DNA of 64,000 bases from Variovorax sp. OAS795. GTDB taxonomy: Bacteria > Pseudomonadota > Gammaproteobacteria > Burkholderiales > Burkholderiaceae_C. The DNA lies in assembly GCF_040546685.1 (NCBI RefSeq), contig NZ_JBEPOH010000002.1, positions 558,001 to 622,000 on the forward strand, in the 5' to 3' direction. The notes below the pieces were generated by a model. It was not told where the DNA came from and searched no databases. It saw only the letters and a program-made list of their open reading frames with translations. This document shows, piece by piece, positions 1 through 64,000 of the stretch (position 1 is the stretch's first letter; every line of letters begins with the position of its first letter). The translations under genes and the position numbers were made by a program.

Positions 1-406
1 CGCGCTGGGCTACTTCGGCCACAACCCGTGGGCCTTCCTGATCCTGTCGGGCGTGGTCTTCCTGGCCTGGGGCGAGGTGTATTCGCTGTTCTCCGCGCTC
101 GCCGGCGATGCCTTCGGCACCAAGCACATCGGCAAGATCTACGGCGTGCTGTACTGCGCCAAGGGTGTCGGCGCGCTGTTCGTGCCGCTGGGCAACCTGA
201 TGATGGAAGCCACCGGCACCTGGTCGACCGTGCTCTACACGGTCGCGGGGCTGGACCTGTTCGCGGCCTTCCTCGCCATCGTCGCGCTGCGGCCGATGCT
301 GGCCCGTCACACCTCCGGCAACGCTGCCGCATCGCATGCGCCATCGCCGTCGCCTTCGCCTGAAATCGCGATGCCGGGGCTCTCGCCCGCAGGCCGCTCG
401 GCCTGA
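1..406 (+). CDS. MFS permease, OFA (oxalate/formate antiporter-like) family, C-terminal part
   Basis: This is the last 134 codons of a gene that starts before the window, read from base 2. The protein shows alternating hydrophobic segments typical of the last membrane helices of a major facilitator permease. Small-residue-rich stretches such as GTKHIGKIYG and a PLGNLMMEATGTW loop resemble oxalate/formate antiporter-like carriers, so it probably moves a small organic acid across the inner membrane. The tail after the last helix is rich in Ala, Ser and Pro and looks disordered. The substrate cannot be read from this fragment. It is followed by a strong hairpin shared with the convergent regulator gene. 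Confidence 0.75.
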   Translation, partial: ALGYFGHNPWAFLILSGVVFLAWGEVYSLFSALAGDAFGTKHIGKIYGVLYCAKGVGALFVPLGNLMMEATGTWSTVLYTVAGLDLFAAFLAIVALRPMLARHTSGNAAASHAPSPSPSPEIAMPGLSPAGRSA

Positions 407-426
407 GCGTCCCGCTCTCTGAATTC

Positions 427-469
427 AATGCACCCGTGGGTCCGGCCTTGCCGGTCTCACGGGTGCATT
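427..469. terminator. bidirectional hairpin terminator between convergent genes
   Basis: A perfect 12-base inverted repeat, AATGCACCCGTG (427-438) and CACGGGTGCATT (458-469), lies between the stop of the MFS gene and the stop of the response regulator on the other strand. The loop contains a second small CCGG repeat. A short T run follows on the plus strand, so it probably ends transcription from both sides. Confidence 0.7.
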
Positions 470-503
470 TCGCATTCAGGGAGGCGCCGAGGCGCGTCGC
501 GGA

Positions 504-1253
504 CTACTTCTTCAACACCAGCACCGCCAGTTCGGTGCGCGTGTTCGCGTGAAGCTTCTGCATGATGCGGCTGACGTGGTTCTTGGCCGTTCCCTCGGCA
601 AGGTTCAGCGCGGTGGCGATCTGCCGATTGCCGTAGCCCTTGGCGATCAGTTCGAGCACCGCGGCCTCGCGCTCGGTCAGCGGCTTGGTCGCATCGGGCT
701 GCGGCGACGTGCCGGCCTGGGCCTCGGCGCGCGCATCCGGCACGGGCATGGGTGCGGGAGCCGGCTCCTGCGCGACGCGGTCCGCGAGCAGGCGGAACTG
801 GTCCATCACCTTGCGCGCGATCTGCGGCGTGAGCCGCGATTCGCCGCGATGCACCGCGCGGACCGTGTCCAGCACCTCTTCTTCCGAGGCATCCTTGAGC
901 AGGTAGGCTTGCGCGCCGGCACGCACCGCGTCGAACACGAGGTCGTCGCGGTCGAAGGTGGTCAGCACCATCACGCGCGTGTGCGGCAGCGCGGCCGAGA
1001 TCTCACGCGTGGCGAGCACGCCGCCCTTGCGCGGCATGTGCAGGTCCATCAGCACCACGTCGGGCCGCGCGCGGCGGGCCAGCTCCACGGCTTCGACGCC
1101 GTCGGCGGCCTGGCCGACCACTTCGATGTCGGGCGCGGCATCGAGCAGCATGGCCATGCCGCGGCGGATCAATGCCTGGTCGTCGGCAATCAGCACGCGG
1201 ATTTTCGGCGCGGCCTGCGCAGCGGAAGGCGAGGGTTCGGCAGTGGTGCTCAT
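504..1253 (-). CDS. LuxR/NarL-family two-component response regulator
   Basis: 249 residues, the usual length for the family. The N-terminal receiver domain (about residues 17-135) has the acid pair D24/D25, the phospho-acceptor D70 in VLMDLHMP, a TT pair after VMVL and the conserved lysine in YLLKD. A linker rich in Pro and Ala (about 160-190) leads to a GerE/LuxR helix-turn-helix (about 190-249) with LTEREAAVLELIAKG and NRQIATALNLAEGTAKNHV. It should bind DNA when phosphorylated. No histidine kinase gene is visible here; the partner may lie upstream of the window or elsewhere. It is convergent with the MFS gene. Confidence 0.9.
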   Translation of the reverse strand: MSTTAEPSPSAAQAAPKIRVLIADDQALIRRGMAMLLDAAPDIEVVGQAADGVEAVELARRARPDVVLMDLHMPRKGGVLATREISAALPHTRVMVLTTFDRDDLVFDAVRAGAQAYLLKDASEEEVLDTVRAVHRGESRLTPQIARKVMDQFRLLADRVAQEPAPAPMPVPDARAEAQAGTSPQPDATKPLTEREAAVLELIAKGYGNRQIATALNLAEGTAKNHVSRIMQKLHANTRTELAVLVLKK

Positions 1254-1336
1254 GGCTAGGCCGATTGTGCCCCGAGGCGTGCGGAAAGGGTGTTGCAGAT
1301 GTGTACGGCCTCACGGCCTGCCTGCACCCTTTGGAT

Positions 1337-1990
1337 CTACGCGTACCCCAGGAGAATCTTCGTGAGCGCTTCAGGCGCGAGCCGCGGGATATCGTGTGCG
1401 CAGTCCAGGCCGTGCGTGGCCCATCCGGGGTCCGCTTGCAGGCGCTGGTACAGATCGGCGAACGGACTGCCCTCCCAGCCGCACGCCGCGATGAAGGCCT
1501 TGCTGCGCACGAGGCGCCAGTTGCCCGTCAACGCGATCGCCTGCAGGAAGGTGGCGATCGGATGCGGACGGCACCGGCGGTCCAGATGCGCCGGCGGCGC
1601 GCAGTTCAACCCGTCCGCAGCGGCGCCCATGATGAAGCGCTCCCTGTAGGCCGGCCCGGCGAGTGCCCAGACCGACTCGCCGTGTTCCGGCACGTACGCA
1701 TCGGCATAGACGATGGCCCTGACCAGCGAGGGCTCCTGGTCCGCCGCGCCGGTGATGACCATGCCTCCATACGAATGGCCGGCGAGCACGGCTTGCGTCT
1801 CGCGCGTGCGAAGGGCTTCCACCACCTCGTCGATGTGCCGCTCGAGATTGGTTCCGCTCGCCGGCTCGTCGCCGAGCCCCGAGAGAGTGAGCGCCTGGAC
1901 GTCATGGCCCTGGCGCAAAAGCGCATCGCCGACCGCGTCGAATGCCCAGCCTCCATGCCAGCCACCCGGCACCAGGATGAATCTTGCCAT
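1337..1990 (-). CDS. alpha/beta hydrolase (small esterase, EstC/HNL-like group)
   Basis: 217 residues with a compact alpha/beta hydrolase fold. It opens with the oxyanion-hole segment LVPGGWHGGW, has the nucleophile elbow GHSYGG with Ser73, and ends with a histidine in CAHDIPRLAPEAL in the place of the catalytic His. This layout is that of small cytosolic esterases related to plant hydroxynitrile lyases and methylesterases. The substrate is unknown. It is transcribed away from cluster A, so its link to acyl-CoA metabolism is only by position. Confidence 0.8.
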   Translation of the reverse strand: MARFILVPGGWHGGWAFDAVGDALLRQGHDVQALTLSGLGDEPASGTNLERHIDEVVEALRTRETQAVLAGHSYGGMVITGAADQEPSLVRAIVYADAYVPEHGESVWALAGPAYRERFIMGAAADGLNCAPPAHLDRRCRPHPIATFLQAIALTGNWRLVRSKAFIAACGWEGSPFADLYQRLQADPGWATHGLDCAHDIPRLAPEALTKILLGYA

Positions 1991-2096
1991 CGTGTGTCCT
2001 CTCGAATGCGGCCGCAGTCAATTCGGCCCGCGCTCATTGTGGCCCGGAGACCTTCCGGGAGCCATTCGCCGCACGCAGGCAGGCACCACGCCTGAC

Positions 2097-2110
2097 GCTT
2101 TTCGCCAATC
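2097..2110 (+). promoter_or_regulatory. possible AraC-type operator, copy A
   Basis: GCTTTTCGCCAATC lies about 60 bases before the racemase-like gene. The core TTTCGCCAA recurs before the CoA ligase at 4527 and, with one extra G, before the thiolase at 8847. Because an AraC-type regulator gene sits among these units, the core may be its binding site. About 45 bases downstream is TAGATT, a possible -10 box very close to the start codon. This is pattern-based only. Confidence 0.3.
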
Positions 2111-2167
2111 GGCTCGAGCGCTGCTGCCATTGCCGCGCTGCCGCACAGCGCCTAGATTGCAGCCCAC

Positions 2168-3349
2168 ATGACCTCTTCTCCTGAATCCACGGCGCGCGCA
2201 TCCACGGGTGCGCCGCTCGCCGGCGTGCGCGTGCTCGACCTGACCCGCCTGCTGCCCGGACCGCTGGGCACCATGCACCTGGCCGACCTGGGCGCGGACG
2301 TCGTCAAGATCGAAGACACCGGCGCCGGCGACTACGCAAGCCCCTCGGTGCGCGCGCTCGTCAACCGCAACAAGCGCGCGATCCGCATCGACCTGAAGCA
2401 GGCGCAGGGCGTGGCCACGCTGCTTCGCCTGTGCCGCGATGCCGACGTGCTGGTCGAGGGCTTCCGGCCCGGCGTGATGCAGCGCCTGGGCGTGGGCTAT
2501 GACGCGGTGGCGGCGGTGAACCCGCGCATCGTCTATTGCAGCATCAGCGGCTTCGGCCAGACCGGCCCGTTGCGCGACACGCCGGGGCACGACCTGAACT
2601 ACGCCTCGCTCGCGGGCGTGGCCGACCAGATCGGCAATGCCGCGGGCCCGGCCCTGTCGAACCTTCCGGTGGCCGACCTGCTGGGCGGCACCATGACCGC
2701 GGTGGCCGGCATGCTGGCCGCGCTGTTCGATGCCGCGCGAACCGGCCGCGGCCGGCATGTCGACATCGCCATGGCCGACGGCGTGCTGGCCCATGCAGTG
2801 CTGCCGCTGGCCGGCCTGCACCAGCACGGGCAGGTGGCGCGCGTCGGCCACAGCGCGCTCACGGGCGCCCTCGCCTGCTACGGCTACTACCGCACGGCCG
2901 ACGACAGGCAGGTGGCGGTCGGTGCGCTGGAACCCAAGTTCTGGCAGGACCTGTGCCGGCTGCTCGAGCGCCCCGACCTCGCACCGCTGCACCGCAGCGG
3001 CGATGCCGCCACCGAGGAGCGCCTGCGCGACGCGCTGGCCGCCATCTTCCGCGCGCGGCCGCTCGCGCACTGGCGCGACCTGTTCCACGACGGCGTGGGC
3101 TGCGTGACGCCGGTGCTGCGCATCGACGAGACGCTGGAACATCCACATTTCCGCGCGCGCGGCATGCGCGTGGCCACCGACGACGCGGCGCCGCCGCAGC
3201 TCGGCTGCCCCATCAAGATGACCGGCTTCGAGCCCGCCCCGCCGCGCCCTGCCCCTCGCGCCGGCGAGCACACCGACGAGATCCTGCGCCAGGCCGGGCT
3301 CGACGCATCGGCCGTGGCCGGCCTGCGCGCGGCCGGCGCCGTCGATTGA
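2168..3349 (+). CDS. CaiB/BaiF family protein, alpha-methylacyl-CoA racemase-like
   Basis: 393 residues, normal for class III CoA-transferases and racemases. The signature GHDLNYASLAG and the later LPVADLLGGT match the alpha-methylacyl-CoA racemase branch rather than formyl- or carnitine-CoA transferases. The likely acid/base pair is His141 and Asp170, 29 residues apart, close to the spacing of the His/Asp pair known in the mycobacterial racemase. Such enzymes epimerise the 2-methyl branch of an acyl-CoA so that (S)-specific dehydrogenases can act. That fits the dehydrogenase, hydratase and aldolase-like genes downstream. A CoA-transferase role cannot be excluded. Confidence 0.82.
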   Translation: MTSSPESTARASTGAPLAGVRVLDLTRLLPGPLGTMHLADLGADVVKIEDTGAGDYASPSVRALVNRNKRAIRIDLKQAQGVATLLRLCRDADVLVEGFRPGVMQRLGVGYDAVAAVNPRIVYCSISGFGQTGPLRDTPGHDLNYASLAGVADQIGNAAGPALSNLPVADLLGGTMTAVAGMLAALFDAARTGRGRHVDIAMADGVLAHAVLPLAGLHQHGQVARVGHSALTGALACYGYYRTADDRQVAVGALEPKFWQDLCRLLERPDLAPLHRSGDAATEERLRDALAAIFRARPLAHWRDLFHDGVGCVTPVLRIDETLEHPHFRARGMRVATDDAAPPQLGCPIKMTGFEPAPPRPAPRAGEHTDEILRQAGLDASAVAGLRAAGAVD

Positions 3350-3413
3350 AGCGCCCTCCCCTGCGGGAGCGCTGCCTACAATCCCGACGGCCGCATTGCA
3401 GCGGCCGCGAACG

Positions 3414-4427
3414 ATGACGCCCACCCACCACACCGTTGCCATCCAGCAGGTGCACAGCATCCTGATGGGCGCGCGCCACCGCGGCGTCGATCCGGCGCGC
3501 GTGCTGGTGCGTGCGGGCATCGCGCCCTCGCTCCTGGAGTCGCCGCTCGCGCGCATCTCGCAGCGCCAGTACGCATCGCTGATCCGCGCGCTGCGGCGCG
3601 AACTGCGCGACGAGATCTGGGGCCTCTTGAGCGAACCGCTGCGGCCCGGCAGCTTCGGCCAGTGCATGCGCCAGCTGGTGCGCTGCGCCACGCTCGGCGA
3701 GGCGCTGCGCGACGGCTTTGCCGCCTACCACCTGCTGCTGGACGACTTCGTGCCGCGCCTCACGGTGCAGGGCGGCAGCGCGCGCGTGCAGTTCGTGCTG
3801 CGCCGCGAGGCCGATGCGCGGATGGACTATGCGGTGAAGGCTTTCATGCTGTTTGCCTTCAACGCATCGTCATGGCTGGTCGCGCGCCGCATTCCGCTGC
3901 TCGAGGTCGACTACACGGCCGAGCAGACGAATACGGAGACCTCGCGGGTCTACCAGGTGCCGATCCGCTACGGCCAGGCGCATGTCGGCATGTCGTTCGA
4001 GGCGCGCTGGCTCGACCTGCCAGTGGTGCAATCGCCACAGAGCCTGCGCGAGTTCCTGGCTGGATCGCCGGCCAACCTGATCGTGAAGTACCGCGACGCC
4101 AGCAGCCTCACGGAGCGCATCCGCCGGCTGCTGCGCAAGCGGCTGGGCAGCGAGCTGCCGTCGCTGGAAGAAGTGGGCGATGCGCTCGCCGTCACGCCCC
4201 AGACGCTGCGCCGCCGGCTGCGCGACGAAGGCCGCGGCTTCCAGCAGATCAAGGACGAGCTGCGGCGCGACGCCGCCATCGAATACCTGCTGCACACGCC
4301 GCTGCCGCTGCTCGACATCGCCAACCGCGTGGGCTTCTCGGAAGCCAGCACCTTCCACCGCGCCTTCAAGCAGTGGACCGGCGTGGCGCCCGGCGAGTAC
4401 CGCGCCACGCACGGCCCCGAACGCTGA
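3414..4427 (+). CDS. AraC-family transcriptional regulator (Arabinose_bd/OruR-like)
   Basis: 337 residues from the ATG at 3414; a TTG six codons upstream is possible but has no better ribosome site. The N-terminal two thirds look like the arabinose-binding-like sensor domain found in OruR/ArgR-type AraC regulators. The C-terminal AraC DNA-binding domain (about residues 235-330) has the two helix-turn-helix motifs, with TPQTLRRRLRDEG in the first and DIANRVGFSEASTFHRAFKQWTG in the second. It sits between the racemase-like gene and the first CoA ligase and is the natural candidate to control cluster A. A repeated motif (2097, 4431, 8751) may be its target. Confidence 0.9.
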   Translation: MTPTHHTVAIQQVHSILMGARHRGVDPARVLVRAGIAPSLLESPLARISQRQYASLIRALRRELRDEIWGLLSEPLRPGSFGQCMRQLVRCATLGEALRDGFAAYHLLLDDFVPRLTVQGGSARVQFVLRREADARMDYAVKAFMLFAFNASSWLVARRIPLLEVDYTAEQTNTETSRVYQVPIRYGQAHVGMSFEARWLDLPVVQSPQSLREFLAGSPANLIVKYRDASSLTERIRRLLRKRLGSELPSLEEVGDALAVTPQTLRRRLRDEGRGFQQIKDELRRDAAIEYLLHTPLPLLDIANRVGFSEASTFHRAFKQWTGVAPGEYRATHGPER

Positions 4428-4430
4428 GCG

Positions 4431-4451
4431 GTTTCGCCAAGCCCTTTGGCG
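4431..4451 (+). promoter_or_regulatory. possible AraC-type operator, copy B (palindromic)
   Basis: GTTTCGCCAA is followed by a five-base spacer and TTGGCG, so CGCCAA (4435-4440) and TTGGCG (4446-4451) form an inverted repeat just after the araC-type gene and about 75 bases before the CoA ligase start. It shares the TTTCGCCAA core with copy A. It could also be a weak hairpin ending the regulator transcript, although no T run follows. Confidence 0.3.
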
Positions 4452-4526
4452 CTTCCCGCCATGGGTGCGGCGCACGGTGCGCCATAAGCTGTGCCGCATC
4501 TTCGTTATCCCTCGGCGGCTCCCATC

Positions 4527-6029
4527 GTGTACCTGACCCAAGGCCTGCATCGCGCGCTCCAGCGCAACTCCGGCATGACGGCGCTCACCCACGTGAGCGA
4601 CAGCGGCGCACGGCGCCAGACGCACGTGCAACTGGCGGGCAGCGTGGCACGGCAGGCCGCCGCGCTGGCACGGCGCGGCATTGCACGCGGCGACCGCGTG
4701 GCGCTGCTCGCCCCCAACAGCGACCAGCTGGTAAGCGCCATCCTCGCGTGCTGGTGGCTCGGCGCCGTCGCCTGCCCCTTGAACGTCCGCTGGAGCACGC
4801 CCGAGCTCGCGCATGCGCTGCAAGACAGCGAAGCGTCGCTGCTGCTCGTGGACGACTCTCTGCTGACTCTTGCACCGGCCGGCGAGACCCCGCTGCTGCG
4901 CCTCGGCGCGCTCGAAGAAGAAGCCGCCGCGCTGGAGCCGCTGGCCGACACGCGCACCGGCGGCGACGCGCTCGCAGCCATCCTCTACACCGGCGGCACC
5001 ACCGGCCGCTCCAAGGGCGTGATGCTGAGCCACGCGAACTTCTGGACCGCGTCGATGACGCGTGGCGCCGAGCTCAACAACGCGCCCGATTCGGTCTCGC
5101 TGCTGGTGGCGCCGCTGTTTCATGTGGCCGGGCTCGGGCGCCTCGTCGGCCAGCTGATCGTCGGCGGCAGCTGCGTGACCATGGCGCAGTTCCGGCCCGC
5201 GGCGGTGATCGAGGCCATTGCCGAGCACCGCATCGGCGACATCATCGTGGTGCCCAGCATGCTGCAGTCATTGCTCGACGATCCCTCGTTCACGGCCGAG
5301 CGCGTGCGCAGCCTCACGCGCATCGCCTTCGGCGCCGCGCCGATGCCGCCCGACCTGCTCGACCGCGCGCTGGCCGCCTGGCCGCATGCCGAGTTCTTCC
5401 AGGCCTACGGCCTCACCGAAACCGCGGGCGCGGTGTGCATCAACCTGCCGGCCAACCACCGGCCCGAGGCGCGCGCGCTGGGCCGCCTCAATGCCGTGGG
5501 CCGCGCAGGCCTCGGTGCCGAGATCATCGTCGCCGACGAAAGCGGCCGCGAGCTGCCGCGCGGCGAAGTGGGAGAGATCCTCGCGCGCGGCCCGATGGTG
5601 ATGCGGGGCTACTGGCGCAACCCCGAAGCCACGGCCGCCGCGCTGCGCGATGGCTGGCTGCGCACCGGCGATGCCGGCCGCATGCTGGACGACGGCTACC
5701 TGTTCATCGTCGACCGCCTCAAGGACATGATCATCAGCGGCGGCGAGAACGTCTACTGCGCCGAGGTGGAGGCCGCGCTGCGCAGCCATCCGCAGGTGCG
5801 GCAGGCGGCGGTCATCGGCGTGCCCGACGTGCGCTGGGGCGAGGCGGTGCACGCGGCGGTGGTGCTGGCCGGAGAGGGTGCCGCCACGGCCGACGAGCTG
5901 CGCGCCTGGTGCCGCGAGCGCCTGGCCGGCTACAAGTGCCCGCGCGCCGTGAGCTTCATGCGCGAGCTGCCGCTGTCGGCCGCGGGCAAGGTGCTGAAGA
6001 ACGTGCTGCGCGAACGGGTGCAGGCGTGA
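4527..6029 (+). CDS. AMP-dependent acyl-CoA ligase
   Basis: 500 residues from the GTG at 4527, chosen because MYLTQGLHRALQ is the usual first line of this ligase group; a GTG 12 codons upstream is also in frame. Adenylate-forming motifs are clear: the P-loop ILYTGGTTGRSKG, the A5 motif QAYGLTETAG, the TGDAGRMLDDGY segment with the ribose-binding Asp, and the C-terminal KDMIISGGENVY and catalytic lysine in SAAGKVLK. It should activate a carboxylic acid to its CoA thioester for the pathway encoded downstream. It overlaps the next gene by ATGA. Confidence 0.92.
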   Translation: MYLTQGLHRALQRNSGMTALTHVSDSGARRQTHVQLAGSVARQAAALARRGIARGDRVALLAPNSDQLVSAILACWWLGAVACPLNVRWSTPELAHALQDSEASLLLVDDSLLTLAPAGETPLLRLGALEEEAAALEPLADTRTGGDALAAILYTGGTTGRSKGVMLSHANFWTASMTRGAELNNAPDSVSLLVAPLFHVAGLGRLVGQLIVGGSCVTMAQFRPAAVIEAIAEHRIGDIIVVPSMLQSLLDDPSFTAERVRSLTRIAFGAAPMPPDLLDRALAAWPHAEFFQAYGLTETAGAVCINLPANHRPEARALGRLNAVGRAGLGAEIIVADESGRELPRGEVGEILARGPMVMRGYWRNPEATAAALRDGWLRTGDAGRMLDDGYLFIVDRLKDMIISGGENVYCAEVEAALRSHPQVRQAAVIGVPDVRWGEAVHAAVVLAGEGAATADELRAWCRERLAGYKCPRAVSFMRELPLSAAGKVLKNVLRERVQA

Positions 6030-6448
6030 TGAAACCCGTCACCGGCGCGGACCGACGCCACCTGTTCGGCCAGGTGCCGTTCATGCGGCTTCTGGACGCG
6101 CGCCGCGAGTTCTCCGAAGGCGGGCGCGCGCGCCTCGTCCTCGACGAGCGGGCCGAGCTCGGCAACGTCATCGGCGCCGTGCATGGCGGCGTGCTGGTCA
6201 CGCTGCTCGACGTGGTCATGGCCAGCGCCGCCGTGTCGCTGTTCGACTTCGAACGCACCGCCGTCACGCTCAACCTCAACACCAGTTTCCACGCGCCGGG
6301 CCGCGGCCGCCTCACGGCCGATGGCGAAGTGGTGCAGCACGACGCCAACGTGGCGTGGTGCCGCGCCTCGGTCAGCGACGACGCGGGCCATGTGGTCGCG
6401 CGGGCGCAGGGCTCGTTCCGCTACCTGCCGCTGCCGCAACCCGCATGA
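6029..6448 (+). CDS. PaaI-type hotdog thioesterase
   Basis: 139 residues, the size of a single hotdog domain. The core VHGGVLVTLLDVVMASAA is the PaaI/YdiI thioesterase signature, where the helix carries the acidic catalytic residue and the HGG forms the oxyanion pocket. It probably hydrolyses stalled or dead-end acyl-CoA intermediates and so recycles CoA. The start codon overlaps the ligase stop (ATGA), so the two genes are translationally coupled. A second thioesterase of the same type lies at 8288. Confidence 0.85.
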   Translation: MKPVTGADRRHLFGQVPFMRLLDARREFSEGGRARLVLDERAELGNVIGAVHGGVLVTLLDVVMASAAVSLFDFERTAVTLNLNTSFHAPGRGRLTADGEVVQHDANVAWCRASVSDDAGHVVARAQGSFRYLPLPQPA

Positions 6449-6489
6449 GCCTCATGACCCGCAAATTTCAAACGACAGGAGACAACACC

Positions 6490-7455
6490 ATGACGAAGAT
6501 GCATCGCCGCGCGGCCCTGGCCCTGGTGGCCGCCTGCGCGCTGGCCGCGCCGCTGGCGCAGGCCGCCGACCCGTATCCGAGCAAGCCGATCCAGCTCGTG
6601 CTGCCGTTCCCGCCGGGCGGCTCCTTCGACCCGATCTTCCGCACGCTGGCCGAGGCCGCCTCCAGGGAGCTGGGCCAGCCCATCGTGCTGATGCACAGGG
6701 CGGGTGCGGGCGGCGTCACCGGCACCGCATCGCTGGCGGCCATGAACGACGCCGACGGCTACACGATCGCGGTCATGCACAACTCGGTGATCCGCGCGCC
6801 GCTGGTGCAGAAGGTGACCTGGGACCCGCTCAAGGACTTCACCTACCTGATCGGGCTGGCCGGCCTCACCACCGGCATCGTCGTGGCCGCCGACGCGCCC
6901 TGGAAGTCGCTGCCCGATCTGCTGGCCGACGCGAAGAAGCGGCCCGGCGCAGTGAGCTGGGGCAACGTCGGTGCGATCAGCATCAACCGCATCTATGCCG
7001 AGCGGCTCGCCAGGCAGGCCGGCACCTCCTTCAACCTGGTGCCCTACAAGGGCGGCAGCGAGGCCTTCCAGGCGGTGATCGGCCGCCATCTCGACGTCTA
7101 CGGCGATCCCGGCTTCGGACCCCAGGTGCAGGGCGGCAAGGTGCGCCTGCTCGCCACCTTCACGGCGGAGCGGCTCAAGCGCTACGACGCGCCGACCGTG
7201 AAGGAGCTGGGCCACGACATGGTGATCGAGTCGCCGGTGGGCCTGGTGGCGCCGAAGAACCTCGATCCGAAGATCGCCGCCAAGCTGCACGCGGCCTTCG
7301 GCAAGGCCGCGGCCGACCCCGCCTACCTCCAGCAGCTGGAGCTGTTCGACATGCAGCCCAAGCTGATGACCGGCGAGGGCTATGCCGACTACGCGCGTGC
7401 ACAGTTCGAGCGCGAACGGAAGATGCTGGCCGAGATCGGCTTCAAGCCCGAGTGA
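6490..7455 (+). CDS. Bug-type periplasmic solute-binding protein (TTT family)
   Basis: 321 residues. The ATG at 6490 follows a good AGGAG site. A classic signal peptide (residues 1 to about 25, ending AQA) precedes the mature start ADPYPSKPIQLV. The PFPPGGSFD loop is the carboxylate-binding signature of Bug receptors, which catch organic or aromatic acids in the periplasm. No TctA/TctB membrane genes are next to it, so it is an orphan receptor that must share a transporter or act as a sensor. Its place between thioesterase and SDR suggests the ligand is the substrate of cluster A. Confidence 0.9.
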   Translation: MTKMHRRAALALVAACALAAPLAQAADPYPSKPIQLVLPFPPGGSFDPIFRTLAEAASRELGQPIVLMHRAGAGGVTGTASLAAMNDADGYTIAVMHNSVIRAPLVQKVTWDPLKDFTYLIGLAGLTTGIVVAADAPWKSLPDLLADAKKRPGAVSWGNVGAISINRIYAERLARQAGTSFNLVPYKGGSEAFQAVIGRHLDVYGDPGFGPQVQGGKVRLLATFTAERLKRYDAPTVKELGHDMVIESPVGLVAPKNLDPKIAAKLHAAFGKAAADPAYLQQLELFDMQPKLMTGEGYADYARAQFERERKMLAEIGFKPE

Positions 7456-7463
7456 CAGGAGCA

Positions 7464-8291
7464 ATGAACCCCATGGACTTTTCCGCATTCGATTTCAAGG
7501 GCCGCCACGTGGCCGTGGCCGGCGGCTCCAGCGGCATCAACTTCGGCATCGCGCAGGCCTTTGCGCGTGCCGGGGCACGGCTCACGGTGCTGAGCCGCTC
7601 GGCCGACAAGGTGGCCGCGGCCGCGCAGCGCCTCGAGGCACTCGGCACCGAGGCGCTAGGCATCCCGGCCGACGTGCGCCAGCCCGAGGCGCTGGAGCGT
7701 GCCTTCGCAGCGGGCGCCGAACGCTTCGGGCCCATCGACGTGCTGGTCTCGGGCGCCGCGGGCAACTTTCTTGCGAGCGCGCTCGACATGTCGCCCAACG
7801 CCTTCAAGACCGTGGTCGACATCGACCTGCTCGGCAGCTTCAACGTCGCGCGGCTCGCGCACGCGCACCTGCGCAAGCCCGGCGCCTGCGTGATCCAGAT
7901 CTCCGCCGGGCAGGCCTTCACGCCCACGCCGTTCCAGGCCCATGTGTGCGCGGCCAAGGCGGGCGTCGACATGCTGACGCAGGTGCTGGCGCTGGAGTGG
8001 GGTCCGCAGGGCATCCGCATCAACTCCATCGTGCCCGGCCCCATCGCCGACACCGAGGGCCTGAAGCGGCTCGCACCGACCGACGACACCATGGCCGCGA
8101 TGGCCCAGCGCGTGCCGCTCAAGCGGCTGGGCCGCATCGAGGACATCAGCCGCATGGCGATGATGCTCGCGAGCGACTGGGGCTCCTACATCACGGGCGC
8201 GGTCATTCCCGTGGACGGCGGCCTCGCGCTGACCGGGCCGCGCGACTTCACGGCCGCCGCTGCCGCGTCGAAGCGGGGAGCCGCGCCATGA
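7464..8291 (+). CDS. SDR family, 2,4-dienoyl-CoA reductase-like
   Basis: 275 residues from the ATG at 7464; the ATG at 7473 is an alternative with better spacing from AGGAG. The Rossmann motif is GGSSGIN. The usual YxxxK is VCAAK, so the catalytic Tyr is replaced by Val161 while Lys165 stays. The same loss is typical of 2,4-dienoyl-CoA reductases, and the stretches LALEWGPQGIRINS and PGPIADTEGLKRL closely recall the peroxisomal DECR2 branch. It likely uses NADPH to remove a conjugated double bond from an unsaturated acyl-CoA. It overlaps the next gene by ATGA. Confidence 0.8.
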   Translation: MNPMDFSAFDFKGRHVAVAGGSSGINFGIAQAFARAGARLTVLSRSADKVAAAAQRLEALGTEALGIPADVRQPEALERAFAAGAERFGPIDVLVSGAAGNFLASALDMSPNAFKTVVDIDLLGSFNVARLAHAHLRKPGACVIQISAGQAFTPTPFQAHVCAAKAGVDMLTQVLALEWGPQGIRINSIVPGPIADTEGLKRLAPTDDTMAAMAQRVPLKRLGRIEDISRMAMMLASDWGSYITGAVIPVDGGLALTGPRDFTAAAAASKRGAAP

Positions 8292-8722
8292 GCCTGCAGC
8301 TTGCGAGCACGGCGCCCGGAGGCGACGACCGGCCGCGCAGCGGACCGCAGCGCTACGTGCCGTTTTCCGAGCACCTCGGCCTCAGGGTCGAGCGAGCCGA
8401 AGGCGGCGAGTCGCTGGTGTCGGTGGCGCTGCGCCCCGAGCTGCTGAACAACCATGCCGCCGGCCACGGCGGCGTGCTGATGACGCTGCTCGACAGCGCC
8501 ATGGCGCATGCCGCGCTTTCGCGCGTCGCCTATGCGCGCGAGGTCGTCACCGTCGACATGCACATCGCCTTCATGCGGCCTTCGAACGGCGTGCTGCAGG
8601 CCGAGGGACGCGCCACCGGCGGCGGGCGCTCGGTGTGCTTTTGCGAAGCCACGGTCACCGACGCGAGCGGCGAAGTGGCGGCGCGCGCCATGGGCACCTT
8701 CCGCTACCGCGACCCCGCGTGA
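8288..8722 (+). CDS. PaaI-type hotdog thioesterase (second copy)
   Basis: 144 residues. The signature GHGGVLMTLLDSAMAHAA matches PaaI/YdiI thioesterases, as in the gene at 6029, but the two are clearly diverged paralogs. The first 25 residues are a Pro/Gly/Arg-rich extension. The start overlaps the SDR stop. It closes the first transcription unit of cluster A; a 124-base gap with a possible operator follows. The acyl-CoA substrate is unknown. Confidence 0.83.
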   Translation: MSLQLASTAPGGDDRPRSGPQRYVPFSEHLGLRVERAEGGESLVSVALRPELLNNHAAGHGGVLMTLLDSAMAHAALSRVAYAREVVTVDMHIAFMRPSNGVLQAEGRATGGGRSVCFCEATVTDASGEVAARAMGTFRYRDPA

Positions 8723-8750
8723 GCGCAGCGCCGCGAACGCGCCGGTGAGC

Positions 8751-8774
8751 GTTTCGGCCAATCGTTTTGGGCCG
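8751..8774 (+). promoter_or_regulatory. possible AraC-type operator, copy C
   Basis: GTTTCGGCCAATCG followed by TTTTGGGCCG gives CGGCCAA and TTGGGCCG, an imperfect inverted repeat about 80 bases before the thiolase start. The core TTTCGGCCAA differs from copies A and B by one inserted G. Together the three copies mark the heads of three transcription units in cluster A. Confidence 0.3.
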
Positions 8775-8846
8775 ATCCGCGATTGTCGGACGCGGTGCCC
8801 GGGCGGAGACTCATTCCATCGTCACCGCGTCCCATCAGGAGTTTCC

Positions 8847-10040
8847 ATGACACGTATGCAACGCCCCGTCCATGTGGTCGGCGTGGGTATGATTCCCTTC
8901 ACCAAGCCCGGCGCCAGCGACCCGTACACCGTGATGGGTGCACGCGCCGCCAGGCTCGCGCTCGACGACGCAGGCGTCGACTATTCGCTGGTGCAGCAGG
9001 CCTATGTCGGCTATGTCTACGGCGACTCCACCGCCGGGCAGGCCGCGATCTACGGCGTCGGCCTCAGCGGCATCCCGGTCTTCAACCTCAACAACAACTG
9101 CTCCACTGGCTCCAGCGCGCTGTTCCTCGCGCGCCAGGCGGTCGAGAGCGGCATGGTCGAATGCGCCATTGCGCTCGGCTTCGAGCAGATGCAGCCCGGC
9201 GCGCTCAAGGGCGCCTACGACGACCGGCCATCGCCGATGGCGCGCTTTGCCGATGTGATGGCCGAGAAGCAGGGCTACGTTCCCGAAGCGCCGCGCGCCG
9301 CGCAGTTCTTCGGCGGCGCCGGCCGCGACTACATCGCGCAGCACGGCATCCGGCGCGACACCTTCGGCCGCATCTCGGTGAAGGCGCGCCAGCACGCCGC
9401 ACGCAACCCGCTCGCGGTGTTCCGCCAGACGCTGACGCTCGACGAAGTCATGGCCTCGCCGGTGGTGTTCGATCCGCTCACGCGCTTTCAATGCTGCCCG
9501 CCAACCTGCGGCGCGGCCGCAGCGATCGTCTGCTCGGCCGAGTTCGCCGAGAAGCACGGCCTCGACAAACGCGTGGTGATTGCCGCCCAGGCCATGACCA
9601 CCGACACGCCCTCCACCTTCGAGAGCAAGGACATGCGCAAGCTGGTCGGCTACGACATGACCGTCGCCGCAGCCCGGCAGGTGTACGAGGACGCCGGCAT
9701 CGGGCCCGAGGAGCTCGACGTGGTCGAGCTGCACGACTGCTTCACCGCCAACGAACTCATCACCTACGAGGCGCTGGGCCTCACGCCCGAAGGCACGGCC
9801 GAACGCTTCATCGTCGAGGGCGACAACACCTACGGCGGGCGCGTGGTGACCAACCCGTCGGGCGGCCTGTTGTCCAAGGGCCATCCGCTCGGCGCGACCG
9901 GCCTCGCGCAATGCGCGGAGCTGGTGTGGCAGCTGCGCGGCCGCGCGGAGCAGCGTCAGGTCGAAGGCGCACGCCTCGCGCTGCAGCACAACCTGGGCCT
10001 CGGCGGCGCCTGCGTCGTCACGCTGTACCAAGCGGTTTGA
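8847..10040 (+). CDS. SCP2/SCPx-type thiolase (lipid-transfer-type acetyl-CoA acyltransferase)
   Basis: 397 residues. The ATG at 8847 has AGGAG six bases upstream. All active-site residues of SCP2-type thiolases are present: Cys85 in NNCSTGSSAL, His296 in ELHDCF and His346 in GHPLGATG. It should cleave a 3-oxoacyl-CoA with CoA, and this branch tolerates methyl-branched or bulky substrates. It begins the long operon of cluster A and is followed after one base by the first MaoC-type gene. Compare the paralog at 15836, which has lost these residues. Confidence 0.92.
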   Translation: MTRMQRPVHVVGVGMIPFTKPGASDPYTVMGARAARLALDDAGVDYSLVQQAYVGYVYGDSTAGQAAIYGVGLSGIPVFNLNNNCSTGSSALFLARQAVESGMVECAIALGFEQMQPGALKGAYDDRPSPMARFADVMAEKQGYVPEAPRAAQFFGGAGRDYIAQHGIRRDTFGRISVKARQHAARNPLAVFRQTLTLDEVMASPVVFDPLTRFQCCPPTCGAAAAIVCSAEFAEKHGLDKRVVIAAQAMTTDTPSTFESKDMRKLVGYDMTVAAARQVYEDAGIGPEELDVVELHDCFTANELITYEALGLTPEGTAERFIVEGDNTYGGRVVTNPSGGLLSKGHPLGATGLAQCAELVWQLRGRAEQRQVEGARLALQHNLGLGGACVVTLYQAV

Positions 10041-10041
10041 G

Positions 10042-10485
10042 ATGATCGACCGCCGCCACATCGGCCACGACCTTCCGCCCTTCCAGGTGGTTGTGGAGAA
10101 AGGCCGCCTTCGCTTCTTCGCCAAGGCCACGGGGCAGACCGATCCCGTCTACACCGACGAAGCCGCGGCAGGCGATGCGGGGCACCCGGGCCTGCCGGTA
10201 CCACCCACCTTCTTCTTCTGCCTGGAGATGGAAGCGCCGAACCCCGCGGCCATCCGCGAGCTGCTGGGCATGGACTACCGCAGCCTGCTGCACGGCGAAC
10301 AGGGGTTCAGCTACCACGCCATGGCCTATGCCGGCGACACGCTGACCTTCCGCCAGCGCATCGAGGACATCTACGACAAGAAGAACGGCGCGCTCGAATT
10401 CGTCGTGCGCAAGACACGCGTCAGCAACCAGCGTGATGAACTCGTGGCCGAATTGCGCTGCATCACGGCGGTGCGAAACCAATGA
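10042..10485 (+). CDS. MaoC-like N-terminal hotdog (FAS1-type dehydratase partner)
   Basis: 147 residues forming one hotdog domain. The N-terminal part (FFAKATGQTDPVYTD) aligns with the MaoC_dehydrat_N group, which usually lacks the catalytic Asp/His pair and serves as the substrate-holding partner. The active partner is the overlapping gene at 10482. Such heteromeric hydratases (for example ChsH1-ChsH2 in steroid side-chain breakdown) accept bulky CoA esters. The pairing is inferred from the overlap and the missing catalytic histidine. Confidence 0.82.
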   Translation: MIDRRHIGHDLPPFQVVVEKGRLRFFAKATGQTDPVYTDEAAAGDAGHPGLPVPPTFFFCLEMEAPNPAAIRELLGMDYRSLLHGEQGFSYHAMAYAGDTLTFRQRIEDIYDKKNGALEFVVRKTRVSNQRDELVAELRCITAVRNQ

Positions 10486-10931
10486 ACGACCGGAGCACGA
10501 CGATGACCACCGCCAAACTCCCCGACTGGCGCGCGCTGCAGCCTGGCGATGCCCTGCCTCCGCTCGTGTTGCCGCCGATCAGCCGGCTCGACCTGGCGCT
10601 GTACTGCGGCGCCTCGGGCGACCACAACCCGATCCACGTCGACATCGACTTCGCCAGGTCCGCCGGCATGCCCGATGTGTTTGCGCACGGCATGCTCTCG
10701 GCGGCCTGGCTCGCGCGGCTGTTGACCTGCTGGGTGCCGCAGACGGCGATCCGTTCGCTCGACGTGCGCTTTGCCGCGCTCACCCTGGTGGGCGAGCGCA
10801 TCCGCTGCACCGGCACGGTCGACGAGAAGTTCGAGCACGAAGGCCGCCGCAGCGTGCGCCTGAAGATCGCGACCGCCAACGCCGACGGCGCCATCAAGCT
10901 GAGTGGCGAAGCCCTCGTCGCCTGGCCCTGA
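10482..10931 (+). CDS. MaoC-like enoyl-CoA hydratase, catalytic subunit
   Basis: 149 residues. The hydratase-2 motif is complete: YCGASGDHNPIHVD with the catalytic Asp and His, followed by the HGML segment. It adds water to a trans-2-enoyl-CoA. The ATG at 10482 overlaps the previous stop (ATGA); a second ATG at 10503 is possible. It most likely forms a heterodimer with the product of 10042 and supplies the 3-hydroxyacyl-CoA used by the aldolase-like pair or the SDR further down the operon. Confidence 0.87.
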   Translation: MNDRSTTMTTAKLPDWRALQPGDALPPLVLPPISRLDLALYCGASGDHNPIHVDIDFARSAGMPDVFAHGMLSAAWLARLLTCWVPQTAIRSLDVRFAALTLVGERIRCTGTVDEKFEHEGRRSVRLKIATANADGAIKLSGEALVAWP

Positions 10932-10953
10932 CACATCCCCGAGGAGACACCCC

Positions 10954-11796
10954 ATGAACAGCAGCAGCAACAACAGAAAACTCGAAGGCAAGGTCGCCAT
11001 CGTCTCCGGCTCCGGCCGCGGCATCGGGCGCGAGATCGCGCTCAAGCTGGCGAGCGACGGCGCGCGCGTGGTCATCAACGACCTGGACGCCGAACCGGCC
11101 GCGCAGACCGTCAACGACATCGTGGCCGCGGGCGGCAGCGCCATCGCCTGTGCCGGCAGCGTGACCGACAACGGCTTTGCCGACCGCTTCGTGGGCACCG
11201 CCGTCGAAAGCTACGGCGGCCTGGACATCATCGTCAACAACGCCGGCTACACCTGGGACAACGTGGTGCAGAAGATGAGCGACGAGCAGTGGGAAGCCAT
11301 GCTCGCGGTGCACCTCACTGCGCCCTTCCGCATCCTGCGTGCCGCGTCCGGCTTCATCCGGGATGCCGCGCGGCGCGAAGCCGACGAAGGGATCGAGGTG
11401 TTCCGCAAGGTGGTCAACATCTCGTCCACCTCCGGCGTGTACGGCAACGCGGGCCAGGCCAACTACGCGGCCGCCAAGGCCGGCATCAACGGCCTGACCA
11501 AGGCCATGGCCAAGGAATGGGGCCGCTACAAGGTCACGGTCAACAGCGTGGCCTTCGGCCTCATCAAGACCCGGCTGACCGAGGCCGATGCCAGCGCGGG
11601 CGCGAGCATCGACATCGAGGGCCGGCAGATCAAGGTCGGCGTCAACCCGCAGATCCTCAAGAACGCCGAAGCCATGATCCCGCTCGGCCGCGGCGGCACG
11701 CCGCAGGAAGCGGCCGGCGCGGTCTACATGTTCTGCATTCCCGAATCGAACTACGTGAGCGGCCAGGTGCTGGTCTGCGGAGGCGGGCGGCCATGA
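10954..11796 (+). CDS. SDR oxidoreductase, FabG-like (3-hydroxyacyl-CoA dehydrogenase type)
   Basis: 280 residues from the ATG at 10954, which follows GAGGAGAC. The Rossmann motif is SGSGRGIG, the NNAG motif is present, and the active site is complete, with a serine in NISST and Tyr/Lys in YAAAK. It probably oxidises a 3-hydroxyacyl-CoA to the 3-oxo form with NAD+ before thiolysis. A longer loop around residues 130-150 recalls the SDR part of peroxisomal multifunctional enzymes. The stop overlaps the acyl-CoA dehydrogenase start. Confidence 0.87.
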   Translation: MNSSSNNRKLEGKVAIVSGSGRGIGREIALKLASDGARVVINDLDAEPAAQTVNDIVAAGGSAIACAGSVTDNGFADRFVGTAVESYGGLDIIVNNAGYTWDNVVQKMSDEQWEAMLAVHLTAPFRILRAASGFIRDAARREADEGIEVFRKVVNISSTSGVYGNAGQANYAAAKAGINGLTKAMAKEWGRYKVTVNSVAFGLIKTRLTEADASAGASIDIEGRQIKVGVNPQILKNAEAMIPLGRGGTPQEAAGAVYMFCIPESNYVSGQVLVCGGGRP

Positions 11797-12959
11797 CCGG
11801 CGGGGCCGTTGCCACGCGGCCGTGGATGAACGAGGAACTCGAGATGCTGCGTGACAGCGCGCGGCGCTTCTTCGAGCGCGAATGCGTGCCCCATGAACCG
11901 CGCTGGCGCGCGCAGCACCACGCCGACCGCGGCATCTGGACCCAGGCCGGCCAGGCCGGCCTGCTGTGCGCCAGCATCCCCGAGGCATACGGCGGCGGCG
12001 GCGGCAGCTTCCTGCACGAGGCGGTGATCTGCGAGGAGCAGATGCGCGCGATGGCACAGGGCTTCAGCAACAACGTGCACAGCGGCATCGTCGCGCACTA
12101 CCTGCTGGCCTACGGCACCGAGGCGCAGAAGCTGCGCTGGCTGCCGCGCATGGCCAGCGGCGAGCTGGTGGCCGCCATCGCCATGACCGAGCCCGGCGCC
12201 GGCACCGACCTGCAGCGCATCAAGACGCAGGCGCGGCGCGATGGCGAGCACTGGCGCATCAGCGGCAGCAAGACCTTCATCACCAACGGCATGCATGCCG
12301 GCCTGGTCTGCGTCGCGGCCAAGACCGATGCGGCGGCGGGTGGCAAGGGCATCTCGCTGCTGATGGTCGAGACCGAGGGCACGGCGGGTTTCCGCCGCGG
12401 GCCTCTCCTGGACAAGATGGGCCAGAAGACGCTGGACACCACCGAGCTGTTCTTCGAAGACGTGCGCGTGCCGGCCGACAACCTGCTGGGCGGCCAGGAG
12501 GGCGCCGGCTTCGCGCAGCTCATGGCGCAGCTGCCGCGCGAGCGCATGCTGATCGCCGTCGGCGCGGTGGCGACCATGCAGCGCGCCATCGCGGACACGC
12601 TCGACTACGTGCGCGAACGCCAGGTGTTCGGGCAGCCGCTCCTGAAGATGCAGAACACCCGCTTCAAGCTGGCCGAGTGCGAGACGCAGGCGCAGGTGGC
12701 GCGCGCCTTCGTGGACGACTGCATCGCCCGCCTGATGCGCGGCGAGCTCGACGTGCCCACCGCAGCCATGGCCAAGTGGTGGACCACCGACACCTGCTGC
12801 CGCATCGTCGACGAATGCCTGCAGCTGCACGGCGGCTACGGCTTCATGAACGAATACCCGATCGCGCGGCTGTATGCCGACGTGCGGGTCGGCCGCATCT
12901 ACGGCGGCGCCAACGAGGTGATGAAAGAGATCATCGCCCGCGCGCTCGAAAAACAATGA
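11793..12959 (+). CDS. acyl-CoA dehydrogenase, long-chain/isovaleryl type by active site
   Basis: 388 residues, the normal length. FAD- and substrate-binding motifs are clear: AMTEPGAGTDL, ITNG, LHGGYGFMNEYP and GRIYGGANEVMKEI. The C-terminal site where medium-chain enzymes carry the catalytic Glu (YEGT) reads YGGA here. A glutamate at Glu250 in LPRERMLIAV matches the alternative base position of long-chain and isovaleryl-CoA dehydrogenases. It therefore should be active and accept long or branched acyl-CoA. The start overlaps the SDR stop and the end overlaps the next ligase. Confidence 0.9.
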   Translation: MTGGAVATRPWMNEELEMLRDSARRFFERECVPHEPRWRAQHHADRGIWTQAGQAGLLCASIPEAYGGGGGSFLHEAVICEEQMRAMAQGFSNNVHSGIVAHYLLAYGTEAQKLRWLPRMASGELVAAIAMTEPGAGTDLQRIKTQARRDGEHWRISGSKTFITNGMHAGLVCVAAKTDAAAGGKGISLLMVETEGTAGFRRGPLLDKMGQKTLDTTELFFEDVRVPADNLLGGQEGAGFAQLMAQLPRERMLIAVGAVATMQRAIADTLDYVRERQVFGQPLLKMQNTRFKLAECETQAQVARAFVDDCIARLMRGELDVPTAAMAKWWTTDTCCRIVDECLQLHGGYGFMNEYPIARLYADVRVGRIYGGANEVMKEIIARALEKQ

Positions 12960-14650
12960 GCGCCACAGCCGGTCAGCCGCCGCACTTCCGCTTCTGGCCC
13001 AAGGGCGTGGCACGCCATCTGCGCGTGCCACGCGCCAGGCTGCCCGACTACCTGGACACCGCCGCCAGGCGCTATCCCGACAAGCCGGCCATCGCCTACT
13101 GCGGCACCACCCTTGCCTACGCGCGGCTGCGCGAGCGCGTCGATGCCCTGGCTGCCTACCTGCAGCAGCGCCTGGGCGTGGCGCCGGGCGACCGCGTGCT
13201 GCTCGCGAGCCAGAACTGCCCGCAGTTCGTCACGGCCTTCTATGCCGTGCTGCGCGCCGGCGGCGTGGTGGTGCCGGTCAACCCCATGAGCAAGGCCGCG
13301 GAGGTGCGCCACCATGCGCTCGACAGCGGCGCGCGCGTGGCCTGCGTCGCGCAGGACCTGCTGGCCGCGCTCACCCTTGGTGAAGGCGACGGCGAGCTGC
13401 GCGCCGTGCTCGTGCATGCCTACGCCGATGCGGTCGATGCGAGTGTGGGCGACGACGTCTTGCCCGAGTGGGTCACGGCGCCGCGCGCGCCGCTCGACGA
13501 TGCGCGGCTGCATGGCTTCGAACAGGCGATCGCGCCCGGCCTCGTGCCCGCCGATCTGCCGCTGTCGCCCGACGATCTCGCGGTGCTGCCCTACACCTCG
13601 GGCACCACAGGCCATCCCAAGGGTTGCATGCACACGCATGCCACGCTGCTGGCTTCGCTCGCATCCTCGGCGGTGTGGAAGCAGCTGCACGTGGAGACCG
13701 TGACGCTCGCCGTCGCGCCGCTCTTCCACATGCTGGGCCTGCAGAACGGCATGAACCTGCCGATGTTCCTCGGGGCCACGGCAGTGATGATGCCGCGCTG
13801 GGACCCGGCCATGGCCGCGCGCCTGATCGAGCGCCATGCGGTCACGGCCTGGTCGGCACCACCGGCGATGGTGATCGACCTGTTCTCCCACCCTGAAGCA
13901 GACCAGCGCGACCTCTCCAGCCTCGCGCTTCTGTCGGGCGGTGGCGCCGCGATGCCCGAAGCCGTGGCCGCGATGCTCCAGCAACGCCATGGCCTTTCGT
14001 ACAACGAAGGCTACGGGTTGACCGAGACCGCCTCGTTCCTGCATGCGAACCCGCCCGCGCGCGGCAAGCGCCAGTGCCTGGGCATGCCCACGCAGGGTGT
14101 CGATTCGCGCATCGTCGATCCGGTCACGTTCGAGGAACTACCACCCGGAGAAACCGGCGAGCTGGTCACGCGCGGCGCGCAGGTCATGAAAGGCTACTGG
14201 CGCAACCCCGAGGCCGACCGCGAGGCCTTCATCGAGATCGGCGGCCAGCGCTTCTTCCGCACCGGCGACCTGGCCTCGATGGACGAGGAAGGCTACTTCT
14301 TCCTGCGCGACCGTCTCAAGCGAATGATCAACGCCTCGGGCTACAAGGTGTGGCCCACCGAGGTCGAGAACGCGATGTACGAGCATCCGGCCATCCACGA
14401 GGCCTGCGTGATCGCGGTGCCCGACGGCAAACGCGGCGAGTCGGTCAAGGCGCTGGTGGTGCTCAAGCCCGCACAGCGCGGCCTTGTCGGCGAGGAAGAG
14501 ATCGTCGCATGGTGCCGCGAACGCATGGCCGTCTACAAGGCGCCGCGCGTGGTCGAGTTTCTCGACCGCCTCCCGAAGTCCGGCACCGGAAAGATTCTTT
14601 GGCGCGAGCTGCAGGAAGCCCATCGCGCCGCCGCCCAGGAGCCCACTTGA
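12956..14650 (+). CDS. long-chain-type acyl-CoA ligase (AMP-binding)
   Basis: 564 residues. Adenylation motifs are intact: the P-loop LPYTSGTTGHPKG, NEGYGLTETA, RTGDLASMDEEGY, the hinge RLKRMINASGYKVWP and the C-terminal lysine in KSGTGKILW. It is the second CoA ligase of cluster A and differs from the one at 4527, so the pathway may activate two acids, for instance the parent compound and a shortened product. It is translationally coupled to both neighbours. Confidence 0.92.
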   Translation: MSATAGQPPHFRFWPKGVARHLRVPRARLPDYLDTAARRYPDKPAIAYCGTTLAYARLRERVDALAAYLQQRLGVAPGDRVLLASQNCPQFVTAFYAVLRAGGVVVPVNPMSKAAEVRHHALDSGARVACVAQDLLAALTLGEGDGELRAVLVHAYADAVDASVGDDVLPEWVTAPRAPLDDARLHGFEQAIAPGLVPADLPLSPDDLAVLPYTSGTTGHPKGCMHTHATLLASLASSAVWKQLHVETVTLAVAPLFHMLGLQNGMNLPMFLGATAVMMPRWDPAMAARLIERHAVTAWSAPPAMVIDLFSHPEADQRDLSSLALLSGGGAAMPEAVAAMLQQRHGLSYNEGYGLTETASFLHANPPARGKRQCLGMPTQGVDSRIVDPVTFEELPPGETGELVTRGAQVMKGYWRNPEADREAFIEIGGQRFFRTGDLASMDEEGYFFLRDRLKRMINASGYKVWPTEVENAMYEHPAIHEACVIAVPDGKRGESVKALVVLKPAQRGLVGEEEIVAWCRERMAVYKAPRVVEFLDRLPKSGTGKILWRELQEAHRAAAQEPT

Positions 14651-15453
14651 CGAACGATTTCACCGCACTGCGCTACGAGCGCCACGGCAGCACCGCGCTG
14701 CTGACGCTCGACACGCCCGCCAATCGCAACGCCTTCACCCCCGTCATGCGCGACGACCTCGCACGGGCCATTGCACAGGTGAGCGCCGACACCGAGGTGC
14801 GCGCCCTGGTGCTCACCGGCGCTGGCGGCCAGTTCTGCTCGGGCGGCGACCTGCGCGGCATTGCCGATGCGAAGCTCGACAACGCCGGCTGGCGCGGCCG
14901 CATGCAGGCCACGCAACGCTGGTTCAGCGAACTGGTCCTGCTCGACAAGCCCGTGATCGCCGCGGTCGATGGTGCGGCCTATGGCGCGGGCTTCAGCCTG
15001 GCGCTCGCGGCCGACTTCGTGCTGGCGAGCCCGCGTGCGCGCTTCTGCATGTCCTTTCTGAAGCTGGGCCTGGTGCCGGACTGCGGCGCCTTCTACACGC
15101 TGCCGCGCGTGGTGGGCGCGCAGCGCGCACGCGAGCTGATGCTGTCGGCACGCGAGGTTGGCGCCGCCGAGGCGCGCGAACTCGGCATCGCCATGGAACT
15201 GCATGCGCCCGAGCAGCTGCTGCCGCGCGCATTGGCGCTGGCCGAAAGCTTTGCCGGCGCCTCGCCGCTCGCGGTGAGCCTGGTCAAGCGCGCAACCGGC
15301 GATGCGGGCGCGCTGGCCGCGCTGCTCGACACCGAGGCGAACGTGCAGGCGCTGGCCTTCGGCAGCGCCGAGCACCGCGACGCCGTGCACCGCTTTCTCG
15401 ACAAGAAGCCGCTGGCCTTCCAATGGCCCGCGAACAAGGAACCGAACCCATGA
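14647..15453 (+). CDS. enoyl-CoA hydratase/isomerase family, PaaG-like isomerase
   Basis: 268 residues from a TTG at 14647; AGGAG ends five bases before it and the TTG overlaps the ligase stop, which decides the start. The crotonase fold is clear (oxyanion loops SGGDLRG and GAAYGAGFSLA). The two hydratase glutamates are absent (FSLALAAD and FCMSFLKLG). Asp145 in LVPDCG matches the single catalytic acid of PaaG-type isomerases. It likely shifts a double bond in an unsaturated or ring acyl-CoA instead of adding water. Hydration would fall to the MaoC pair. Confidence 0.82.
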   Translation: MTNDFTALRYERHGSTALLTLDTPANRNAFTPVMRDDLARAIAQVSADTEVRALVLTGAGGQFCSGGDLRGIADAKLDNAGWRGRMQATQRWFSELVLLDKPVIAAVDGAAYGAGFSLALAADFVLASPRARFCMSFLKLGLVPDCGAFYTLPRVVGAQRARELMLSAREVGAAEARELGIAMELHAPEQLLPRALALAESFAGASPLAVSLVKRATGDAGALAALLDTEANVQALAFGSAEHRDAVHRFLDKKPLAFQWPANKEPNP

Positions 15454-15839
15454 CCGAGAACACCACCGGCGTACAGGCCTTCCATCAAGGCGAGCTGGAC
15501 GCCGGCCGCTTCCTGCTCCAGCGCTGCGGCGACTGCAGCCGCCATGTCTATTACCCGCGCGAGAACTGCCCGCACTGCGGCGGCGCGGCGCTCGAATGGA
15601 AGACACCCGGCGGGCTCGGCACCGTGCATGCGGTGACGACCGTGCGGCGCAAGCCGTCCGACGGCGGCGACCTCAACGTCAGCCTGGTCGAGCTCGACGA
15701 GGGCGTGCGGCTCATGAGCCGCATCGAGAACCTCGCGCCCGGCGCCGTGCGCATCGGCCAGCGCGTGAAGGCGCGGGTGCAGGTGAAGGATGGCCGCGGG
15801 CTGGTGCTGTTCGATGCGATCGAAGGAGTAGCGGCATGA
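15450..15839 (+). CDS. DUF35 OB-fold protein with zinc ribbon, thiolase/aldolase partner
   Basis: 129 residues. The N-terminal rubredoxin-like ribbon has four cysteines (CGDCSRHVYYPRENCPHCGG), followed by an OB-fold with the GTVHAVTTVRR strand. DUF35 proteins bind next to thiolase-fold partners and help to place acyl-CoA; known pairs are ChsH2-Ltp2 (aldolase) and BbsA-BbsB (thiolase). The gene overlaps the isomerase gene upstream and the thiolase-fold gene downstream, which marks the latter as its partner. Confidence 0.88.
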   Translation: MTENTTGVQAFHQGELDAGRFLLQRCGDCSRHVYYPRENCPHCGGAALEWKTPGGLGTVHAVTTVRRKPSDGGDLNVSLVELDEGVRLMSRIENLAPGAVRIGQRVKARVQVKDGRGLVLFDAIEGVAA

Positions 15840-17014
15840 GCGCTGGACTCAAGGCATTGCGCGGCAGCGCCGCGATCGCAGGCGCCGCCACCTTCGGCTG
15901 CGGCGAGATGCCGGGCTTCACCGACATGGAACTGCTCGCACGCGCCGCGCGCGCGGCCGTGGCCGATGCGGGCTTGCAGATGCGCGACATCGACGGCCTC
16001 TGCACCGCGAGCGCCTCGGCCGCGATGTGGGCCTTGCCGGTGGTCGAATACCTGGGCCTCAATCCGCGCTACATCGACGGCACCATGCTGGGCGGCAGCA
16101 GCTTCATCGCGCACCTGCTGCCTGCGATGCAGGCCATCCGTTCGGGCCAGTGCAGCGCGGTGCTCATCTGCTACGGCAGCGCGCAGCGCAGCGCCGCCTT
16201 CGGCCGGCGCGAGATCGTGGCGGCACGGCGCTTTCTCGACCCGCAGCCTTACGAGCATCCCTACGAGCCGATGCTGCCCGTTTCGGCCTACGCGCTGGCG
16301 GCATCGCGCCACATACACGAGTTCGGCACCACGCGCGAGCAGCTCGCCGACGTGGCGGTGGCGGCACGTGCCTGGGCCGGGCTCAACCCGGAGGCCTTCA
16401 TGCGCGAGCCGCTCACGCGCGAAGAAGTACTAGGCGCGCGCATGGTGTCCGATCCGCTCGGCGTGCGCGATTGCTGCCTGGTCACCGATGGCGCGGGCGC
16501 CTGCGTGCTGGTGAGCGCCGAACGCGCCAGGGACCTGCCGAAAAAGCCGGTCTATGTGCTGGGCAACGCCACGGCGGTGTGGAACCGGCAGATCTCATCG
16601 ATGGCGGACCTCACCACCACCGCAGCCAGCCAGTCGGGCCGCGAGGCCTTTGCCATGGCCGGCCTCGCGCCCAAGGACATGGACGTGGTGCAGCTGTACG
16701 ACGCCTTCACCATCAACACGCTGCTGTTCCTCGAAGACCTGGGCTTCTGCCCCAAGGGCGAGGGCGGCCGCTTCGTGGCCGAGGGCGCCATTGCGCCGGG
16801 CGGAAGGCTCGCGGTCAACACCAACGGCGGCGGGCTCTCGTGCGTGCACCCCGGCATGTACGGCATCTTTGCGCTGATCGAAGCGGTGCGCCAGCTGCGC
16901 GGCGACTGCGGCGAGCGCCAGGTGAAGAACGCGCGCACCGCGGTCGCGCATGGCAACGGCGGCATGTTGTCGAGCCAGGCCACCGCCGTGCTGGGCACCG
17001 CGGAGGCCCTGTGA
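15836..17014 (+). CDS. thiolase-fold protein without catalytic Cys, Ltp2-like putative retro-aldolase
   Basis: 392 residues, a full-length SCP2-thiolase fold. The nucleophilic Cys is replaced (MLGGSSFIAHLL, Met84), and the HDxF histidine becomes Tyr288 in QLYDAF. The second histidine region reads VHPGMYG, with Tyr342. Two tyrosines with almost the same spacing were reported as catalytic in the steroid side-chain aldolase Ltp2, which acts with a DUF35 protein. Here the DUF35 partner gene overlaps directly upstream. The simplest reading is a retro-aldolase that releases a short acyl-CoA from a 3-hydroxyacyl-CoA. An inactive thiolase paralog is the alternative. Confidence 0.8.
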   Translation: MSAGLKALRGSAAIAGAATFGCGEMPGFTDMELLARAARAAVADAGLQMRDIDGLCTASASAAMWALPVVEYLGLNPRYIDGTMLGGSSFIAHLLPAMQAIRSGQCSAVLICYGSAQRSAAFGRREIVAARRFLDPQPYEHPYEPMLPVSAYALAASRHIHEFGTTREQLADVAVAARAWAGLNPEAFMREPLTREEVLGARMVSDPLGVRDCCLVTDGAGACVLVSAERARDLPKKPVYVLGNATAVWNRQISSMADLTTTAASQSGREAFAMAGLAPKDMDVVQLYDAFTINTLLFLEDLGFCPKGEGGRFVAEGAIAPGGRLAVNTNGGGLSCVHPGMYGIFALIEAVRQLRGDCGERQVKNARTAVAHGNGGMLSSQATAVLGTAEAL

Positions 17015-17080
17015 CTTGCATCTGCGTGCGCGAAGCGATGCGCTGAAATTTTTCCGATCCACCCGAGGAGACAAAACACC

Positions 17081-18055
17081 GTGAAGACATCGAAGATGCG
17101 AAGACTCTGCCTGGCCGCCGGCCTGGCTGCGCTGCTGGCCGCGCCGGCACTGGCGCAAACGCCCTACCCGGCGCAGCCGATCAAGCTGATCGTGCCCTAC
17201 CCCGCCGGCGGCGCCACCGACACGCTCGCGCGCACCATCGGCCAGAAGCTGCAGGAAGCCTGGGGGCAGACCGCGATGGTGGAGAACCGGCCCGGCGCGG
17301 GCGGCACCATCGGCAACAGCGTCGTTGCCAAGGCGGCGCCGGACGGCTACACGGTGCTGATTGCCATCACCGCGCTGATCCAGCAGCCGACGCTCATGGA
17401 AAAGCTGCCCTACGACCCGCTGAAGGACCTCGCACCGGTCACGATGATCGCGCGCAGCCCCAGCATGCTGGCCGTGCCGCTCGACTCACCGGCCAAGGAC
17501 CTGAAGAGCTTCATCGCGCTGGTCAAGGCCAGCCCGGGCAAGTACAACTTCGGCAGCTACGGCGCGGGCACCTCCTCGCACATCCAGGGGGCGCTGCTCA
17601 ACATGCAGGCCGGCATCGACCTGGTGCACGTGCCGTTCCAGGGCGCCGCGCCGCTCGTGACCAACCTGGTGGGCGGCCAGCTCGCCTCGGCCTTCATCGA
17701 CAGCGCGACCGCGCGGCCGCACCTCAAGTCGATGCGGCCGCTGGCCGTGACCGGCACGCAGCGCATGCCCGGCCTGCCCGACGTGCCCACCTTTGCCGAA
17801 CTGGGCTACCACTCGTTCGATCCGTATGGCTGGTTCGGCGTGTTCCTGCCGGCCGCCACGCCGGCCCCCGTGGTGCAGAAGCTCTCGGACGAGATCAACC
17901 GCATCGTGCACCTGCCGGAGGTCAGCGCCAAGATCGAGGCGCTGGGCCTGCAGGTGGCGGGCGGCAAGCCCGAAGAGTTCCAGAAGGTGGTGCGCGGGGA
18001 TGCCGCCATCTACGCAAAGATCATCAAGGACGCCAACATCCGCGTGGCGCAGTGA
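17081..18055 (+). CDS. Bug-type periplasmic solute-binding protein (TTT family)
   Basis: 324 residues from a GTG at 17081, ten bases after a strong GAGGAG. A signal peptide (about residues 1-25, ending LAQ) precedes TPYPAQPIKLIVPYPAGGATD, the Bug receptor signature. It closes cluster A and is followed by a GC-rich hairpin. As with the receptor at 6490, no membrane subunits are nearby. The ligand is presumably the carboxylate activated by the cluster's CoA ligases. Confidence 0.9.
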   Translation: MKTSKMRRLCLAAGLAALLAAPALAQTPYPAQPIKLIVPYPAGGATDTLARTIGQKLQEAWGQTAMVENRPGAGGTIGNSVVAKAAPDGYTVLIAITALIQQPTLMEKLPYDPLKDLAPVTMIARSPSMLAVPLDSPAKDLKSFIALVKASPGKYNFGSYGAGTSSHIQGALLNMQAGIDLVHVPFQGAAPLVTNLVGGQLASAFIDSATARPHLKSMRPLAVTGTQRMPGLPDVPTFAELGYHSFDPYGWFGVFLPAATPAPVVQKLSDEINRIVHLPEVSAKIEALGLQVAGGKPEEFQKVVRGDAAIYAKIIKDANIRVAQ

Positions 18056-18058
18056 GGG

Positions 18059-18076
18059 CGGCGCCCTGAGGCGCCG
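18059..18076 (+). terminator. hairpin after the last gene of cluster A
   Basis: CGGCGCC (18059-18065) and GGCGCCG (18070-18076) form a perfect seven-pair stem with a four-base loop, four bases after the receptor stop. There is no clear T run behind it, so termination may be weak or Rho-assisted. The rest of 18077-18311 shows no recognisable gene. Confidence 0.45.
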
Positions 18077-18311
18077 GAACTTCGCTTCAATGGGCCATGC
18101 ACCTCGCGGCGTGGCTCTGGCGTGGGGTCCGAACGGGCGTCCGTCCAAAAGTAGGCGCAGCGTTGCGCGTGACTGTGGGTGTCATGTGTTCTCCCAGGAC
18201 GCGACAAAATCGGACTTTCGTCACGGCCACCGGGTTTCGTTCCCGGGCGTCGTCACCGGCGCCCGACCATTGGCTACATTCGCGCCCAACGATGAAGCCC
18301 TATTCGCGCGA

Positions 18312-18740
18312 ATGATCTACCGACTGGATCCTGTCTACCTGGAGCGACTGGAAGGTCAAAAGAACTTGAGGATGTTCTACGGCCATTCAATCGCGCTAGG
18401 TGTCTTCGTCGTATCAATCTCGCAGCTGGGGATCCGCGCAGCACCTCTCGCCGCCCTCGCCTTCGGCGCATCCGCTTTTTTTCATTGGAAGCTCGACCAG
18501 ATTCATGCCCAGAACATGAAATCGGCCGAAGACTTCGAGGTTGAAGTCGTCGACGGCTACCTCGTTTTCCGGTCCGCGGTAGACGAGCATCGTCTCTTCC
18601 TGAAAGACCTTGAATCGGCTCGACAAGCATCCAGATTCGAGCCCATCAAACTGGTTTTCAGTGGGAGACCTCCGCTCAAGCTCGAAGGCTTGCGTGATGC
18701 ACACAAGCTGGTCGACGAACTTGCCGGGCACGTCCGATAG
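18312..18740 (+). CDS. unrecognised small membrane-associated protein
   Basis: 142 residues from the ATG at 18312; no clear ribosome site is seen and an in-frame TTG 14 codons upstream is possible. One or two hydrophobic helices (about residues 20-58) are followed by a soluble part that alternates charged and hydrophobic residues (about 65-142). The order, an N-terminal membrane anchor and a small cytoplasmic domain, recalls YcxB-like proteins, but I do not recognise the family. Codon use is less GC-skewed than in cluster A, which suggests a different origin. Confidence 0.5.
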   Translation: MIYRLDPVYLERLEGQKNLRMFYGHSIALGVFVVSISQLGIRAAPLAALAFGASAFFHWKLDQIHAQNMKSAEDFEVEVVDGYLVFRSAVDEHRLFLKDLESARQASRFEPIKLVFSGRPPLKLEGLRDAHKLVDELAGHVR

Positions 18741-18935
18741 CCCTTGGCGAGCATTTGGCCAGTCGCTGAAGTTGGCTGTGCCCCTCCCATTCGCTCTTCC
18801 TCAAAATGCACAAGTCCCCCCCTCTTTCGCAAGGAGAATACAACGGCCCACCGGCCGCAAAGAAGGATCGGTGGAGACTATCGCGACCAGCGACACGCAA
18901 AGGACCAAGCCCTCTCCGACGCAAAGCGAAGTTCA

Positions 18936-19292
18936 ATGCACGCCAACGTGCATCGCGGCCGTGACTACACGCCTCTTTTCAAGTTCCTGCTGGCGAATGT
19001 AGGCAAGTCTTGGAACGAGATTTACTCAGAAGCGGCTAGCCGGCTCGATCGTCCCGAGCCGATTTTCTGGTTGGTTGCGTTGACTGAACGCGATCGTCGT
19101 GAGTTCGTTCGCGTGGGGGAGTCGTCCTACTACAGTGGCCTCTATGTCGACGACGGCCTTCTGCTACGAGTCAATCCGAAGCTCGGACCGTCCAGCCTGG
19201 CTCCGAGTTGCAAATGCTGTACACACACGTTCAACGGTGTCCGCTTCACTCAGCCGTTCCGATTGGCGGATTCCGCCTTAGAGTCAGGTTGA
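18936..19292 (+). CDS. conserved-looking hypothetical protein, possibly frameshifted at its N-terminus
   Basis: 118 residues from the ATG at 18936. The chain GRDYTPLFKFLLANVGKS, the FWLVAL strand, the YVDDGLLLRVNP segment and the CKCC motif look like a real small globular protein, though I cannot name it. The start has no good ribosome site. Another frame from the ATG at 18806 gives 52 basic residues ending KAKFNAR just where this frame reads NVHRGRDY, so the true gene may be 18806-19292 broken by one extra base near 18945. No function is proposed. Confidence 0.45.
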   Translation: MHANVHRGRDYTPLFKFLLANVGKSWNEIYSEAASRLDRPEPIFWLVALTERDRREFVRVGESSYYSGLYVDDGLLLRVNPKLGPSSLAPSCKCCTHTFNGVRFTQPFRLADSALESG

Positions 19293-19396
19293 AATTCTGA
19301 GGTTAGGCGTACTCCTGCTGCAACGTTTTCGAGCCGAGCAAGTCAAGCCTTGTCCCGATCGACAATGTCTGCAGTTTCACACGGTTGCGAGCCAGC

Positions 19397-19696
19397 ATGA
19401 CCAAGATTTATGTTTACGGGGCTGAGGCGACGTACGCCGGAGAAGGCGACTACGAATGGGAAGCGCCCACCCTCGGTGCCACACATAGGCTTATGCTTTT
19501 TCTGGCACAAGAAGAAAATATCTCTCGAGAGGACAAAGCCACATCAGAGCTGGCGCGATTTGGATTCATCGAAGTGCACGTCGCCGCTGGGCGACCGATC
19601 GAGGTTGAATCGCTCAACGACCCGCGGATGCATGCGTTCAAGAAGCACTATGAGGGTGCGCTGTCAGAGGGCTCCTCACTTGTTTGGTATCCGTAG
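19397..19696 (+). CDS. unrecognised small protein
   Basis: 99 residues from the ATG at 19397. The protein is acidic in its first half (YAGEGDYEWEAP) and has an alternating strand-like FGFIEVHVAAGRPIEVESL in the middle; no signal, membrane helix or known motif is visible. Base composition is lower in GC than in the catabolic clusters on each side, as with its neighbours at 18312 and 18936. The region looks like an accessory insertion or a decaying junction. Confidence 0.45.
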   Translation: MTKIYVYGAEATYAGEGDYEWEAPTLGATHRLMLFLAQEENISREDKATSELARFGFIEVHVAAGRPIEVESLNDPRMHAFKKHYEGALSEGSSLVWYP

Positions 19697-19846
19697 TGGA
19701 GCTAAGTGGGAAAGGCAACATTCGGCCTCAACCGGTCGTTTGCCGCGCTGCTGATTTCGACGGGTAGCCGACGTTCGAGGGCCCGTGCAATGATGTCTGT
19801 TCGGTTCCGGACCGCTTGCCGTTCCAGGATGCCCGAGAATCTCCGC

Positions 19847-20606
19847 ATGCCCCATGCAGTCGCCCGCCTGCGCTCCGCCCGCCTGGCGCGCAGCTCCAAA
19901 CCCTTTCTTGCCCGTGGCGGCTTCAAGCGCGAGCGCTGCGTGGACTGCCGGCTGGTGCCCAGCCATTGCATGTGTTCCGTGCGCCCTTCGTTGACCCACG
20001 CGCGCAGGGGTGTGTTTGCTCATGGCGGACATCGAGCCGCTCAAACCGAGCAACACGGGCTGGTTGGTCGCCGATGTGGTGGCCGATACCTTCGCCTTTG
20101 GGTGGACGCGCACCGACGCCGACCGAGACCTCCTGGCCTTGTTGAGTGACCCGCAATGGCAGCCCTACGTCGTGTTTCCGGGCCAGTACGCAGCGCCCGA
20201 ACGGGTGGTGCGCACCGTTGATCCTCCCGACAGCCTCTTGGATGACGCTCGGCAGAAGCGCCCGCTCTTCATCGTGCTGGATGGGACCTGGTCCGAGGCG
20301 CGCAAGATGTTCCGAAGAAGCCCTTACCTGGACCGACTGCCGGTGTTGAGCCTGGAGCCCGACCGGACATCGCAATACAAGCTGCGCAGCTCCGGGCGCA
20401 CCGACCACCTTTGCACCAGCGAGGTGGCCGCCCTGTGCATGAAGCTCGCGGGCGAACGCGTTGCCGAGCAAACGCTGGAGGCCTACCTGGCGGTGTTTAC
20501 CCACCACTATCTACACGCGAAAAACCAACAGCCCATCGTGTGGGATGGCTTGGCCCACCAGCAATTGCACGAGGCGTCGCACCTGCCAACGGGATCTCTG
20601 GGGTAG
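19847..20606 (+). pseudogene. tapT: DTW-domain protein (tRNA-uridine aminocarboxypropyltransferase, TapT/YfiP-like), frameshifted
   Basis: The N-terminal part from the ATG at 19847 holds the zinc-site cysteines (RCVDCRLVPSHCMC). The rest (MADIEPLKPSNTGW onwards, with LDGTWSEARKMF as the DTW-type motif and HLCTSEVA) is in another frame. Removing one A near 19994 joins them as SL-PTRAGVCLLMADIEP, which reads smoothly. Intact members add a 3-amino-3-carboxypropyl group from S-adenosylmethionine to a uridine in tRNA. Either the gene is broken by a one-base insertion or the sequence has an error. Everything downstream of the shift is otherwise complete to the stop. Confidence 0.75.
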
Positions 20607-20689
20607 GTGCTCAAAGGAACTGCTGGCAGAGCTGAACGCCCATGGCGCTCCAGTTCCGGAGGCTGAATTCGTGTACAGACTGACCGACG

Positions 20690-20732
20690 TCTTGTGGCCG
20701 GCTACGGCCGTTCCGTCCCGACGGCCACAAGA
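20690..20732. repeat. perfect inverted repeat between convergent genes
   Basis: TCTTGTGGCCG (20690-20700) and CGGCCACAAGA (20722-20732) form an 11-pair stem with a 21-base loop between the converging DTW and acyl-CoA dehydrogenase genes. It could act as a bidirectional terminator, but no T run follows on either strand. The sequence from 20607 to about 20690 also reads like a coding remnant. Confidence 0.45.
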
Positions 20733-20782
20733 ACGAGGAATCGATGCTTGGCAAAAAGAGCTTCGCCTGCACATCATTTTCG

Positions 20783-22573
20783 TCAGTACATATCGGCTGG
20801 CAGCGCCGTCACGCTCTCCGCACCCTCGACGATGCTGTCGCGCATCCCCGGCACCTTGTTCAGGATGTGCTCGGCATAGAAGCGCGCCGTGGCCACCTTG
20901 GCCTGCATGAAGGCGGTATCGACGTTGCGCGAGGCCAGGTCTTCCGCGATGACCAGCGAGCGTGCGAGCTGCCAGCCGGCCATGAGGTTGCCCGCGAGCA
21001 TCAGGTAGGGCACGCTGCCCGCGAACACCGCGTTCGGCGATGCCTTGGTCTGCCCCGCGACGAAATCGACCACCTGCACGAAGGCCTCGCGTGCGGCCTT
21101 CAGGCGCTTCCGCACCGCGGCGGCCGCTGCGCTGTCGTGCTTCGCAAGCTCGCCCTCGGTCTTCTCGATCTGCGCGGCGATGGCCTTGGCGGTCTGGCCG
21201 CCGTCGCGCGCGGTCTTGCGGCCCACGAGGTCGTTGGCCTGGATCGCGGTGGTGCCTTCGTAGATCGTCAGGATCTTGGCATCGCGGTAGTACTGCGCCG
21301 CGCCGGTCTCCTCGATGAAGCCCATGCCGCCGTGCACCTGCACGCCCAGCGAGGTCACTTCCAGGCTCATCTCGGTGCTGTAGCCCTTGACCAGCGGCAC
21401 CATGAATTCATAGAACGCCTGGTTCTGCTTGCGCGCGTCCGCATCGGGGTGATGGTGCGCGGCGTCGTAGGCGGCGGCAGCCACGCTCGCCATGGCGCGG
21501 CAGCCTTCGGTACAGGCACGCATGGTCATCAGCATGCGCTTGACGTCGGGGTGGTGGATGATCGGCGCGCTGGCGTTGATCGAACCGTCGACCGGGCGGC
21601 TCTGCACGCGGTCCTTGGCGTAGGCCACGGCGTGCTGGTAGGCGCGCTCGGCAATGGCGATGCCCTGCATGCCCACGGCATAGCGGGCCGAGTTCATCAT
21701 GATGAACATGTACTCGAGGCCGCGGTTCTCCTGGCCTACGAGATAACCGACGGCGCCACCGTTGTCGCCGTACTGCAGCACCGCCGTGGGCGAGGCCTTG
21801 ATGCCCATCTTGTGCTCGATGCTCACGCAGTGCACGTCGTTGCGCTCGCCCAGGGACCCGTCCTTGCCGACGATGAACTTGGGCACCACGAACAGGCTGA
21901 TGCCCTTCACGCCTTCGGGCGCGCCGGTGACGCGGGCCAGCACCAGGTGCACGATGTTCTCGGCCATGTCGTGCTCACCGTAGGTGATGAAGATCTTGGT
22001 GCCGAACACCTTGTAGGTGCCATCGGCCTGGGGCTCGGCGCGGCTGCGCACCATGGCCAGGTCGCTGCCGGCCTGCGGCTCGGTGAGGTTCATGGTGCCG
22101 GTCCACTGGCCGCTCACCAGCTTCTCCAGGTACACCGCCTTCAGTTCGTCGGAGCCGGCTGTGAGCAGCGCCTCGATGGCGCCGTCGCTCAGGAGCGGGC
22201 ACAACGCGAAGCTCATGTTGGCCGAGTTGAGCATCTCGCCGCAGGCCGCGCCGATGGTCTTGGGCAGGCCCTGGCCGCCGAAGTCCGCCGGATGCTGCAG
22301 GCCCTGCCAGCCGCCCGACACGTACTGCGCGAACGCTTCCTTGAAGCCCGGCGTGGTCACGACCTCGCCGTCCTTGAAGGACGACGGGTTGCGGTCGCCC
22401 GCCACGTTCAGCGGCGCAACCACGTCCTGGTTGAAGCGCGCGCATTCCTCGAGCACGGCCTGCGCGGTCTCGAGGCCGGCGTCTTCGAAGCCGGGCAGCT
22501 TGGCGATCTCGCCGATGTTGGCCAGGTGCTCGATGTCGAACAGCATGTCCTTGAGGGGGGCGGTGTAGCTCAT
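20783..22573 (-). CDS. acyl-CoA dehydrogenase with C-terminal extension (FadE/DmdC-like)
   Basis: 596 residues from the ATG at 22573, which follows AGGAAAG in the end of the MarR gene; an upstream in-frame ATG is less likely. The length and the C-terminal helical domain (about residues 460-596) are those of the large dehydrogenases related to FadE and methylmercaptopropionyl-CoA dehydrogenase. Motifs include MNLTEPQAGSDL, FITYGEHD, HGGMGFIEE and IYEGTTAIQ with the catalytic Glu439. It should oxidise an acyl-CoA and pass electrons to ETF. It is co-transcribed with and tightly coupled to the MarR regulator. Confidence 0.92.
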   Translation of the reverse strand: MSYTAPLKDMLFDIEHLANIGEIAKLPGFEDAGLETAQAVLEECARFNQDVVAPLNVAGDRNPSSFKDGEVVTTPGFKEAFAQYVSGGWQGLQHPADFGGQGLPKTIGAACGEMLNSANMSFALCPLLSDGAIEALLTAGSDELKAVYLEKLVSGQWTGTMNLTEPQAGSDLAMVRSRAEPQADGTYKVFGTKIFITYGEHDMAENIVHLVLARVTGAPEGVKGISLFVVPKFIVGKDGSLGERNDVHCVSIEHKMGIKASPTAVLQYGDNGGAVGYLVGQENRGLEYMFIMMNSARYAVGMQGIAIAERAYQHAVAYAKDRVQSRPVDGSINASAPIIHHPDVKRMLMTMRACTEGCRAMASVAAAAYDAAHHHPDADARKQNQAFYEFMVPLVKGYSTEMSLEVTSLGVQVHGGMGFIEETGAAQYYRDAKILTIYEGTTAIQANDLVGRKTARDGGQTAKAIAAQIEKTEGELAKHDSAAAAAVRKRLKAAREAFVQVVDFVAGQTKASPNAVFAGSVPYLMLAGNLMAGWQLARSLVIAEDLASRNVDTAFMQAKVATARFYAEHILNKVPGMRDSIVEGAESVTALPADMY

Positions 22574-22574
22574 C

Positions 22575-23102
22575 TCAACTTTCCTTTTCCTTCCTTTCAT
22601 GAGCATCCACGAGCTGCGCGAGCAACCTCATGAAAACAACGCGATCTTCTGGCGACAGCGGTTCGATCAGCAGTTCTTGAGAGCGGTGAATGCTTTCTTG
22701 CAAGTCGTTGATCAGGTTGAGTCCATCCGTGGTGATTACCGAAAGCCTTGATCGACGATCGTCCGGGTTGACGCGGGTTTCGACCAACCCTTTGTCACCG
22801 AGACGCTTCAGAACTTCCGCCGTCGTTGTCCGGTCCAGCGAAAGCTCTCGACCGATCGCTTTCTGATCCAGCCAAGGGTTCATCGAAAGCGCCGTCAGCA
22901 TGCCGACCTGCAGCGGAGTGATGCTTTCGGACTTGCATAGATCAAAAAAGATCGCCTGTCCGATCTGGGTCAACCTGCGGATGAGGAAACCCGGGCGGCG
23001 CCACATGACTTGGCGCAATGGATTGAAGGGCTCCAGGACCGGGGGCTTGGTCACTTCGGCGGAACCGGGTGTCTTTTTGTGAGCGGGAGAGCGCTTTGTC
23101 AT
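22575..23102 (-). CDS. MarR-family transcriptional regulator, candidate PicR
   Basis: 175 residues with a winged helix-turn-helix: LDQKAIGRELSLDRTTTAEVLKRLGDKG followed by the wing VNPDDRRSRLSVIT. A basic N-terminal tail of about 30 residues is extra. A MarR protein (PicR) represses picolinate genes in Alcaligenes faecalis, and this gene lies just after the deformylase gene, so it is the likely repressor of the pic-like operons. It also runs into the acyl-CoA dehydrogenase gene (its stop and that start nearly touch), so control of that gene is an equal possibility. Confidence 0.85.
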   Translation of the reverse strand: MTKRSPAHKKTPGSAEVTKPPVLEPFNPLRQVMWRRPGFLIRRLTQIGQAIFFDLCKSESITPLQVGMLTALSMNPWLDQKAIGRELSLDRTTTAEVLKRLGDKGLVETRVNPDDRRSRLSVITTDGLNLINDLQESIHRSQELLIEPLSPEDRVVFMRLLAQLVDAHERKEKES

Positions 23103-23186
23103 TGTCTCGAGATCGCTGATAGTGGCGGCCGACGAGTTTATCGACTCCCCTGCTTGTGAATGGAAACAAGCGCGCTTCAGGTTGCC

Positions 23187-23993
23187 CTAGCGCAGGTCGA
23201 CCTTCAGGTATTCACCAAGCAAGCGGTGGAAATCTTCCTCGTCATCCCACGGGATCATGTGCCCAGCGTTCAATGCGGTGCATTGCAACAATCCAGGCGC
23301 GAGAGCCTCGATTTCCGCCAAATCTTCCGGCAGCATCACCCCTCCTCGCCCCGCCGCCATCAGAAGTCCAGGCGTCTGCAGTTTGGGTAGATCAGCATGA
23401 ATGTCGTCCTTGTGGAAGCCAGCATGCGCCTGGACGATGGCACCCTGGTCGCACGTATGAAGCCATTCGGCCCGAAGCTGCACTTGTTCGTCTGTCCAAG
23501 TGGGTGCATAGGGGCGAAGCTCTTCGGCCGTGATGCCGCTGACAGCCATTTGGATCGACTCGACATACCAAGACAGAGGGACTGGGTAAGGTCGGCGGCC
23601 CGGGCCGGACATTGGCGGATCGACCAGCAGCAGCCTGGCCATGCGTCCCGGATCGAGCGCTGCGGCGCGAATCGCCACGCGGGCGCCCATTGAGTGACCC
23701 AGTACCGTCACGGACGACCACCCCAGGACGCCCAGCAGATCCAGCACATCGGCCGCCATGGCGTCAAGGCTCGCGTCCATCCCGGGCGCGCTGAAGGACA
23801 GACCGCGCCCACGGAAGTCAAGGACATGGACGTCGAAGTGCCGCGCCAAACGCTCGGCGACGAAGCCCCACGTGATCGCGGGGCTTGTGATTCCGGGCAA
23901 CAGGAGCAGTCGAGGGCCCTGCCCTCCGTAGCGCAAGAGGTGCAGCCGCACCCCGTTCGCTCGGACGTGATAGCCATGAAGAAAGCGACCCAT
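23187..23993 (-). CDS. nicD: N-formylmaleamate deformylase (NicD/PicE type)
   Basis: 268 residues from the ATG at 23993. With this start the catalytic triad falls at Ser101 (GHSMGA), Asp125 (LLVDPP) and His245 (NAGHMIPWDD), the same numbers as in Pseudomonas putida NicD. Conserved stretches such as LLPGITSPAITWGFVAERL and DFRGRGLS also match. The enzyme hydrolyses N-formylmaleamate to maleamate and formate, the step after ring opening of 2,5-dihydroxypyridine. The substrate is made by NicX at 33291 and the product is used by NicF at 34331. The gene follows the hydroxylase genes by one base. Confidence 0.92.
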   Translation of the reverse strand: MGRFLHGYHVRANGVRLHLLRYGGQGPRLLLLPGITSPAITWGFVAERLARHFDVHVLDFRGRGLSFSAPGMDASLDAMAADVLDLLGVLGWSSVTVLGHSMGARVAIRAAALDPGRMARLLLVDPPMSGPGRRPYPVPLSWYVESIQMAVSGITAEELRPYAPTWTDEQVQLRAEWLHTCDQGAIVQAHAGFHKDDIHADLPKLQTPGLLMAAGRGGVMLPEDLAEIEALAPGLLQCTALNAGHMIPWDDEEDFHRLLGEYLKVDLR

Positions 23994-23994
23994 G

Positions 23995-25212
23995 TCAGGC
24001 CTGCGGCGACTTTCCAAACCAGCCACGGATACGACTCCAGAGCACGCTCCACATCATCCCGGCGACGGAAACCGTGGGTTGTGGTTCGCTGGAAGCACCC
24101 GTATGCCCGCCCAGCCTTCGCGTGATCTGCTTTCCAAAGTCCGCGACCATGCGGCGCACGAAATCCTTCACGAGCCCGGAGCGCGAGAATTGAGCGAGCG
24201 GACCCTGAAGGGCATAGATCATGTCCACGTGGACACGGGTGCTGCCGGCCGACAGTGCTTCCAGGCGATAGATGATGTCTCCCTGGGTGCGCGATTTGCT
24301 CAGGCTGTCCTGGCCGGCACCACGCAGCACTGCGCGCCTGGCAACGTCGTCACGCTCCAGCCGCGCTGCACCGGCGAAGGCCGCCGACATCGGACCGAAC
24401 TTGATCGCGATGGTGCCCTTGACCCTCTCCCCTTCGTGCGAGTCGATGGTTGCACCGGGCAAGCAGGAGGCAACCGCAGGCAGGTCGCCCATGAACTCCC
24501 ACACCTGATCCGCCGGATAGGGCACATCGAAATGCACTTCGATCGCGTTGCCCTTGGCCTTGGCCTTGGCCATCGCGACGGGATCGACCTCCGCCATTTC
24601 CGCGGAAGCCACCGGATCCGCCGCTGGCGGCTTGGCGGGGGATCGGGCGGGCAGCTGCGCCTGATTCGGTGACGTGAGCCGGTCCACTGCAATGGTCCGC
24701 GGCAAGCTCAGTGCCTTTCGCAGGTTTTCGACTTGCGTGTCGGGGGTGTCACGCTGCTGTTGCAGCACATCCAGGATGGCGTCCACGATGCCCTGGTATC
24801 CGGTGCAACGGCACAGGTTCCCGGACAGCTCGAGGCGCACGCGCGCCTCGTCGGCATGGGGCACGCGGAGCACGATGTCACGCGCCGTGGTGAGCATTCC
24901 GGGTGTGCAAAAGCCGCACTGCAATGCATGGTGACGCGTGAACGCCGGGCGCAGCCTCTGCATCACTGCATCATCGTCGTAGCCCTCGATGGTGGTGACC
25001 TCCTGGCCCTCGCACGCCACGGCAAAAGTGATGCATGAGCGTGTCGGTTGCCCGTTGACGAGCACCGTGCAGGCGCCGCAGACGCCATGCTCGCAGCCAA
25101 GGTGGGTTCCTGTGAGGCGCAGTTCGTCCCGCAGGAAGTCGCCGAGATGCATCCGCGGCTCGGCGCGCCGGCTGTAGCCGCGGCCATTGACCTGAATAGA
25201 GATGGAGTCCAA
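23995..25212 (-). CDS. molybdenum hydroxylase small subunit, [2Fe-2S] protein fused to a CoxG domain
   Basis: 405 residues, far longer than the usual 150-170. Residues 1 to about 165 are the xanthine-dehydrogenase-type iron-sulfur subunit, with the plant-type cluster (CEHGVCGACT) and the second cluster (CGFCTPGM, CRCTGY). A linker (about 165-225) leads to a CoxG/SRPBCC domain (about 225-370, DQVWEFMGDLPAVASCLPG), then a tail with a hydrophobic segment near the end (VAGMMWSVLWSRIRGWF). CoxG proteins anchor or help assemble CO dehydrogenase at the membrane. It follows the FAD subunit by six bases. Confidence 0.9.
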   Translation of the reverse strand: MDSISIQVNGRGYSRRAEPRMHLGDFLRDELRLTGTHLGCEHGVCGACTVLVNGQPTRSCITFAVACEGQEVTTIEGYDDDAVMQRLRPAFTRHHALQCGFCTPGMLTTARDIVLRVPHADEARVRLELSGNLCRCTGYQGIVDAILDVLQQQRDTPDTQVENLRKALSLPRTIAVDRLTSPNQAQLPARSPAKPPAADPVASAEMAEVDPVAMAKAKAKGNAIEVHFDVPYPADQVWEFMGDLPAVASCLPGATIDSHEGERVKGTIAIKFGPMSAAFAGAARLERDDVARRAVLRGAGQDSLSKSRTQGDIIYRLEALSAGSTRVHVDMIYALQGPLAQFSRSGLVKDFVRRMVADFGKQITRRLGGHTGASSEPQPTVSVAGMMWSVLWSRIRGWFGKSPQA

Positions 25213-25218
25213 GTCTGC

Positions 25219-26070
25219 TTACTCCGCAATCTTGAGGTTGGAAAAAACGTCGGATTGCTCGAGTGCGCGCTCGACGCAGGCCGTGAAGAGCTTCCGGTCG
25301 ATGGCATCGCGATCAGGGAGAGCGGCGCTGACGGCCGCGTGGACCTTTTCACGCTCTGCAGCCTGCGCACCCTTGCTGGCAACTTCCACTGCGAATTCAT
25401 TCAACAGGATCGGTGGGCCGTCCGTGGCCCCCAGAACGACGCGTGCACGCTTGCGCGAGACATCGAAATAAGCTGCGGCACTGGCCTCGGCAAATTCGCC
25501 AGGCTTGCGGCAGACCTTGTGATACCCCCAGCGCGTCGTGGGCGTCTCGGATGGCACAAGAATGGCCACGATCAACTCGTCAGCCTCGAGCACCGTCGTA
25601 TAGGCGCCGAGCATGAGGCCGTCCGCCTCGATCGTGCGTTCTCCACGCGGCGACCTGACCACGATGCGCGCACAAAGTGCAGCGAGCGTCACGACCCAGT
25701 CCGCTGCAGGATCTGCATGCGCCAAGCTACCTCCGACGGTGCCGCGGCTGCGGATCGCCCGGTAAGCGATCCCTCCTGCGACCTGACGCATGGGATGCGC
25801 CGCCAGCGGCGGGTACACGCCATCCTCGATCTCGGCATGCGTGACGGCTGCGCCGATCTCGACCCACTCGTCCTTGCGACTGACCGCGCGCAGCGCTGCA
25901 ATATTGGCGACGTCGACCACTTGAGCCGGTCGCGCCAGTCTCAAGTTGAGCATCGGACCGAAGGATTGACTTCCACTCATCGCCTTTGCCGTGCCGCCGC
26001 CGTTGGCCAGCAACTCGATCGCCTCATCCACGTCGAAGGCCCGCGTGTATGCAAATTTCGCAGCCTTCAT
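25219..26070 (-). CDS. molybdenum hydroxylase medium subunit, FAD-binding (CoxM-like)
   Basis: 283 residues, the normal size. The FAD motifs are GGGTAKAMSGSQSF near residue 25-40 and AIRSRGTVGGSLAHADPAAD near 100-120. It passes electrons from the iron-sulfur centres to an acceptor during ring hydroxylation of the pyridine acid. Its start overlaps the end of the large subunit gene (ATGA) and the small subunit gene follows closely, so the three form one complex. Confidence 0.92.
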   Translation of the reverse strand: MKAAKFAYTRAFDVDEAIELLANGGGTAKAMSGSQSFGPMLNLRLARPAQVVDVANIAALRAVSRKDEWVEIGAAVTHAEIEDGVYPPLAAHPMRQVAGGIAYRAIRSRGTVGGSLAHADPAADWVVTLAALCARIVVRSPRGERTIEADGLMLGAYTTVLEADELIVAILVPSETPTTRWGYHKVCRKPGEFAEASAAAYFDVSRKRARVVLGATDGPPILLNEFAVEVASKGAQAAEREKVHAAVSAALPDRDAIDRKLFTACVERALEQSDVFSNLKIAE

Positions 26071-28448
26071 CTGACGACCTCCGCTTCTAGCTTCGCGCTT
26101 TCGAGGGCCTTGAGCAAGCGACGCGGTGTCAGGGGCGTCATCAGCACCTCGGCAGCACCTGTGCCTCGCAACGCGTCGTTTACGGCATTGAAGATCACCG
26201 CCGGCGGCGCGATTGCACCCCCCTCCCCCACGCCCTTGGCACCGAATTCGGTGTGAGGCGAAGGTGTCTCGAAGTGCTCGATACGGATGCGCGGCACTTC
26301 CGTGGCGCCAGGCAAGATGTAGTCGGCCAGCGTGGAAGCCAGGGGCTGGCCTTGGTCGTCGTATGGGCTTTCTTCATACATCGCGGTGCCGATGCCCTGC
26401 GCGATGCCCCCGATGGTCTGCCCCTCCACGATCATCGGATTGACCATGGTGCCGCAATCCTCGACGACGACGTAGTCGAGGATCTCGACCTCGCCAGTCT
26501 GCGTATCGACGGCGAGAACGACGGCATGGGTGGCATACGTGAAGGTACCCGTGTCGACTTTGGGCTTGTACGCACGCGAAACCTCCAGTCCACCGAGATG
26601 AACGTTCTCGGGCAGGTCCTGTGGCGTGAGATACCACGCGCCGCCCACTGTGGACAGGGGAATCGACTTTTCCCCGGCGACGGCGAACCCCTCGACCAAT
26701 GCGACGGTCTGCGGGTCCACGCCCATGAGATACCCGGCGATCGACTGGATGCGAGGCAACAGTTCCTTGCACGCCGTCGAGATGGCGCCGCCCGACATGA
26801 CGGTGGCCCGGGAGGCGTAGGTGCCCGAGGAGAAGGGCGTGAGCGCGGTGTCGCCATGCACGACCCGGATCCGGGACACAGGAATGCCAAGTACATCGTT
26901 GGCGATCTGCGCAAAGCTGGTCTCCATGCCTTGGCCATGCGAGTGCACGCCGACGCGCACTTCCAGTCCGCCATCCGCGGTCATCCTGACGACCGCCTGA
27001 TCGAAGCCAGGCACAACCGGCAACCCCCAGTTGGCGAAAACAGTCGTGCCGTGGGCAGACTGCTCCGTATAAGTTGCCGTTCCGAACCCGATCCGGCGTC
27101 CGTCCGGCTCTCCCCGGGCTTGCCGCTCGCGGACTGCAGCGAGTCCGATCATCTCCACGGCTCGGCGCAGGCTCGCGGGAAAGTCGCCACTGTCAAAGTG
27201 CTTGTTGGCCACGTTGACGTAGGGCATGGCGGCGGCGGGGACCAGGTTGTCCATGCGGACCTCCCAGGGCTCTCGGCCCACTTCACGCGCCACGGCATCC
27301 ATGAGAAGTTCGATCGCGAAACACACGCCGGTGCGCGCCACGCCGCGGTAGGCCATGAAGCCCGGCTTGTTGGTTGCGACACACAAAGTCTCGCAGCGAT
27401 AGCCGCGGAAGGTGTAGGGGCCCGGCAGGTTACCGATCGCCTGGCCAGGTTCCAGACCGACGAAGAACGGATAGTAGGAATACGCACCGCCGTCGATGGT
27501 GATGACAGCGTCCAAAGCGAGCAGCTTTCCCGTCCGATCCGCGTAGGCAGTGAGCTGGTAGTGATGCTGCCGCGTGTTGGCGCCGACGATCAGATGCTCG
27601 CGCCGATCCTCGAGATAGCGGAACGGCGTTCGGTACGTCTTGGCCAGCCAGGCAACGCACAGATCTTCGGGGTACAGCTGCCCCTTGTAGCCAAAGGCGC
27701 CCCCGACATCAGGGGACACCACGCGCACCGCTTCCTCGTTCATCGAGAGGTGCTGGGCGATACCGACGCGCAGCAGATGCGGGACTTGCGTCGCGCTGAC
27801 GACCACGAGTTGATCGGCCTGGAAGTCCCAGTAGGCCAGCACCGACTTTCCCTCCAGCGGCACGATGCACTGACGCGACAGCTCGACGGTGCGGCTGACC
27901 TTCACCTCCGCCTTCGCGGCAAGCTCATCGAAGTCGCGATTGGCCCGCAGCGTGAGAAAGACATTGTCTTTCCACCCGGGGTGAAGGAAGTCATCCGTCG
28001 CCGCAAGCGAGGACTCGGCGCCGTGGTAGACGGGCAGCTCGTCGTAGCAAACCTGCACCTCCTCGAGCAGGTCTTCCGCCACTGCACGGGTTGGCGCAAC
28101 AGCCATGGCGATCGCCTCGCCCACATGCCGGACCTTGCCCGAAGCCAGCGGCGGCAAGGCCGAGTACTGGTATGTGGGCAGCGAAGAAGGCGAGCCGATG
28201 TCCGCCGCGTCCAGCATCATCTCGCGCAAGAACACCTTGCCCGCGAGCTCTTCCGGAATCTCGACACCCGTGATGGTGGCATGCGCCAGAGGGCTGCGCA
28301 GGAACGCGACCTCCTGGAGACCCGGCAGCACGAAGTCGCCCACGAAGTTGCCTTTGCCCACCATATGGCGCGCGTCCTCCTTGCGAGGCACCCGGGCTCC
28401 GATGCCTTCGCGCTTGAGCACTCTCGCCGGAATGTCTGCCTGGTTCAT
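26067..28448 (-). CDS. molybdenum hydroxylase large subunit (CoxL/xanthine dehydrogenase family)
   Basis: 793 residues from the ATG at 28448, preceded by AAGGAAACGC; an in-frame ATG 14 codons upstream is less likely. The molybdopterin domain shows DVGGAFGYKG, MAYRGVARTG, HSHGQGMETSFAQI and the catalytic Glu in GVGEGGAIAPPAV. Enzymes of this family hydroxylate N-heterocyclic rings with oxygen from water. With the downstream 2,5-dihydroxypyridine genes, the best guess is hydroxylation of picolinate (or nicotinate) at carbon 6. It is the first gene of the minus-strand operon and faces the divergent promoter region. Confidence 0.9.
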   Translation of the reverse strand: MNQADIPARVLKREGIGARVPRKEDARHMVGKGNFVGDFVLPGLQEVAFLRSPLAHATITGVEIPEELAGKVFLREMMLDAADIGSPSSLPTYQYSALPPLASGKVRHVGEAIAMAVAPTRAVAEDLLEEVQVCYDELPVYHGAESSLAATDDFLHPGWKDNVFLTLRANRDFDELAAKAEVKVSRTVELSRQCIVPLEGKSVLAYWDFQADQLVVVSATQVPHLLRVGIAQHLSMNEEAVRVVSPDVGGAFGYKGQLYPEDLCVAWLAKTYRTPFRYLEDRREHLIVGANTRQHHYQLTAYADRTGKLLALDAVITIDGGAYSYYPFFVGLEPGQAIGNLPGPYTFRGYRCETLCVATNKPGFMAYRGVARTGVCFAIELLMDAVAREVGREPWEVRMDNLVPAAAMPYVNVANKHFDSGDFPASLRRAVEMIGLAAVRERQARGEPDGRRIGFGTATYTEQSAHGTTVFANWGLPVVPGFDQAVVRMTADGGLEVRVGVHSHGQGMETSFAQIANDVLGIPVSRIRVVHGDTALTPFSSGTYASRATVMSGGAISTACKELLPRIQSIAGYLMGVDPQTVALVEGFAVAGEKSIPLSTVGGAWYLTPQDLPENVHLGGLEVSRAYKPKVDTGTFTYATHAVVLAVDTQTGEVEILDYVVVEDCGTMVNPMIVEGQTIGGIAQGIGTAMYEESPYDDQGQPLASTLADYILPGATEVPRIRIEHFETPSPHTEFGAKGVGEGGAIAPPAVIFNAVNDALRGTGAAEVLMTPLTPRRLLKALESAKLEAEVVR

Positions 28449-28564
28449 GCGTTTCCTTTTCCTTGACTGATTTTCCCGGGCGCGCCGCACGGCATGCGTG
28501 GCACGGAGGCACTGTGTCGGCGATTCAGCGCCAGCCGCTCCGTTTCATGACTTCCGTTCTATTT

Positions 28565-28577
28565 TATGACAGTACAC
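28565..28577 (+). promoter_or_regulatory. operator-like repeat, hydroxylase side
   Basis: TATGACAGTACAC matches the copy at 28781 in 12 of 13 bases and has the same orientation. It lies just downstream of the predicted minus-strand -10 box, over the expected transcription start, a position suited to a repressor such as the MarR protein. Confidence 0.5.
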
Positions 28578-28584
28578 GTGCAGA

Positions 28585-28613
28585 AGTATAGACGTGATGA
28601 TCCGGCCTGTGAA
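28585..28613 (-). promoter_or_regulatory. predicted sigma-70 promoter of the minus-strand operon
   Basis: On the minus strand TTCACA (28613-28608) and TATACT (28590-28585) are 17 bases apart, each one or two bases off consensus. Transcription would start near 28578, leaving a leader of about 130 bases before the large hydroxylase subunit. Confidence 0.5.
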
Positions 28614-28754
28614 GCAAGCGGTTCTCGATGAAAACCCTGACACATTGACTTCACTCATTCGGTGCGTTTGCCAGTGGCTACGCACCCTTTTCACCCGTCG
28701 GCCAGGTGCAACCTCATCCACTCTGGTGCAGCCCCACCAAGTACAAACCCGTAC

Positions 28755-28783
28755 TTGAAAAGACGATCTGATCCGCCTAATAT
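28755..28783 (+). promoter_or_regulatory. predicted sigma-70 promoter of the plus-strand operon
   Basis: TTGAAA (28755-28760) and TAATAT (28778-28783) have the ideal 17-base spacer. The start would be near 28790, about 44 bases before the ferredoxin gene. The operator-like repeat at 28781-28793 overlaps the -10 box. Confidence 0.6.
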
Positions 28784-28793
28784 GACAGTTCAC
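28781..28793 (+). promoter_or_regulatory. operator-like repeat, Rieske side
   Basis: TATGACAGTTCAC repeats the sequence at 28565 with one change. It overlaps the -10 box of the plus promoter and continues into CAGT-N2-ACTG, a small palindrome. Binding here would block RNA polymerase. Confidence 0.5.
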
Positions 28794-28833
28794 TGAGTAT
28801 TTATTTTAGGTCTTTCAACAGCAGGATGGAGCC

Positions 28834-29151
28834 ATGGATTGGATCAAGGTCGCCTCGGCGCAGGAGCTGAGCAACGATGAAGCGAAGACGGTCGACGTCG
28901 CTGGCCACGGTGTTGCGCTGTACCGGATCGATGACGAGTTTTTCGCCACGGACAGTTTGTGCACCCATGCCACCGCGCTGCTGTCGGAGGGGTACGTGGA
29001 AGACGGTTGTGTCGAATGCCCCTTGCATCAGGGCCGCTTCGACATTCGGACGGGCAAAGCAATGTGTGCGCCGGTCACCGTGGACCTGCGCACTTACGCC
29101 GTGAAGCGGGAGGGCGACCACATCTACGTGTTGTCGCCTGCTGGCAAATGA
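28834..29151 (+). CDS. Rieske-type [2Fe-2S] ferredoxin of a ring hydroxylase
   Basis: 105 residues, the standard size. The cluster ligands are Cys43-x-His45 and Cys62-x2-His65 (CTH and CPLH). It carries electrons from the reductase encoded next to the Rieske oxygenase at 30431, like the naphthalene-dioxygenase-type ferredoxins. The gene is first in the plus-strand pic-like operon and its stop overlaps the reductase start. Confidence 0.92.
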   Translation: MDWIKVASAQELSNDEAKTVDVAGHGVALYRIDDEFFATDSLCTHATALLSEGYVEDGCVECPLHQGRFDIRTGKAMCAPVTVDLRTYAVKREGDHIYVLSPAGK

Positions 29152-30401
29152 CCTCGCGCGGCATCGTCATCGTCGGTGCGGGCCAGTCGGCAGCCGTGGC
29201 GGCCCAGGCCCTGCGCGAGCATGGTTACAGCGGGCGCATCACGATGCTGGGTCGGGAGCGCCACAGACCGTACGAGCGCCCGGCTTTGTCCAAGGCCGCC
29301 CTGGTGGCTGCCGGGGACCCCAGGCTCGACGTCCTCACGGACGAATCCTGGACGCGCAGCAAGATCGACCTGCGCAGCGGCAGCGATGCGGTTGCATTGG
29401 ATCTTCTGCAGCAGCAGGTTCGCCTTGCGAACGGGCAGGTGCTCGAGTACGAGATCTGCCTGATCGCCACCGGCGGTGAGGCCACCACGCTCGCAGCCGC
29501 GACGGCCGGCCGTCCGGGTGTGCACTACCTGCGCACCCAGGATGACGCGCGCAGGCTGCGGGCAGCCCTTCAAGGAACGCCGCGGGTCGCGATTCTGGGC
29601 GGTGGTTTCCTCGGCCTCGAAATTGCCAACTCGGCACTGTCCGCAGGCGCTTCGGTGACGGTGATCGAACGTGCGACATCCCTGCTCGATCGCTTTGTGC
29701 CGCCGGGGGCGTCGGCATGGCTTGCATCGCGAATGCGGGCGGCGGGCGCAAGGCTCCTGCTCGGCGCTTCCTGCAGCGGCGTTCATTCAGTGCCCGTCGA
29801 TCGGTTGTGCCTGACCACCAGCACTGGCGATCTTGAAGTGGATGAGGTGATCATTGCCATCGGCCTCTCTCCCAACGACGCGCTGGCCCGCGATGCGGGG
29901 CTGGAGATCGCGGCAGGCGGCGGCATTCTGGTCGACGCGTCCTGCCGCACGAGCAACGAACACGTGTTTGCATGTGGCGACTGCACCAGCCAGCGTCGCC
30001 CGGGCCAGGCTGTGCCAACGCGCATCGAATCCTGGCAAAACGCGAATGAGCAGGCGCGCACTGCCGCCGCTGCCATGCTGGGCGCGCCTCTTCCTGCGCC
30101 CGCGCTGCCCTGGTTCTGGACCGACCAGGGAAAACACAACATCCAGATGCTGGGCCTGCCGTCCCGCGATCTCGAATATGTGCGCCGCGGCGACCCCGCC
30201 AACGACAAGGTGCTGTGGATCGGCCATCGGGGTTCTGTCCCATTGCACGGCGTCGCCATCAATGCAGGCGCCGATTTGCGAGCCGTTCGCCCTCTCTTCG
30301 AACGCGGGCAGCCCGTGCGGTTGGAGGACTTTCAACGGGACGCCACCAACCTGCGCGCCTGGGCCAAGCAGATGCAAGCCGACACCGCGACACCCGCTTA
30401 A
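29148..30401 (+). CDS. FAD-dependent ferredoxin reductase (NAD(P)H)
   Basis: 417 residues. The FAD motif VIVGAGQSAAVAA is at the N-terminus, the NAD-binding motif ILGGGFLGLEIA lies near residue 150, and the second FAD motif VFACGDC near residue 278. This is the BphA4/RedA type that feeds Rieske ferredoxins. It completes the three-component oxygenase with the genes at 28834, 30431 and 31738. Translation is coupled to the ferredoxin gene. Confidence 0.92.
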   Translation: MTSRGIVIVGAGQSAAVAAQALREHGYSGRITMLGRERHRPYERPALSKAALVAAGDPRLDVLTDESWTRSKIDLRSGSDAVALDLLQQQVRLANGQVLEYEICLIATGGEATTLAAATAGRPGVHYLRTQDDARRLRAALQGTPRVAILGGGFLGLEIANSALSAGASVTVIERATSLLDRFVPPGASAWLASRMRAAGARLLLGASCSGVHSVPVDRLCLTTSTGDLEVDEVIIAIGLSPNDALARDAGLEIAAGGGILVDASCRTSNEHVFACGDCTSQRRPGQAVPTRIESWQNANEQARTAAAAMLGAPLPAPALPWFWTDQGKHNIQMLGLPSRDLEYVRRGDPANDKVLWIGHRGSVPLHGVAINAGADLRAVRPLFERGQPVRLEDFQRDATNLRAWAKQMQADTATPA

Positions 30402-30430
30402 ACCACCTCTCTCAAAGCTAAGGAGCTTTC

Positions 30431-31741
30431 ATGTATCAATCGCAGGCGCTCATCGGCATCACGAATGCCCGAAAGAACCCGCCCCTGGAACAGTGCGTCT
30501 GGCCAGCGGACGCCATGAACAACATTCCGGACTGGGTCTACACCAGCCAGGCGATCTATGACCAGGAGATCGAGCGCATCTTTCGGGGGGACACCTGGAA
30601 CTTTGTCGCCCTGGAAGCGGAGATTCCCAACCCGGGCGACTACAAGCGCGGGTATGTGGGCGCCACGGCCGTCGTGATCGCTCGCGCAGAGGACAACACG
30701 ATTTCCGTCTTCGAAAACCGCTGTGCCCATCGCGGCGCGGAGTTCTGTCGCTCCAGCCAGGGAAATACGAAGGAATTCGTCTGCCCCTACCACCAATGGT
30801 CGTACGACCTCAAGGGAAACCTGCAGGGCGTCCCGTTCAAGCGCGGCATCAACAAGGTGGGCGGCATGCCGGCGGACTTCAAGAACGCCGACCACGGCAC
30901 CCGCCAGTTGCGCGTGGCCACACGCAACGGTGTGATCTTCGCCACCTACTCCGACAAGACCCCCCCGTTGGAGGAGTACATGACCAAGGAGATCGTCGAG
31001 GAGTTCGACGTCCCCTTTTCGGGCAAGAGACTCAAGATCCTGGGCTATTGCCGCAACGAGCTCCCGTGCAACTGGAAGATGTACCACGAGAACCTCAAGG
31101 ATCCATACCACGCGACCCTGCTTCATTCGTTTCTCGTGGTGTTCGGCCTGCTGGTTCCCGGCATCAAGTCCATCGTGTTTGCAGACAAGGCGCACGGTCG
31201 CCATGGCTTCATGGCATCGGCCAAGCCGGACGAGATCTATGCCACTGTCGCCGCCGACGACAAGGCGGAGATGCGATCCTTCAGCGACAACCTCCGGTTG
31301 CGCGATGAACGGTTCCTGGACTATGTACGGGAGTTCAATTCGCCCTGGTCGGCCAACATGATGACCATGTGGCCGAATCTCATCGTTCAACGCCAGATGA
31401 ACACGATGGGTGTGCGCCAGATCATCCCGAACGGTCCGAACAGCATGGTGATGCAGTGGACGATGTTCGGATACGAGAATGACACACCGGAAATGACCCG
31501 GCACCGCCTTCGTCAGGGCAACCTGATGGGCCCGGCCGGCTTCCTGGGCCTCGAGGACAACGAGGCATTGAAGTTCGTGCAGGAAGGCCTGCGCAACTCG
31601 TCCACTGGCAACAACGTCGTCAAGCTCGATGCCGGCCATCAGGGCACGGCACGCAATCTCATTTCAGAGTCCTGTATCCGCTCCCTCTACCGGTACTACC
31701 GGGACGTGATGGACATCCGTGTCGCGGAGAAAGCAGCATGA
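30431..31741 (+). CDS. Rieske non-heme iron oxygenase, alpha subunit
   Basis: 436 residues. The Rieske ligands are Cys98-x-His100 and Cys118-x2-His121 (CAHRG, CPYHQW). The mononuclear iron site has His227 and His232 in NLKDPYHATLLH, with Asp224 as the bridging residue. The sequence style is that of salicylate 5-hydroxylase and anthranilate-type oxygenases, which add one or two hydroxyl groups to an aromatic acid. In this operon it probably hydroxylates a hydroxypicolinate before decarboxylation, as assigned to the PicB step in the known pathway. Substrate is inferred from context. Confidence 0.9.
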   Translation: MYQSQALIGITNARKNPPLEQCVWPADAMNNIPDWVYTSQAIYDQEIERIFRGDTWNFVALEAEIPNPGDYKRGYVGATAVVIARAEDNTISVFENRCAHRGAEFCRSSQGNTKEFVCPYHQWSYDLKGNLQGVPFKRGINKVGGMPADFKNADHGTRQLRVATRNGVIFATYSDKTPPLEEYMTKEIVEEFDVPFSGKRLKILGYCRNELPCNWKMYHENLKDPYHATLLHSFLVVFGLLVPGIKSIVFADKAHGRHGFMASAKPDEIYATVAADDKAEMRSFSDNLRLRDERFLDYVREFNSPWSANMMTMWPNLIVQRQMNTMGVRQIIPNGPNSMVMQWTMFGYENDTPEMTRHRLRQGNLMGPAGFLGLEDNEALKFVQEGLRNSSTGNNVVKLDAGHQGTARNLISESCIRSLYRYYRDVMDIRVAEKAA

Positions 31742-32253
31742 AGGAGCGGCTCGCCTATGCCAAGGCCAGCATCTCGCCGCGACGCGCCGCCGAGCTGCGC
31801 GCCGAGATCGAGTCGTTTCACGTCGAATACTGCGCTGCCTTGGATGCGAACGAGGTCGAACGCTGGCCAGACTTCTTCAGCGAGGAAGCGACGTACCGCG
31901 TGACATCGCGCCAGAACGCGCTTCTGAACATGCCCGTGGGACTCATCTACTGCGAGGGCCTGAACATGATCATCGATCGCGCCCTTGCCGTAGCGCACTC
32001 GCAGATGTTCGCGCCGCGACACATGCTGCATGTCCTGGGTATTGCGCGCGTACTGCAAGAGACAGGAGACGCTATCAGCTCCCAGACGCCCTTCATCTTG
32101 CTGCAGACCCTGGTGGAGGGCCCATCGACGGTGCATCTCGCCGGGGTCTATCACGACCGCTTCGTGCGCGAAGGCGACCGGCTGCTCCTTGCCAGCCGCG
32201 AAGTGGTCCACGACACGGAAATTCTCGACACCGCCTTGGCGTACCCGGTCTGA
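31738..32253 (+). CDS. aromatic-ring hydroxylase beta subunit
   Basis: 171 residues with the SnoaL/NTF2-like cone fold of ring-hydroxylating dioxygenase small subunits (HVEYCAALDANEVERWPDFF, SRQNALLNMPVGLIYCEG and a closing YHDRFVREGDRLLLASREVVHDTE). It has a structural role in the alpha-beta oxygenase and may influence substrate choice. The start overlaps the alpha subunit stop (ATGA). Confidence 0.9.
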   Translation: MKERLAYAKASISPRRAAELRAEIESFHVEYCAALDANEVERWPDFFSEEATYRVTSRQNALLNMPVGLIYCEGLNMIIDRALAVAHSQMFAPRHMLHVLGIARVLQETGDAISSQTPFILLQTLVEGPSTVHLAGVYHDRFVREGDRLLLASREVVHDTEILDTALAYPV

Positions 32254-32271
32254 GGCCACTTAGGAAAGACT

Positions 32272-33267
32272 ATGAATCAAACCCCAAAAATCGCGCTGGA
32301 GGAGCACTTCTCCGCTCCCGGCTTCGACGCGTACTCGGCTCCCTATACGCGAGCGCTTCCCGCCGAATTCGTCGCCAAGCTCGACGCCAGGCTGGCCGAC
32401 TTCGACGACCAGCGCCTTGCGGAGATGGACGCAGGGAACATCGAGTACGTCGTGCTGTCGCAAACGATGCCTGGTGTACAGGCTGAGACGGATCGCGACA
32501 CCGCCATCCGCCGAGCGCGCGAGAACAACGAGTTCCTCGTCGAACGCGTGTCGCGCCATCCGCAACGTTTCGCCGCCTTTGCCCACGTGGCCATGCAGGA
32601 TCCGGCCGCCGCAGCAGAGGAGCTGGAACGAACGGTCGTCGAGTATGGCTTCAAAGGCGCAATGATCAACGGCCATACCCTGGGCCGCTACTACGAAGGT
32701 AGCGCATTCGATGTGTTCTGGGAGCGCGCGCAGGCGCTCGGAGTGCCCATCTATCTGCATCCCAACGCGTTCAGCCAGGCACCGGCTCTGCTGGAAGGCA
32801 TGCCGGTGCTCCAGGGCGCTGCGTGGGGTTGGGGCGTGGAGACGGCGGGCCATGCGTTGCGCCTGCTGTTCGGCGGGGTGTTCGACCGGTTCCCGCGCCT
32901 CACCCTGGTCTTGGGCCACATGGGGGAGGCCCTGCCATACCAGCGCTGGCGCATGGACAGCCGCTTCGCCGCGTATCCGTCCGGCATCAAGTTGGCGCGC
33001 AAACCGAGCGAGTACATCGGCAGCAACATCCTGATCACCACGTCCGGGGTGTGCTCTGCACCGGCATTGCTGGGTGCCATTGGCGAGCTCGGGGCAGAGG
33101 CCGTGCTCTTTTCGGTGGACTACCCCTATGAGTCAACCGCCGCGGCCTGCACCTTCATTGAAGACGCACCGCTCGACGACAGGACCCGGGCGCAGGTGTG
33201 CCATGGCAATGCGCGCCGGCTCTTCAAGCTAGGCAGCCCGGAAGACCTGGCGCTGCTGCAGTTCTGA
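32272..33267 (+). CDS. picC: amidohydrolase-family non-oxidative decarboxylase, candidate 3,6-dihydroxypicolinate decarboxylase
   Basis: 331 residues of the gamma-resorcylate/2,3-dihydroxybenzoate decarboxylase type. Metal ligands are visible: Glu10 and His12 in ALEEHF, His163 in YLHPN and Asp283 in SVDYPYE. Such enzymes remove CO2 from hydroxylated aromatic acids without a cofactor. Between a ring hydroxylase and a 2,5-dihydroxypyridine dioxygenase, the fitting job is 3,6-dihydroxypicolinate to 2,5-dihydroxypyridine (PicC). This argues for picolinate over nicotinate as the substrate, because the classical nicotinate route needs no separate decarboxylase. Confidence 0.83.
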   Translation: MNQTPKIALEEHFSAPGFDAYSAPYTRALPAEFVAKLDARLADFDDQRLAEMDAGNIEYVVLSQTMPGVQAETDRDTAIRRARENNEFLVERVSRHPQRFAAFAHVAMQDPAAAAEELERTVVEYGFKGAMINGHTLGRYYEGSAFDVFWERAQALGVPIYLHPNAFSQAPALLEGMPVLQGAAWGWGVETAGHALRLLFGGVFDRFPRLTLVLGHMGEALPYQRWRMDSRFAAYPSGIKLARKPSEYIGSNILITTSGVCSAPALLGAIGELGAEAVLFSVDYPYESTAAACTFIEDAPLDDRTRAQVCHGNARRLFKLGSPEDLALLQF

Positions 33268-33290
33268 CACTTCACTCCAAAGGACGAAAA

Positions 33291-34334
33291 ATGGCAGTCA
33301 GCGATTCTCAAATGATCAAGGCCTGGGACGAAGTCCTGAAGCTCAGCAAAGTGGCGCGCGGACAGACGGTCTCGATCTTGTGCGGCCCCCACACGCACCC
33401 TCAGACCCTCCAGACAGCAACGATCGCAGCGCAGGCCGCGGGCGCAATCGTGACCAGGATCGAGTTGCAACCCATCAACGCGGAGAAGGCCACCAGCCGC
33501 GACCTGATGAACTACCTGGGCGCAACGCCCCTGACCAACAACCCGGCCGCGCTGGCGGCGATGAAGAACAGTGACCTCGTCCTGGATTTGATGCTGCTGC
33601 TGTTCTCGCCCGAGCAGATGGAGATCCTGGAATCTGGAACGAAGATCCTACTTGCGGTGGAGCCGCCGGAGGTACTGGTGCGCGCGCTCCCGACCGAAGC
33701 CGATCGCAAGCGCGTACTGGACGCTTCGAAACTGCTCAAGAAGGCAAAGAGGATGCACGTGACCTCGCCGGCGGGCACGGACGTGATGTTCCAGCTCGGC
33801 GAATTTCCGGTCATCAGCGAGTACGGCTTCTGTGAGGAACCCGGGCGTTGGGACCATTGGCCGAGCGGCTTCCTCTTTACCTTCGCCAATGAAGGCGGCA
33901 GCGACGGCACCATCGTGATCGATCGCGGCGACATCCTGCTGCCGCAGAAGAACTACGTCTCGGACAAGATCACGATGAATCTGAGCGGTGGTTTCGTGCG
34001 CAGCATCGAAGGTGACGTCGACGCCGCCCTGCTGCGCGAGTTCATGGAAGCCTACAAGGACCCCGAGGCCTACGCCATCGCGCACATCGGCTGGGGGATG
34101 CAGCCACGGTGCTACTGGCACACACTGTCGCTGATGGACCGCGAGGCGACGACTGGCCAGGATGCGCGCTCGTTCGAAGGCAATTTCCTGTTCTCTCTCG
34201 GGCCGAACAACGAGGCCGGCGGTTCTCGCACAACGCCTTGCCACCTCGACATTCCGCTGCGCAATTGCACGGTGACGCTGGATGACATCGTCGTGGTTCG
34301 CGACGGCAAGGTGATCGACGGGGCTTTCCAATGA
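33291..34334 (+). CDS. nicX: 2,5-dihydroxypyridine 5,6-dioxygenase (NicX/PicD type)
   Basis: 347 residues from the ATG at 33291. The iron ligands fall at His265 (AHIGWG), His318 and Asp320 (CHLDIPLRN), identical in number to Pseudomonas putida NicX. Segments such as PGRWDHWPSGFLFT and LLAVEPPEVL also match. It opens the ring of 2,5-dihydroxypyridine to N-formylmaleamate using Fe(II) and oxygen. This gene fixes the central intermediate of the cluster. It is coupled to the following amidase gene by overlap. Confidence 0.95.
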   Translation: MAVSDSQMIKAWDEVLKLSKVARGQTVSILCGPHTHPQTLQTATIAAQAAGAIVTRIELQPINAEKATSRDLMNYLGATPLTNNPAALAAMKNSDLVLDLMLLLFSPEQMEILESGTKILLAVEPPEVLVRALPTEADRKRVLDASKLLKKAKRMHVTSPAGTDVMFQLGEFPVISEYGFCEEPGRWDHWPSGFLFTFANEGGSDGTIVIDRGDILLPQKNYVSDKITMNLSGGFVRSIEGDVDAALLREFMEAYKDPEAYAIAHIGWGMQPRCYWHTLSLMDREATTGQDARSFEGNFLFSLGPNNEAGGSRTTPCHLDIPLRNCTVTLDDIVVVRDGKVIDGAFQ

Positions 34335-34972
34335 GCTTCGATCAAGACATCTACGAGAAGCAAGGATTCGGCAACGCCGTGGCGCCCATGGCGCCCTACG
34401 GCCTGTTGATCATCGACTTCATCAACGGCTTCGCCGATCCGCTCACGTTTGGCGGCGGCAACATCGCCAGTGCCATCGAATGCACGCGCGGGCTTCTTGC
34501 CGAAGCGCGCCAGCGCCAATGGCCGATCGTGCACACGCGGGTCGTGTACCAGGACGATGGCGCCGACGCCAACATCTTCGCGCTCAAGGTACCCCCCATC
34601 CTCGCCCTGCGGGAGGATGCGCCCGAAAGCCAGATCGTGCCGCAACTGCAACCATTGGCCGGAGAGTTGGTGCTGCGCAAGACCAGTCCCTCGGCCTTCT
34701 TCGGGACTTCGCTGGCCGCCTGGTTGTCCCTGCGTGGCACACGGACTCTCTTGATTGCCGGGTGCACGACCAGCGGCTGTGTCCGTGCCAGTGTGGTGGA
34801 CGCGATGTGCCACGGGTTCCGTCCCCTCGTTGTCACCGACTGCGTAGGCGACCGGTCACTGCAAGCACACGACGCCAACCTGTTCGACATGAATCAGAAG
34901 TACGCGACCTTGATGGCCCGTGATGCCGCCCTCGAAGCGACCACCAAGGCAGGAAGCGGCGCCTCGGCCTGA
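34331..34972 (+). CDS. nicF: maleamate amidohydrolase (NicF/PicF type, isochorismatase fold)
   Basis: 213 residues. The cysteine hydrolase triad is Asp29 (LIIDFINGFADP), Lys117 (LRKTSPSAFFGT) and Cys150 (GCTTSGCVRAS). The stretch FADPLTFGGGNI and the region around the triad are close to NicF. It hydrolyses maleamate to maleate and ammonia, the last step encoded in this operon. A maleate isomerase is not seen in the window. A second isochorismatase-fold protein lies at 58159. Confidence 0.92.
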   Translation: MSFDQDIYEKQGFGNAVAPMAPYGLLIIDFINGFADPLTFGGGNIASAIECTRGLLAEARQRQWPIVHTRVVYQDDGADANIFALKVPPILALREDAPESQIVPQLQPLAGELVLRKTSPSAFFGTSLAAWLSLRGTRTLLIAGCTTSGCVRASVVDAMCHGFRPLVVTDCVGDRSLQAHDANLFDMNQKYATLMARDAALEATTKAGSGASA

Positions 34973-35052
34973 TACCCGTTCGGAAGTCCCGTCACCTCTT
35001 TGGAACCCTGGCGCATACGGCACCAGACACGCCCCACCACTCGGAGAAAAGA

Positions 35053-36231
35053 ATGACCATCAAATTCGTTGCCGCCTTGGCGGTTTCACTCTCGACGATT
35101 GCCTTCCAGGCCCGCGCCGACATCATCAAAGTGGGGGTCATCGCTCCGATGTCCGGACCGTTTTCAGCTGTGGGGCAGACCTGGGAAGGTGCGACCAGGG
35201 CATACCAGAAGCTCAATGGCACGACCGTGGGCAAACACACGATCGAAGTCATCTATCGCGACCTTCCGGAGATCAACCCCGCGCAAGCCAAAGCACTGGC
35301 ACAGGAACTGATTGTGAAGGAAGGCGCCCAGTACATCGCCGGCCTCTATTTCACTCCTGACACCTTGGCCGTCGCTGCGCTCGCCCAGGAGGCCAAGGTA
35401 CCGGTCGTGATCTTCAACGCGTCGACGTCCTCGCTTCTGGACAAGTCGGACTTCCTGCTGCGCACTTCGTACACCTTGCCGCAGATGGCTGTGCCGGTGG
35501 CCAAGTACGCGCTCGAGAAGAACGTCAGGAATGTTGTCACGCTGGTCAGCGACTTCGGTCCCGGCCTGGACGCCGAGAAGGGCTTCACCACTGCGTTCGT
35601 CGACGGCGGAGGCAAGCTGCTCGAGGCCATCCGTGCTCCACTGAAGACAACCGACTTCGGTCCCCTGATGCAGCGCGTGAAGGCGCTCAAGCCCGATGCC
35701 CTGTACGTCTTTGCCCCGGGCGGTCCTTCGACCTACGCGATGGTCAAGGCATACAACGAGGCTGGATTGAGGGCGGCCGGCGTGCGCTTTCTCGGTACTG
35801 CCGAAACCGATGAGGATCAGCTGCGAGCGATCGGCCCGGATCTTCTCGGCATCGAGACGGGCATGTTCTATTCGGCTACGCACAACTCTGCGCTGAACAA
35901 TTCCGTCATCAAGGCCCTCGGTGAGGTTGCCCCCAAGGCCATCCCGACCGTTCAGCTTGCGAACGCGTATGACGGTCTGCATGTGATCTATCACATGGTC
36001 AAGGCAACCGATGGGAAGCGCGATGGCGCCAAGGCGCTTGCCAGCGCCAAGGGGCACACTTGGGAAAGTCCGCGAGGCCCCGTGAAGATCGACCCGGTTT
36101 CCCGCGAGTTCGTGCAGAACGTCTACATGCGCGTGGTCGAAAAGGACCCGTCCGGTCGCTACGTCAACCGGGAATTCCGGACGTTCGAGATGCAGCCCGA
36201 TTACGGCCGCATCCAGAACGCGTCCAAGTAA
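35053..36231 (+). CDS. ABC transporter periplasmic substrate-binding protein (LivK-like)
   Basis: 392 residues with a cleavable signal peptide (about residues 1-22, ending ARA) and a type I periplasmic-binding fold (KVGVIAPMSGPFSAVGQTW at the mature N-terminus). Relatives bind branched-chain amino acids or aromatic acids. It starts the five-gene importer that follows the pyridine genes on the same strand, so its ligand is probably the pyridine carboxylate. The gap of 80 bases after nicF may hold a promoter, but none is obvious. Confidence 0.92.
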   Translation: MTIKFVAALAVSLSTIAFQARADIIKVGVIAPMSGPFSAVGQTWEGATRAYQKLNGTTVGKHTIEVIYRDLPEINPAQAKALAQELIVKEGAQYIAGLYFTPDTLAVAALAQEAKVPVVIFNASTSSLLDKSDFLLRTSYTLPQMAVPVAKYALEKNVRNVVTLVSDFGPGLDAEKGFTTAFVDGGGKLLEAIRAPLKTTDFGPLMQRVKALKPDALYVFAPGGPSTYAMVKAYNEAGLRAAGVRFLGTAETDEDQLRAIGPDLLGIETGMFYSATHNSALNNSVIKALGEVAPKAIPTVQLANAYDGLHVIYHMVKATDGKRDGAKALASAKGHTWESPRGPVKIDPVSREFVQNVYMRVVEKDPSGRYVNREFRTFEMQPDYGRIQNASK

Positions 36232-36246
36232 CGCAGAGTCTGCAGC

Positions 36247-37116
36247 ATGTCTCTCGCGCTTCTTAGCAGCATTCTCATCGACGGGATCGCGTACGCGATG
36301 ATCCTTTTCATGATCACAGTGGGCCTGTCGATGACGATGGGCCTGATGCGGGTGGTGAATCTGGCCCATGGCGCCTTCGCGATGCTCGGCGGCTTCTTTG
36401 CAGCCACGATCCCGCAACGCCTGGGTGTGCCGATCTGGCTGGGCTTCGTGCTGGCCATCGTTCTGGTCGGACTGGTCGCGCTGGTGTTCGAGCGCATCCT
36501 GCTTCGGCGGTTCTATCGACGCGACGATCTCGATCAGATGCTGGTGACCATCGGGCTGATGTTCGTGGCAACAGCCGCGGTGAACCTGCTGTTCGGTTCG
36601 ACCGTGACATCGGTGGCGCTGCCGGAGTTGTTCAACGGCACGATCGATCTGGGCTTTCGGTCCATCCCTCGGCATCGGCTCATCGTCGTGGCCTGTGGAA
36701 TCGTCGTCGTCTTCGTGCTTTGGCTGGCGGTGGACAAATCGTCTTTTGGCATCCGGGTACGCGCTGCCGTCGACAACGCGCCCATCGCAAGGGCCATCGG
36801 CATCGATACGACCAAGATCTATGCAGCCACTTTTGTGATGGGTGCAGCGCTCGCAGCACTGGGAGGCATAGCCGGCGCGGAATTGCTGCCCATGGAGTCG
36901 ACCTACGCCTCCAAGTACTTGGTGATCCTCCTGGCCGTTGTCGCCGTGGGAGGCAACGGTAATCTGTTTGGCTCATGCTTTGCAGCGTTGCTGCTCGGCA
37001 TTGTGGAGACTTCGATGAAATACATGGTTCCGCAGCTCGCATCGGCAGCGTTTTTTCTCACGATGATCATCGTCCTGCTGGTTCGACCGCAAGGGTTGTT
37101 CGGGAGACACGCATGA
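36247..37116 (+). CDS. livH: ABC transporter permease (LivH-like)
   Basis: 289 residues, almost entirely hydrophobic with about eight membrane helices. The N-terminal ITVGLSMTMGLMRVVNLAHGAF is the LivH signature and the EAA-like loop IDTTKIYAATFVMGA is near residue 180. It forms the inner-membrane channel with the LivM product, whose start overlaps its stop. Confidence 0.93.
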   Translation: MSLALLSSILIDGIAYAMILFMITVGLSMTMGLMRVVNLAHGAFAMLGGFFAATIPQRLGVPIWLGFVLAIVLVGLVALVFERILLRRFYRRDDLDQMLVTIGLMFVATAAVNLLFGSTVTSVALPELFNGTIDLGFRSIPRHRLIVVACGIVVVFVLWLAVDKSSFGIRVRAAVDNAPIARAIGIDTTKIYAATFVMGAALAALGGIAGAELLPMESTYASKYLVILLAVVAVGGNGNLFGSCFAALLLGIVETSMKYMVPQLASAAFFLTMIIVLLVRPQGLFGRHA

Positions 37117-38123
37117 ACGCAGTCAGTGCGCCGATGACAGTGACCGCACAGCCTCGCGCCCGTCCATGGATGCAGCTGCGCGGAGAGCTCGTACTGATGC
37201 TGGTGGGACTGCTGGCCTTCGTGCTGTTCCCGCAAGATCTCGGCTTGCTCACCAACATGGCGACCATGTCCATTTTCGCGCTGTCGCTGAGCCTCGTGCT
37301 GGGACAAGCCGGCATCGCGACCTTGGGCCAGGCCGCGTTGTACGGCAGCGGTGCCTACGTCGCGGGCTGGACGGCGCTGTATCTGACGGCAGATCCGATT
37401 GTCGGCTTGCTGCTCGGCGGACTGGGCGGCGGCGTGATCGCGCTGCTGAGCGGCGCCGTGATGCTGCGGTCGACCAAACTGACGCTGGTCATGCTGACCA
37501 TCGCGGTCGCCCAACTGCTGCTTGAACTTGCCAATTGGGCGAGGTGGCTCACGGGCGGCGATGACGGACTTGCCGGTTTCAACATCGGCCCGCTGCTGGG
37601 CATCTGGGAATTCAACTTCCTGAGCTACACGGGCTACTTCTATGCCTTGGGCGCGCTTGTGCTCGTGTACTTCCTGCTGAGAAACCTCGTGGAATCGCCG
37701 TTCGGTCTCACGGCCAGGGCCATTCGGCAAGATCCCGGTCGAGTTCAGGCGCTGGGCGGGCGCGTCTACTTGCACTTGCTGGCCGTCTACACCGCCGGCG
37801 GCATCGTGGCGGGTCTGGCTGGCGCATTGACAGCACAGACCAGCAAAGTCGCCAACCTCTTCATGCTGGATTTCACGACTTCGGCCGGTGTCGTGGTCAT
37901 GATCGTTCTGGGTGGAACACGCCGCCTGTCCGGCGCCGTGCTCGGCACCGTCGCGTACATGACCATCCATCACATCTCATCGACCATGAACCCTTATCAC
38001 TGGCTGTTCTTCATCGGGTCGATGCTGATCGTCGTACTCATCGTCCTGCCTGAAGGTTTGATCGGCCTTGTGGACCGTACTGTGATGTACACGAAACGGC
38101 CTGGCAGTGGGGTGGCACGATGA
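37113..38123 (+). CDS. livM: ABC transporter permease (LivM-like)
   Basis: 336 residues with about nine membrane helices. The segments ALSLSLVLGQAGIATLGQAA and RAIRQDPGRVQALGGRVYLH (the ATPase-contact loop) mark LivM. The N-terminal 20 residues are a hydrophilic extension. Start and stop overlap the neighbouring transporter genes. Confidence 0.93.
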   Translation: MNAVSAPMTVTAQPRARPWMQLRGELVLMLVGLLAFVLFPQDLGLLTNMATMSIFALSLSLVLGQAGIATLGQAALYGSGAYVAGWTALYLTADPIVGLLLGGLGGGVIALLSGAVMLRSTKLTLVMLTIAVAQLLLELANWARWLTGGDDGLAGFNIGPLLGIWEFNFLSYTGYFYALGALVLVYFLLRNLVESPFGLTARAIRQDPGRVQALGGRVYLHLLAVYTAGGIVAGLAGALTAQTSKVANLFMLDFTTSAGVVVMIVLGGTRRLSGAVLGTVAYMTIHHISSTMNPYHWLFFIGSMLIVVLIVLPEGLIGLVDRTVMYTKRPGSGVAR

Positions 38124-38884
38124 CCCACCGACTCCAGACCCAGAACCTGAGTCACTCCTTCGGCGGCCTGGCGGTCACGCAGAACGTCACGCTGTCCCTT
38201 CCCGAGGGAGCCCGCACGGCATTGATCGGTCCGAACGGCGCTGGCAAGACGACTTTGGTCAACCTGCTGAGCGGGGCGTTGCGCCCGCAGTCGGGTGATA
38301 TTCAGCTGGACGGCCGCTCGATCGTCCAGCTGCCGCAGTACGCACGCGTGCGCAACGGCATCGTTCGCACGTTCCAGATCAGCCGCCTGTTCAAGGAACT
38401 CACCGTGGCGGACAACGTCAAGGTCGCCGTGTTGCAGCGGCACCGGGCTTCCATGCAGTGGTGGCCCTCGCCGACGCGTTCCGCACGCGTGCAGGAAGAT
38501 GTCGACGAGACACTCGGCATGCTGGGGCTCCACCCCTATGCGAATCGGGTGGTGGGACAACTCGCGCTGGGCGAGCAGCGGCTCGCGGAGATCGCCCTGG
38601 CACTCGCGATGAGGCCCCAGGTGCTCCTCCTCGACGAACCGGGCGCCGGCGTACCACAGGGAGAGGGGGGCCGCATCATGGACGCCATCGGGAGCTTGCC
38701 GAAGGATCTGTCCGTCCTGCTGATCGAGCACGACATGGACCTGGTGTTCCGGTTCGCCTCGCGCATCATTGTCCTGGTCGCCGGTGCGGTGATGGTCGAG
38801 GGGACGCCGCAGGAAGTCGCTGCCAACGAGCAGGTCAAGCAAATCTACTTCGGACGAGACGGTCATGCCCAAGCCCACCATTGA
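38120..38884 (+). CDS. livG: ABC transporter ATP-binding protein (LivG-like)
   Basis: 254 residues. Walker A is GPNGAGKTT, the signature is LALGEQRLAEIALAL, Walker B is VLLLDEPGAGV and the H-loop histidine is in LIEHDMD. The long helical insertion of LivG proteins is present. It powers import together with LivF; the two genes overlap by 20 bases. Confidence 0.93.
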   Translation: MTHRLQTQNLSHSFGGLAVTQNVTLSLPEGARTALIGPNGAGKTTLVNLLSGALRPQSGDIQLDGRSIVQLPQYARVRNGIVRTFQISRLFKELTVADNVKVAVLQRHRASMQWWPSPTRSARVQEDVDETLGMLGLHPYANRVVGQLALGEQRLAEIALALAMRPQVLLLDEPGAGVPQGEGGRIMDAIGSLPKDLSVLLIEHDMDLVFRFASRIIVLVAGAVMVEGTPQEVAANEQVKQIYFGRDGHAQAHH

Positions 38885-39587
38885 ACTCCGTTTCGACGAC
38901 GTCACCGCAGGCTATGGTGGCCTGCCAGTCCTCGAGCATCTCAGCTTCAGCGTACGCGAAGGCGAGCGCCTCGGTCTGATCGGTCGCAACGGCGCCGGCA
39001 AGACAACGACGCTCGCGACAGCCATGGGCCTGGCCGACCTGATGAAGGGGCGCATTCATTTCGGCGCCGACGACATCAGCAACGCAAGCACCTACGCTCG
39101 CGCGCGCGCCGGCCTCGGCTACGTACCCCAGAGCCGCGACATCTTCCCCTCACTGTCAGTGGAGGAGAACCTGCTGTCGGGCCTGCAGGGACGCTCGGCC
39201 AGCGTCGCCCTGCCACCCGTCTATGCGCTGTTTCCGCGGCTCAAGGAGCGCCGACGCAACGGAGGCACGCAGCTGTCGGGCGGCGAGCAGCAGATGCTGT
39301 CCGTGGCACGCGCGCTCGTCGGGCGGCCGCGCATCCTGTTGCTCGACGAACCGCTGGAAGGTCTGGCGCCGATGGTGCGCGAGGAGTTGATGGATGCCAT
39401 CGTCCGGATGAGTGATCAGCTCGGCGTGGGCTGCATCATCGTGGAGCAGCACGTCGATGTCGTTCTCGAATTTTCCAACAACGTGATCGTCCTGGAACGC
39501 GGCCTGGCCGCCTACTCCGGGTCGGCGGCGGTGCTGAGCGGCGAAGAGGCATTGCTGAACCGCACCATCGGCATCCAGAAGTGCTGA
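38865..39587 (+). CDS. livF: ABC transporter ATP-binding protein (LivF-like)
   Basis: 240 residues. Walker A GRNGAGKTTT, signature LSGGEQQMLSVARAL, Walker B ILLLDEPLEGL and the H-loop IVEQHVD are complete. It pairs with LivG and ends the importer operon. The following MFS gene begins about 60 bases later on the same strand. Confidence 0.93.
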   Translation: MPKPTIELRFDDVTAGYGGLPVLEHLSFSVREGERLGLIGRNGAGKTTTLATAMGLADLMKGRIHFGADDISNASTYARARAGLGYVPQSRDIFPSLSVEENLLSGLQGRSASVALPPVYALFPRLKERRRNGGTQLSGGEQQMLSVARALVGRPRILLLDEPLEGLAPMVREELMDAIVRMSDQLGVGCIIVEQHVDVVLEFSNNVIVLERGLAAYSGSAAVLSGEEALLNRTIGIQKC

Positions 39588-39649
39588 AGACGAATTCGTC
39601 GTTCGTTCAACCTGACCTCGCACTTCCACTTCGTCTCAAGCATCTGCAC

Positions 39650-40891
39650 ATGACGGCCTCTCCTCATTCACCTTCAGAACTGCGGCAGCATTGGCGCTAT
39701 GTCCTGGGCTGCTTCCTCGGCCTTGCCAGTGGCGTCTCATCCCTGTACTTCTACAGTTCAGGTCTGTTTCTGAAGCCGCTCGCTGCCGAGTTCGGATGGA
39801 CCAGAGGCACCGCGTCCCTGGGCTCGCTGATCAGCAGCGTGCTGCTCGGATGCGCGGCGCCGTTCATCGGACAGGTGATCGACCGGTACGGCGCGAGACG
39901 CGTCACCCTGCTCTCCCTGGTGGGCCTGTCGACCTCGTTCCTGCTTCTGGGCGCTTGGACACAGGGGTTGGCCAGCTTTCTGGCGCTGGTCACGGTCCTG
40001 ACACTGCTCGGTGGCGCGACCTCGCCCCTGTCCTTCACAAGGATCCTCGTGGGCAAGTTCTCTCGGCAACGAGGACTGGCCCTGGGCATCGCCATCACCG
40101 GAACCGGCGTCGGGGCCATCTTGATACCGTTGATCGTCACGCCGGCCATCGCCCATTTCGGATGGCGAGCCACCTACCTGGGTCTTGCCGCCGTTGTCCT
40201 TGCACTTTTGCCACTGATTGCCTATTTCCTTCGGGGCGTGGATGCGACCCCCGCAGAGAAAATCCGCAGTGCCCAGTCCGCAAGTAACCTGAAGGCTCTG
40301 GCCGATCCGCGCTTCATCCGCATCGCCGCAGTCTTCCTGTTGTGCTCCGTCGGCATCTTCGGCACGATCGTGCACGTCGTTCCGATGCTCACCGACCTCG
40401 GGCTTTCCCCGAATCGCGCCGCCGGTCTTGCCAGCATCCTTGGTGTGGCCGTCATCGTCGGACGGATCGTCACCGGCCTTCTGCTGGACATGTTCGATGC
40501 CGCGCGCTTGTCGGCGACGCTCTTCGTGCTGTCTGCCACCGGCATGCTGCTCCTGGCAACGGGCCGACCGGCGTTGGTGCTTCCCGGATTGCTCATGACT
40601 GGCTTCGCTGTCGGCGCAGAGTTCGACCTCGCGGCCTATCTGGTGAGCCGAAAATTTGCCCTGGATCTCTACAGCACCCTCTTCGGGGGCGTCTATGCCA
40701 CGGTGGCGATTGGCGCCGGGATCGGGCCATTCATCGCGGGAAGGCTCTTCGACATTTCCGGCAGCTATATCTCATGGCTCTGTCTCGCAGCGGGACTGCT
40801 GCTTGCAGCCGCAATGATCTGCCTGACCGAGCGGCCTGCCGCCAAGCACGCGAGCGGCACGGATGCAGCGACGGGCGCGAGCGAGCGCTGA
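39650..40891 (+). CDS. MFS transporter (monocarboxylate/OFA-like)
   Basis: 413 residues from the ATG at 39650; a GTG at 39581 overlapping livF would add 23 residues without helix character. About twelve membrane helices are visible with the MFS loop DRYGARRVTLL between helices 2 and 3. The start of the fold (YFYSSGLFLKPLAAEFGWTRG) is typical of the monocarboxylate/oxalate group. It may import or export an organic acid of the pyridine or acyl pathways. The last residues are hydrophilic. Confidence 0.88.
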   Translation: MTASPHSPSELRQHWRYVLGCFLGLASGVSSLYFYSSGLFLKPLAAEFGWTRGTASLGSLISSVLLGCAAPFIGQVIDRYGARRVTLLSLVGLSTSFLLLGAWTQGLASFLALVTVLTLLGGATSPLSFTRILVGKFSRQRGLALGIAITGTGVGAILIPLIVTPAIAHFGWRATYLGLAAVVLALLPLIAYFLRGVDATPAEKIRSAQSASNLKALADPRFIRIAAVFLLCSVGIFGTIVHVVPMLTDLGLSPNRAAGLASILGVAVIVGRIVTGLLLDMFDAARLSATLFVLSATGMLLLATGRPALVLPGLLMTGFAVGAEFDLAAYLVSRKFALDLYSTLFGGVYATVAIGAGIGPFIAGRLFDISGSYISWLCLAAGLLLAAAMICLTERPAAKHASGTDAATGASER

Positions 40892-40922
40892 GTTCGCTCC
40901 CTCCGCCTTCACCTTGTTCGCG

Positions 40923-41795
40923 ATGCACAGCCTCCGTGCGCTCCTGGGCCCGCTGCGCGTTTTCGATGCAGTGTGCCGCGCCAAGGGGATCACGCGCGCC
41001 GCCCAGGTGCTTCATGTGACGCCCGGTGCAGTCAGCCAGCAAGTCAAGCAGCTGGAGCTCGGGCTCGGCGCGCAGCTGTTTCAGAAATCCGGCCGCGAGA
41101 TCGAGCTCACCGCGGTGGGCAAACGACTGGCCCACCGCGTCTCGGATGCTTTCGATCGCCTGAACGATGCGCTCAATGACGTGGTCGATATCCCGCCGGA
41201 CAAGCGGCTGCGCCTCAAAGCGACGCCGAGCCTCGCCATCCGGTGGTTGGTACCTCGCCTGCGCGGCTTCTACGCGCAACATCCCGACATCGACCTCGAG
41301 ATTTCGACCATTGCAGTGGCCGACGATATCCGGCTCGAGGGCGCAGACTGCGCAATCCGGCATGGCATGGGAGAGTGGGCGGATGTCGAGTTGGACCACC
41401 TCTTCGACGACGAATTTCTTCCTGTTTGCGCACCCAACCTGGCCAGGCATTTGAAGACACCTCACGACCTGCTGCAAGCCAACCTGCTGCACTCGATGAT
41501 GCGGCCGGAAGCCTGGTCGCTATGGTTCAGTTCGACTGAGCTTGTGGAATGCCCGCGCCTGCATGGCATCACGTTGGCGAATGCTGCCTTGTGCTACCAG
41601 GCTGCCGCTGATGGATTGGGGGTTGCCATCGCCCAGCGAGCCTACGTTGACGACGACATCCGCAGCGGGCGGCTCGTCGTTGCCGTGGATCACGTCGCCA
41701 GAACGGAGTCCGGTTATTACCTGGTCTGCGATCCGCTGAAAGCGGCCGAAGCTCCCGTGAGGCTTTTCAGAGATTGGATCCGTTCTGTCCGGTAG
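40923..41795 (+). CDS. LysR-family regulator, GcvA-like
   Basis: 290 residues from the ATG at 40923. The N-terminal winged HTH has ITRAAQVLHVTPGAVSQQVKQLE, and the effector domain opens with RLRLKATPSLAIRWLVPRL, both as in the GcvA group. It lies between an MFS gene and a reductase gene on the same strand, not divergent from either, so its targets are unclear. The dehydrogenase-like gene at 41920 is the nearest candidate. Confidence 0.9.
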   Translation: MHSLRALLGPLRVFDAVCRAKGITRAAQVLHVTPGAVSQQVKQLELGLGAQLFQKSGREIELTAVGKRLAHRVSDAFDRLNDALNDVVDIPPDKRLRLKATPSLAIRWLVPRLRGFYAQHPDIDLEISTIAVADDIRLEGADCAIRHGMGEWADVELDHLFDDEFLPVCAPNLARHLKTPHDLLQANLLHSMMRPEAWSLWFSSTELVECPRLHGITLANAALCYQAAADGLGVAIAQRAYVDDDIRSGRLVVAVDHVARTESGYYLVCDPLKAAEAPVRLFRDWIRSVR

Positions 41796-41919
41796 CCACG
41801 GGTGCGAAGCGACGCGCCGCATCGCCCATCGCGCGTCAGTCACACTGGCTCCCGTCGCCAGGCGAGCGCAACCATGGCGTGCACGAACGCTGAACGACAC
41901 CCTTGAAGGAGCAGTGCTC

Positions 41920-42816
41920 ATGAATGCAACAAAGGCCGCATCCATCGCCGTGGTGGGTCCGGGTGCCATCGGCACCGCAGTCGCGGCGGCACTGCACGAA
42001 GCTGGTCGCACACCGTTGCTGTGCGGCCGCACACCCCGGGAGTGCCTGACGCTTCAGGATGGCGATCGCGTCATCACCGTGCCCGGTCCGGTCCAAGTGG
42101 ATCCCGAACAACTGGGGCGTACCGTCGACCTCGTCTTTCTGGCGGTCAAGGCGACACAGATCGAGGCGGCGGCAGAATGGCTCACCGCGTTGAGTGGGCC
42201 GAACACCGTCGTGTGCGTTTTGCAGAACGGCGTCGAGCAGTTGGAGGGGATTGCCCTGCATGCCCGGCCCGCGCAGATCGTTCCCGCGGTCGTGTGGTTC
42301 CCTGTGCAAGCGCAATCCGACGGCTCGGTGCGCCTGCGCGCAGACATGCGCCTGAGCTTGCCAGACACGCCGCCCGCCCGCGTGGCGGCCGAGGCGCTGC
42401 AAGGCACACGCTGCCGCGTCGAGCTGGCCGCAAGCTTCCACGCGTTGGCCTGGCGCAAGCTGCTGCAGAACGCGGTGGCCGGATTCATGGTGCTCACGCA
42501 ACGCCGCTCGGGAATGTTCGGCCGGCCCGACATCGCCGCGCTCGCACTTGCCTATCTGCGGGAATGCCTGGCCGTGGCTCGCGCCGAGGGTGCAGAACTC
42601 GACGACGAGGTGCCGCAGGAGATTCTCGACAAGTTCCAGTCATCTCCCGCAGACATGGGCACCTCCATCCTCACGGATCGCGAAGCCGGGCGGCCGCTCG
42701 AATGGGATATCCGCAACGGTGTTGTCGCGCGCCGCGGCCGCGCTCGGGGTGTCCCGACGCCGATCAGCGATATCCTGGTGCCGCTGCTCGCGGCCGCGAG
42801 CGACGGCCCTGGCTGA
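41920..42816 (+). CDS. ketopantoate reductase family (ApbA/PanE) oxidoreductase
   Basis: 298 residues from the ATG at 41920, eight bases after AAGGAG. The NADP-binding motif is VVGPGAIGTA, with AVKATQ and LQNGV typical of PanE-like enzymes; the lysine and asparagine of the active site are in WRKLLQNAVAG. Many members outside pantothenate synthesis reduce other 2-oxo acids. Its place among catabolic genes and next to a LysR regulator suggests a pathway role rather than CoA synthesis. The substrate is unknown. Confidence 0.85.
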   Translation: MNATKAASIAVVGPGAIGTAVAAALHEAGRTPLLCGRTPRECLTLQDGDRVITVPGPVQVDPEQLGRTVDLVFLAVKATQIEAAAEWLTALSGPNTVVCVLQNGVEQLEGIALHARPAQIVPAVVWFPVQAQSDGSVRLRADMRLSLPDTPPARVAAEALQGTRCRVELAASFHALAWRKLLQNAVAGFMVLTQRRSGMFGRPDIAALALAYLRECLAVARAEGAELDDEVPQEILDKFQSSPADMGTSILTDREAGRPLEWDIRNGVVARRGRARGVPTPISDILVPLLAAASDGPG

Positions 42817-42925
42817 TCCTGCGGCCGATGAACGCACTGCGGCGCCGCTTGCCCCTCGCCGTCGACGCCGCAATCCTCAGTGGAGTTGCTGTCCAGCCGG
42901 GGTGCGACCACAAGCCGCCACGGCC

Positions 42926-43909
42926 CTAGTCCGCTTTGAATCCCGAAGCTTTGACCACCGGCTCCCAGAAGGCACGCATTTCGCCGAACCTGGCTCGAGC
43001 CTCAGCCGGCGAGCTTCCCGTCTCCACAAAGCCGAGCGTGCGGATCTTGCGCGCGAACTGCTCGGTTGCAACTGCTTTTCGGATCGCAGCGCTCCATTCG
43101 GAGACGACGACTGCGGGCGTCCCAGGAGGCAGGCATAGGGCCAATACGCCCACCGCGGTGAGCTCCTTTCGGCCGAGCTCGCCGAACGTAGGAACGTCAG
43201 GCAGAAGGGGTGAGCGTTGCGCAGAGGTGACTGCCAGCACGCGAAGCTTGCCGGCGTTATGGTGCTGTGCAAAGTCTCCGACAGTTGAAGTTCCCGCTGC
43301 GACACTGGCGCCGACAAGGTTCACGATCATCGGGGCAGCGCCCTGGAACGGGACGTCCTGCAGGGGGGTACCGATGACTTTGGCGATCTGCAATCCCAGG
43401 AAGTGGGTCGGGCCACCCGATGCGGCATGGCCGAAGTTGGCATGCTCAGGATGGACGCGCACCCATTGGGCATATTCGGCAAAGCTCTTGACGGGCGAGG
43501 ATGCGGGTACAGCCAGCGCCATCGGAAACTCGACCACCGTTGATGCCGGCAAGATATCCCGCTGCGCAGCGTAGTTGAGCTTGTTGAAGACGAATGGATA
43601 GATCGATTGCAGGAAGTCAGGACACAGCATGGCTACGCTTCCGTCGGCAGGGGCGGCGCGCAGCGCATCGATCGCGATCTTTCCGCCGGCGCCGGGCCTG
43701 TTCTCCACCATGACTGTGCGATGGAGCGGCTCGTGCAGCTGATCCGCGAGCGCCCGTGTGACGACGTCGAGCGTCCCGCCAGGCGAGAAGCCCACAAGAA
43801 TCCTTGAGGGTGGTCGTCTGGCCGACTGCGCGATGGCCGAAGGCGTGTCGAAGGACGCGGCAACGATGAGTGCGAGGCTGTAGAGCCAGGCGGTACTCGG
43901 ATTCTTCAA
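42926..43909 (-). CDS. Bug-type periplasmic solute-binding protein (TTT family)
   Basis: 327 residues with a signal peptide ending near residue 28 (AIAQ). The core VGFSPGGTLDVVTRALADQL and VENRPGAGGKIAIDAL are Bug receptor signatures, although the first carries SPGG instead of PAGG or PPGG. It is last in the minus-strand cluster B, which contains a second Bug gene, and no TctA/TctB genes are present. Confidence 0.88.
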   Translation of the reverse strand: MKNPSTAWLYSLALIVAASFDTPSAIAQSARRPPSRILVGFSPGGTLDVVTRALADQLHEPLHRTVMVENRPGAGGKIAIDALRAAPADGSVAMLCPDFLQSIYPFVFNKLNYAAQRDILPASTVVEFPMALAVPASSPVKSFAEYAQWVRVHPEHANFGHAASGGPTHFLGLQIAKVIGTPLQDVPFQGAAPMIVNLVGASVAAGTSTVGDFAQHHNAGKLRVLAVTSAQRSPLLPDVPTFGELGRKELTAVGVLALCLPPGTPAVVVSEWSAAIRKAVATEQFARKIRTLGFVETGSSPAEARARFGEMRAFWEPVVKASGFKAD

Positions 43910-44026
43910 AAACTGCTCCAGGGAAATTCAGTGAGGTCAAGTCGGTTGCTGCGGCTCGGCACGAGACCACTTTGGGATGCGAAAGCGCAGCGCCCCCCCA
44001 CGCTCGAGCCTCTGTGCGAGGCAAAG

Positions 44027-44803
44027 TCAGCGGCCGCGGAAGACCGGGGCGCGCTTGTCGGCGAACGCACGGCGCCCCTCCAGTCGGTCCTCGCTGTCCC
44101 TGAGCACGCCAAAGGCCTGGCGCTCCAGTTCCAGTCCACCCGCCAGTGGCAGCTCGCGTCCGGTCATCGCCAGACGCTTGGCCGCGGTCATCGCCAATGG
44201 GGCATTGGCAGCCATTGCGCGTGCCAAATTGATCGCGGTTTGCTGCAGCGCGGAAAGGGGAACGACCTTGCTGACCAATCCGATCCGCAACGCCTCGTTG
44301 GCATCGATGCGGTCGCCCGTCAGCAGCATCCACATCGCGTCCGACTGGCCCACCGCGCGGATCAGGCGTTGCGTGCCCCCGGCGCCTGGAATGCTGCCAA
44401 CGCGCACTTCCGGCAAGCCGAACTGCGCGTTTTCGGAACAGATGCGGATGTCCGCAAGCAAAGCCAGTTCCAATCCACCCCCAAGGGCATAGCCATTGAT
44501 CGCGGCAATGACAGGCTTGTCGGTCTGCAGCGTGCCGAAATTGGAATGTCGGGTGCCGGCGCGAAAGACCTGGCGGGCTGCGCTGTCGGCGGGCGGCATC
44601 GTTTTCTTGAGGTCTGCACCTGTGCAAAACGCGCGCTCGCCCGCGCCGGTCAGGACGACTACGCGGATCTCCTCGTCGCTCGACACCTGGTCCCAGATCG
44701 CGAGCAGCTGCTCGTTGGATTCCGGGTCGATGGAATTCATGGCTTCGGGCCGATTCAGGGTGACGATGGCGACGCCATCCTGGACTGTTTTGACGATGGG
44801 CAT
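44027..44803 (-). CDS. enoyl-CoA hydratase
   Basis: 258 residues, the normal length. Both catalytic glutamates of true hydratases are present, Glu112 (GGGLELALLAD) and Glu132 (FGLPEVRVGSIPGAGG), 20 residues apart as in the rat enzyme. The oxyanion loops are FCTGADLKK and GYALGGG. It adds water to a 2-enoyl-CoA and, unlike the PaaG-like paralog at 14647, looks fully equipped. It follows the CoA-transferase gene by eight bases. Confidence 0.92.
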   Translation of the reverse strand: MPIVKTVQDGVAIVTLNRPEAMNSIDPESNEQLLAIWDQVSSDEEIRVVVLTGAGERAFCTGADLKKTMPPADSAARQVFRAGTRHSNFGTLQTDKPVIAAINGYALGGGLELALLADIRICSENAQFGLPEVRVGSIPGAGGTQRLIRAVGQSDAMWMLLTGDRIDANEALRIGLVSKVVPLSALQQTAINLARAMAANAPLAMTAAKRLAMTGRELPLAGGLELERQAFGVLRDSEDRLEGRRAFADKRAPVFRGR

Positions 44804-44811
44804 GATTTGTC

Positions 44812-46002
44812 TCAGTTCGTGGGAGAGTCGGCGGCGATGACCGCTTCGATGTTTGCTGGCGGCATGCCCAGGTCGACGAGCACCTCGCGCGTGTGCTGTC
44901 CGAGCGTTGGAGCGGCCCGTCGCGCCCGAGGCCGCTCGCCAACCGCACCAATGACGCTGCGTGGCATCGTCAACGCTCCTGCGACCGGGTGCAGCAAGGT
45001 CTCTGTGAGTGCCGCTTCGACGAAGGGCACGGACTGCGCGACCTCGGCATAGTCGTTGATCGGCCCGCAGATGATGTCCACGGCCGCGAACTGCTCGAGC
45101 CAGAAGCCACGGGGATGCGCAAGCATGCGTGCTTCGAGCAGGCGCAACAGGGCCTCGCGGTGCTGCAGCCGACTCTTGTTGTCAGCGAAACGTGGGTCCG
45201 ATGCAAGCTCGGGCGCGCCGATCGCAGTACACAAGGCCTGCCATCGCGCAGGGTGATAGGCCGCCACCATGATCCACCCGTCGGCGCAACGCAAGGCCTC
45301 GTTTGGCGTCGAATACGGCGCTGCGTTTCCTTGCGGGACGGGCACATGGCCGTCCGCGAAATAGGATGCGAAAGCCACATGCTGCAGCGCGATGGCGCTG
45401 GCGAACATGCTTGCTTCCACATGCTGGCCCAACCCCGTGCGTTGGCGATCCGCGAGCGCAGCCAGGATGGAGATGGTCGCGAACGACCCCGTGACCAGAT
45501 CGACCACAGGCACCGGCACCTTGCACGGCTCTCCATCAGGCTGGCCGGTGACGCTCATGAGGCCGCTCACGGCTTGCAGTACGCCATCTACCCCCGGCAG
45601 GTCTTTGCCAGCCCCGCATTGGCCATACGCCGAGACCGAGCAGTAGATCAGCCGTGGGTTGTCAGCAGACACCGTCGCATAGTCCAATCCGAACCGGGCC
45701 ATCACGCCCGGCCGAAAGCTCTCCACCACGACATCCGCTTCGGCGATCAGACGCAACGCCACCTGCCGGTGCACCGGCTGCTTGAGATCCAGCACGATGC
45801 TGCGCTTGTTTCGATTGAGCGCAAGAAAGGGAACGCCCTCGCCATGGACCCAGGGCGAGAGCGCCCGCGAGAGATCGCCGGTGGGTGCCTCGACCTTCAC
45901 TACGTCGGCGCCGAGGTCGGCCATGCACAATGTGCAGGTCGGCCCAGCCATCACCTGGGTGAAGTCGATAACCTTCAAGCCCTCGAGAGAATTCGCCAGC
46001 AT
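44812..46002 (-). CDS. CaiB/BaiF family CoA-transferase
   Basis: 396 residues. Class III transferase landmarks are FTQVMAGPTCT, ADLGADVVKVE, SVSAYGQ and PVVDLVTGS, where Asp168 is the expected nucleophile that carries the acyl-CoA intermediate. It lacks the GHDLNY racemase signature of the paralog at 2168, so a true CoA transfer to a carboxylic acid is more likely here. That would be the activation step of cluster B, which has no CoA ligase. It ends where the Bug gene upstream stops. Confidence 0.88.
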   Translation of the reverse strand: MLANSLEGLKVIDFTQVMAGPTCTLCMADLGADVVKVEAPTGDLSRALSPWVHGEGVPFLALNRNKRSIVLDLKQPVHRQVALRLIAEADVVVESFRPGVMARFGLDYATVSADNPRLIYCSVSAYGQCGAGKDLPGVDGVLQAVSGLMSVTGQPDGEPCKVPVPVVDLVTGSFATISILAALADRQRTGLGQHVEASMFASAIALQHVAFASYFADGHVPVPQGNAAPYSTPNEALRCADGWIMVAAYHPARWQALCTAIGAPELASDPRFADNKSRLQHREALLRLLEARMLAHPRGFWLEQFAAVDIICGPINDYAEVAQSVPFVEAALTETLLHPVAGALTMPRSVIGAVGERPRARRAAPTLGQHTREVLVDLGMPPANIEAVIAADSPTN

Positions 46003-46974
46003 TTACGAGCCCATCTGGATATTGTTGGCGCGGATGATCGGCTCCCATTTGGCCCGTTCAGCTTGCAACATTCGTTGGTACTGGTCCTGTGTGACCGCCA
46101 TAGGTTCGAGCCCCGCCGCCGTGAGCGTCGCCCGGACCTCAGGGTCCTGCACGGCCTGGGTGACCTCGGCATGCAGGCGTCGCACGACGCCCTTCGAAAC
46201 ACCCTTCGCCACGCAAACGTCATACCAGTAGCTCGCGTCGTACCCTTTCACTCCGCCTTCTGCCAGCGTCGGGATCTCAGGTGCCAGTTCGGAGCGCCTT
46301 GCGCTGCCAATGCCCAAAACCTTCAACTGTCCGCTTCGGGCAAATTGAATTGCAGTCGACAGCCCGACGATCGCAAGCGGTAGGTGCCCGCCGATGACAT
46401 CTTGAACGGCGGGAGCAGTGCCGCGATAGCCGATGTGGGTCAATTGCAGCCCAGCCAGAGAAGCGAGCAGCACTCCGGCGAGATGATGCGGAGTCGCGGG
46501 ACCAGGAGTTCCATAACTCATACCCGGGTTCTGCTTGAGATAGAGGATCAGTTCGGCCACGGTTTGGGCAGGAACCTTGTTGCCCGCAATCAAAACAATC
46601 GGCACGCTCGACAACGGAGCTACCTGCACCAGGTCCGTGGCGGCATCGAATGGCAGTTTGCTGTTCAGGAGATTCAGTAGCGACGTAATGCCGGAGCCTG
46701 TCGTCAACGTGTATCCGTCGGGCTTGCTGCGCACAAGTTCGGCATATGCCAGTGCGGCCCCGGCTCCTGGCTTGTTCTCGACGACGATCGGCTGGCCCAA
46801 CTGCTCACTCAGCTTCTTCATCACGACGCGTGCCGCGAGATCAGTGCCTCCCCCAGCGGTGTAGGGAACGAGCAATCGGAGTTGTCGAGACGGGTACTCC
46901 TGCGCGATCGCTGGGGCGGTCGACAACGTACCGAGTGCCGCAAAAGAGTGAATAAATGTCCTGCGTTTCACCAC
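46003..46974 (-). CDS. Bug-type periplasmic solute-binding protein with a Tat-like signal
   Basis: 323 residues. The N-terminus KRRTFIHSFAALG has the twin arginine and a following hydrophobic stretch ending AIAQ, which resembles a Tat signal; most Bug receptors use Sec signals. The mature part begins EYPSRQLRLLVPYTAGGGTD and has ENKPGAGAA, both Bug signatures. It lies between an SDR and the CoA-transferase gene. Use of the Tat route is a suggestion from the RR motif only. Confidence 0.88.
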   Translation of the reverse strand: MVKRRTFIHSFAALGTLSTAPAIAQEYPSRQLRLLVPYTAGGGTDLAARVVMKKLSEQLGQPIVVENKPGAGAALAYAELVRSKPDGYTLTTGSGITSLLNLLNSKLPFDAATDLVQVAPLSSVPIVLIAGNKVPAQTVAELILYLKQNPGMSYGTPGPATPHHLAGVLLASLAGLQLTHIGYRGTAPAVQDVIGGHLPLAIVGLSTAIQFARSGQLKVLGIGSARRSELAPEIPTLAEGGVKGYDASYWYDVCVAKGVSKGVVRRLHAEVTQAVQDPEVRATLTAAGLEPMAVTQDQYQRMLQAERAKWEPIIRANNIQMGS

Positions 46975-46997
46975 TGCTCTCCCGTTGTTGCCTGGTC

Positions 46998-47777
46998 TTA
47001 GACAGACGGGCTACTCAGACTGCGGCCACCACAGACGTAGAGAAGTTGGCCGGTGACGTAGCTGGAGCCGGGTTCCGCGAAAAAGCGAACGGCGCGACCG
47101 ATGTCTTCTGGCTGCCCGATACGCTCCATCGGCACGGTCTTGTGAAGACCCTGCCTGACCTCCTCGGTGAGCGTTTCGAACAGTGGGGTCTCGACGATGC
47201 CCGGAGCAATGGCATTCACGGTGATGCCCTTTCGCGCGTACTCCAGCGCCAGCGAGCGGGTGAGGCTCACCACCGCGCCTTTGGAAGCGGAATAGGCCGC
47301 CTGGCCGCGATTGCCCAGCCAGGCACGAGAACCGATATTGATGATGCGTCCGAACCGGTTTTCCGCCATCTGGGTCAAGACCGCCTTGGAGCAAATGAAC
47401 TGCGAATGGAGGTTGACCTCGATCACCCGGCTCCAGAACGCCAGATCCATCTTGGAAACAAGCTTGTCTCCACCAATGCCGGCGTTGTTGACCAGGATGT
47501 CGATGCGCGCATGGGATGCGAGCAGTTGGGCCACTGTCGACTCCACCTGCTCCACCGAACTCACGTCAACCTTGAAGGTCTTCACGTCGGCCCCCTCGGT
47601 CGCAAGGCTGCGCTGGGTTGCTTGCAGGGCTTCTTCGTCGAAGTCCCACAGCGCGATACGGCAGCCGGCCTGCGCCAGCTCGCGGGCGATGCCAAGGCCG
47701 ATGCCCTTCGCACCTCCGGTCACGACGGCGACGAGGCCTTGCAGCGAGGCAGGCGCGGTTGGATTTGTCTGGTTCAT
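46998..47777 (-). CDS. SDR oxidoreductase, FabG-like
   Basis: 259 residues. The cofactor motif is TGGAKGIGLG, followed by NNAG and the active-site YSASK; the C-terminal GQLLYVCGG strand is typical of 3-oxoacyl reductases and 3-hydroxyacyl-CoA dehydrogenases. In cluster B it likely makes the 3-oxoacyl-CoA that the thiolase upstream cleaves. The start is 10 bases after the thiolase stop. Confidence 0.88.
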   Translation of the reverse strand: MNQTNPTAPASLQGLVAVVTGGAKGIGLGIARELAQAGCRIALWDFDEEALQATQRSLATEGADVKTFKVDVSSVEQVESTVAQLLASHARIDILVNNAGIGGDKLVSKMDLAFWSRVIEVNLHSQFICSKAVLTQMAENRFGRIINIGSRAWLGNRGQAAYSASKGAVVSLTRSLALEYARKGITVNAIAPGIVETPLFETLTEEVRQGLHKTVPMERIGQPEDIGRAVRFFAEPGSSYVTGQLLYVCGGRSLSSPSV

Positions 47778-47787
47778 GTCGGCCCGA

Positions 47788-48924
47788 TCAAAGCGAAAGA
47801 ATATGGATGGCGCAGGCGGCGTGATCCACGCCCCAGATACCGCCCCCAGTCACCTGCGTGAGGCCGATGCGCGCCCCCTGCACTTGCCGGGCTCCCGCGC
47901 GGCCTTGCAACTGCTCGCAGACCTCCACGATCTGTGCGACGCCGGTCGCGCCGGGCGGATGTCCCTTTGCGAGAAGGCCGCCACTCGGGTTGACAGGCAC
48001 CCGCCCGCCCAAAGCCGTCGCGCCGCTGTGCAGCAACGCTGCCGCGTCGCCGCGATCGCAAAGTCCCAGCGCTTCGTAGTAGAGCAATTCGGAGATGGTG
48101 AACGCGTCGTGCACTTCCAGCAGGCTGAGATCCTGGGGTCCCACACCGGCCTGCTCATAGGCCAGCCTGGCGGCACGCCCCGTGATCTCGGCCTCCGTCA
48201 TATCGACCGGTGTGGTTTCGAACAACCCGGACTGCACCACGGACGCCAGGACCTGAACCGGCTTTGCGACGCCTCCGGAAGGTTTGGTGCTGAGGACGAG
48301 GGCGGCTGCGCCATCCACCACGGCGGGACAGCACTGCAGCAGTGTGAGCGGCTCAGCCACCGGCCGGGACGCAAGAATCTCCTCGCAGGTCGCCAGCTTT
48401 GCAAACTTGGCGATGGGATTGAGAACACCGTGCTTTCGGTTCTTCACGGAGATATCTGCAAGCGTCTCGGGCGTGAGCCCGTGGTCGTGCATGTATCGCC
48501 GAGCGCGCATGGCGTACAAGGCGGGCATGATCATCCCCCGCCTGTTGTTCCAGTCTTGTTGGCTCAGTTGCAATGGCCCGCCTCCGAGTCCGCTCAGATG
48601 GTCCATCCCGAACACCAGGACGGTGTCGTACTGGCCGACCTTGAGCGCCTGCAATGCGAGATTCAGTGCGGTCGCGCCGCTGGAGCATGCGTTGTCCACG
48701 TTGTAGACCGCGCCCCCGTCCGCATGCAGTTCACGCAGTGCCCGCTGCCCCGGCAACATCGCCCCGAGTGCGTTGCCGCAGTAGAACGCCTGTACCTCGG
48801 AAAGCCGCGTGCCGGCATCTTCCAGGGCGTCAAGAATGGCCGATTGGACCATGGCCTCTTCGGTGAACTCCGGAAAGCGGCCAAAGTCGGTAATTCCCAC
48901 GCCGGTGATCATTGGTTGCTTCAT
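47788..48924 (-). CDS. SCP2-type thiolase
   Basis: 378 residues from the ATG at 48924, which follows AGGAGT. Active-site residues are present: Cys80 (NACSSGATAL), the histidine of EVHDAF and the histidine of GHPPGATG. It should cleave a 3-oxoacyl-CoA. The DUF35 gene directly upstream is its probable partner, as in the BbsA-BbsB type of complex. Unlike the protein at 15836 it keeps all catalytic residues. Confidence 0.9.
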   Translation of the reverse strand: MKQPMITGVGITDFGRFPEFTEEAMVQSAILDALEDAGTRLSEVQAFYCGNALGAMLPGQRALRELHADGGAVYNVDNACSSGATALNLALQALKVGQYDTVLVFGMDHLSGLGGGPLQLSQQDWNNRRGMIMPALYAMRARRYMHDHGLTPETLADISVKNRKHGVLNPIAKFAKLATCEEILASRPVAEPLTLLQCCPAVVDGAAALVLSTKPSGGVAKPVQVLASVVQSGLFETTPVDMTEAEITGRAARLAYEQAGVGPQDLSLLEVHDAFTISELLYYEALGLCDRGDAAALLHSGATALGGRVPVNPSGGLLAKGHPPGATGVAQIVEVCEQLQGRAGARQVQGARIGLTQVTGGGIWGVDHAACAIHILSL

Positions 48925-48928
48925 TTCA

Positions 48929-49285
48929 TTACTCCTGGAAGGCGTAGTCGGGTGTGCCGTCCGGCAATGCGAAAGGCACCACCCGCACGCGGCTTTCGAT
49001 CGCGGGGGGGCTTCCATCGAACAAGAGCCGACCGAAGGCGCGAACCCCCGACTCGAAGTCGACCATCGCCAGCCCGTAGGCGGGCTTGTCCTTGCCGGGA
49101 TGGACCACAGTGAAGCTGTAGAGGGACCCGATCGGCCCGATCTCGACTTCCTCGATCGGCTGGTCGTTGTGAACGAACTCGATCGGCGGAAACTGGGCAG
49201 GCTTCCCGCCTGCCTGTGTGGCCACAAGCACCATGCCACGAGAGTTTTCACGGATGTGGGAATCCGTGCGCTTGATGATCTTCAA
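48929..49285 (-). CDS. DUF35 OB-fold protein lacking the zinc ribbon cysteines
   Basis: 118 residues from a TTG at 49285, five bases after AGGAGA; a distant ATG at 49321 is possible but less well placed. The OB-fold part is recognisable (GSLYSFTVVHPG, PAYGLAMVDFESGVRAFG, VRVVPFALPDG). The four cysteines of the usual ribbon are all missing; the segment where they belong has no Cys at all. It nevertheless sits directly before a thiolase gene, the standard DUF35 position, and probably binds that enzyme without zinc. It is the first gene of the minus-strand cluster B. Confidence 0.8.
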   Translation of the reverse strand: MKIIKRTDSHIRENSRGMVLVATQAGGKPAQFPPIEFVHNDQPIEEVEIGPIGSLYSFTVVHPGKDKPAYGLAMVDFESGVRAFGRLLFDGSPPAIESRVRVVPFALPDGTPDYAFQE

Positions 49286-49374
49286 AGGTGTCTCCTGTTC
49301 CGGTGGCGATGGCCACGGCAACAGGAAGTGTGGTGACCCGGGGCCGTCCGGTCATTGGATTTGTGCTGCGAACT

Positions 49375-49418
49375 CTTTAGCTTTTCTAGAGTGTTCCAAG
49401 CGTGTAGTTCTGCTAAAG
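49375..49418. promoter_or_regulatory. inverted repeat in the divergent region of cluster B
   Basis: CTTTAGC (49375-49381) and GCTAAAG (49412-49418) form a perfect seven-base inverted repeat with 30 bases between the arms. It lies between the divergent DUF35 and PrpF-like genes in an AT-richer stretch of 187 bases. It may be a binding site for a dimeric or AraC-type regulator; the gene at 51480 is one candidate. No clear promoter boxes were found. Confidence 0.35.
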
Positions 49419-49472
49419 CGAAAGCAGCCAAACTGCAAGGACGGGGGCCATGCGCACGCGCATACTGAATGA

Positions 49473-50618
49473 ATGAAAGAACAAATAAGCGTTCCAGTCA
49501 CCTTGATGCGCGGCGGCACAAGCAAGGCTGTGTTTCTCGCACAGCGTGACGTGCCGTCCGATCCGCAAGCGCTGCAGCGATTCCTTCTGGCGCTGTTCGG
49601 CAGCCCGGACGTGCGCCAGATCGACGGGCTTGGAGGCGCCGACATCCTCACAAGCAAATGCGCGATCATCGGGCCACCGTCACGACCCGACGCAGACATC
49701 GACTACACCTTTGTGCAGATCGGGATCGATCAGCCCAACGTGAGCTTCGAGATCGTCTGCGGCAACATTTCATCGGCCACCGGCGTCTATGCGCTGCAGG
49801 AGCGTTTGATCCCCGTGCAGGAGCCCGCCACCACCGTGCGAGTTCACAACACCAACACCGGCAAGATTCTGCGCATGGTGGTGCAATGTGCGCGCGGCGA
49901 ACCGCGCGTGGAAGGTGACACCGAAGTGGATGGGGTGCCCGCCAAGGGCGCTGAGGTCGCGTTGGACTACTCCGGCACCAGCGGCGCCACCACAGGCAGA
50001 TTGCTGCCCACCGGGCAGGCACGTGATTCGGTCTACGTTTCAAAACTCGGCCGTGAGATACCCGTCTCGATTGTCGATGTGGGAACGGCGTGTGTCTTCA
50101 TCCGCGCCGCGGATCTGGGCGTCACCGGCACGGAGCTCCCCGGTCAGCTCAGTTCTGATATCTACGAGATGGCCGAGGAAGTCAGGCGCTGGGCCGCTGA
50201 TCGTTGCAACCTGCCAGCGTCAGGAACCCTCACGCCCTACCAGATCCTCATTACCCCAGCGCAGGATTACCGAACCATCGGCGGCGATCGAATCGTCAAG
50301 TCGTCGGAGATCGACTTCGTGGCGCGCATGGTTCTCAATGGCGGCGCGATGCACAAGGCTTTTCCAGGCGGTGGCTCGGTCTGCCTTTCCGTGGCGGCAC
50401 AGATCGCAGGGACGATTCCTGCTGAGGCGCGAGGCAGTCATGCCGGTCCCACGCGCATCCGAATCGGCCATCCGAGCGGTGTGATCGGAATTTTTGCGAA
50501 CGTGGCTCACACTGCCGACGACGAGTGGACGGTCCGGGAAGTGCACTTCACGCGAACCGCCCGGCGGCTGTTGGATGGCACCGCCTACGTGAGGCGAGCC
50601 CTTCTCGAGGTGGACTGA
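49473..50618 (+). CDS. PrpF-family protein (methylaconitate/oxalomesaconate-type isomerase)
   Basis: 381 residues. The opening VPVTLMRGGTSKAVFL with the conserved Arg/Gly and the later CGNISSATGVYAL (Cys-containing loop) and GGAMHKAFPGGGS are the signatures of the PrpF fold. Members shift a double bond in unsaturated tricarboxylates, such as cis-methylaconitate, or act as 4-oxalomesaconate tautomerase (GalD). The gene starts a short plus-strand unit with an SDR, divergent from cluster B. The true substrate is not clear. Confidence 0.88.
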   Translation: MKEQISVPVTLMRGGTSKAVFLAQRDVPSDPQALQRFLLALFGSPDVRQIDGLGGADILTSKCAIIGPPSRPDADIDYTFVQIGIDQPNVSFEIVCGNISSATGVYALQERLIPVQEPATTVRVHNTNTGKILRMVVQCARGEPRVEGDTEVDGVPAKGAEVALDYSGTSGATTGRLLPTGQARDSVYVSKLGREIPVSIVDVGTACVFIRAADLGVTGTELPGQLSSDIYEMAEEVRRWAADRCNLPASGTLTPYQILITPAQDYRTIGGDRIVKSSEIDFVARMVLNGGAMHKAFPGGGSVCLSVAAQIAGTIPAEARGSHAGPTRIRIGHPSGVIGIFANVAHTADDEWTVREVHFTRTARRLLDGTAYVRRALLEVD

Positions 50619-50644
50619 TCTCACCGAACTGCCGAAGCATCGCA

Positions 50645-51424
50645 ATGACGACACATAATCTTTTTTCTCTGCGAGGCCGCACGGCTCTCGTCACGGGTGG
50701 TTCACGGGGTATCGGTCGCATGATCGCCGAGGGATTCCTGGCGCAAGGCGCACGCGTCTACATCAGCGCGCGCAAAGCTGCGGCATGCGATCTGGCAGCT
50801 TCAGAACTGTCGAAGAACGGGCACTGCGTCTCGCTGCCGTACGACGTCTCCACGGTCGCCGGCTGCCAGGCCCTGGCCGCTGCCTACGCGCACCATGAGA
50901 CCACCTTGGACATCCTGGTCAACAACGCCGGCGCTGCCTGGGGAGAGGACTTCGATGCTTTCCCCGAAAGCGGCTGGGACAAGGTGGTCGATCTCAATAT
51001 GAAGACACCCTTCTTCTTGACGAAGGCGCTGTCCGAGCCGCTGCGCGCCGCGGCCCAGGAGCGTGTGGGGAAGATCATCAATATCGCTTCCACGGATGGC
51101 ATCGCGCTCAACCCTCAGGAAAATTACTCCTACGTCGCCAGCAAGGCGGGCTTGATCCACCTGACCCGGCGCATGGCGCTGCGCCTGGCGCAGGACAACA
51201 TCGCGGTCAGCGCCATTGCACCTGGTGCGTTTCCATCCGAGATGAACCGCAACGCGCGCGACCGGGGCGAGGAGCTGTCCGAACACATACCCGCCAAACG
51301 CATCGGCACTTCAGATGACATCGCAGGCGCGGCGATCTTCTTGGCGTCGCGTGCAGGTGACTACGTGATGGGCGCTACCCTGGTGGTGGACGGTGGTGTG
51401 ACCCACGCCCGAGCCTACAGGTGA
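50645..51424 (+). CDS. SDR oxidoreductase
   Basis: 259 residues from the ATG at 50645. The cofactor motif TGGSRGIGRM, NNAG and the active-site YVASK are complete. It belongs to the gluconate-5-dehydrogenase/RhlG-like SDR group by overall look. It follows the PrpF-like gene by 26 bases and is likely co-transcribed with it; together they could process a hydroxy or oxo acid from cluster B. Confidence 0.87.
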   Translation: MTTHNLFSLRGRTALVTGGSRGIGRMIAEGFLAQGARVYISARKAAACDLAASELSKNGHCVSLPYDVSTVAGCQALAAAYAHHETTLDILVNNAGAAWGEDFDAFPESGWDKVVDLNMKTPFFLTKALSEPLRAAAQERVGKIINIASTDGIALNPQENYSYVASKAGLIHLTRRMALRLAQDNIAVSAIAPGAFPSEMNRNARDRGEELSEHIPAKRIGTSDDIAGAAIFLASRAGDYVMGATLVVDGGVTHARAYR

Positions 51425-51479
51425 CCGTGTCTATGGGATGGCCGTCGGTGTCCGCGACGCGCTGACCTGAATCGACGTG

Positions 51480-52274
51480 TCATCCGCCGACCCGAAAGCG
51501 GTCGTTGATGTAGGTAGCGGGCGGCTTTCCAAAAGCCTTCTTGAACATCGTATTGAAGGCAGAGGGTGACTCATAGCCCAGGTCATAGGCGACTTGCTGG
51601 ACGGTCGCGCCACCGGACAGCTCGCGAAGCGCCACGATCATCTGCAGCTGGCGTCGCCAGCGGCCAAAGCTCAGGCCCGTCAGCGACGTGCACAGTCTGT
51701 TCAACGTTCGATCGCTCATGCCCAATTCGCTTGCCCAGTTCGTCTGGGTCCTGCGATCGGACGGATCGCGCATCATCGCCGTCGAGATCTTTCTGAGCCT
51801 TGCGTCCTCTGGCATCGGCAGGAACATTTCCTCCCTAGGCATCGTGCACAGCTGGTCGAGCAGCACCTGCGCCAGTCGATCCGTCGGCCCATTTGCTTCA
51901 TAGACGGGCGGCAATCCTGCGAGGAACTGAATCATCTCGCTGAGCATCGGGCTGATGCGCAAGGTGCAGCAACGATCCGGCAACGGGGCCGCGCCCGGCT
52001 CAACGAAGAGGTAGAAGATCAGCGCGTTCGCCGTTCCGCGGTTGCTGTGCGGCGTACCCCCGGGAATCCACACGCCCGCCTGGGGTGGAACCATCCACAG
52101 GGCACCGGGCACCTCACAAGAGACGGCACCGCGCAGTGCGATCACGAGCTGGCCGGACCGGTGCTCGTGCACAGGGATCTCCCGCTCGCGCGCCGCCACA
52201 TCGACGCGCAGTGCCATCACGGGCACTGACGGTTCGTAGTCCAGACTTGGCTCGTCGAATTCTGCGCTTCGCAT
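51480..52274 (-). CDS. AraC-family regulator with N-terminal cupin
   Basis: 264 residues from the ATG at 52274. The N-terminal cupin (about residues 20-110) shows HEHRSGQLVIALRG and VWIPGGTPHSNRG. The C-terminal AraC domain has TNWASELGMSDRTLNRLCTS and VQQVAYDLGYESPSAFNTMFKKAFG. Such cupin-AraC proteins often control adjacent transporters. It is divergent from the efflux cassette and convergent with the SDR gene, so the efflux operon is its most likely target. Confidence 0.9.
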   Translation of the reverse strand: MRSAEFDEPSLDYEPSVPVMALRVDVAAREREIPVHEHRSGQLVIALRGAVSCEVPGALWMVPPQAGVWIPGGTPHSNRGTANALIFYLFVEPGAAPLPDRCCTLRISPMLSEMIQFLAGLPPVYEANGPTDRLAQVLLDQLCTMPREEMFLPMPEDARLRKISTAMMRDPSDRRTQTNWASELGMSDRTLNRLCTSLTGLSFGRWRRQLQMIVALRELSGGATVQQVAYDLGYESPSAFNTMFKKAFGKPPATYINDRFRVGG

Positions 52275-52455
52275 ATCAGTCTCTTCATTGTTGCCAGGTC
52301 GCGCCGCCCCTGGCGATGACCGAATAGAGAAGTCAGTCGTCCAAGTTTGCAATTCGCGGCTTGCGTGCCGGTCAGTAGCATCGTTGCATGAAAATGATTC
52401 GCAGCAAGAATGAAATGGTATCGGCCCAGCCACTGCTCGTTCCTCGGGCCGCGGC

Positions 52456-54474
52456 ATGATCGCGCTGCCGCGTTTCTCTCGGCAGGAATTGCTCTTCTCT
52501 CTCAAGAGCTTCGTCGCCGCCATGCTTGCGCTTTACCTGGCGAGCCGCTTCGGGCTCCCCCGGCCCTTCTGGGCCATGATGACCGCCTACATCGTGGCCC
52601 ACCCTCTGGCCAGCCATGTGCGCTCCAAGGCTCTCTACCGACTTCTGGGCACCTTGCTCGGGTGCGCAGCGTCCGTGGTGCTCGTCCCCTCGCTGTCCGG
52701 GTCACCGGAACTACTTTCGCTGGCCGTGGCCCTGTGGGTGGGACTGTGCCTTTATGCTTCGCTGCTGGACCGAAGCGCGCGTTCTTACGTCTTCATGCTG
52801 GCTGGCTACTCGGCCGCCTTGATCGGCTTCCCCCTGGTAGAAGCTCCCGCTGCGATGTTCGACACGGCCGTCGCACGGGTCACTGAAATCGGGCTGGGCA
52901 TCCTGTGCGCCAGCCTGGTCCACAGCATCGCGCTTCCTGCAGGCCTGGGTCCGTCCCTGCTTGGCGTAATGGATCGCGCGCTTGGCGATGCGCGGGAATG
53001 GCTCACCGATCTGCTGTGCGAGACACCAACCGGAGCAAGGGACGCTCGAACTGCGGCGGACCGCCAGCGGCTGGCGCTGGACATCACACAACTGCGTCTG
53101 CTGTCCACACATGTGCCCTTCGACACCGATCTGCGCTGGACCGGGGGCGCCATCGGCGCCCTGCAAGACCGTGTGGCCGCCCTCACCCCAGTGCTGTCGG
53201 CGGTGGAGGATTGCCTGCAAGCGCTGTGCACCGCCACAGGCGGTGTGCCGGACGACATCGGCTCGACCTTCGCGCAGCAATCGCGCTGGCTGGCCCCGGG
53301 CGCGACGAACGCGAGATTGGACGAAGCGCGCGCCGCCTTTCGCGCCATCGCGGACGGTCCGGCCGCTTCGCCGTGGATCCGCGCGCTGCGGATTGACCTG
53401 GCAACCCGCCTGGAGGACCTGGTCGCGCACTGGGATACCTGCACCACGTTGCGCAACGATATCGACGCTGGCGTTGCCGGGAATCGCGGGCCGTTGAGGC
53501 GCACCGCGGCCCTGGATCGCAGGGTGCTTCACCTGGACAGAGGGCTCGCGCTGCGGTCCGCGATCACTGCGGTGTTGGGTACCTGCCTATCGTGTGCCCT
53601 GTGGATCGCGACGGGCTGGCCCTCGGGATCGGCTATGCCCATGGGCACTGCCGTCTTTTGCAGCTTCTTCGCCACCATGGACGATCCGGTGCCTGCCATG
53701 CACAAGTTCATCACGGCGCTGTCGTGGTCCTTGCCCGTGTCGGCTTTTTATGTCCTGGGGGTCATGCCGCTGGCACATGACTTTGGCATGCTGGTGCTGT
53801 GCATCGCGCCTGTGTTCTTGGTGGTCGGGTGCTACATGGCACGACCGGCCAGTTCCTTGTCGGCCCTTGGCATGTTCTTCGGTGTCGCCGGAACGCTCGC
53901 CCTTCAAGATACGGCCACCGCCGATTGGGTGAGCTTCATCAGTTCCAACCTGGCCTTGTTCGTGGGTGCGGTGATCGCCGCCCGCGTTACCGCTCTCATG
54001 CGCAGCGTGGGGCGCGACTGGACGGCCAAGCGCATACGCCGTTCCACATGGCACGATCTTGCCGATCTGGCCGCCCATCCGCAGGACGCATCCGCTCGAG
54101 ACGCCTTTGGCTCACGCATGCTCGACAGGATTGCGCAGTTGGCGCCGCGCGTCGCTCCTGACGGTCCCGAAGAGGTCCAGATCGCAGCACACCGCGCGCT
54201 GCGCGAACTGCGCATGGGTGCAGACATCGCTGCGCTACAGCGGCATCGGGGGCGCCTTCCGGCAGAACCCGTCAATCAACTCTTCAGGGAATTGGCCCTC
54301 ATTTTCCGCGCCCAAGGGGCAGGAGCGCCACCGCGGCATGCGTCGCTGCTGCCGCATATCGATCGGCTGTTGCTCGACGCCCTGATGGCGGGCACCAAGC
54401 GGCCTGCCGTTGCGGCACTTGTGGGCCTTCGACGCAACCTCTTTCCCACCGCTCCCGCCGCGCTCCAACCATGA
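52456..54474 (+). CDS. aaeB: FUSC-family aromatic acid efflux protein (AaeB-like)
   Basis: 672 residues with the typical double layout: an N-terminal membrane block (about residues 10-160), a cytoplasmic region, a second membrane block (about 355-510) and a cytoplasmic tail. The opening SRFGLPRPFWAMMTAYIVAHP is the FUSC signature. With the small DUF1656 protein, the fusion protein and the outer-membrane factor it forms a tripartite pump for aromatic carboxylic acids. Its ATG overlaps the stop of a 23-codon upstream frame. It is the first gene of the efflux operon. Confidence 0.9.
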   Translation: MIALPRFSRQELLFSLKSFVAAMLALYLASRFGLPRPFWAMMTAYIVAHPLASHVRSKALYRLLGTLLGCAASVVLVPSLSGSPELLSLAVALWVGLCLYASLLDRSARSYVFMLAGYSAALIGFPLVEAPAAMFDTAVARVTEIGLGILCASLVHSIALPAGLGPSLLGVMDRALGDAREWLTDLLCETPTGARDARTAADRQRLALDITQLRLLSTHVPFDTDLRWTGGAIGALQDRVAALTPVLSAVEDCLQALCTATGGVPDDIGSTFAQQSRWLAPGATNARLDEARAAFRAIADGPAASPWIRALRIDLATRLEDLVAHWDTCTTLRNDIDAGVAGNRGPLRRTAALDRRVLHLDRGLALRSAITAVLGTCLSCALWIATGWPSGSAMPMGTAVFCSFFATMDDPVPAMHKFITALSWSLPVSAFYVLGVMPLAHDFGMLVLCIAPVFLVVGCYMARPASSLSALGMFFGVAGTLALQDTATADWVSFISSNLALFVGAVIAARVTALMRSVGRDWTAKRIRRSTWHDLADLAAHPQDASARDAFGSRMLDRIAQLAPRVAPDGPEEVQIAAHRALRELRMGADIAALQRHRGRLPAEPVNQLFRELALIFRAQGAGAPPRHASLLPHIDRLLLDALMAGTKRPAVAALVGLRRNLFPTAPAALQP

Positions 54475-54683
54475 TCGAAGTCAACTTTCTTGGCGTGCGG
54501 TTGCCCTGGCTATTGCTGCTGGCAGCCTGCGCGCTGCCGTGTGCCTGGGCAACGCGCCGCCTGCTGGCCATCGCCGGTGCCTACCGATGGATCTGGCACC
54601 CCGCCCTGTTTGACCTTGCGCTGTACGTCCTGGTGCTCGGAGCCTTGGCTTACCTCACCGGCACAACCACCATCTCGTCCTGA
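54471..54683 (+). CDS. aaeX: DUF1656 small membrane protein (AaeX-like)
   Basis: 70 residues with two hydrophobic helices (about 10-32 and 44-64). The first line MIEVNFLGVRLPW is typical of DUF1656 proteins, which always accompany AaeA/AaeB-type pumps. Its start overlaps the aaeB stop. Its exact role in the pump is not established. Confidence 0.9.
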   Translation: MIEVNFLGVRLPWLLLLAACALPCAWATRRLLAIAGAYRWIWHPALFDLALYVLVLGALAYLTGTTTISS

Positions 54684-54703
54684 AATCCGGACCGCTTCAA
54701 CCC

Positions 54704-55687
54704 ATGAAATCCGACGCCCTCCCCCTGCCCATCCGGGCTTCCCGACTTGCCCGTCCCTTTGTTCGTCTGCTGATTACCGTGCTGATGGTGGCCGCGGCCG
54801 GCTGGGTGGGCTGGCGCTTATGGGACCACTATGAGCTTGCCCCGTCGACACGCAACGGACGCGTGCGGGCCAATGTCGTGCAAGTCGCGCCCGACGTGTC
54901 TGGGATGGTGGCGAATGTGGCGGTGCACGACAACCAATCCGTTGCCGCTGGCGCCGTGCTGTTCTCGGTGGACAAGGTCCGCTTCGAGTTGGCGCTGGAA
55001 CAAGCCCAGGCCACCGTCGCAACGCAGCGCATCGCAATCACCAACCAGCGCATCACACTCGCTCAGGCGCAGCGCGAGAGCAAGCGCAATGCCGACCTGG
55101 GCGATCTGATCTCGCTGGAAGTTCGCGAGCAGTCGCGCCTGAAGGTGGACCAGGCCAAGGGCGCACTTCAAGCGGCCGAAGCGGCATTGCGGCAGGCGCA
55201 GGCCGCGTTGAACACCTCGAAGTTGAACCTGGATCGCACTCAGGTGCGCGCACCCACAGCTGGGCTCGTGACCAATCTCGACCTGCGCCAGGGCGCCTAT
55301 GCGAGCGCCGGCCACCCCGTGATGGCATTGATTGACGCGGGCTCCATCTACGTCGAAGGTTATTTCGAGGAAAACAAGCTGGCTCGGATCCGTCAGGGCG
55401 ACCGCGTGCGGGTCACGCCCATGGGTGGCCCGGCGCTCGATGGCACCGTCGAAAGCATCGCCGCCGGAATCGCTGATCGTGACCGCAGCACCAGCACCAA
55501 CCTGCTTCCCAGCGTCAATCCCACCTTCAACTGGGTGCGGCTTGCGCAGCGCGTGCCCGTGCGCGTGAAGCTCGATCTGACGTCCTCCGGCACCCGTTTG
55601 GTCGCCGGCCAGACGGTCACGGTTGAAATCCTCAAGACTGCTCGGACCTCGGCTGTCACGGCCCGAACTTCGGAAAACCGGGGATGA
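54704..55687 (+). CDS. aaeA: HlyD/EmrA-type periplasmic membrane-fusion protein (AaeA-like)
   Basis: 327 residues. A single N-terminal helix (about residues 20-42) anchors it in the inner membrane. The barrel-sandwich halves VRANVVQVAPDVSGMVANVAVHDNQ and VRAPTAGLVTNLDLRQG flank a coiled-coil hairpin rich in Ala, Gln and Glu (about 80-160). It links AaeB to the outer-membrane factor encoded next, whose start overlaps this stop. Confidence 0.92.
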   Translation: MKSDALPLPIRASRLARPFVRLLITVLMVAAAGWVGWRLWDHYELAPSTRNGRVRANVVQVAPDVSGMVANVAVHDNQSVAAGAVLFSVDKVRFELALEQAQATVATQRIAITNQRITLAQAQRESKRNADLGDLISLEVREQSRLKVDQAKGALQAAEAALRQAQAALNTSKLNLDRTQVRAPTAGLVTNLDLRQGAYASAGHPVMALIDAGSIYVEGYFEENKLARIRQGDRVRVTPMGGPALDGTVESIAAGIADRDRSTSTNLLPSVNPTFNWVRLAQRVPVRVKLDLTSSGTRLVAGQTVTVEILKTARTSAVTARTSENRG

Positions 55688-57144
55688 ATGCCATGTCCCT
55701 ACTCCTGGCCACCGCCGCAGCGGCAAGTGCACTGCTCACCGGTTGTGCCCACCCACCCGTAGGACCGGACTACGTGCCCCCCGCCCCCCTGTCTTTGGCG
55801 CAATCCGCTTCCGCGGGCGCCTTCCGATCTGCCGGCCGCAACGCGGCAGACACGACGCTGCCGCCACACTGGTGGAGGCTCTACGACGACCGGCAGCTGG
55901 ATGCGCTGGTCACACAGGCGCTGAAACACAACACCGACCTGCGGCAGGCGGCGGCCAACCTGGAACGCGTCCAGGCGCTGGCGTCCGAGGTGCACGGAAA
56001 TGAGAGGCCAACGGTGGCAGCCGGCGGAGGTCCCGGCTTCGGGCATGTGTCGGGCTTGAGCCTTCTGCAGCGCGACGACGAACCGCCCAGCCGCGGCACA
56101 TACAGCGCGGGTGTTTCCTTGTCGTATCAACTGGATCTGTTCGGCCAGCTGCGCCGCGCCATCGAAGCGGCCGAAGCCGACACCGGCGCCGCCCAAGCGG
56201 CGTTGGACCTCGTACGTGTGAGCGTGGCCGGCGGCGTGGCGCATGCCTATGCGCAAGCATGTTCAAGCGGCTATCGCTTGCGCACAGCGCTAGCGTCGGT
56301 TCGTCTGCAGGAAGAGGCGATCCGACTCGCCGAGCGGCTCCAGCAAGCAGGCAAGGTGGGGGAAATCGACATTGCCCGTGCGCAAGGCCAGTTGGAACAA
56401 CTGCGTGCCGCGGTGCCGCCGCTTCGGGCCCAGCGCCAAGGTGCGTTGTACCGGTTGGCAACACTGACCGGCGCAGCACCTCGCGACTTCCCCGCGGCAG
56501 TGGCCGCGTGCGAGGAGCCGCCGCGCTTGGTGGGGCCGCTTCCGGCAGGAGACGGCGCGGCCCTTCTGCGCCGGCGGCCCGACGTTCGCCAGGCCGAACG
56601 CGGCCTGGCCGCCGCCACCGCCCGCATCGGCGTCGCAACAGCCGACCTCTACCCAAAAGTGTCGCTGGGCCTCTCGGCGAGTTCGGCGGGCTTCCTGGCA
56701 AGAATTGGAAACCGGGAAACGCTCGGCTACAGCCTGGGCCCGTTGATCAGCTGGACGCTACCCAGCACCGGCGGTGCCCGCGCTCGCATCGCGCAGGCCG
56801 AGGCGGCCACCCGGGGTGCCGCCGCCCGCTTCGACGGGATCGTATTGACGGCACTGCGCGAGGCGGAAACGGCGCTCGATGTCTACGCACACGAGCTGGA
56901 ACGTCATGCTGCGCTCTCGGCCGCGCGAGATCAAGGTGCCATCGTCGCCCGGCAGGCGCGCACCCTCTATGTCAACGGCAAGACCGGCCAGCTTGAAGCA
57001 TTGGATGCAGAGCGCACCCTCGCAGCCAGCGAAGCCGCCCTGGCAACGTCCGCTGCCCTGTTGGCAGAGGATCAACTCGCCGTATTCATGGCGCTGGGAG
57101 GTGGCTGGGAAGCCGATGAAGTCCTCGTGAATGCCAGGTACTGA
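55684..57144 (+). CDS. outer-membrane efflux lipoprotein (NodT/OprM-like)
   Basis: 486 residues. The signal peptide ends in the lipobox LLTGC with Cys21 as the lipid-modified residue. The mature N-terminus HPPVGPDYVPP and the two repeated TolC-type helical halves (about 60-260 and 270-470) are those of NodT-family outer-membrane factors. It gives the pump an exit through the outer membrane. E. coli aae operons lack their own such gene, so this cassette is more complete. Confidence 0.92.
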   Translation: MNAMSLLLATAAAASALLTGCAHPPVGPDYVPPAPLSLAQSASAGAFRSAGRNAADTTLPPHWWRLYDDRQLDALVTQALKHNTDLRQAAANLERVQALASEVHGNERPTVAAGGGPGFGHVSGLSLLQRDDEPPSRGTYSAGVSLSYQLDLFGQLRRAIEAAEADTGAAQAALDLVRVSVAGGVAHAYAQACSSGYRLRTALASVRLQEEAIRLAERLQQAGKVGEIDIARAQGQLEQLRAAVPPLRAQRQGALYRLATLTGAAPRDFPAAVAACEEPPRLVGPLPAGDGAALLRRRPDVRQAERGLAAATARIGVATADLYPKVSLGLSASSAGFLARIGNRETLGYSLGPLISWTLPSTGGARARIAQAEAATRGAAARFDGIVLTALREAETALDVYAHELERHAALSAARDQGAIVARQARTLYVNGKTGQLEALDAERTLAASEAALATSAALLAEDQLAVFMALGGGWEADEVLVNARY

Positions 57145-57225
57145 CGCACACCTGGGCGTTGCTGGTGCGATGGATGGGACAGGCGGAAATTCCTCTGCGC
57201 AAATCCGAGCGGGCCGGGATGCTTG

Positions 57226-58131
57226 ATGGATGGGTTTAATCTTCTGAAGACCTTCCTGGAGGTCGCCAACGTCGGCAGCTTCTCACGCGCAGCATGCAAG
57301 CTGGGAATCTCCAAGGCCAGCGCAAGCAAGCATGTCGCGACGCTTGAGGCGCGCTTCAACGTACGACTCATGAACCGCTCAACGCGGTCGGTGACATTGA
57401 CCGATGCTGGAAGGCTGCTCCAGCTTCGCAGCACACCGTTGATGGAGATGGTCGAGTCGACGCAGAGCGAATTGCAGACGCATGGCTCGCGCCCAAGCAG
57501 CCGTCTGCGCGTGGCGGGGCTTCACGGGCTCGTGCAAACCGACTTCCCGAGCCTGCTGAGCGAGTTCCTGACTCTCTACCCGGATGTTCATATCGACCTG
57601 CAGATCGGCAATCGCGTGATCGATCTCGTGGAAGAAGGCATCGACATTGCGTTGAGGTTCGGCCGTATCGGCGACGAAAACCTCATCGTGCGCCGCCTCC
57701 AACGGGTGGAGCTTGCGCTTTGCGCCACACCCGGTTACTGGACGCGGCGCGGCATACCTGCAACACCTGACGACATGCGAAGGCACGACGTGCTCACCTA
57801 CTCGCTGGCGCCGGGTGCACCGCACCTTCCGTTCGAAGTTGACGGCGTGCCATACAACCTTCCGATCTACGGACGTATGGATGCAAACGACTCGAGCACA
57901 CTCGTTGCCGCGGCACTCGCCGGCATCGGCGCTGTATGCGTGCCCGTGCAACTGGCTCAGCCGTACATAGAACGCGGCAGCCTGGTCACGGTGCTCAAGG
58001 AATTCATGCCACGTGACATCTGGCTCTACGCGGCGTACACGCAGCGCCGGCACAACAGTGCAGCCCTGCGCGCATTGCTGGAATTGCTTGAGCTTCGCAT
58101 GCGCGGTGGCGCATCCAACGACCTGTCCTAG
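57226..58131 (+). CDS. LysR-family regulator
   Basis: 301 residues from the ATG at 57226; a TTG one codon earlier is possible. The HTH has GSFSRAACKLGISKASASKHVATLE, and NRSTRSVTLTDAGR follows, as in the AaeR/DmlR group. The effector domain begins RLRVAGLHGLVQTDFPSLL. It lies after the efflux operon on the same strand and may be its aromatic-acid sensor, as AaeR is in E. coli, although the gene order differs. It converges with the amidase gene at 58159. Confidence 0.9.
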   Translation: MDGFNLLKTFLEVANVGSFSRAACKLGISKASASKHVATLEARFNVRLMNRSTRSVTLTDAGRLLQLRSTPLMEMVESTQSELQTHGSRPSSRLRVAGLHGLVQTDFPSLLSEFLTLYPDVHIDLQIGNRVIDLVEEGIDIALRFGRIGDENLIVRRLQRVELALCATPGYWTRRGIPATPDDMRRHDVLTYSLAPGAPHLPFEVDGVPYNLPIYGRMDANDSSTLVAAALAGIGAVCVPVQLAQPYIERGSLVTVLKEFMPRDIWLYAAYTQRRHNSAALRALLELLELRMRGGASNDLS

Positions 58132-58158
58132 CGACGATGGCAGGCAACGCCGCCCTGT

Positions 58159-58869
58159 TCACGCTCTATTCAGAGCGCTGCGCAGAGCGTGAAGCAGATT
58201 TTCCGTGGGCATGACATCGGCATACTTGCTTGCCATGTCGAACAGATTCACGGCATGCGACGTCTGCGACCTGTCATACACGGCATCCTCAGGCACAACC
58301 ACCCTGAAGTTCAGGGCGCACGCATCGATGACCGTCGCACGCACGCAGCCGCTCGTTGTGCAGCCAGTGACGATGACGGTATCCACTCCCAAGCCGATCA
58401 GATGACTGGTCAGGGGGGTGCCATGAAAAGCGCTGGCCTGAAACTTGGGAATCAGGATGTCTGCCTGAGTTGGCGCCACCTCGGCAACGAAGTCATATCC
58501 GTGCTTCGGGATACCCATGACCCCAGGCACCTTGAGTTCGAATTGACCTCGGTTCTGGGGCCCTTTGGGCGCAACATAGGGATAAAGAATGGGAGCACCC
58601 ATGTCCCTGAATGTCGCCAGGAGTTTTGCGATGTGGGGCACGGCACGCCAGCCATATTCACCGCAACTCGTTGGCAGCGTCGTGATTGCCTCGTCGATGG
58701 GCATGGGTGTATCACCCATCGAGCGATACTGCACGTCGATCACCAGCAGAGCCGGCCGCTTGCCAAGACCGGTAGGTGTCCCCCAGCCGGTCTTTCGATA
58801 GATGGCCTGCTCCTCCTCGGGGATGACGCCGTCCCAGGGACGGCCGCGAGTTTCACTAGCAGCAAACAT
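58159..58869 (-). CDS. isochorismatase-fold amidohydrolase (maleamate-amidase-like or related)
   Basis: 236 residues from the ATG at 58869, which follows a perfect GGAGG eight bases upstream; this decides the start. The cysteine hydrolase triad is seen as Asp in LLVIDVQYRS, Lys in LIPKFQASAF and Cys in GCTTSGCVRAT. The C-terminal part GCTTSGCVRATVIDAC is nearly the same as in the NicF-type protein at 34331, but the N-terminal 50 residues differ and resemble N-carbamoylsarcosine amidase-like proteins. It is last in the second hydroxylation module. Confidence 0.85.
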   Translation of the reverse strand: MFAASETRGRPWDGVIPEEEQAIYRKTGWGTPTGLGKRPALLVIDVQYRSMGDTPMPIDEAITTLPTSCGEYGWRAVPHIAKLLATFRDMGAPILYPYVAPKGPQNRGQFELKVPGVMGIPKHGYDFVAEVAPTQADILIPKFQASAFHGTPLTSHLIGLGVDTVIVTGCTTSGCVRATVIDACALNFRVVVPEDAVYDRSQTSHAVNLFDMASKYADVMPTENLLHALRSALNRA

Positions 58870-58870
58870 C

Positions 58871-60091
58871 TCAGACCTCCACAGTCGTCGCATCGTAGGC
58901 AAGCAGCCAGTCGTAGCGCTGGCGCACGACGTCGGGGGCCCAGTTCTTTTCGATATAGGGTCGAGCGGTTTCGATTCTCTCCAAAGCCGGGTCGTGGAAG
59001 ATTTTCAGCATTTCCATCGATCTGGCCTTTGTCAGATTGGTGCGTTCGATGCGCGCCTTGTCGTACCGCTCAAGCGCCTTTTCGATGTCGTCTGGCTGAT
59101 CTTCCAGGCACCGAGCCAGGACATACGCGTCCTCCATCGTGACATTCACGCCCATGCCCAGATAGGGCGTCATCGAGTGGCATGCATCGCCCACCAATGT
59201 CACGCGTCCCTTCGACCAGCGTTCGAGCGGGTCCCGGACGAACAAGCCCCACCGGAAGAGGTTCTCGGAGTTGATGAAGAGGTCGAGGATGTCCTGGTTC
59301 CAACCTTCGAAATCCTTCAGCGCATCGGCCAGTTCGCCGCGCTCGGACCATGATTCGGTCTGCCAAACTTCGCTGTCTACCTGGGCAGAGAAGCTCACGA
59401 ACTGCTCGCCATTGCGTTGAACCGGGTAGCAAGTTACATGCGCCGTCGGGCCCACCCAAGTCGACGCCAAGGCGCGCTTGTGCTGAGGTTTCAGACTGGA
59501 CATCGGTGCCAGGCCACGCCAGGCCACCGCACCTGTGTAGCGTGCGGGGGCTGGGCCGAACTGCGATTGGCGCACGCGCGAGTGAGCGCCGTCGCAACCC
59601 ACCACCACGTCGCCTTCAGCGAAGGTTTCGTCATCGAACAACAGCCGCGCGCGATCGCCGATCGTCTCGGCGCCAAAGGAGCGGGCACCGAAATGGACCG
59701 CATTCGGCTTGAGTTTGATGACGGCCTCGTAGAGCATGCGCTGCAGTTCGCCACGCAGCACCTGGATTAGCGTGTGGTCTGCCTTGGAATCGTTGGTGTC
59801 TCGGTTGTAGACAGAATGTTCTTCGCCTGTCTTCCAGAAACGGATGACGCGATCCTCGGGTGGAAGATTGATTGCCTGCAGCGCTTCCTTCAGACCCAGG
59901 TCCGCCATGACGCGGCTGCCGTTCGCCGAGATCCAGAGTCCCGCACCCACTTCCCGCAGTTCAGGAGATTGTTCGTAGATATCGACGTCGCATCCCTTTC
60001 GCAGGAGTGAAATGGCAAGGGTCAAGCCGCCCATGCCAGCGCCGGCAATAATCACATGTGGCTTGTTGGCCTTTTGTCTAGCTTGAGTCAT
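58871..60091 (-). CDS. FAD-dependent aromatic monooxygenase (salicylate/6-hydroxynicotinate hydroxylase type)
   Basis: 406 residues from the ATG at 60091, after GGAGACGAA and overlapping the ferredoxin stop. The FAD motif is IIAGAGMGGLTLA, the DG motif is VVGCDGAHSRVR and the second FAD motif is TLVGDACHSMTPYLGMG, all of class A flavoprotein hydroxylases. The overall layout is that of salicylate hydroxylase and NicC (6-hydroxynicotinate 3-monooxygenase). Next to a molybdenum hydroxylase it probably adds a second hydroxyl, perhaps with loss of CO2, to a hydroxylated N-heterocyclic acid. Confidence 0.85.
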   Translation of the reverse strand: MTQARQKANKPHVIIAGAGMGGLTLAISLLRKGCDVDIYEQSPELREVGAGLWISANGSRVMADLGLKEALQAINLPPEDRVIRFWKTGEEHSVYNRDTNDSKADHTLIQVLRGELQRMLYEAVIKLKPNAVHFGARSFGAETIGDRARLLFDDETFAEGDVVVGCDGAHSRVRQSQFGPAPARYTGAVAWRGLAPMSSLKPQHKRALASTWVGPTAHVTCYPVQRNGEQFVSFSAQVDSEVWQTESWSERGELADALKDFEGWNQDILDLFINSENLFRWGLFVRDPLERWSKGRVTLVGDACHSMTPYLGMGVNVTMEDAYVLARCLEDQPDDIEKALERYDKARIERTNLTKARSMEMLKIFHDPALERIETARPYIEKNWAPDVVRQRYDWLLAYDATTVEV

Positions 60092-60600
60092 TTCGTCTCC
60101 GGTTCGAAGCTCAGTGGGTTTTGCACGAGGTCCTTGATGGCCTCGAGGATCTTTACGTATCCCGTACATCGACAAATGTTGCCGCGTAGGAAATGGCGAA
60201 TGGTTTCTTCCGACGGGTTGTCGTGTAACGAGAGCATCGACTTCACCGCCAGGATCATTCCAGGCGTACAGAAGCCGCATTGCAGTGCGCCATGGGCGAT
60301 GAATGCGCGTTGGACGGGATCCAGCCGTCCTTCATGCGCCAGGCCTTCGATCGTCGTGACATGGCGGTTGTGGACATCCGCGCACAGCGTCGTGCAACTC
60401 GAGGTGGGCATTCCGTCGACCAGGACAGTGCAAGCGCCGCAGACCTGTACATCACAGGAGCGCTTCGTGCCCGTCATTCGAAAGCGCTCTCTCAACACGT
60501 CAATGAGGAGTTCTCGTGGCTCGATCTCGACAGACCTTTCCGTGTCGTTCAGCGACATATCCACTCGGACAAGCGGAAAGGTTCCAGTTGATTGGTTCAT
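60088..60600 (-). CDS. molybdenum hydroxylase small subunit, [2Fe-2S] protein
   Basis: 170 residues from the ATG at 60600, which overlaps the FAD subunit stop (ATGA). Cluster ligands are seen in CDVQVCGACTVLVDG, CGFCTPGM and CRCTGY; the first loop reads SCDVQVCGAC, slightly altered from the usual GC.xGxCGAC pattern. Unlike the small subunit at 23995 it carries no CoxG extension; here CoxG is a separate gene. It belongs to the complex with 60597 and 62298. Confidence 0.92.
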   Translation of the reverse strand: MNQSTGTFPLVRVDMSLNDTERSVEIEPRELLIDVLRERFRMTGTKRSCDVQVCGACTVLVDGMPTSSCTTLCADVHNRHVTTIEGLAHEGRLDPVQRAFIAHGALQCGFCTPGMILAVKSMLSLHDNPSEETIRHFLRGNICRCTGYVKILEAIKDLVQNPLSFEPETK

Positions 60601-61460
60601 TTCAAGCACTCCTCGAGGGCGCGTTGAGCAAGGACCGTGATCAGATGCCTCTTGTATGCGGCACCACCATGGAGATCGTCATGCGCATCCATCTTCTCGG
60701 CCTCCGCGGTGATCACCGATTCCAGGGCTCGCCATGCATCCTCGAAAGAGGCGTCGGGCGGTAGGCGCTCAGCGGCTTTTTGCGCCTCCAGCAGCGGCGC
60801 AGGAACAGCGACGATCGCGCCGACCCAGAGACGCAGGCGCTGCGGCCCTTGCGGCGACCAGACTGCGGCCACGCCGACGGCGGGACGCTCGGTGTGGCCA
60901 AACGGTCGATACGCAGATCTGTCGCCCGGCAGCTGTCGAGGCACGTCGATGGATACGAGCAGCTCGTCATCTTCGCGCGCCGTTGCAAATTCGCCGACGT
61001 GGAACTCGCGCGCGGAAATGTCGCGTCGACCCGTTGTGCTGGCCAGTGCAAACCGAGCATCCAGCGCGCACAGCATCGTCGGCGCGTCGGCGTGTGGTTC
61101 CGCGAAGCAAAGGACGCCGCCAAGGGTCCCCGCGACGCGAACCCGGATGTTCGCCACATGCTCGCTGAGGTGGGCATAGCCGGGAATCAGCTGCTGGACG
61201 AGCGGATCATTGGCAATCACGTGATGCGTGCACAGCGACCCAATGCTGAGTGTTCCGTCATCGAGGAGGCGAATGTCGCGCAGCTCTTCGACCTGCTTGA
61301 TGTCGATGACATGGTCGTACTGCAGCACCCGAGCCTTCAAGGCAACCAGCAGTTCGGTGCCTCCGGCGTGAAAAGTGGCGGCATCTCCGAACTCGGCCTT
61401 CAACGCCAGCGCTTCGCGCAGGCTCGTGGGCCGATGGAGCGCAAAGCGCGCTGGACGCAT
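60597..61460 (-). CDS. molybdenum hydroxylase medium subunit, FAD-binding
   Basis: 287 residues from the ATG at 61460, overlapping the CoxG stop. FAD-binding motifs are FHAGGTELLVALK (about residues 30-45) and VRVAGTLGGVLCFAEPHADAP (about 105-125). It transfers electrons in the second hydroxylase complex. It is diverged from the medium subunit at 25219, so the two hydroxylases are not recent duplicates. Confidence 0.92.
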   Translation of the reverse strand: MRPARFALHRPTSLREALALKAEFGDAATFHAGGTELLVALKARVLQYDHVIDIKQVEELRDIRLLDDGTLSIGSLCTHHVIANDPLVQQLIPGYAHLSEHVANIRVRVAGTLGGVLCFAEPHADAPTMLCALDARFALASTTGRRDISAREFHVGEFATAREDDELLVSIDVPRQLPGDRSAYRPFGHTERPAVGVAAVWSPQGPQRLRLWVGAIVAVPAPLLEAQKAAERLPPDASFEDAWRALESVITAEAEKMDAHDDLHGGAAYKRHLITVLAQRALEECLK

Positions 61461-62287
61461 CAGTCGGCTCTCCGTCCAAGTCCGGCTGCAACGCCCAGCA
61501 TCGGAGCCACGATCCACCATCCTGGTGACTGGGCAAATGCGGTCGTCGCTGCATACGCCACCACGCATGCAACCGCCACGCTGACACCAACGCGCGGCCA
61601 TTGCAGCACCAGCTCAACCCCGCGGGAAGGCCGGGACGCCGGCGCATGCTGCTGGGAGGAGTACGCATGTTGCGGATGCAACATTGAAGCCGCTTGCACC
61701 GAAGCCGATGGCGCTGGAGCCCCAACCGGTGCGCCCGAGATGGGTCGTTCCGCCGGTGCGGCGGCAGCCGGGCCTGCGGGAGATATCGGAGCAACAGGCG
61801 TGGCACCGTCTGAGGACACGGGCTCCGAGAAGCCTGCCAGTTCATTGCGCAGCCGCCTCTCGAACTCGCCAAAGAGCTCTTCCGAGCGCTTCTTGACGAC
61901 CGGATAACCCAGCGAGGCGAGTCGGCCGGCGACCTGCATTTGCGCATCGATTCCCAGCGTGCACTCAACCTCGCCGTCGCCCGACTTCTCATCGAGGTTG
62001 ACCTTCATGCGGACATCGATGGTCGTTCCAGTGAACTTATCGCGCCCGGTGGCACTGAGCTCGACGTGGCGATCCAGCGTGTAGTCGCCAAGTACGATGG
62101 TGGTCGGAAGCTCCAGCTTGAACGGGCCGATTTTTTGTTTCATCAGCGCCGAGAACTGCTTGAGCGGCTCGACCTCCGTCACGTTCTCGCAGCCGGGAAT
62201 CAAGCCAGCAACGCGCTGGACATCGAAGAAGATGGCCCAGAGCTGGGCGGCCGATGCCGGGAGAGTGGCGTCAATCCTGAAATCCAT
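61460..62287 (-). CDS. CoxG-type SRPBCC protein with linker and C-terminal membrane anchor
   Basis: 275 residues. The SRPBCC fold (about residues 1-150) begins MDFRIDATLPASAAQLWAIF and has GLIPGCENV, as in CoxG. A long flexible stretch rich in Pro, Ala and Ser follows (about 155-220), and then two hydrophobic segments near the C-terminus (VGVSVAVACVVAYAATTAFA and WWIVAPMLGVAAGL). CoxG recruits CO dehydrogenase to the cytoplasmic membrane, so this protein may place the hydroxylase near the respiratory chain. It overlaps the FAD subunit gene and follows the large subunit gene by ten bases. Confidence 0.85.
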   Translation of the reverse strand: MDFRIDATLPASAAQLWAIFFDVQRVAGLIPGCENVTEVEPLKQFSALMKQKIGPFKLELPTTIVLGDYTLDRHVELSATGRDKFTGTTIDVRMKVNLDEKSGDGEVECTLGIDAQMQVAGRLASLGYPVVKKRSEELFGEFERRLRNELAGFSEPVSSDGATPVAPISPAGPAAAAPAERPISGAPVGAPAPSASVQAASMLHPQHAYSSQQHAPASRPSRGVELVLQWPRVGVSVAVACVVAYAATTAFAQSPGWWIVAPMLGVAAGLGRRAD

Positions 62288-62297
62288 GTGGTCCTCG

Positions 62298-64000
62298 TTA
62301 GGTTTCTTTGGCTGCCTTGGCCGCCTTGAGCGCTCGCCAGACTCGCTCGGGTGTGAGTGGCAGGTCTTTGATTCGCACCCCCCAGCCTTGGAAGAGTGCA
62401 TTGGCGACGGCCGGGGCGACGGGGAGGATGGCGCCTTCGCCACCGCCGCGGGAGCCAAACGGACCTGGCCCGTCAAGGCTTTCGATCAGTACGGTTCCCA
62501 CATGAAACGGCGCGTCCTCCATGGTCGGCACCCGGTAGTCGAACAAGGTGCCGTTCACGACCTGCCCGTCCTCGTACACGTATTCCTCGAAGAGTGTGTG
62601 ACCCAGGCCCATCACCATGGCGCCTTCGTCCTGACCTTCGGCCGCCTTGGGATTCATGACGTAGCCCAGGTCCGCGGCCCCTCCGACGCGGACCAGTCGG
62701 ATCGCGCCAGTGCCCTCGTCTACCTCGATCTCGCAGGCGCCGGCGCCGGTTTCCCAGAACAGGGGGGCCAGCTTGAACGCGCCGTTCTTCGTCTCCGAAT
62801 TGACCCGGCCGACACCAAGGAACTCGCCAGCGCTCATGCCATTGAAGCGCCTGAGCAGTTCGAGGATGGAGATCGATCCGGCCGGCCCTTCGATTCGCCC
62901 CTCTTCGAGTTGGTAGTCCTCGGGCGAGCCCCCGAGCACGGTGGCGGCCGTCTCGCCGATCTGGCGCAAGATGTCTTCGCAGGCCATCTGCACGGCCAGG
63001 CCGATGATCACCGTCGATCGGCTGGCGCCGGTCCCCCAGTCGTACGGCGCGAGCAGGGTGTCCGGCTCCGAGACTGAAATCATGCGCAGTGGCTGGCGCA
63101 GCATCTTCTGCGCAACGATCCGCAGGACACCTCGATTGCCTTGCCCGATTTCGACCGAGTTTGCCGATACGTTGATCGAGCCATCCGCGCGCAGGCGCAC
63201 CGTGGCCCCGCCGATAGGCATGATGCCCGGATCACTCACGCCGACCGCCACGCCTCGGCCGCGACGCCGTTGCGCCGTCATCGCGGGAAGCGCCTCCAGC
63301 GCCCCCACAGCCTTGCGCAGGGAATTGCGCATATCCACGTCCAGGGGACGCAGATCCGGTTTGATGATCTGCCCCTTGTCCGCCATGTTGAACATGCGGA
63401 ACTCGATCGGGTCTACGCCCAATGCGTCCGCCATGATGTCCATTTGGGACTCTGTCGCCCAGACGGCCTGAGGTCCCCCGATCGATCGGAAGGCCGCGCC
63501 TGGAACCGTGTTGGTGTAGACCCCGTATGACTCCAGCTGTAGGTTGGGAATGTGGTACGGGCCGATGGCGCGTATGGCTGCCTTGATGGCGATCGCCGGG
63601 CCGGTGTCGGCAAACGCTCCGCCGTTCAGTACGGCTTTGATGGACTTGGCCGTAATCCGGCCGGTTTGATCGACCGCGGTCTTGAGCGTGATTTCGGCAT
63701 CCAGGCGTCTGCAGGTCAGCATCGATTCGGCAATGGACAGGCAAACACGCACAGGTGCCCGGGCCTTCCAGGACAGTGCCGCCACAAGCGGATCGATCTT
63801 GACCGACGCCTTTCCTCCAAACCCACCACCGATGTAGGGCGAGTGCACGCGCACGCATGCCAGTGGAACGCCGAGCGTTTCCGAGCAAACCCGCGCGATG
63901 GCGGTAGGCGTTTGGCCGCCGCTCCAGATCTCGAGTGCATGCGGCTTCCAATCGGCGATGCTGACATGCGGCTCCATCGCGAAATGGAACACCATCGGAA
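62298..64000 (-). CDS. molybdenum hydroxylase large subunit, partial (N-terminus outside the window)
   Basis: About 567 C-terminal residues are in the window; the reading frame stays open to the edge, so the gene continues. Motifs are IGGGFGGKASVKIDPL, AFRSIGGPQAVWATE, EIGQGNRGVLRI and the catalytic Glu in GGGEGAILPV. It is the substrate-binding subunit of the second hydroxylase and probably oxidises an N-heterocyclic ring at a carbon next to nitrogen. It starts or lies near the start of the minus-strand module. Confidence 0.9.
   Translation of the reverse strand, partial: PMVFHFAMEPHVSIADWKPHALEIWSGGQTPTAIARVCSETLGVPLACVRVHSPYIGGGFGGKASVKIDPLVAALSWKARAPVRVCLSIAESMLTCRRLDAEITLKTAVDQTGRITAKSIKAVLNGGAFADTGPAIAIKAAIRAIGPYHIPNLQLESYGVYTNTVPGAAFRSIGGPQAVWATESQMDIMADALGVDPIEFRMFNMADKGQIIKPDLRPLDVDMRNSLRKAVGALEALPAMTAQRRRGRGVAVGVSDPGIMPIGGATVRLRADGSINVSANSVEIGQGNRGVLRIVAQKMLRQPLRMISVSEPDTLLAPYDWGTGASRSTVIIGLAVQMACEDILRQIGETAATVLGGSPEDYQLEEGRIEGPAGSISILELLRRFNGMSAGEFLGVGRVNSETKNGAFKLAPLFWETGAGACEIEVDEGTGAIRLVRVGGAADLGYVMNPKAAEGQDEGAMVMGLGHTLFEEYVYEDGQVVNGTLFDYRVPTMEDAPFHVGTVLIESLDGPGPFGSRGGGEGAILPVAPAVANALFQGWGVRIKDLPLTPERVWRALKAAKAAKET

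Follow-up and report, generated by a model that had tools for sequence, protein, structure and literature searches.

Two proven aldolases are the closest described precedents for the locus analysed here: TcLtp2-ChsH2, which acts on the steroid C3 side chain (6ok1), and CtSal-CtShy, which acts on the bile acid C5 side chain (9myr). The chemistry and residues of Sal and Ltp2 are given in the available portion of PMC12329534, and both proteins have been published from Comamonas testosteroni (PMC12329534, PMC12502768, as far as their accessible text goes). The DUF35-dependent aldolases described in the literature examined, part of it available as excerpts, act on steroids, and no non-steroid DUF35 aldolase was found in the literature searched. 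Given that DUF35 also partners the true thiolase BbsAB (accessible part of PMC12329534), such a partner is not diagnostic of an aldolase.

The window, i.e., the whole 64,000-nucleotide stretch of Variovorax sp. OAS795 DNA that was analysed, contains a gene cluster (cluster A) that, judged from its genes, is a tight operon for CoA-thioester catabolism (Table 1). We propose that the DUF35 gene at 15450 and the overlapping gene at 15836 probably encode a DUF35-dependent retro-aldolase of the thiolase superfamily, with a third type of active site.

Table 1. Features of cluster A and nearby genes, with positions in the window
Feature	Position	Strand	Basis
CaiB-family protein, racemase-like	2168..3349	+	AMACR/MCR chains outrank transferases among solved relatives; GHDLNY His and ADLLGG Asp kept
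TctC/Bug solute receptor	6490..7455	+	PF03401
SDR	7464..8291	+	PF13561
4HBT (PaaI-like) thioesterase	8288..8722	+	PF03061
SCP2-type thiolase, intact (Cys, HDCF, GHP)	8847..10040	+	6hsj SCP2-thiolase type-1, E 6.7e-142; NF006102
FAS1-dehydratase/MaoC-like partner	10042..10485	+	PF13452, PF22622
MaoC-type hydratase	10482..10931	+	PF01575
SDR, likely 3-hydroxyacyl-CoA dehydrogenase (putative reaction)	10954..11796	+	PF00106
Acyl-CoA dehydrogenase, LCAD-like, Glu at LCAD position	11793..12959	+	2pg0, E 5.5e-105; human LCAD 8w0t, E 6.3e-104
AMP-forming acyl-CoA ligase	12956..14650	+	NF006181, 815.7 bits (cut-off 705)
Enoyl-CoA hydratase/isomerase, TTG start	14647..15453	+	PF00378 on 14650-15450
DUF35 partner (ChsH2-type zinc ribbon and OB fold)	15450..15839	+	PF12172, PF01796; 4-nt overlap with 15836 gene
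Cys-less thiolase-fold protein, YDAF type, proposed retro-aldolase subunit	15836..17014	+	NCBIfam PRK06158 (NF004811), 392 aa
TctC/Bug solute receptor, downstream of DUF35/15836 pair	17081..18055	+	PF03401

The ORF translation and alignment of the 15836 protein give Met84, Tyr288, Ala290, His338, and Tyr342 at the positions that matter. Met84 falls where four Cys-containing thiolases from the same genome have their nucleophilic Cys, a column without Cys in all 95 core sequences, 80 of which were chosen by peptide pattern. At the HDCF motif of these thiolases, Tyr288 stands for His and Ala290 for Cys, and their GHP His corresponds to His338. From the alignment columns, Tyr288 replaces the first thiolase His and the second is kept, with Tyr342 four residues later. 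The protein thus lacks the nucleophilic Cys in the N-terminal half and the HDCF His of an SCP2-type or degradative thiolase, and has the second (GHP) His. The sequence-only reading, which placed Met84 at the Cys and Tyr288 and Tyr342 near the two His sites, was accurate for all three residues, with Tyr288 at the first His, but did not name the retained second one.

By score (684.9 bits against a curated cut-off of 421), the 15836 protein is a member of NF004811, whose name, "acetyl-CoA acetyltransferase," suggests thiolase activity, for which the sequence gives no support. The family is mixed, and matches at the cut-off, among them one of 421.1 bits, read YDCF and HPGLGG. Comparison with five Variovorax orthologues gave Ka/Ks values of 0.04-0.12, indicating purifying selection, and Tyr288, Ala290, His338, and Tyr342 do not vary among the 42 high-scoring relatives that were examined from the HMM search; these findings argue that the active site did not arise by chance. 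The residue columns also hold in 95/95 core sequences. Constancy of His338-Tyr342 in the 80 named loci was discarded as strong evidence because one of the two peptide patterns used in the lineage scan itself contained HPGMYG. A search for a conserved Cys elsewhere upheld the loss of the thiolase Cys. Cys214 is invariant in 95/95 core sequences and Cys305 in the 15 sequences compared, but Ltp2 and Cys-containing thiolases share the DCC/QCC stretch, and Sal and Ltp2 share the GFC stretch, so that both residues look structural. Cys213 (84/95 core sequences) and Cys336 (89/95) fall short of full conservation, and a relocated nucleophile was rejected.

In trees with cysteine thiolases as the outgroup, the Cys-less proteins separate from Cys-containing HDxF thiolases with support of 100/100. 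BbsAB (benzoylsuccinyl-CoA thiolase, 7pxp), which like the 15450/15836 pair combines DUF35 with an SCP2-like thiolase, keeps the nucleophilic Cys and HDAF and falls on the opposite side of this branch. Proteins reading YD[AS]F form a group (100/98 and 100/97) beside but outside the two proven aldolases, and the Ltp2 group of four YDHF sequences (100/98) excludes the 15836 protein; the branching order among Sal, Ltp2, and YD[AS]F is modestly supported (83/66 and 94/81). The nearest solved chain, 4u4e, is deposited as "Thiolase" with no function given, and no paper on it was found in the literature searched. It shares HPGMYG and the absence of Cys at column 84, but reads YDSF rather than YDAF.

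Alignment of the 15836 protein with Ltp2 and thiolases, as suggested with the sequence-only reading, bore out the missing Cys and a Tyr in the base position, features common to TcLtp2 and CtSal. It differed from expectation in two respects: the motif is YDAF and not YDHF, and the column of the general acid Tyr344 of Ltp2 holds His338, with Tyr342 four residues on in the sequence alignment. Tyr342 was accordingly rejected as the Tyr344 equivalent; in the YDSF sister group, moreover, the residue at 342 is Arg. Sal reads YDCY with a catalytic Cys304, and alignment to 9myr places Ala290 at Cys304, Gly333 at Gln347, and His338 at Gln352. Ala290 removes both the Sal acid and the oxyanion-hole His of Ltp2, and the CtSal variants C304A, C304S, and C304H are dead (available portion of PMC12329534). 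These observations suggest that the acid in the 15836 protein must be another residue, and any choice among candidates is a guess.

The upstream gene was correctly described from the sequence as overlapping and encoding a four-cysteine DUF35 protein. Both ChsH2-type domains score above the Pfam cut-off (PF12172, 43.8 bits; PF01796, 54.2 bits), and the solved relatives are 9myr_B (the partner of CtSal), 6htj_A, and 6ok1_B (ChsH2). Its zinc motif is of the C4 type (CxxC...CxxC), whereas that of CtShy is C3H1, and it is a free protein, whereas the Comamonas counterpart in the Ltp2 system (ORF40) joins DUF35 to MaoC, according to the accessible part of the source. DUF35 lies upstream of the YDAF-type gene in 78 of the 80 named-genome loci, fused to it in 12 of these (one fusion is from Curvibacter lanceolatus), and on the same strand within 1.5 kb in all 27 further HMM-found loci. 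The proximity and the fusions hint indirectly at a physical complex.

In the proposed reaction, cluster A substrates would be supplied by the ligase, the acyl-CoA dehydrogenase, and the MaoC pair or crotonase, and DUF35 would help to form the substrate pocket. Tyr288 would deprotonate the beta-hydroxyl group of a 3-hydroxyacyl-CoA, cleavage between C-alpha and C-beta would yield a ketone or aldehyde and an acyl-CoA enolate, and His338, perhaps with Tyr342, would protonate the enolate. Rounds passing through 3-ketoacyl-CoA may be left to the intact SCP2 thiolase.

The operon content predicted from the sequence, a MaoC pair, an acyl-CoA dehydrogenase, and an intact thiolase, was confirmed. The dehydrogenase, read from the sequence as having a branched-chain-type active site, matches human LCAD in the position of the Glu (ERMLIA versus ERLLIA; the mutant entry 8w0z has Q here) and reads IYGGANE where LCAD has IYGGTNE. 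We take this Glu to have the mechanistic meaning that it has in LCAD. Among solved structures, the nearby enzyme described as racemase-like is closest to alpha-methylacyl-CoA racemases, and its GHDLNY and ADLLGG stretches align with those of MCR; their His and Asp are presumably the catalytic residues. Together, the LCAD-like dehydrogenase, MaoC pair, SCP2-type-1 thiolase, and racemase-like protein are compatible with methyl-branched acids, and gene content leads us to infer a branched or isoprenoid substrate. The Bug receptors noted earlier are present, but the betaproteobacterial setting is not new, as Comamonas has Sal and Ltp2.

The analogy originally drawn with ChsH2-Ltp2 holds for the lost Cys, the Tyr base, the DUF35 partner, the CoA-catabolic operon, and the position beside proven aldolases. 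The common Cys-less branch and DUF35 partner, together with the occurrence of Sal and Ltp2 in Comamonas (in the available text), might suggest that the 15836 protein is itself a Sal or Ltp2 and that the role of cluster A is steroid side-chain degradation. We consider this highly improbable, given that YDAF and His338 match neither motif, the protein lies outside both clades, and its genome yielded neither a Sal match at E<=1e-60 (7/18 candidates scored) nor one to Ltp2 at E<=1e-70 (5/19 candidates scored). Moreover, both ligases (257.9 and 308.3) fall far below the steroid-24-oyl-CoA synthetase cut-off of 750, and cluster A has a single acyl-CoA dehydrogenase gene rather than a ChsE1/ChsE2-type pair. 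A non-catalytic CoA-thioester binder or scaffold, with the 8847 protein as the catalytic thiolase, would account for the missing nucleophile beside an intact thiolase in the same operon; it is very unlikely in view of the low Ka/Ks, the constancy of Tyr288, Asp289, His338, and Tyr342 over deep divergence, and the 28 of 51 loci that showed no Cys-thiolase within about 10 kb.

Another CoA-thioester reaction, such as malonyl-type decarboxylation, hydrolytic retro-Claisen cleavage, or acyl transfer without a Cys nucleophile, is unlikely but deserves more weight. The 15836 protein keeps the GHP His of true thiolases, which CtSal and TcLtp2 do not, a T. brucei thiolase-like protein is reported to decarboxylate malonyl-CoA slowly, and gene contexts vary across the lineage (CaiB, PrpD-like, and CoA-transferase genes). 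However, the groups compared have Tyr where the HDxF His would be, a substitution they share with the two proven aldolases, and CtSal does not decarboxylate malonyl-CoA (both reports from the available portion of PMC12329534).

The retro-aldolase reading would reach well beyond this locus. At least 585 loci encode a relative of the 15836 protein in the scan with the two lineage patterns, under an acetyltransferase name despite the lost nucleophile, and no description of the YDAF active-site type was found in the literature searched; the available part of a pristane proteomics study of Alcanivorax borkumensis contained nothing on the family. If the lineage does consist of aldolases, many catabolic operons would be misread as ordinary beta-oxidation, and DUF35-dependent aldolase chemistry would extend from steroids to non-steroid acids with an alternative catalytic pair. 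More speculatively, and with considerable doubt, the YD[AS]F lineage could represent a third class of mechanism among CoA-dependent retro-aldolases, in which a Tyr288/His338 pair takes the place of Tyr/Tyr in Ltp2 and Tyr/Cys in Sal. In cluster A it would then cleave 3-hydroxyacyl-CoAs at the methyl branch of isoprenoid-type acids to a ketone and acetyl- or propionyl-CoA. Bacteria could in this way get past a beta-branch with neither carboxylation nor alpha-oxidation, and the neighbouring racemase, LCAD-like dehydrogenase, MaoC/SDR, and SCP2 thiolase would make up a peroxisome-like set. The gene contexts of 51 loci speak partly against the retro-aldolase reading: aldehyde dehydrogenase genes are rare near the pair (7/51; 0/20 one-per-genus loci), and 11 loci have an acyl-CoA dehydrogenase but showed no hydratase, eight of the 11 lacking both SDR and Cys-thiolase as well. 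In favour of the reading, an acyl-CoA dehydrogenase lies near the pair in 45/51 loci and in 19/20 hand-picked one-per-genus loci, versus one of 20 background windows hand-placed at regular spacing in the Variovorax genome itself.

The 392-residue thiolase-fold protein encoded at 15836, taken in the sequence-only reading for a retro-aldolase lacking the catalytic cysteine, carries Met84, Tyr288 and Tyr342 exactly as that reading had placed them. Alignment with Cys-containing thiolases put Met84 in the nucleophile column and Tyr288 and Ala290 in the columns of the His and the Cys of the HDCF motif, respectively. His338 aligned with the His of the GHP motif and is therefore a retained thiolase residue; Tyr342 lies about one helical turn beyond it by sequence. 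For the two proven steroid side-chain aldolases of this fold, the roles of Tyr294 and Tyr344 (TcLtp2) and of Tyr302 and Cys304 (CtSal) were taken from the available part of PMC12329534. The His338 column holds Tyr344 in TcLtp2 and Gln352 in CtSal.

We examined conservation in a core set of 95 sequences, comprising 80 loci from named genomes found by two search patterns and 15 sequences found with the PRK06158 HMM (15 of 16 matches over its cut-off in 299 Pseudomonadota genomes). Tyr288, Asp289, Ala290, Phe291, His338, Pro339, Gly340, Met341 and Tyr342 were identical in all 95, none of which has Cys at column 84. As HPGMYG was part of one of the two search patterns, HMM-found sequences were examined as well, and 27 new ones were obtained from 300 Burkholderiales genomes (30 of the 53 matches listed, minus three repeats). 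YDAF, His338 and Tyr342 were present in all 42 HMM-found sequences examined (41 scored plus L146, reading YDAFS), which are high-scoring matches of at least 525 bits; 26 of them had passed a YD.FT filter that required Tyr288, Asp289 and Phe291 and left Ala290, His338 and Tyr342 free. Two matches at the cut-off, G307:C22 (421.1 bits, over it; the same place as L174) and G449:C223 (420.7 bits, just below it; L173), read YDCF and HPGLGG. Thus, the constant residues define the YDAF lineage and not all proteins over the PRK06158 cut-off. Related groups that keep His338 differ elsewhere: one (8 loci) pairs YDAF with HSGMY, and another (7 loci) carries YDSF and has Arg342. Across these groups, the residue constantly paired with Tyr288 is His338, not Tyr342.

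Of 299 Pseudomonadota genomes, 14 had a match over the PRK06158 cut-off, as did 32 of 300 from Burkholderiales and 38 of 100 from the same genus; the gene belongs to the accessory catabolic repertoire. In G577, G599 and G644, which are among the 38, the best match reached only 423-427 bits and may be of the YDCF kind. Six sequences (L173, L174, L175, L177, L179 and L181) combine YDCF with HPGLGG, that is, a Sal-type Cys with the thiolase His; they make up another lineage next to YD[AS]F, and some of the six reach the cut-off.

Cys-less proteins, reading YDxF/Y or in one row YENF, split from the Cys-containing HDxF thiolases with 100/100 support in both IQ-TREE trees, which had 55 and 54 rows. 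YDAF, YDAFA and YDSF proteins and the solved relative 4u4e formed a single group (100/98 and 100/97), nearest to which were the YDCF/HPGLGG proteins. CtSal with a 93-percent relative, and TcLtp2 with three YDHF relatives, formed groups of their own. With the HDxF side as outgroup, an assumed root, both proven aldolases belong to the Cys-less branch and lie outside the YD[AS]F group, which would make retro-aldol chemistry the simplest ancestral state; the branching order rests on weaker forks (83/66 and 94/81) and carries a long-branch warning, for L007 with L008 among others. These two further Cys-less relatives in the Variovorax genome (YDDF/YDDY) have Gln in the His338 column, each lie near a DUF35 match and grouped with Sal; they possibly represent a further active-site type.

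The genome (6.09 Mb, two contigs) carries 15836 in a tightly packed gene row, cluster A; the best named matches of the 15836 protein are from Variovorax paradoxus (96 percent; 98 percent in L042).

Coordinates and content of the features discussed
Feature	Record	Coordinates	Strand	Content
Cluster A	window	8847-18055	+	ten genes, spacing -4 to +66 nt, 4-nt overlaps at 6 of 9 junctions: SCP2-type thiolase, FAS1-dehydratase/MaoC-like, MaoC, SDR, acyl-CoA dehydrogenase, AMP ligase, crotonase (TTG start), DUF35, 15836, TctC/Bug receptor
Cluster A, upstream genes	window	upstream of 8847		further ligase, two 4HBT thioesterases, Bug receptor, SDR, AraC regulator, CaiB-family protein
Oxidoreductase-like genes	window	23995-32253		xanthine-dehydrogenase-like large subunit, [2Fe-2S] proteins beside ring-hydroxylating-dioxygenase-like pair (ORF list, read by eye)
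Cluster B	window	44027-49321	-	CaiB-family protein, crotonase, Bug-like receptor (by eye), SDR, thiolase
Cluster B DUF35 match	window	48977-49150		
L007	G000:C1	2339423		Cys-less relative
L008	G000:C1	1855345		Cys-less relative
L058		835-19885		YDAF pair with ligases, CaiB, HpcH/HpaI, citrate-synthase-like and PrpD-family genes
L065	Variovorax sp. UMC13	~9600-10001		DUF35 without zinc-ribbon cysteines

A DUF35 gene lies upstream of the YDAF gene in 78 of the 80 named loci; the other two (L069 and L114) begin at a contig end or at most 53 bases from it. In 12 of the 80 (Limnohabitans, Curvibacter, Comamonadaceae), both domains share one open frame with a Pro/Ala-rich linker. DUF35 was on the same strand in all 27 HMM-found Burkholderiales loci and, within 1.5 kb, in 13 of the 15 from Pseudomonadota, with L022 having it on the other strand and L025 having none. 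The zinc motif matched in 76 of 78, the exceptions being L050, where a contig end cuts the gene, and L065, where the cysteines are lost. The YDAF gene adjoining the latter has its motifs intact. By an identity criterion, and with some loci truncated, the neighborhood resembled cluster A in 27 of the 80, while CaiB, PrpD-like, HpcH or amidase genes surround the pair elsewhere. We infer that DUF35 and the YDAF gene move as one unit. The gene set of L058 suggests a substrate other than that of cluster A.

We compared 51 of the 80 loci (~10 kb either side) with 20 background windows of the Variovorax genome. The genes counted in loci and background encoded acyl-CoA dehydrogenase (45/51 vs 1/20), Bug receptor (47/51 vs 4/20), ligase (41/51 vs 1/20), SDR (38/51 vs 1/20), hydratase (36/51 vs 2/20), CaiB (24/51 vs 2/20) and Cys-thiolase (23/51 vs 0/20); ALDH was found in 7/51 vs 1/20. 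The dehydrogenase was also present in 19 of 20 hand-picked one-per-genus loci, one of them alphaproteobacterial. Dehydrogenase, hydratase, SDR and Cys-thiolase occurred together in 23 of the 51 loci; within ~10 kb, no Cys-thiolase was detected in 28 and none of the four genes in three. This context supports a role in CoA-thioester catabolism downstream of the acyl-CoA dehydrogenase step, but falls short of proof for aldol cleavage. Eleven loci with dehydrogenase and no hydratase, eight of them with dehydrogenase alone of the four, count against the aldol reading.

Breakdown of a steroid side chain is an unlikely reading of cluster A. The genome had no CtSal match at E<=1e-60 (7 of 18 candidates scored) and no TcLtp2 match at E<=1e-70 (5 of 19 scored), and the ligases of the cluster A region fall far below the steroid-24-oyl-CoA synthetase cut-off. 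G082, a genome of the same family, has both matches. The top-ranked relatives of the CaiB-family protein are alpha-methylacyl-CoA racemases, the dehydrogenase is LCAD-like with the LCAD Glu present, and the intact thiolase is of SCP2-thiolase type-1. Judged from these genes, cluster A looks like a route for a methyl-branched acid, and peroxisomal branched-chain oxidation offers a parallel to its gene set.

Sal and Ltp2 of Comamonas have already been published (available parts of PMC12329534 and PMC12502768), so the betaproteobacterial setting is known. Among the papers listed, those that deal with a DUF35-dependent aldolase concern steroids, and neither YDAF nor YDSF occurs in the available part of PMC12329534, the sole match on this superfamily for thiolase with four-letter motifs. 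The new elements, undescribed within the literature searched, are a third type of active site and the wide extent of the lineage that carries it.

The thiolase of cluster B is BbsB-like, keeps its Cys and reads HDAF (7pxp, E 4e-78). Together with the DUF35 match, the genes of this cluster are a set similar to the bbs genes for anaerobic toluene degradation.
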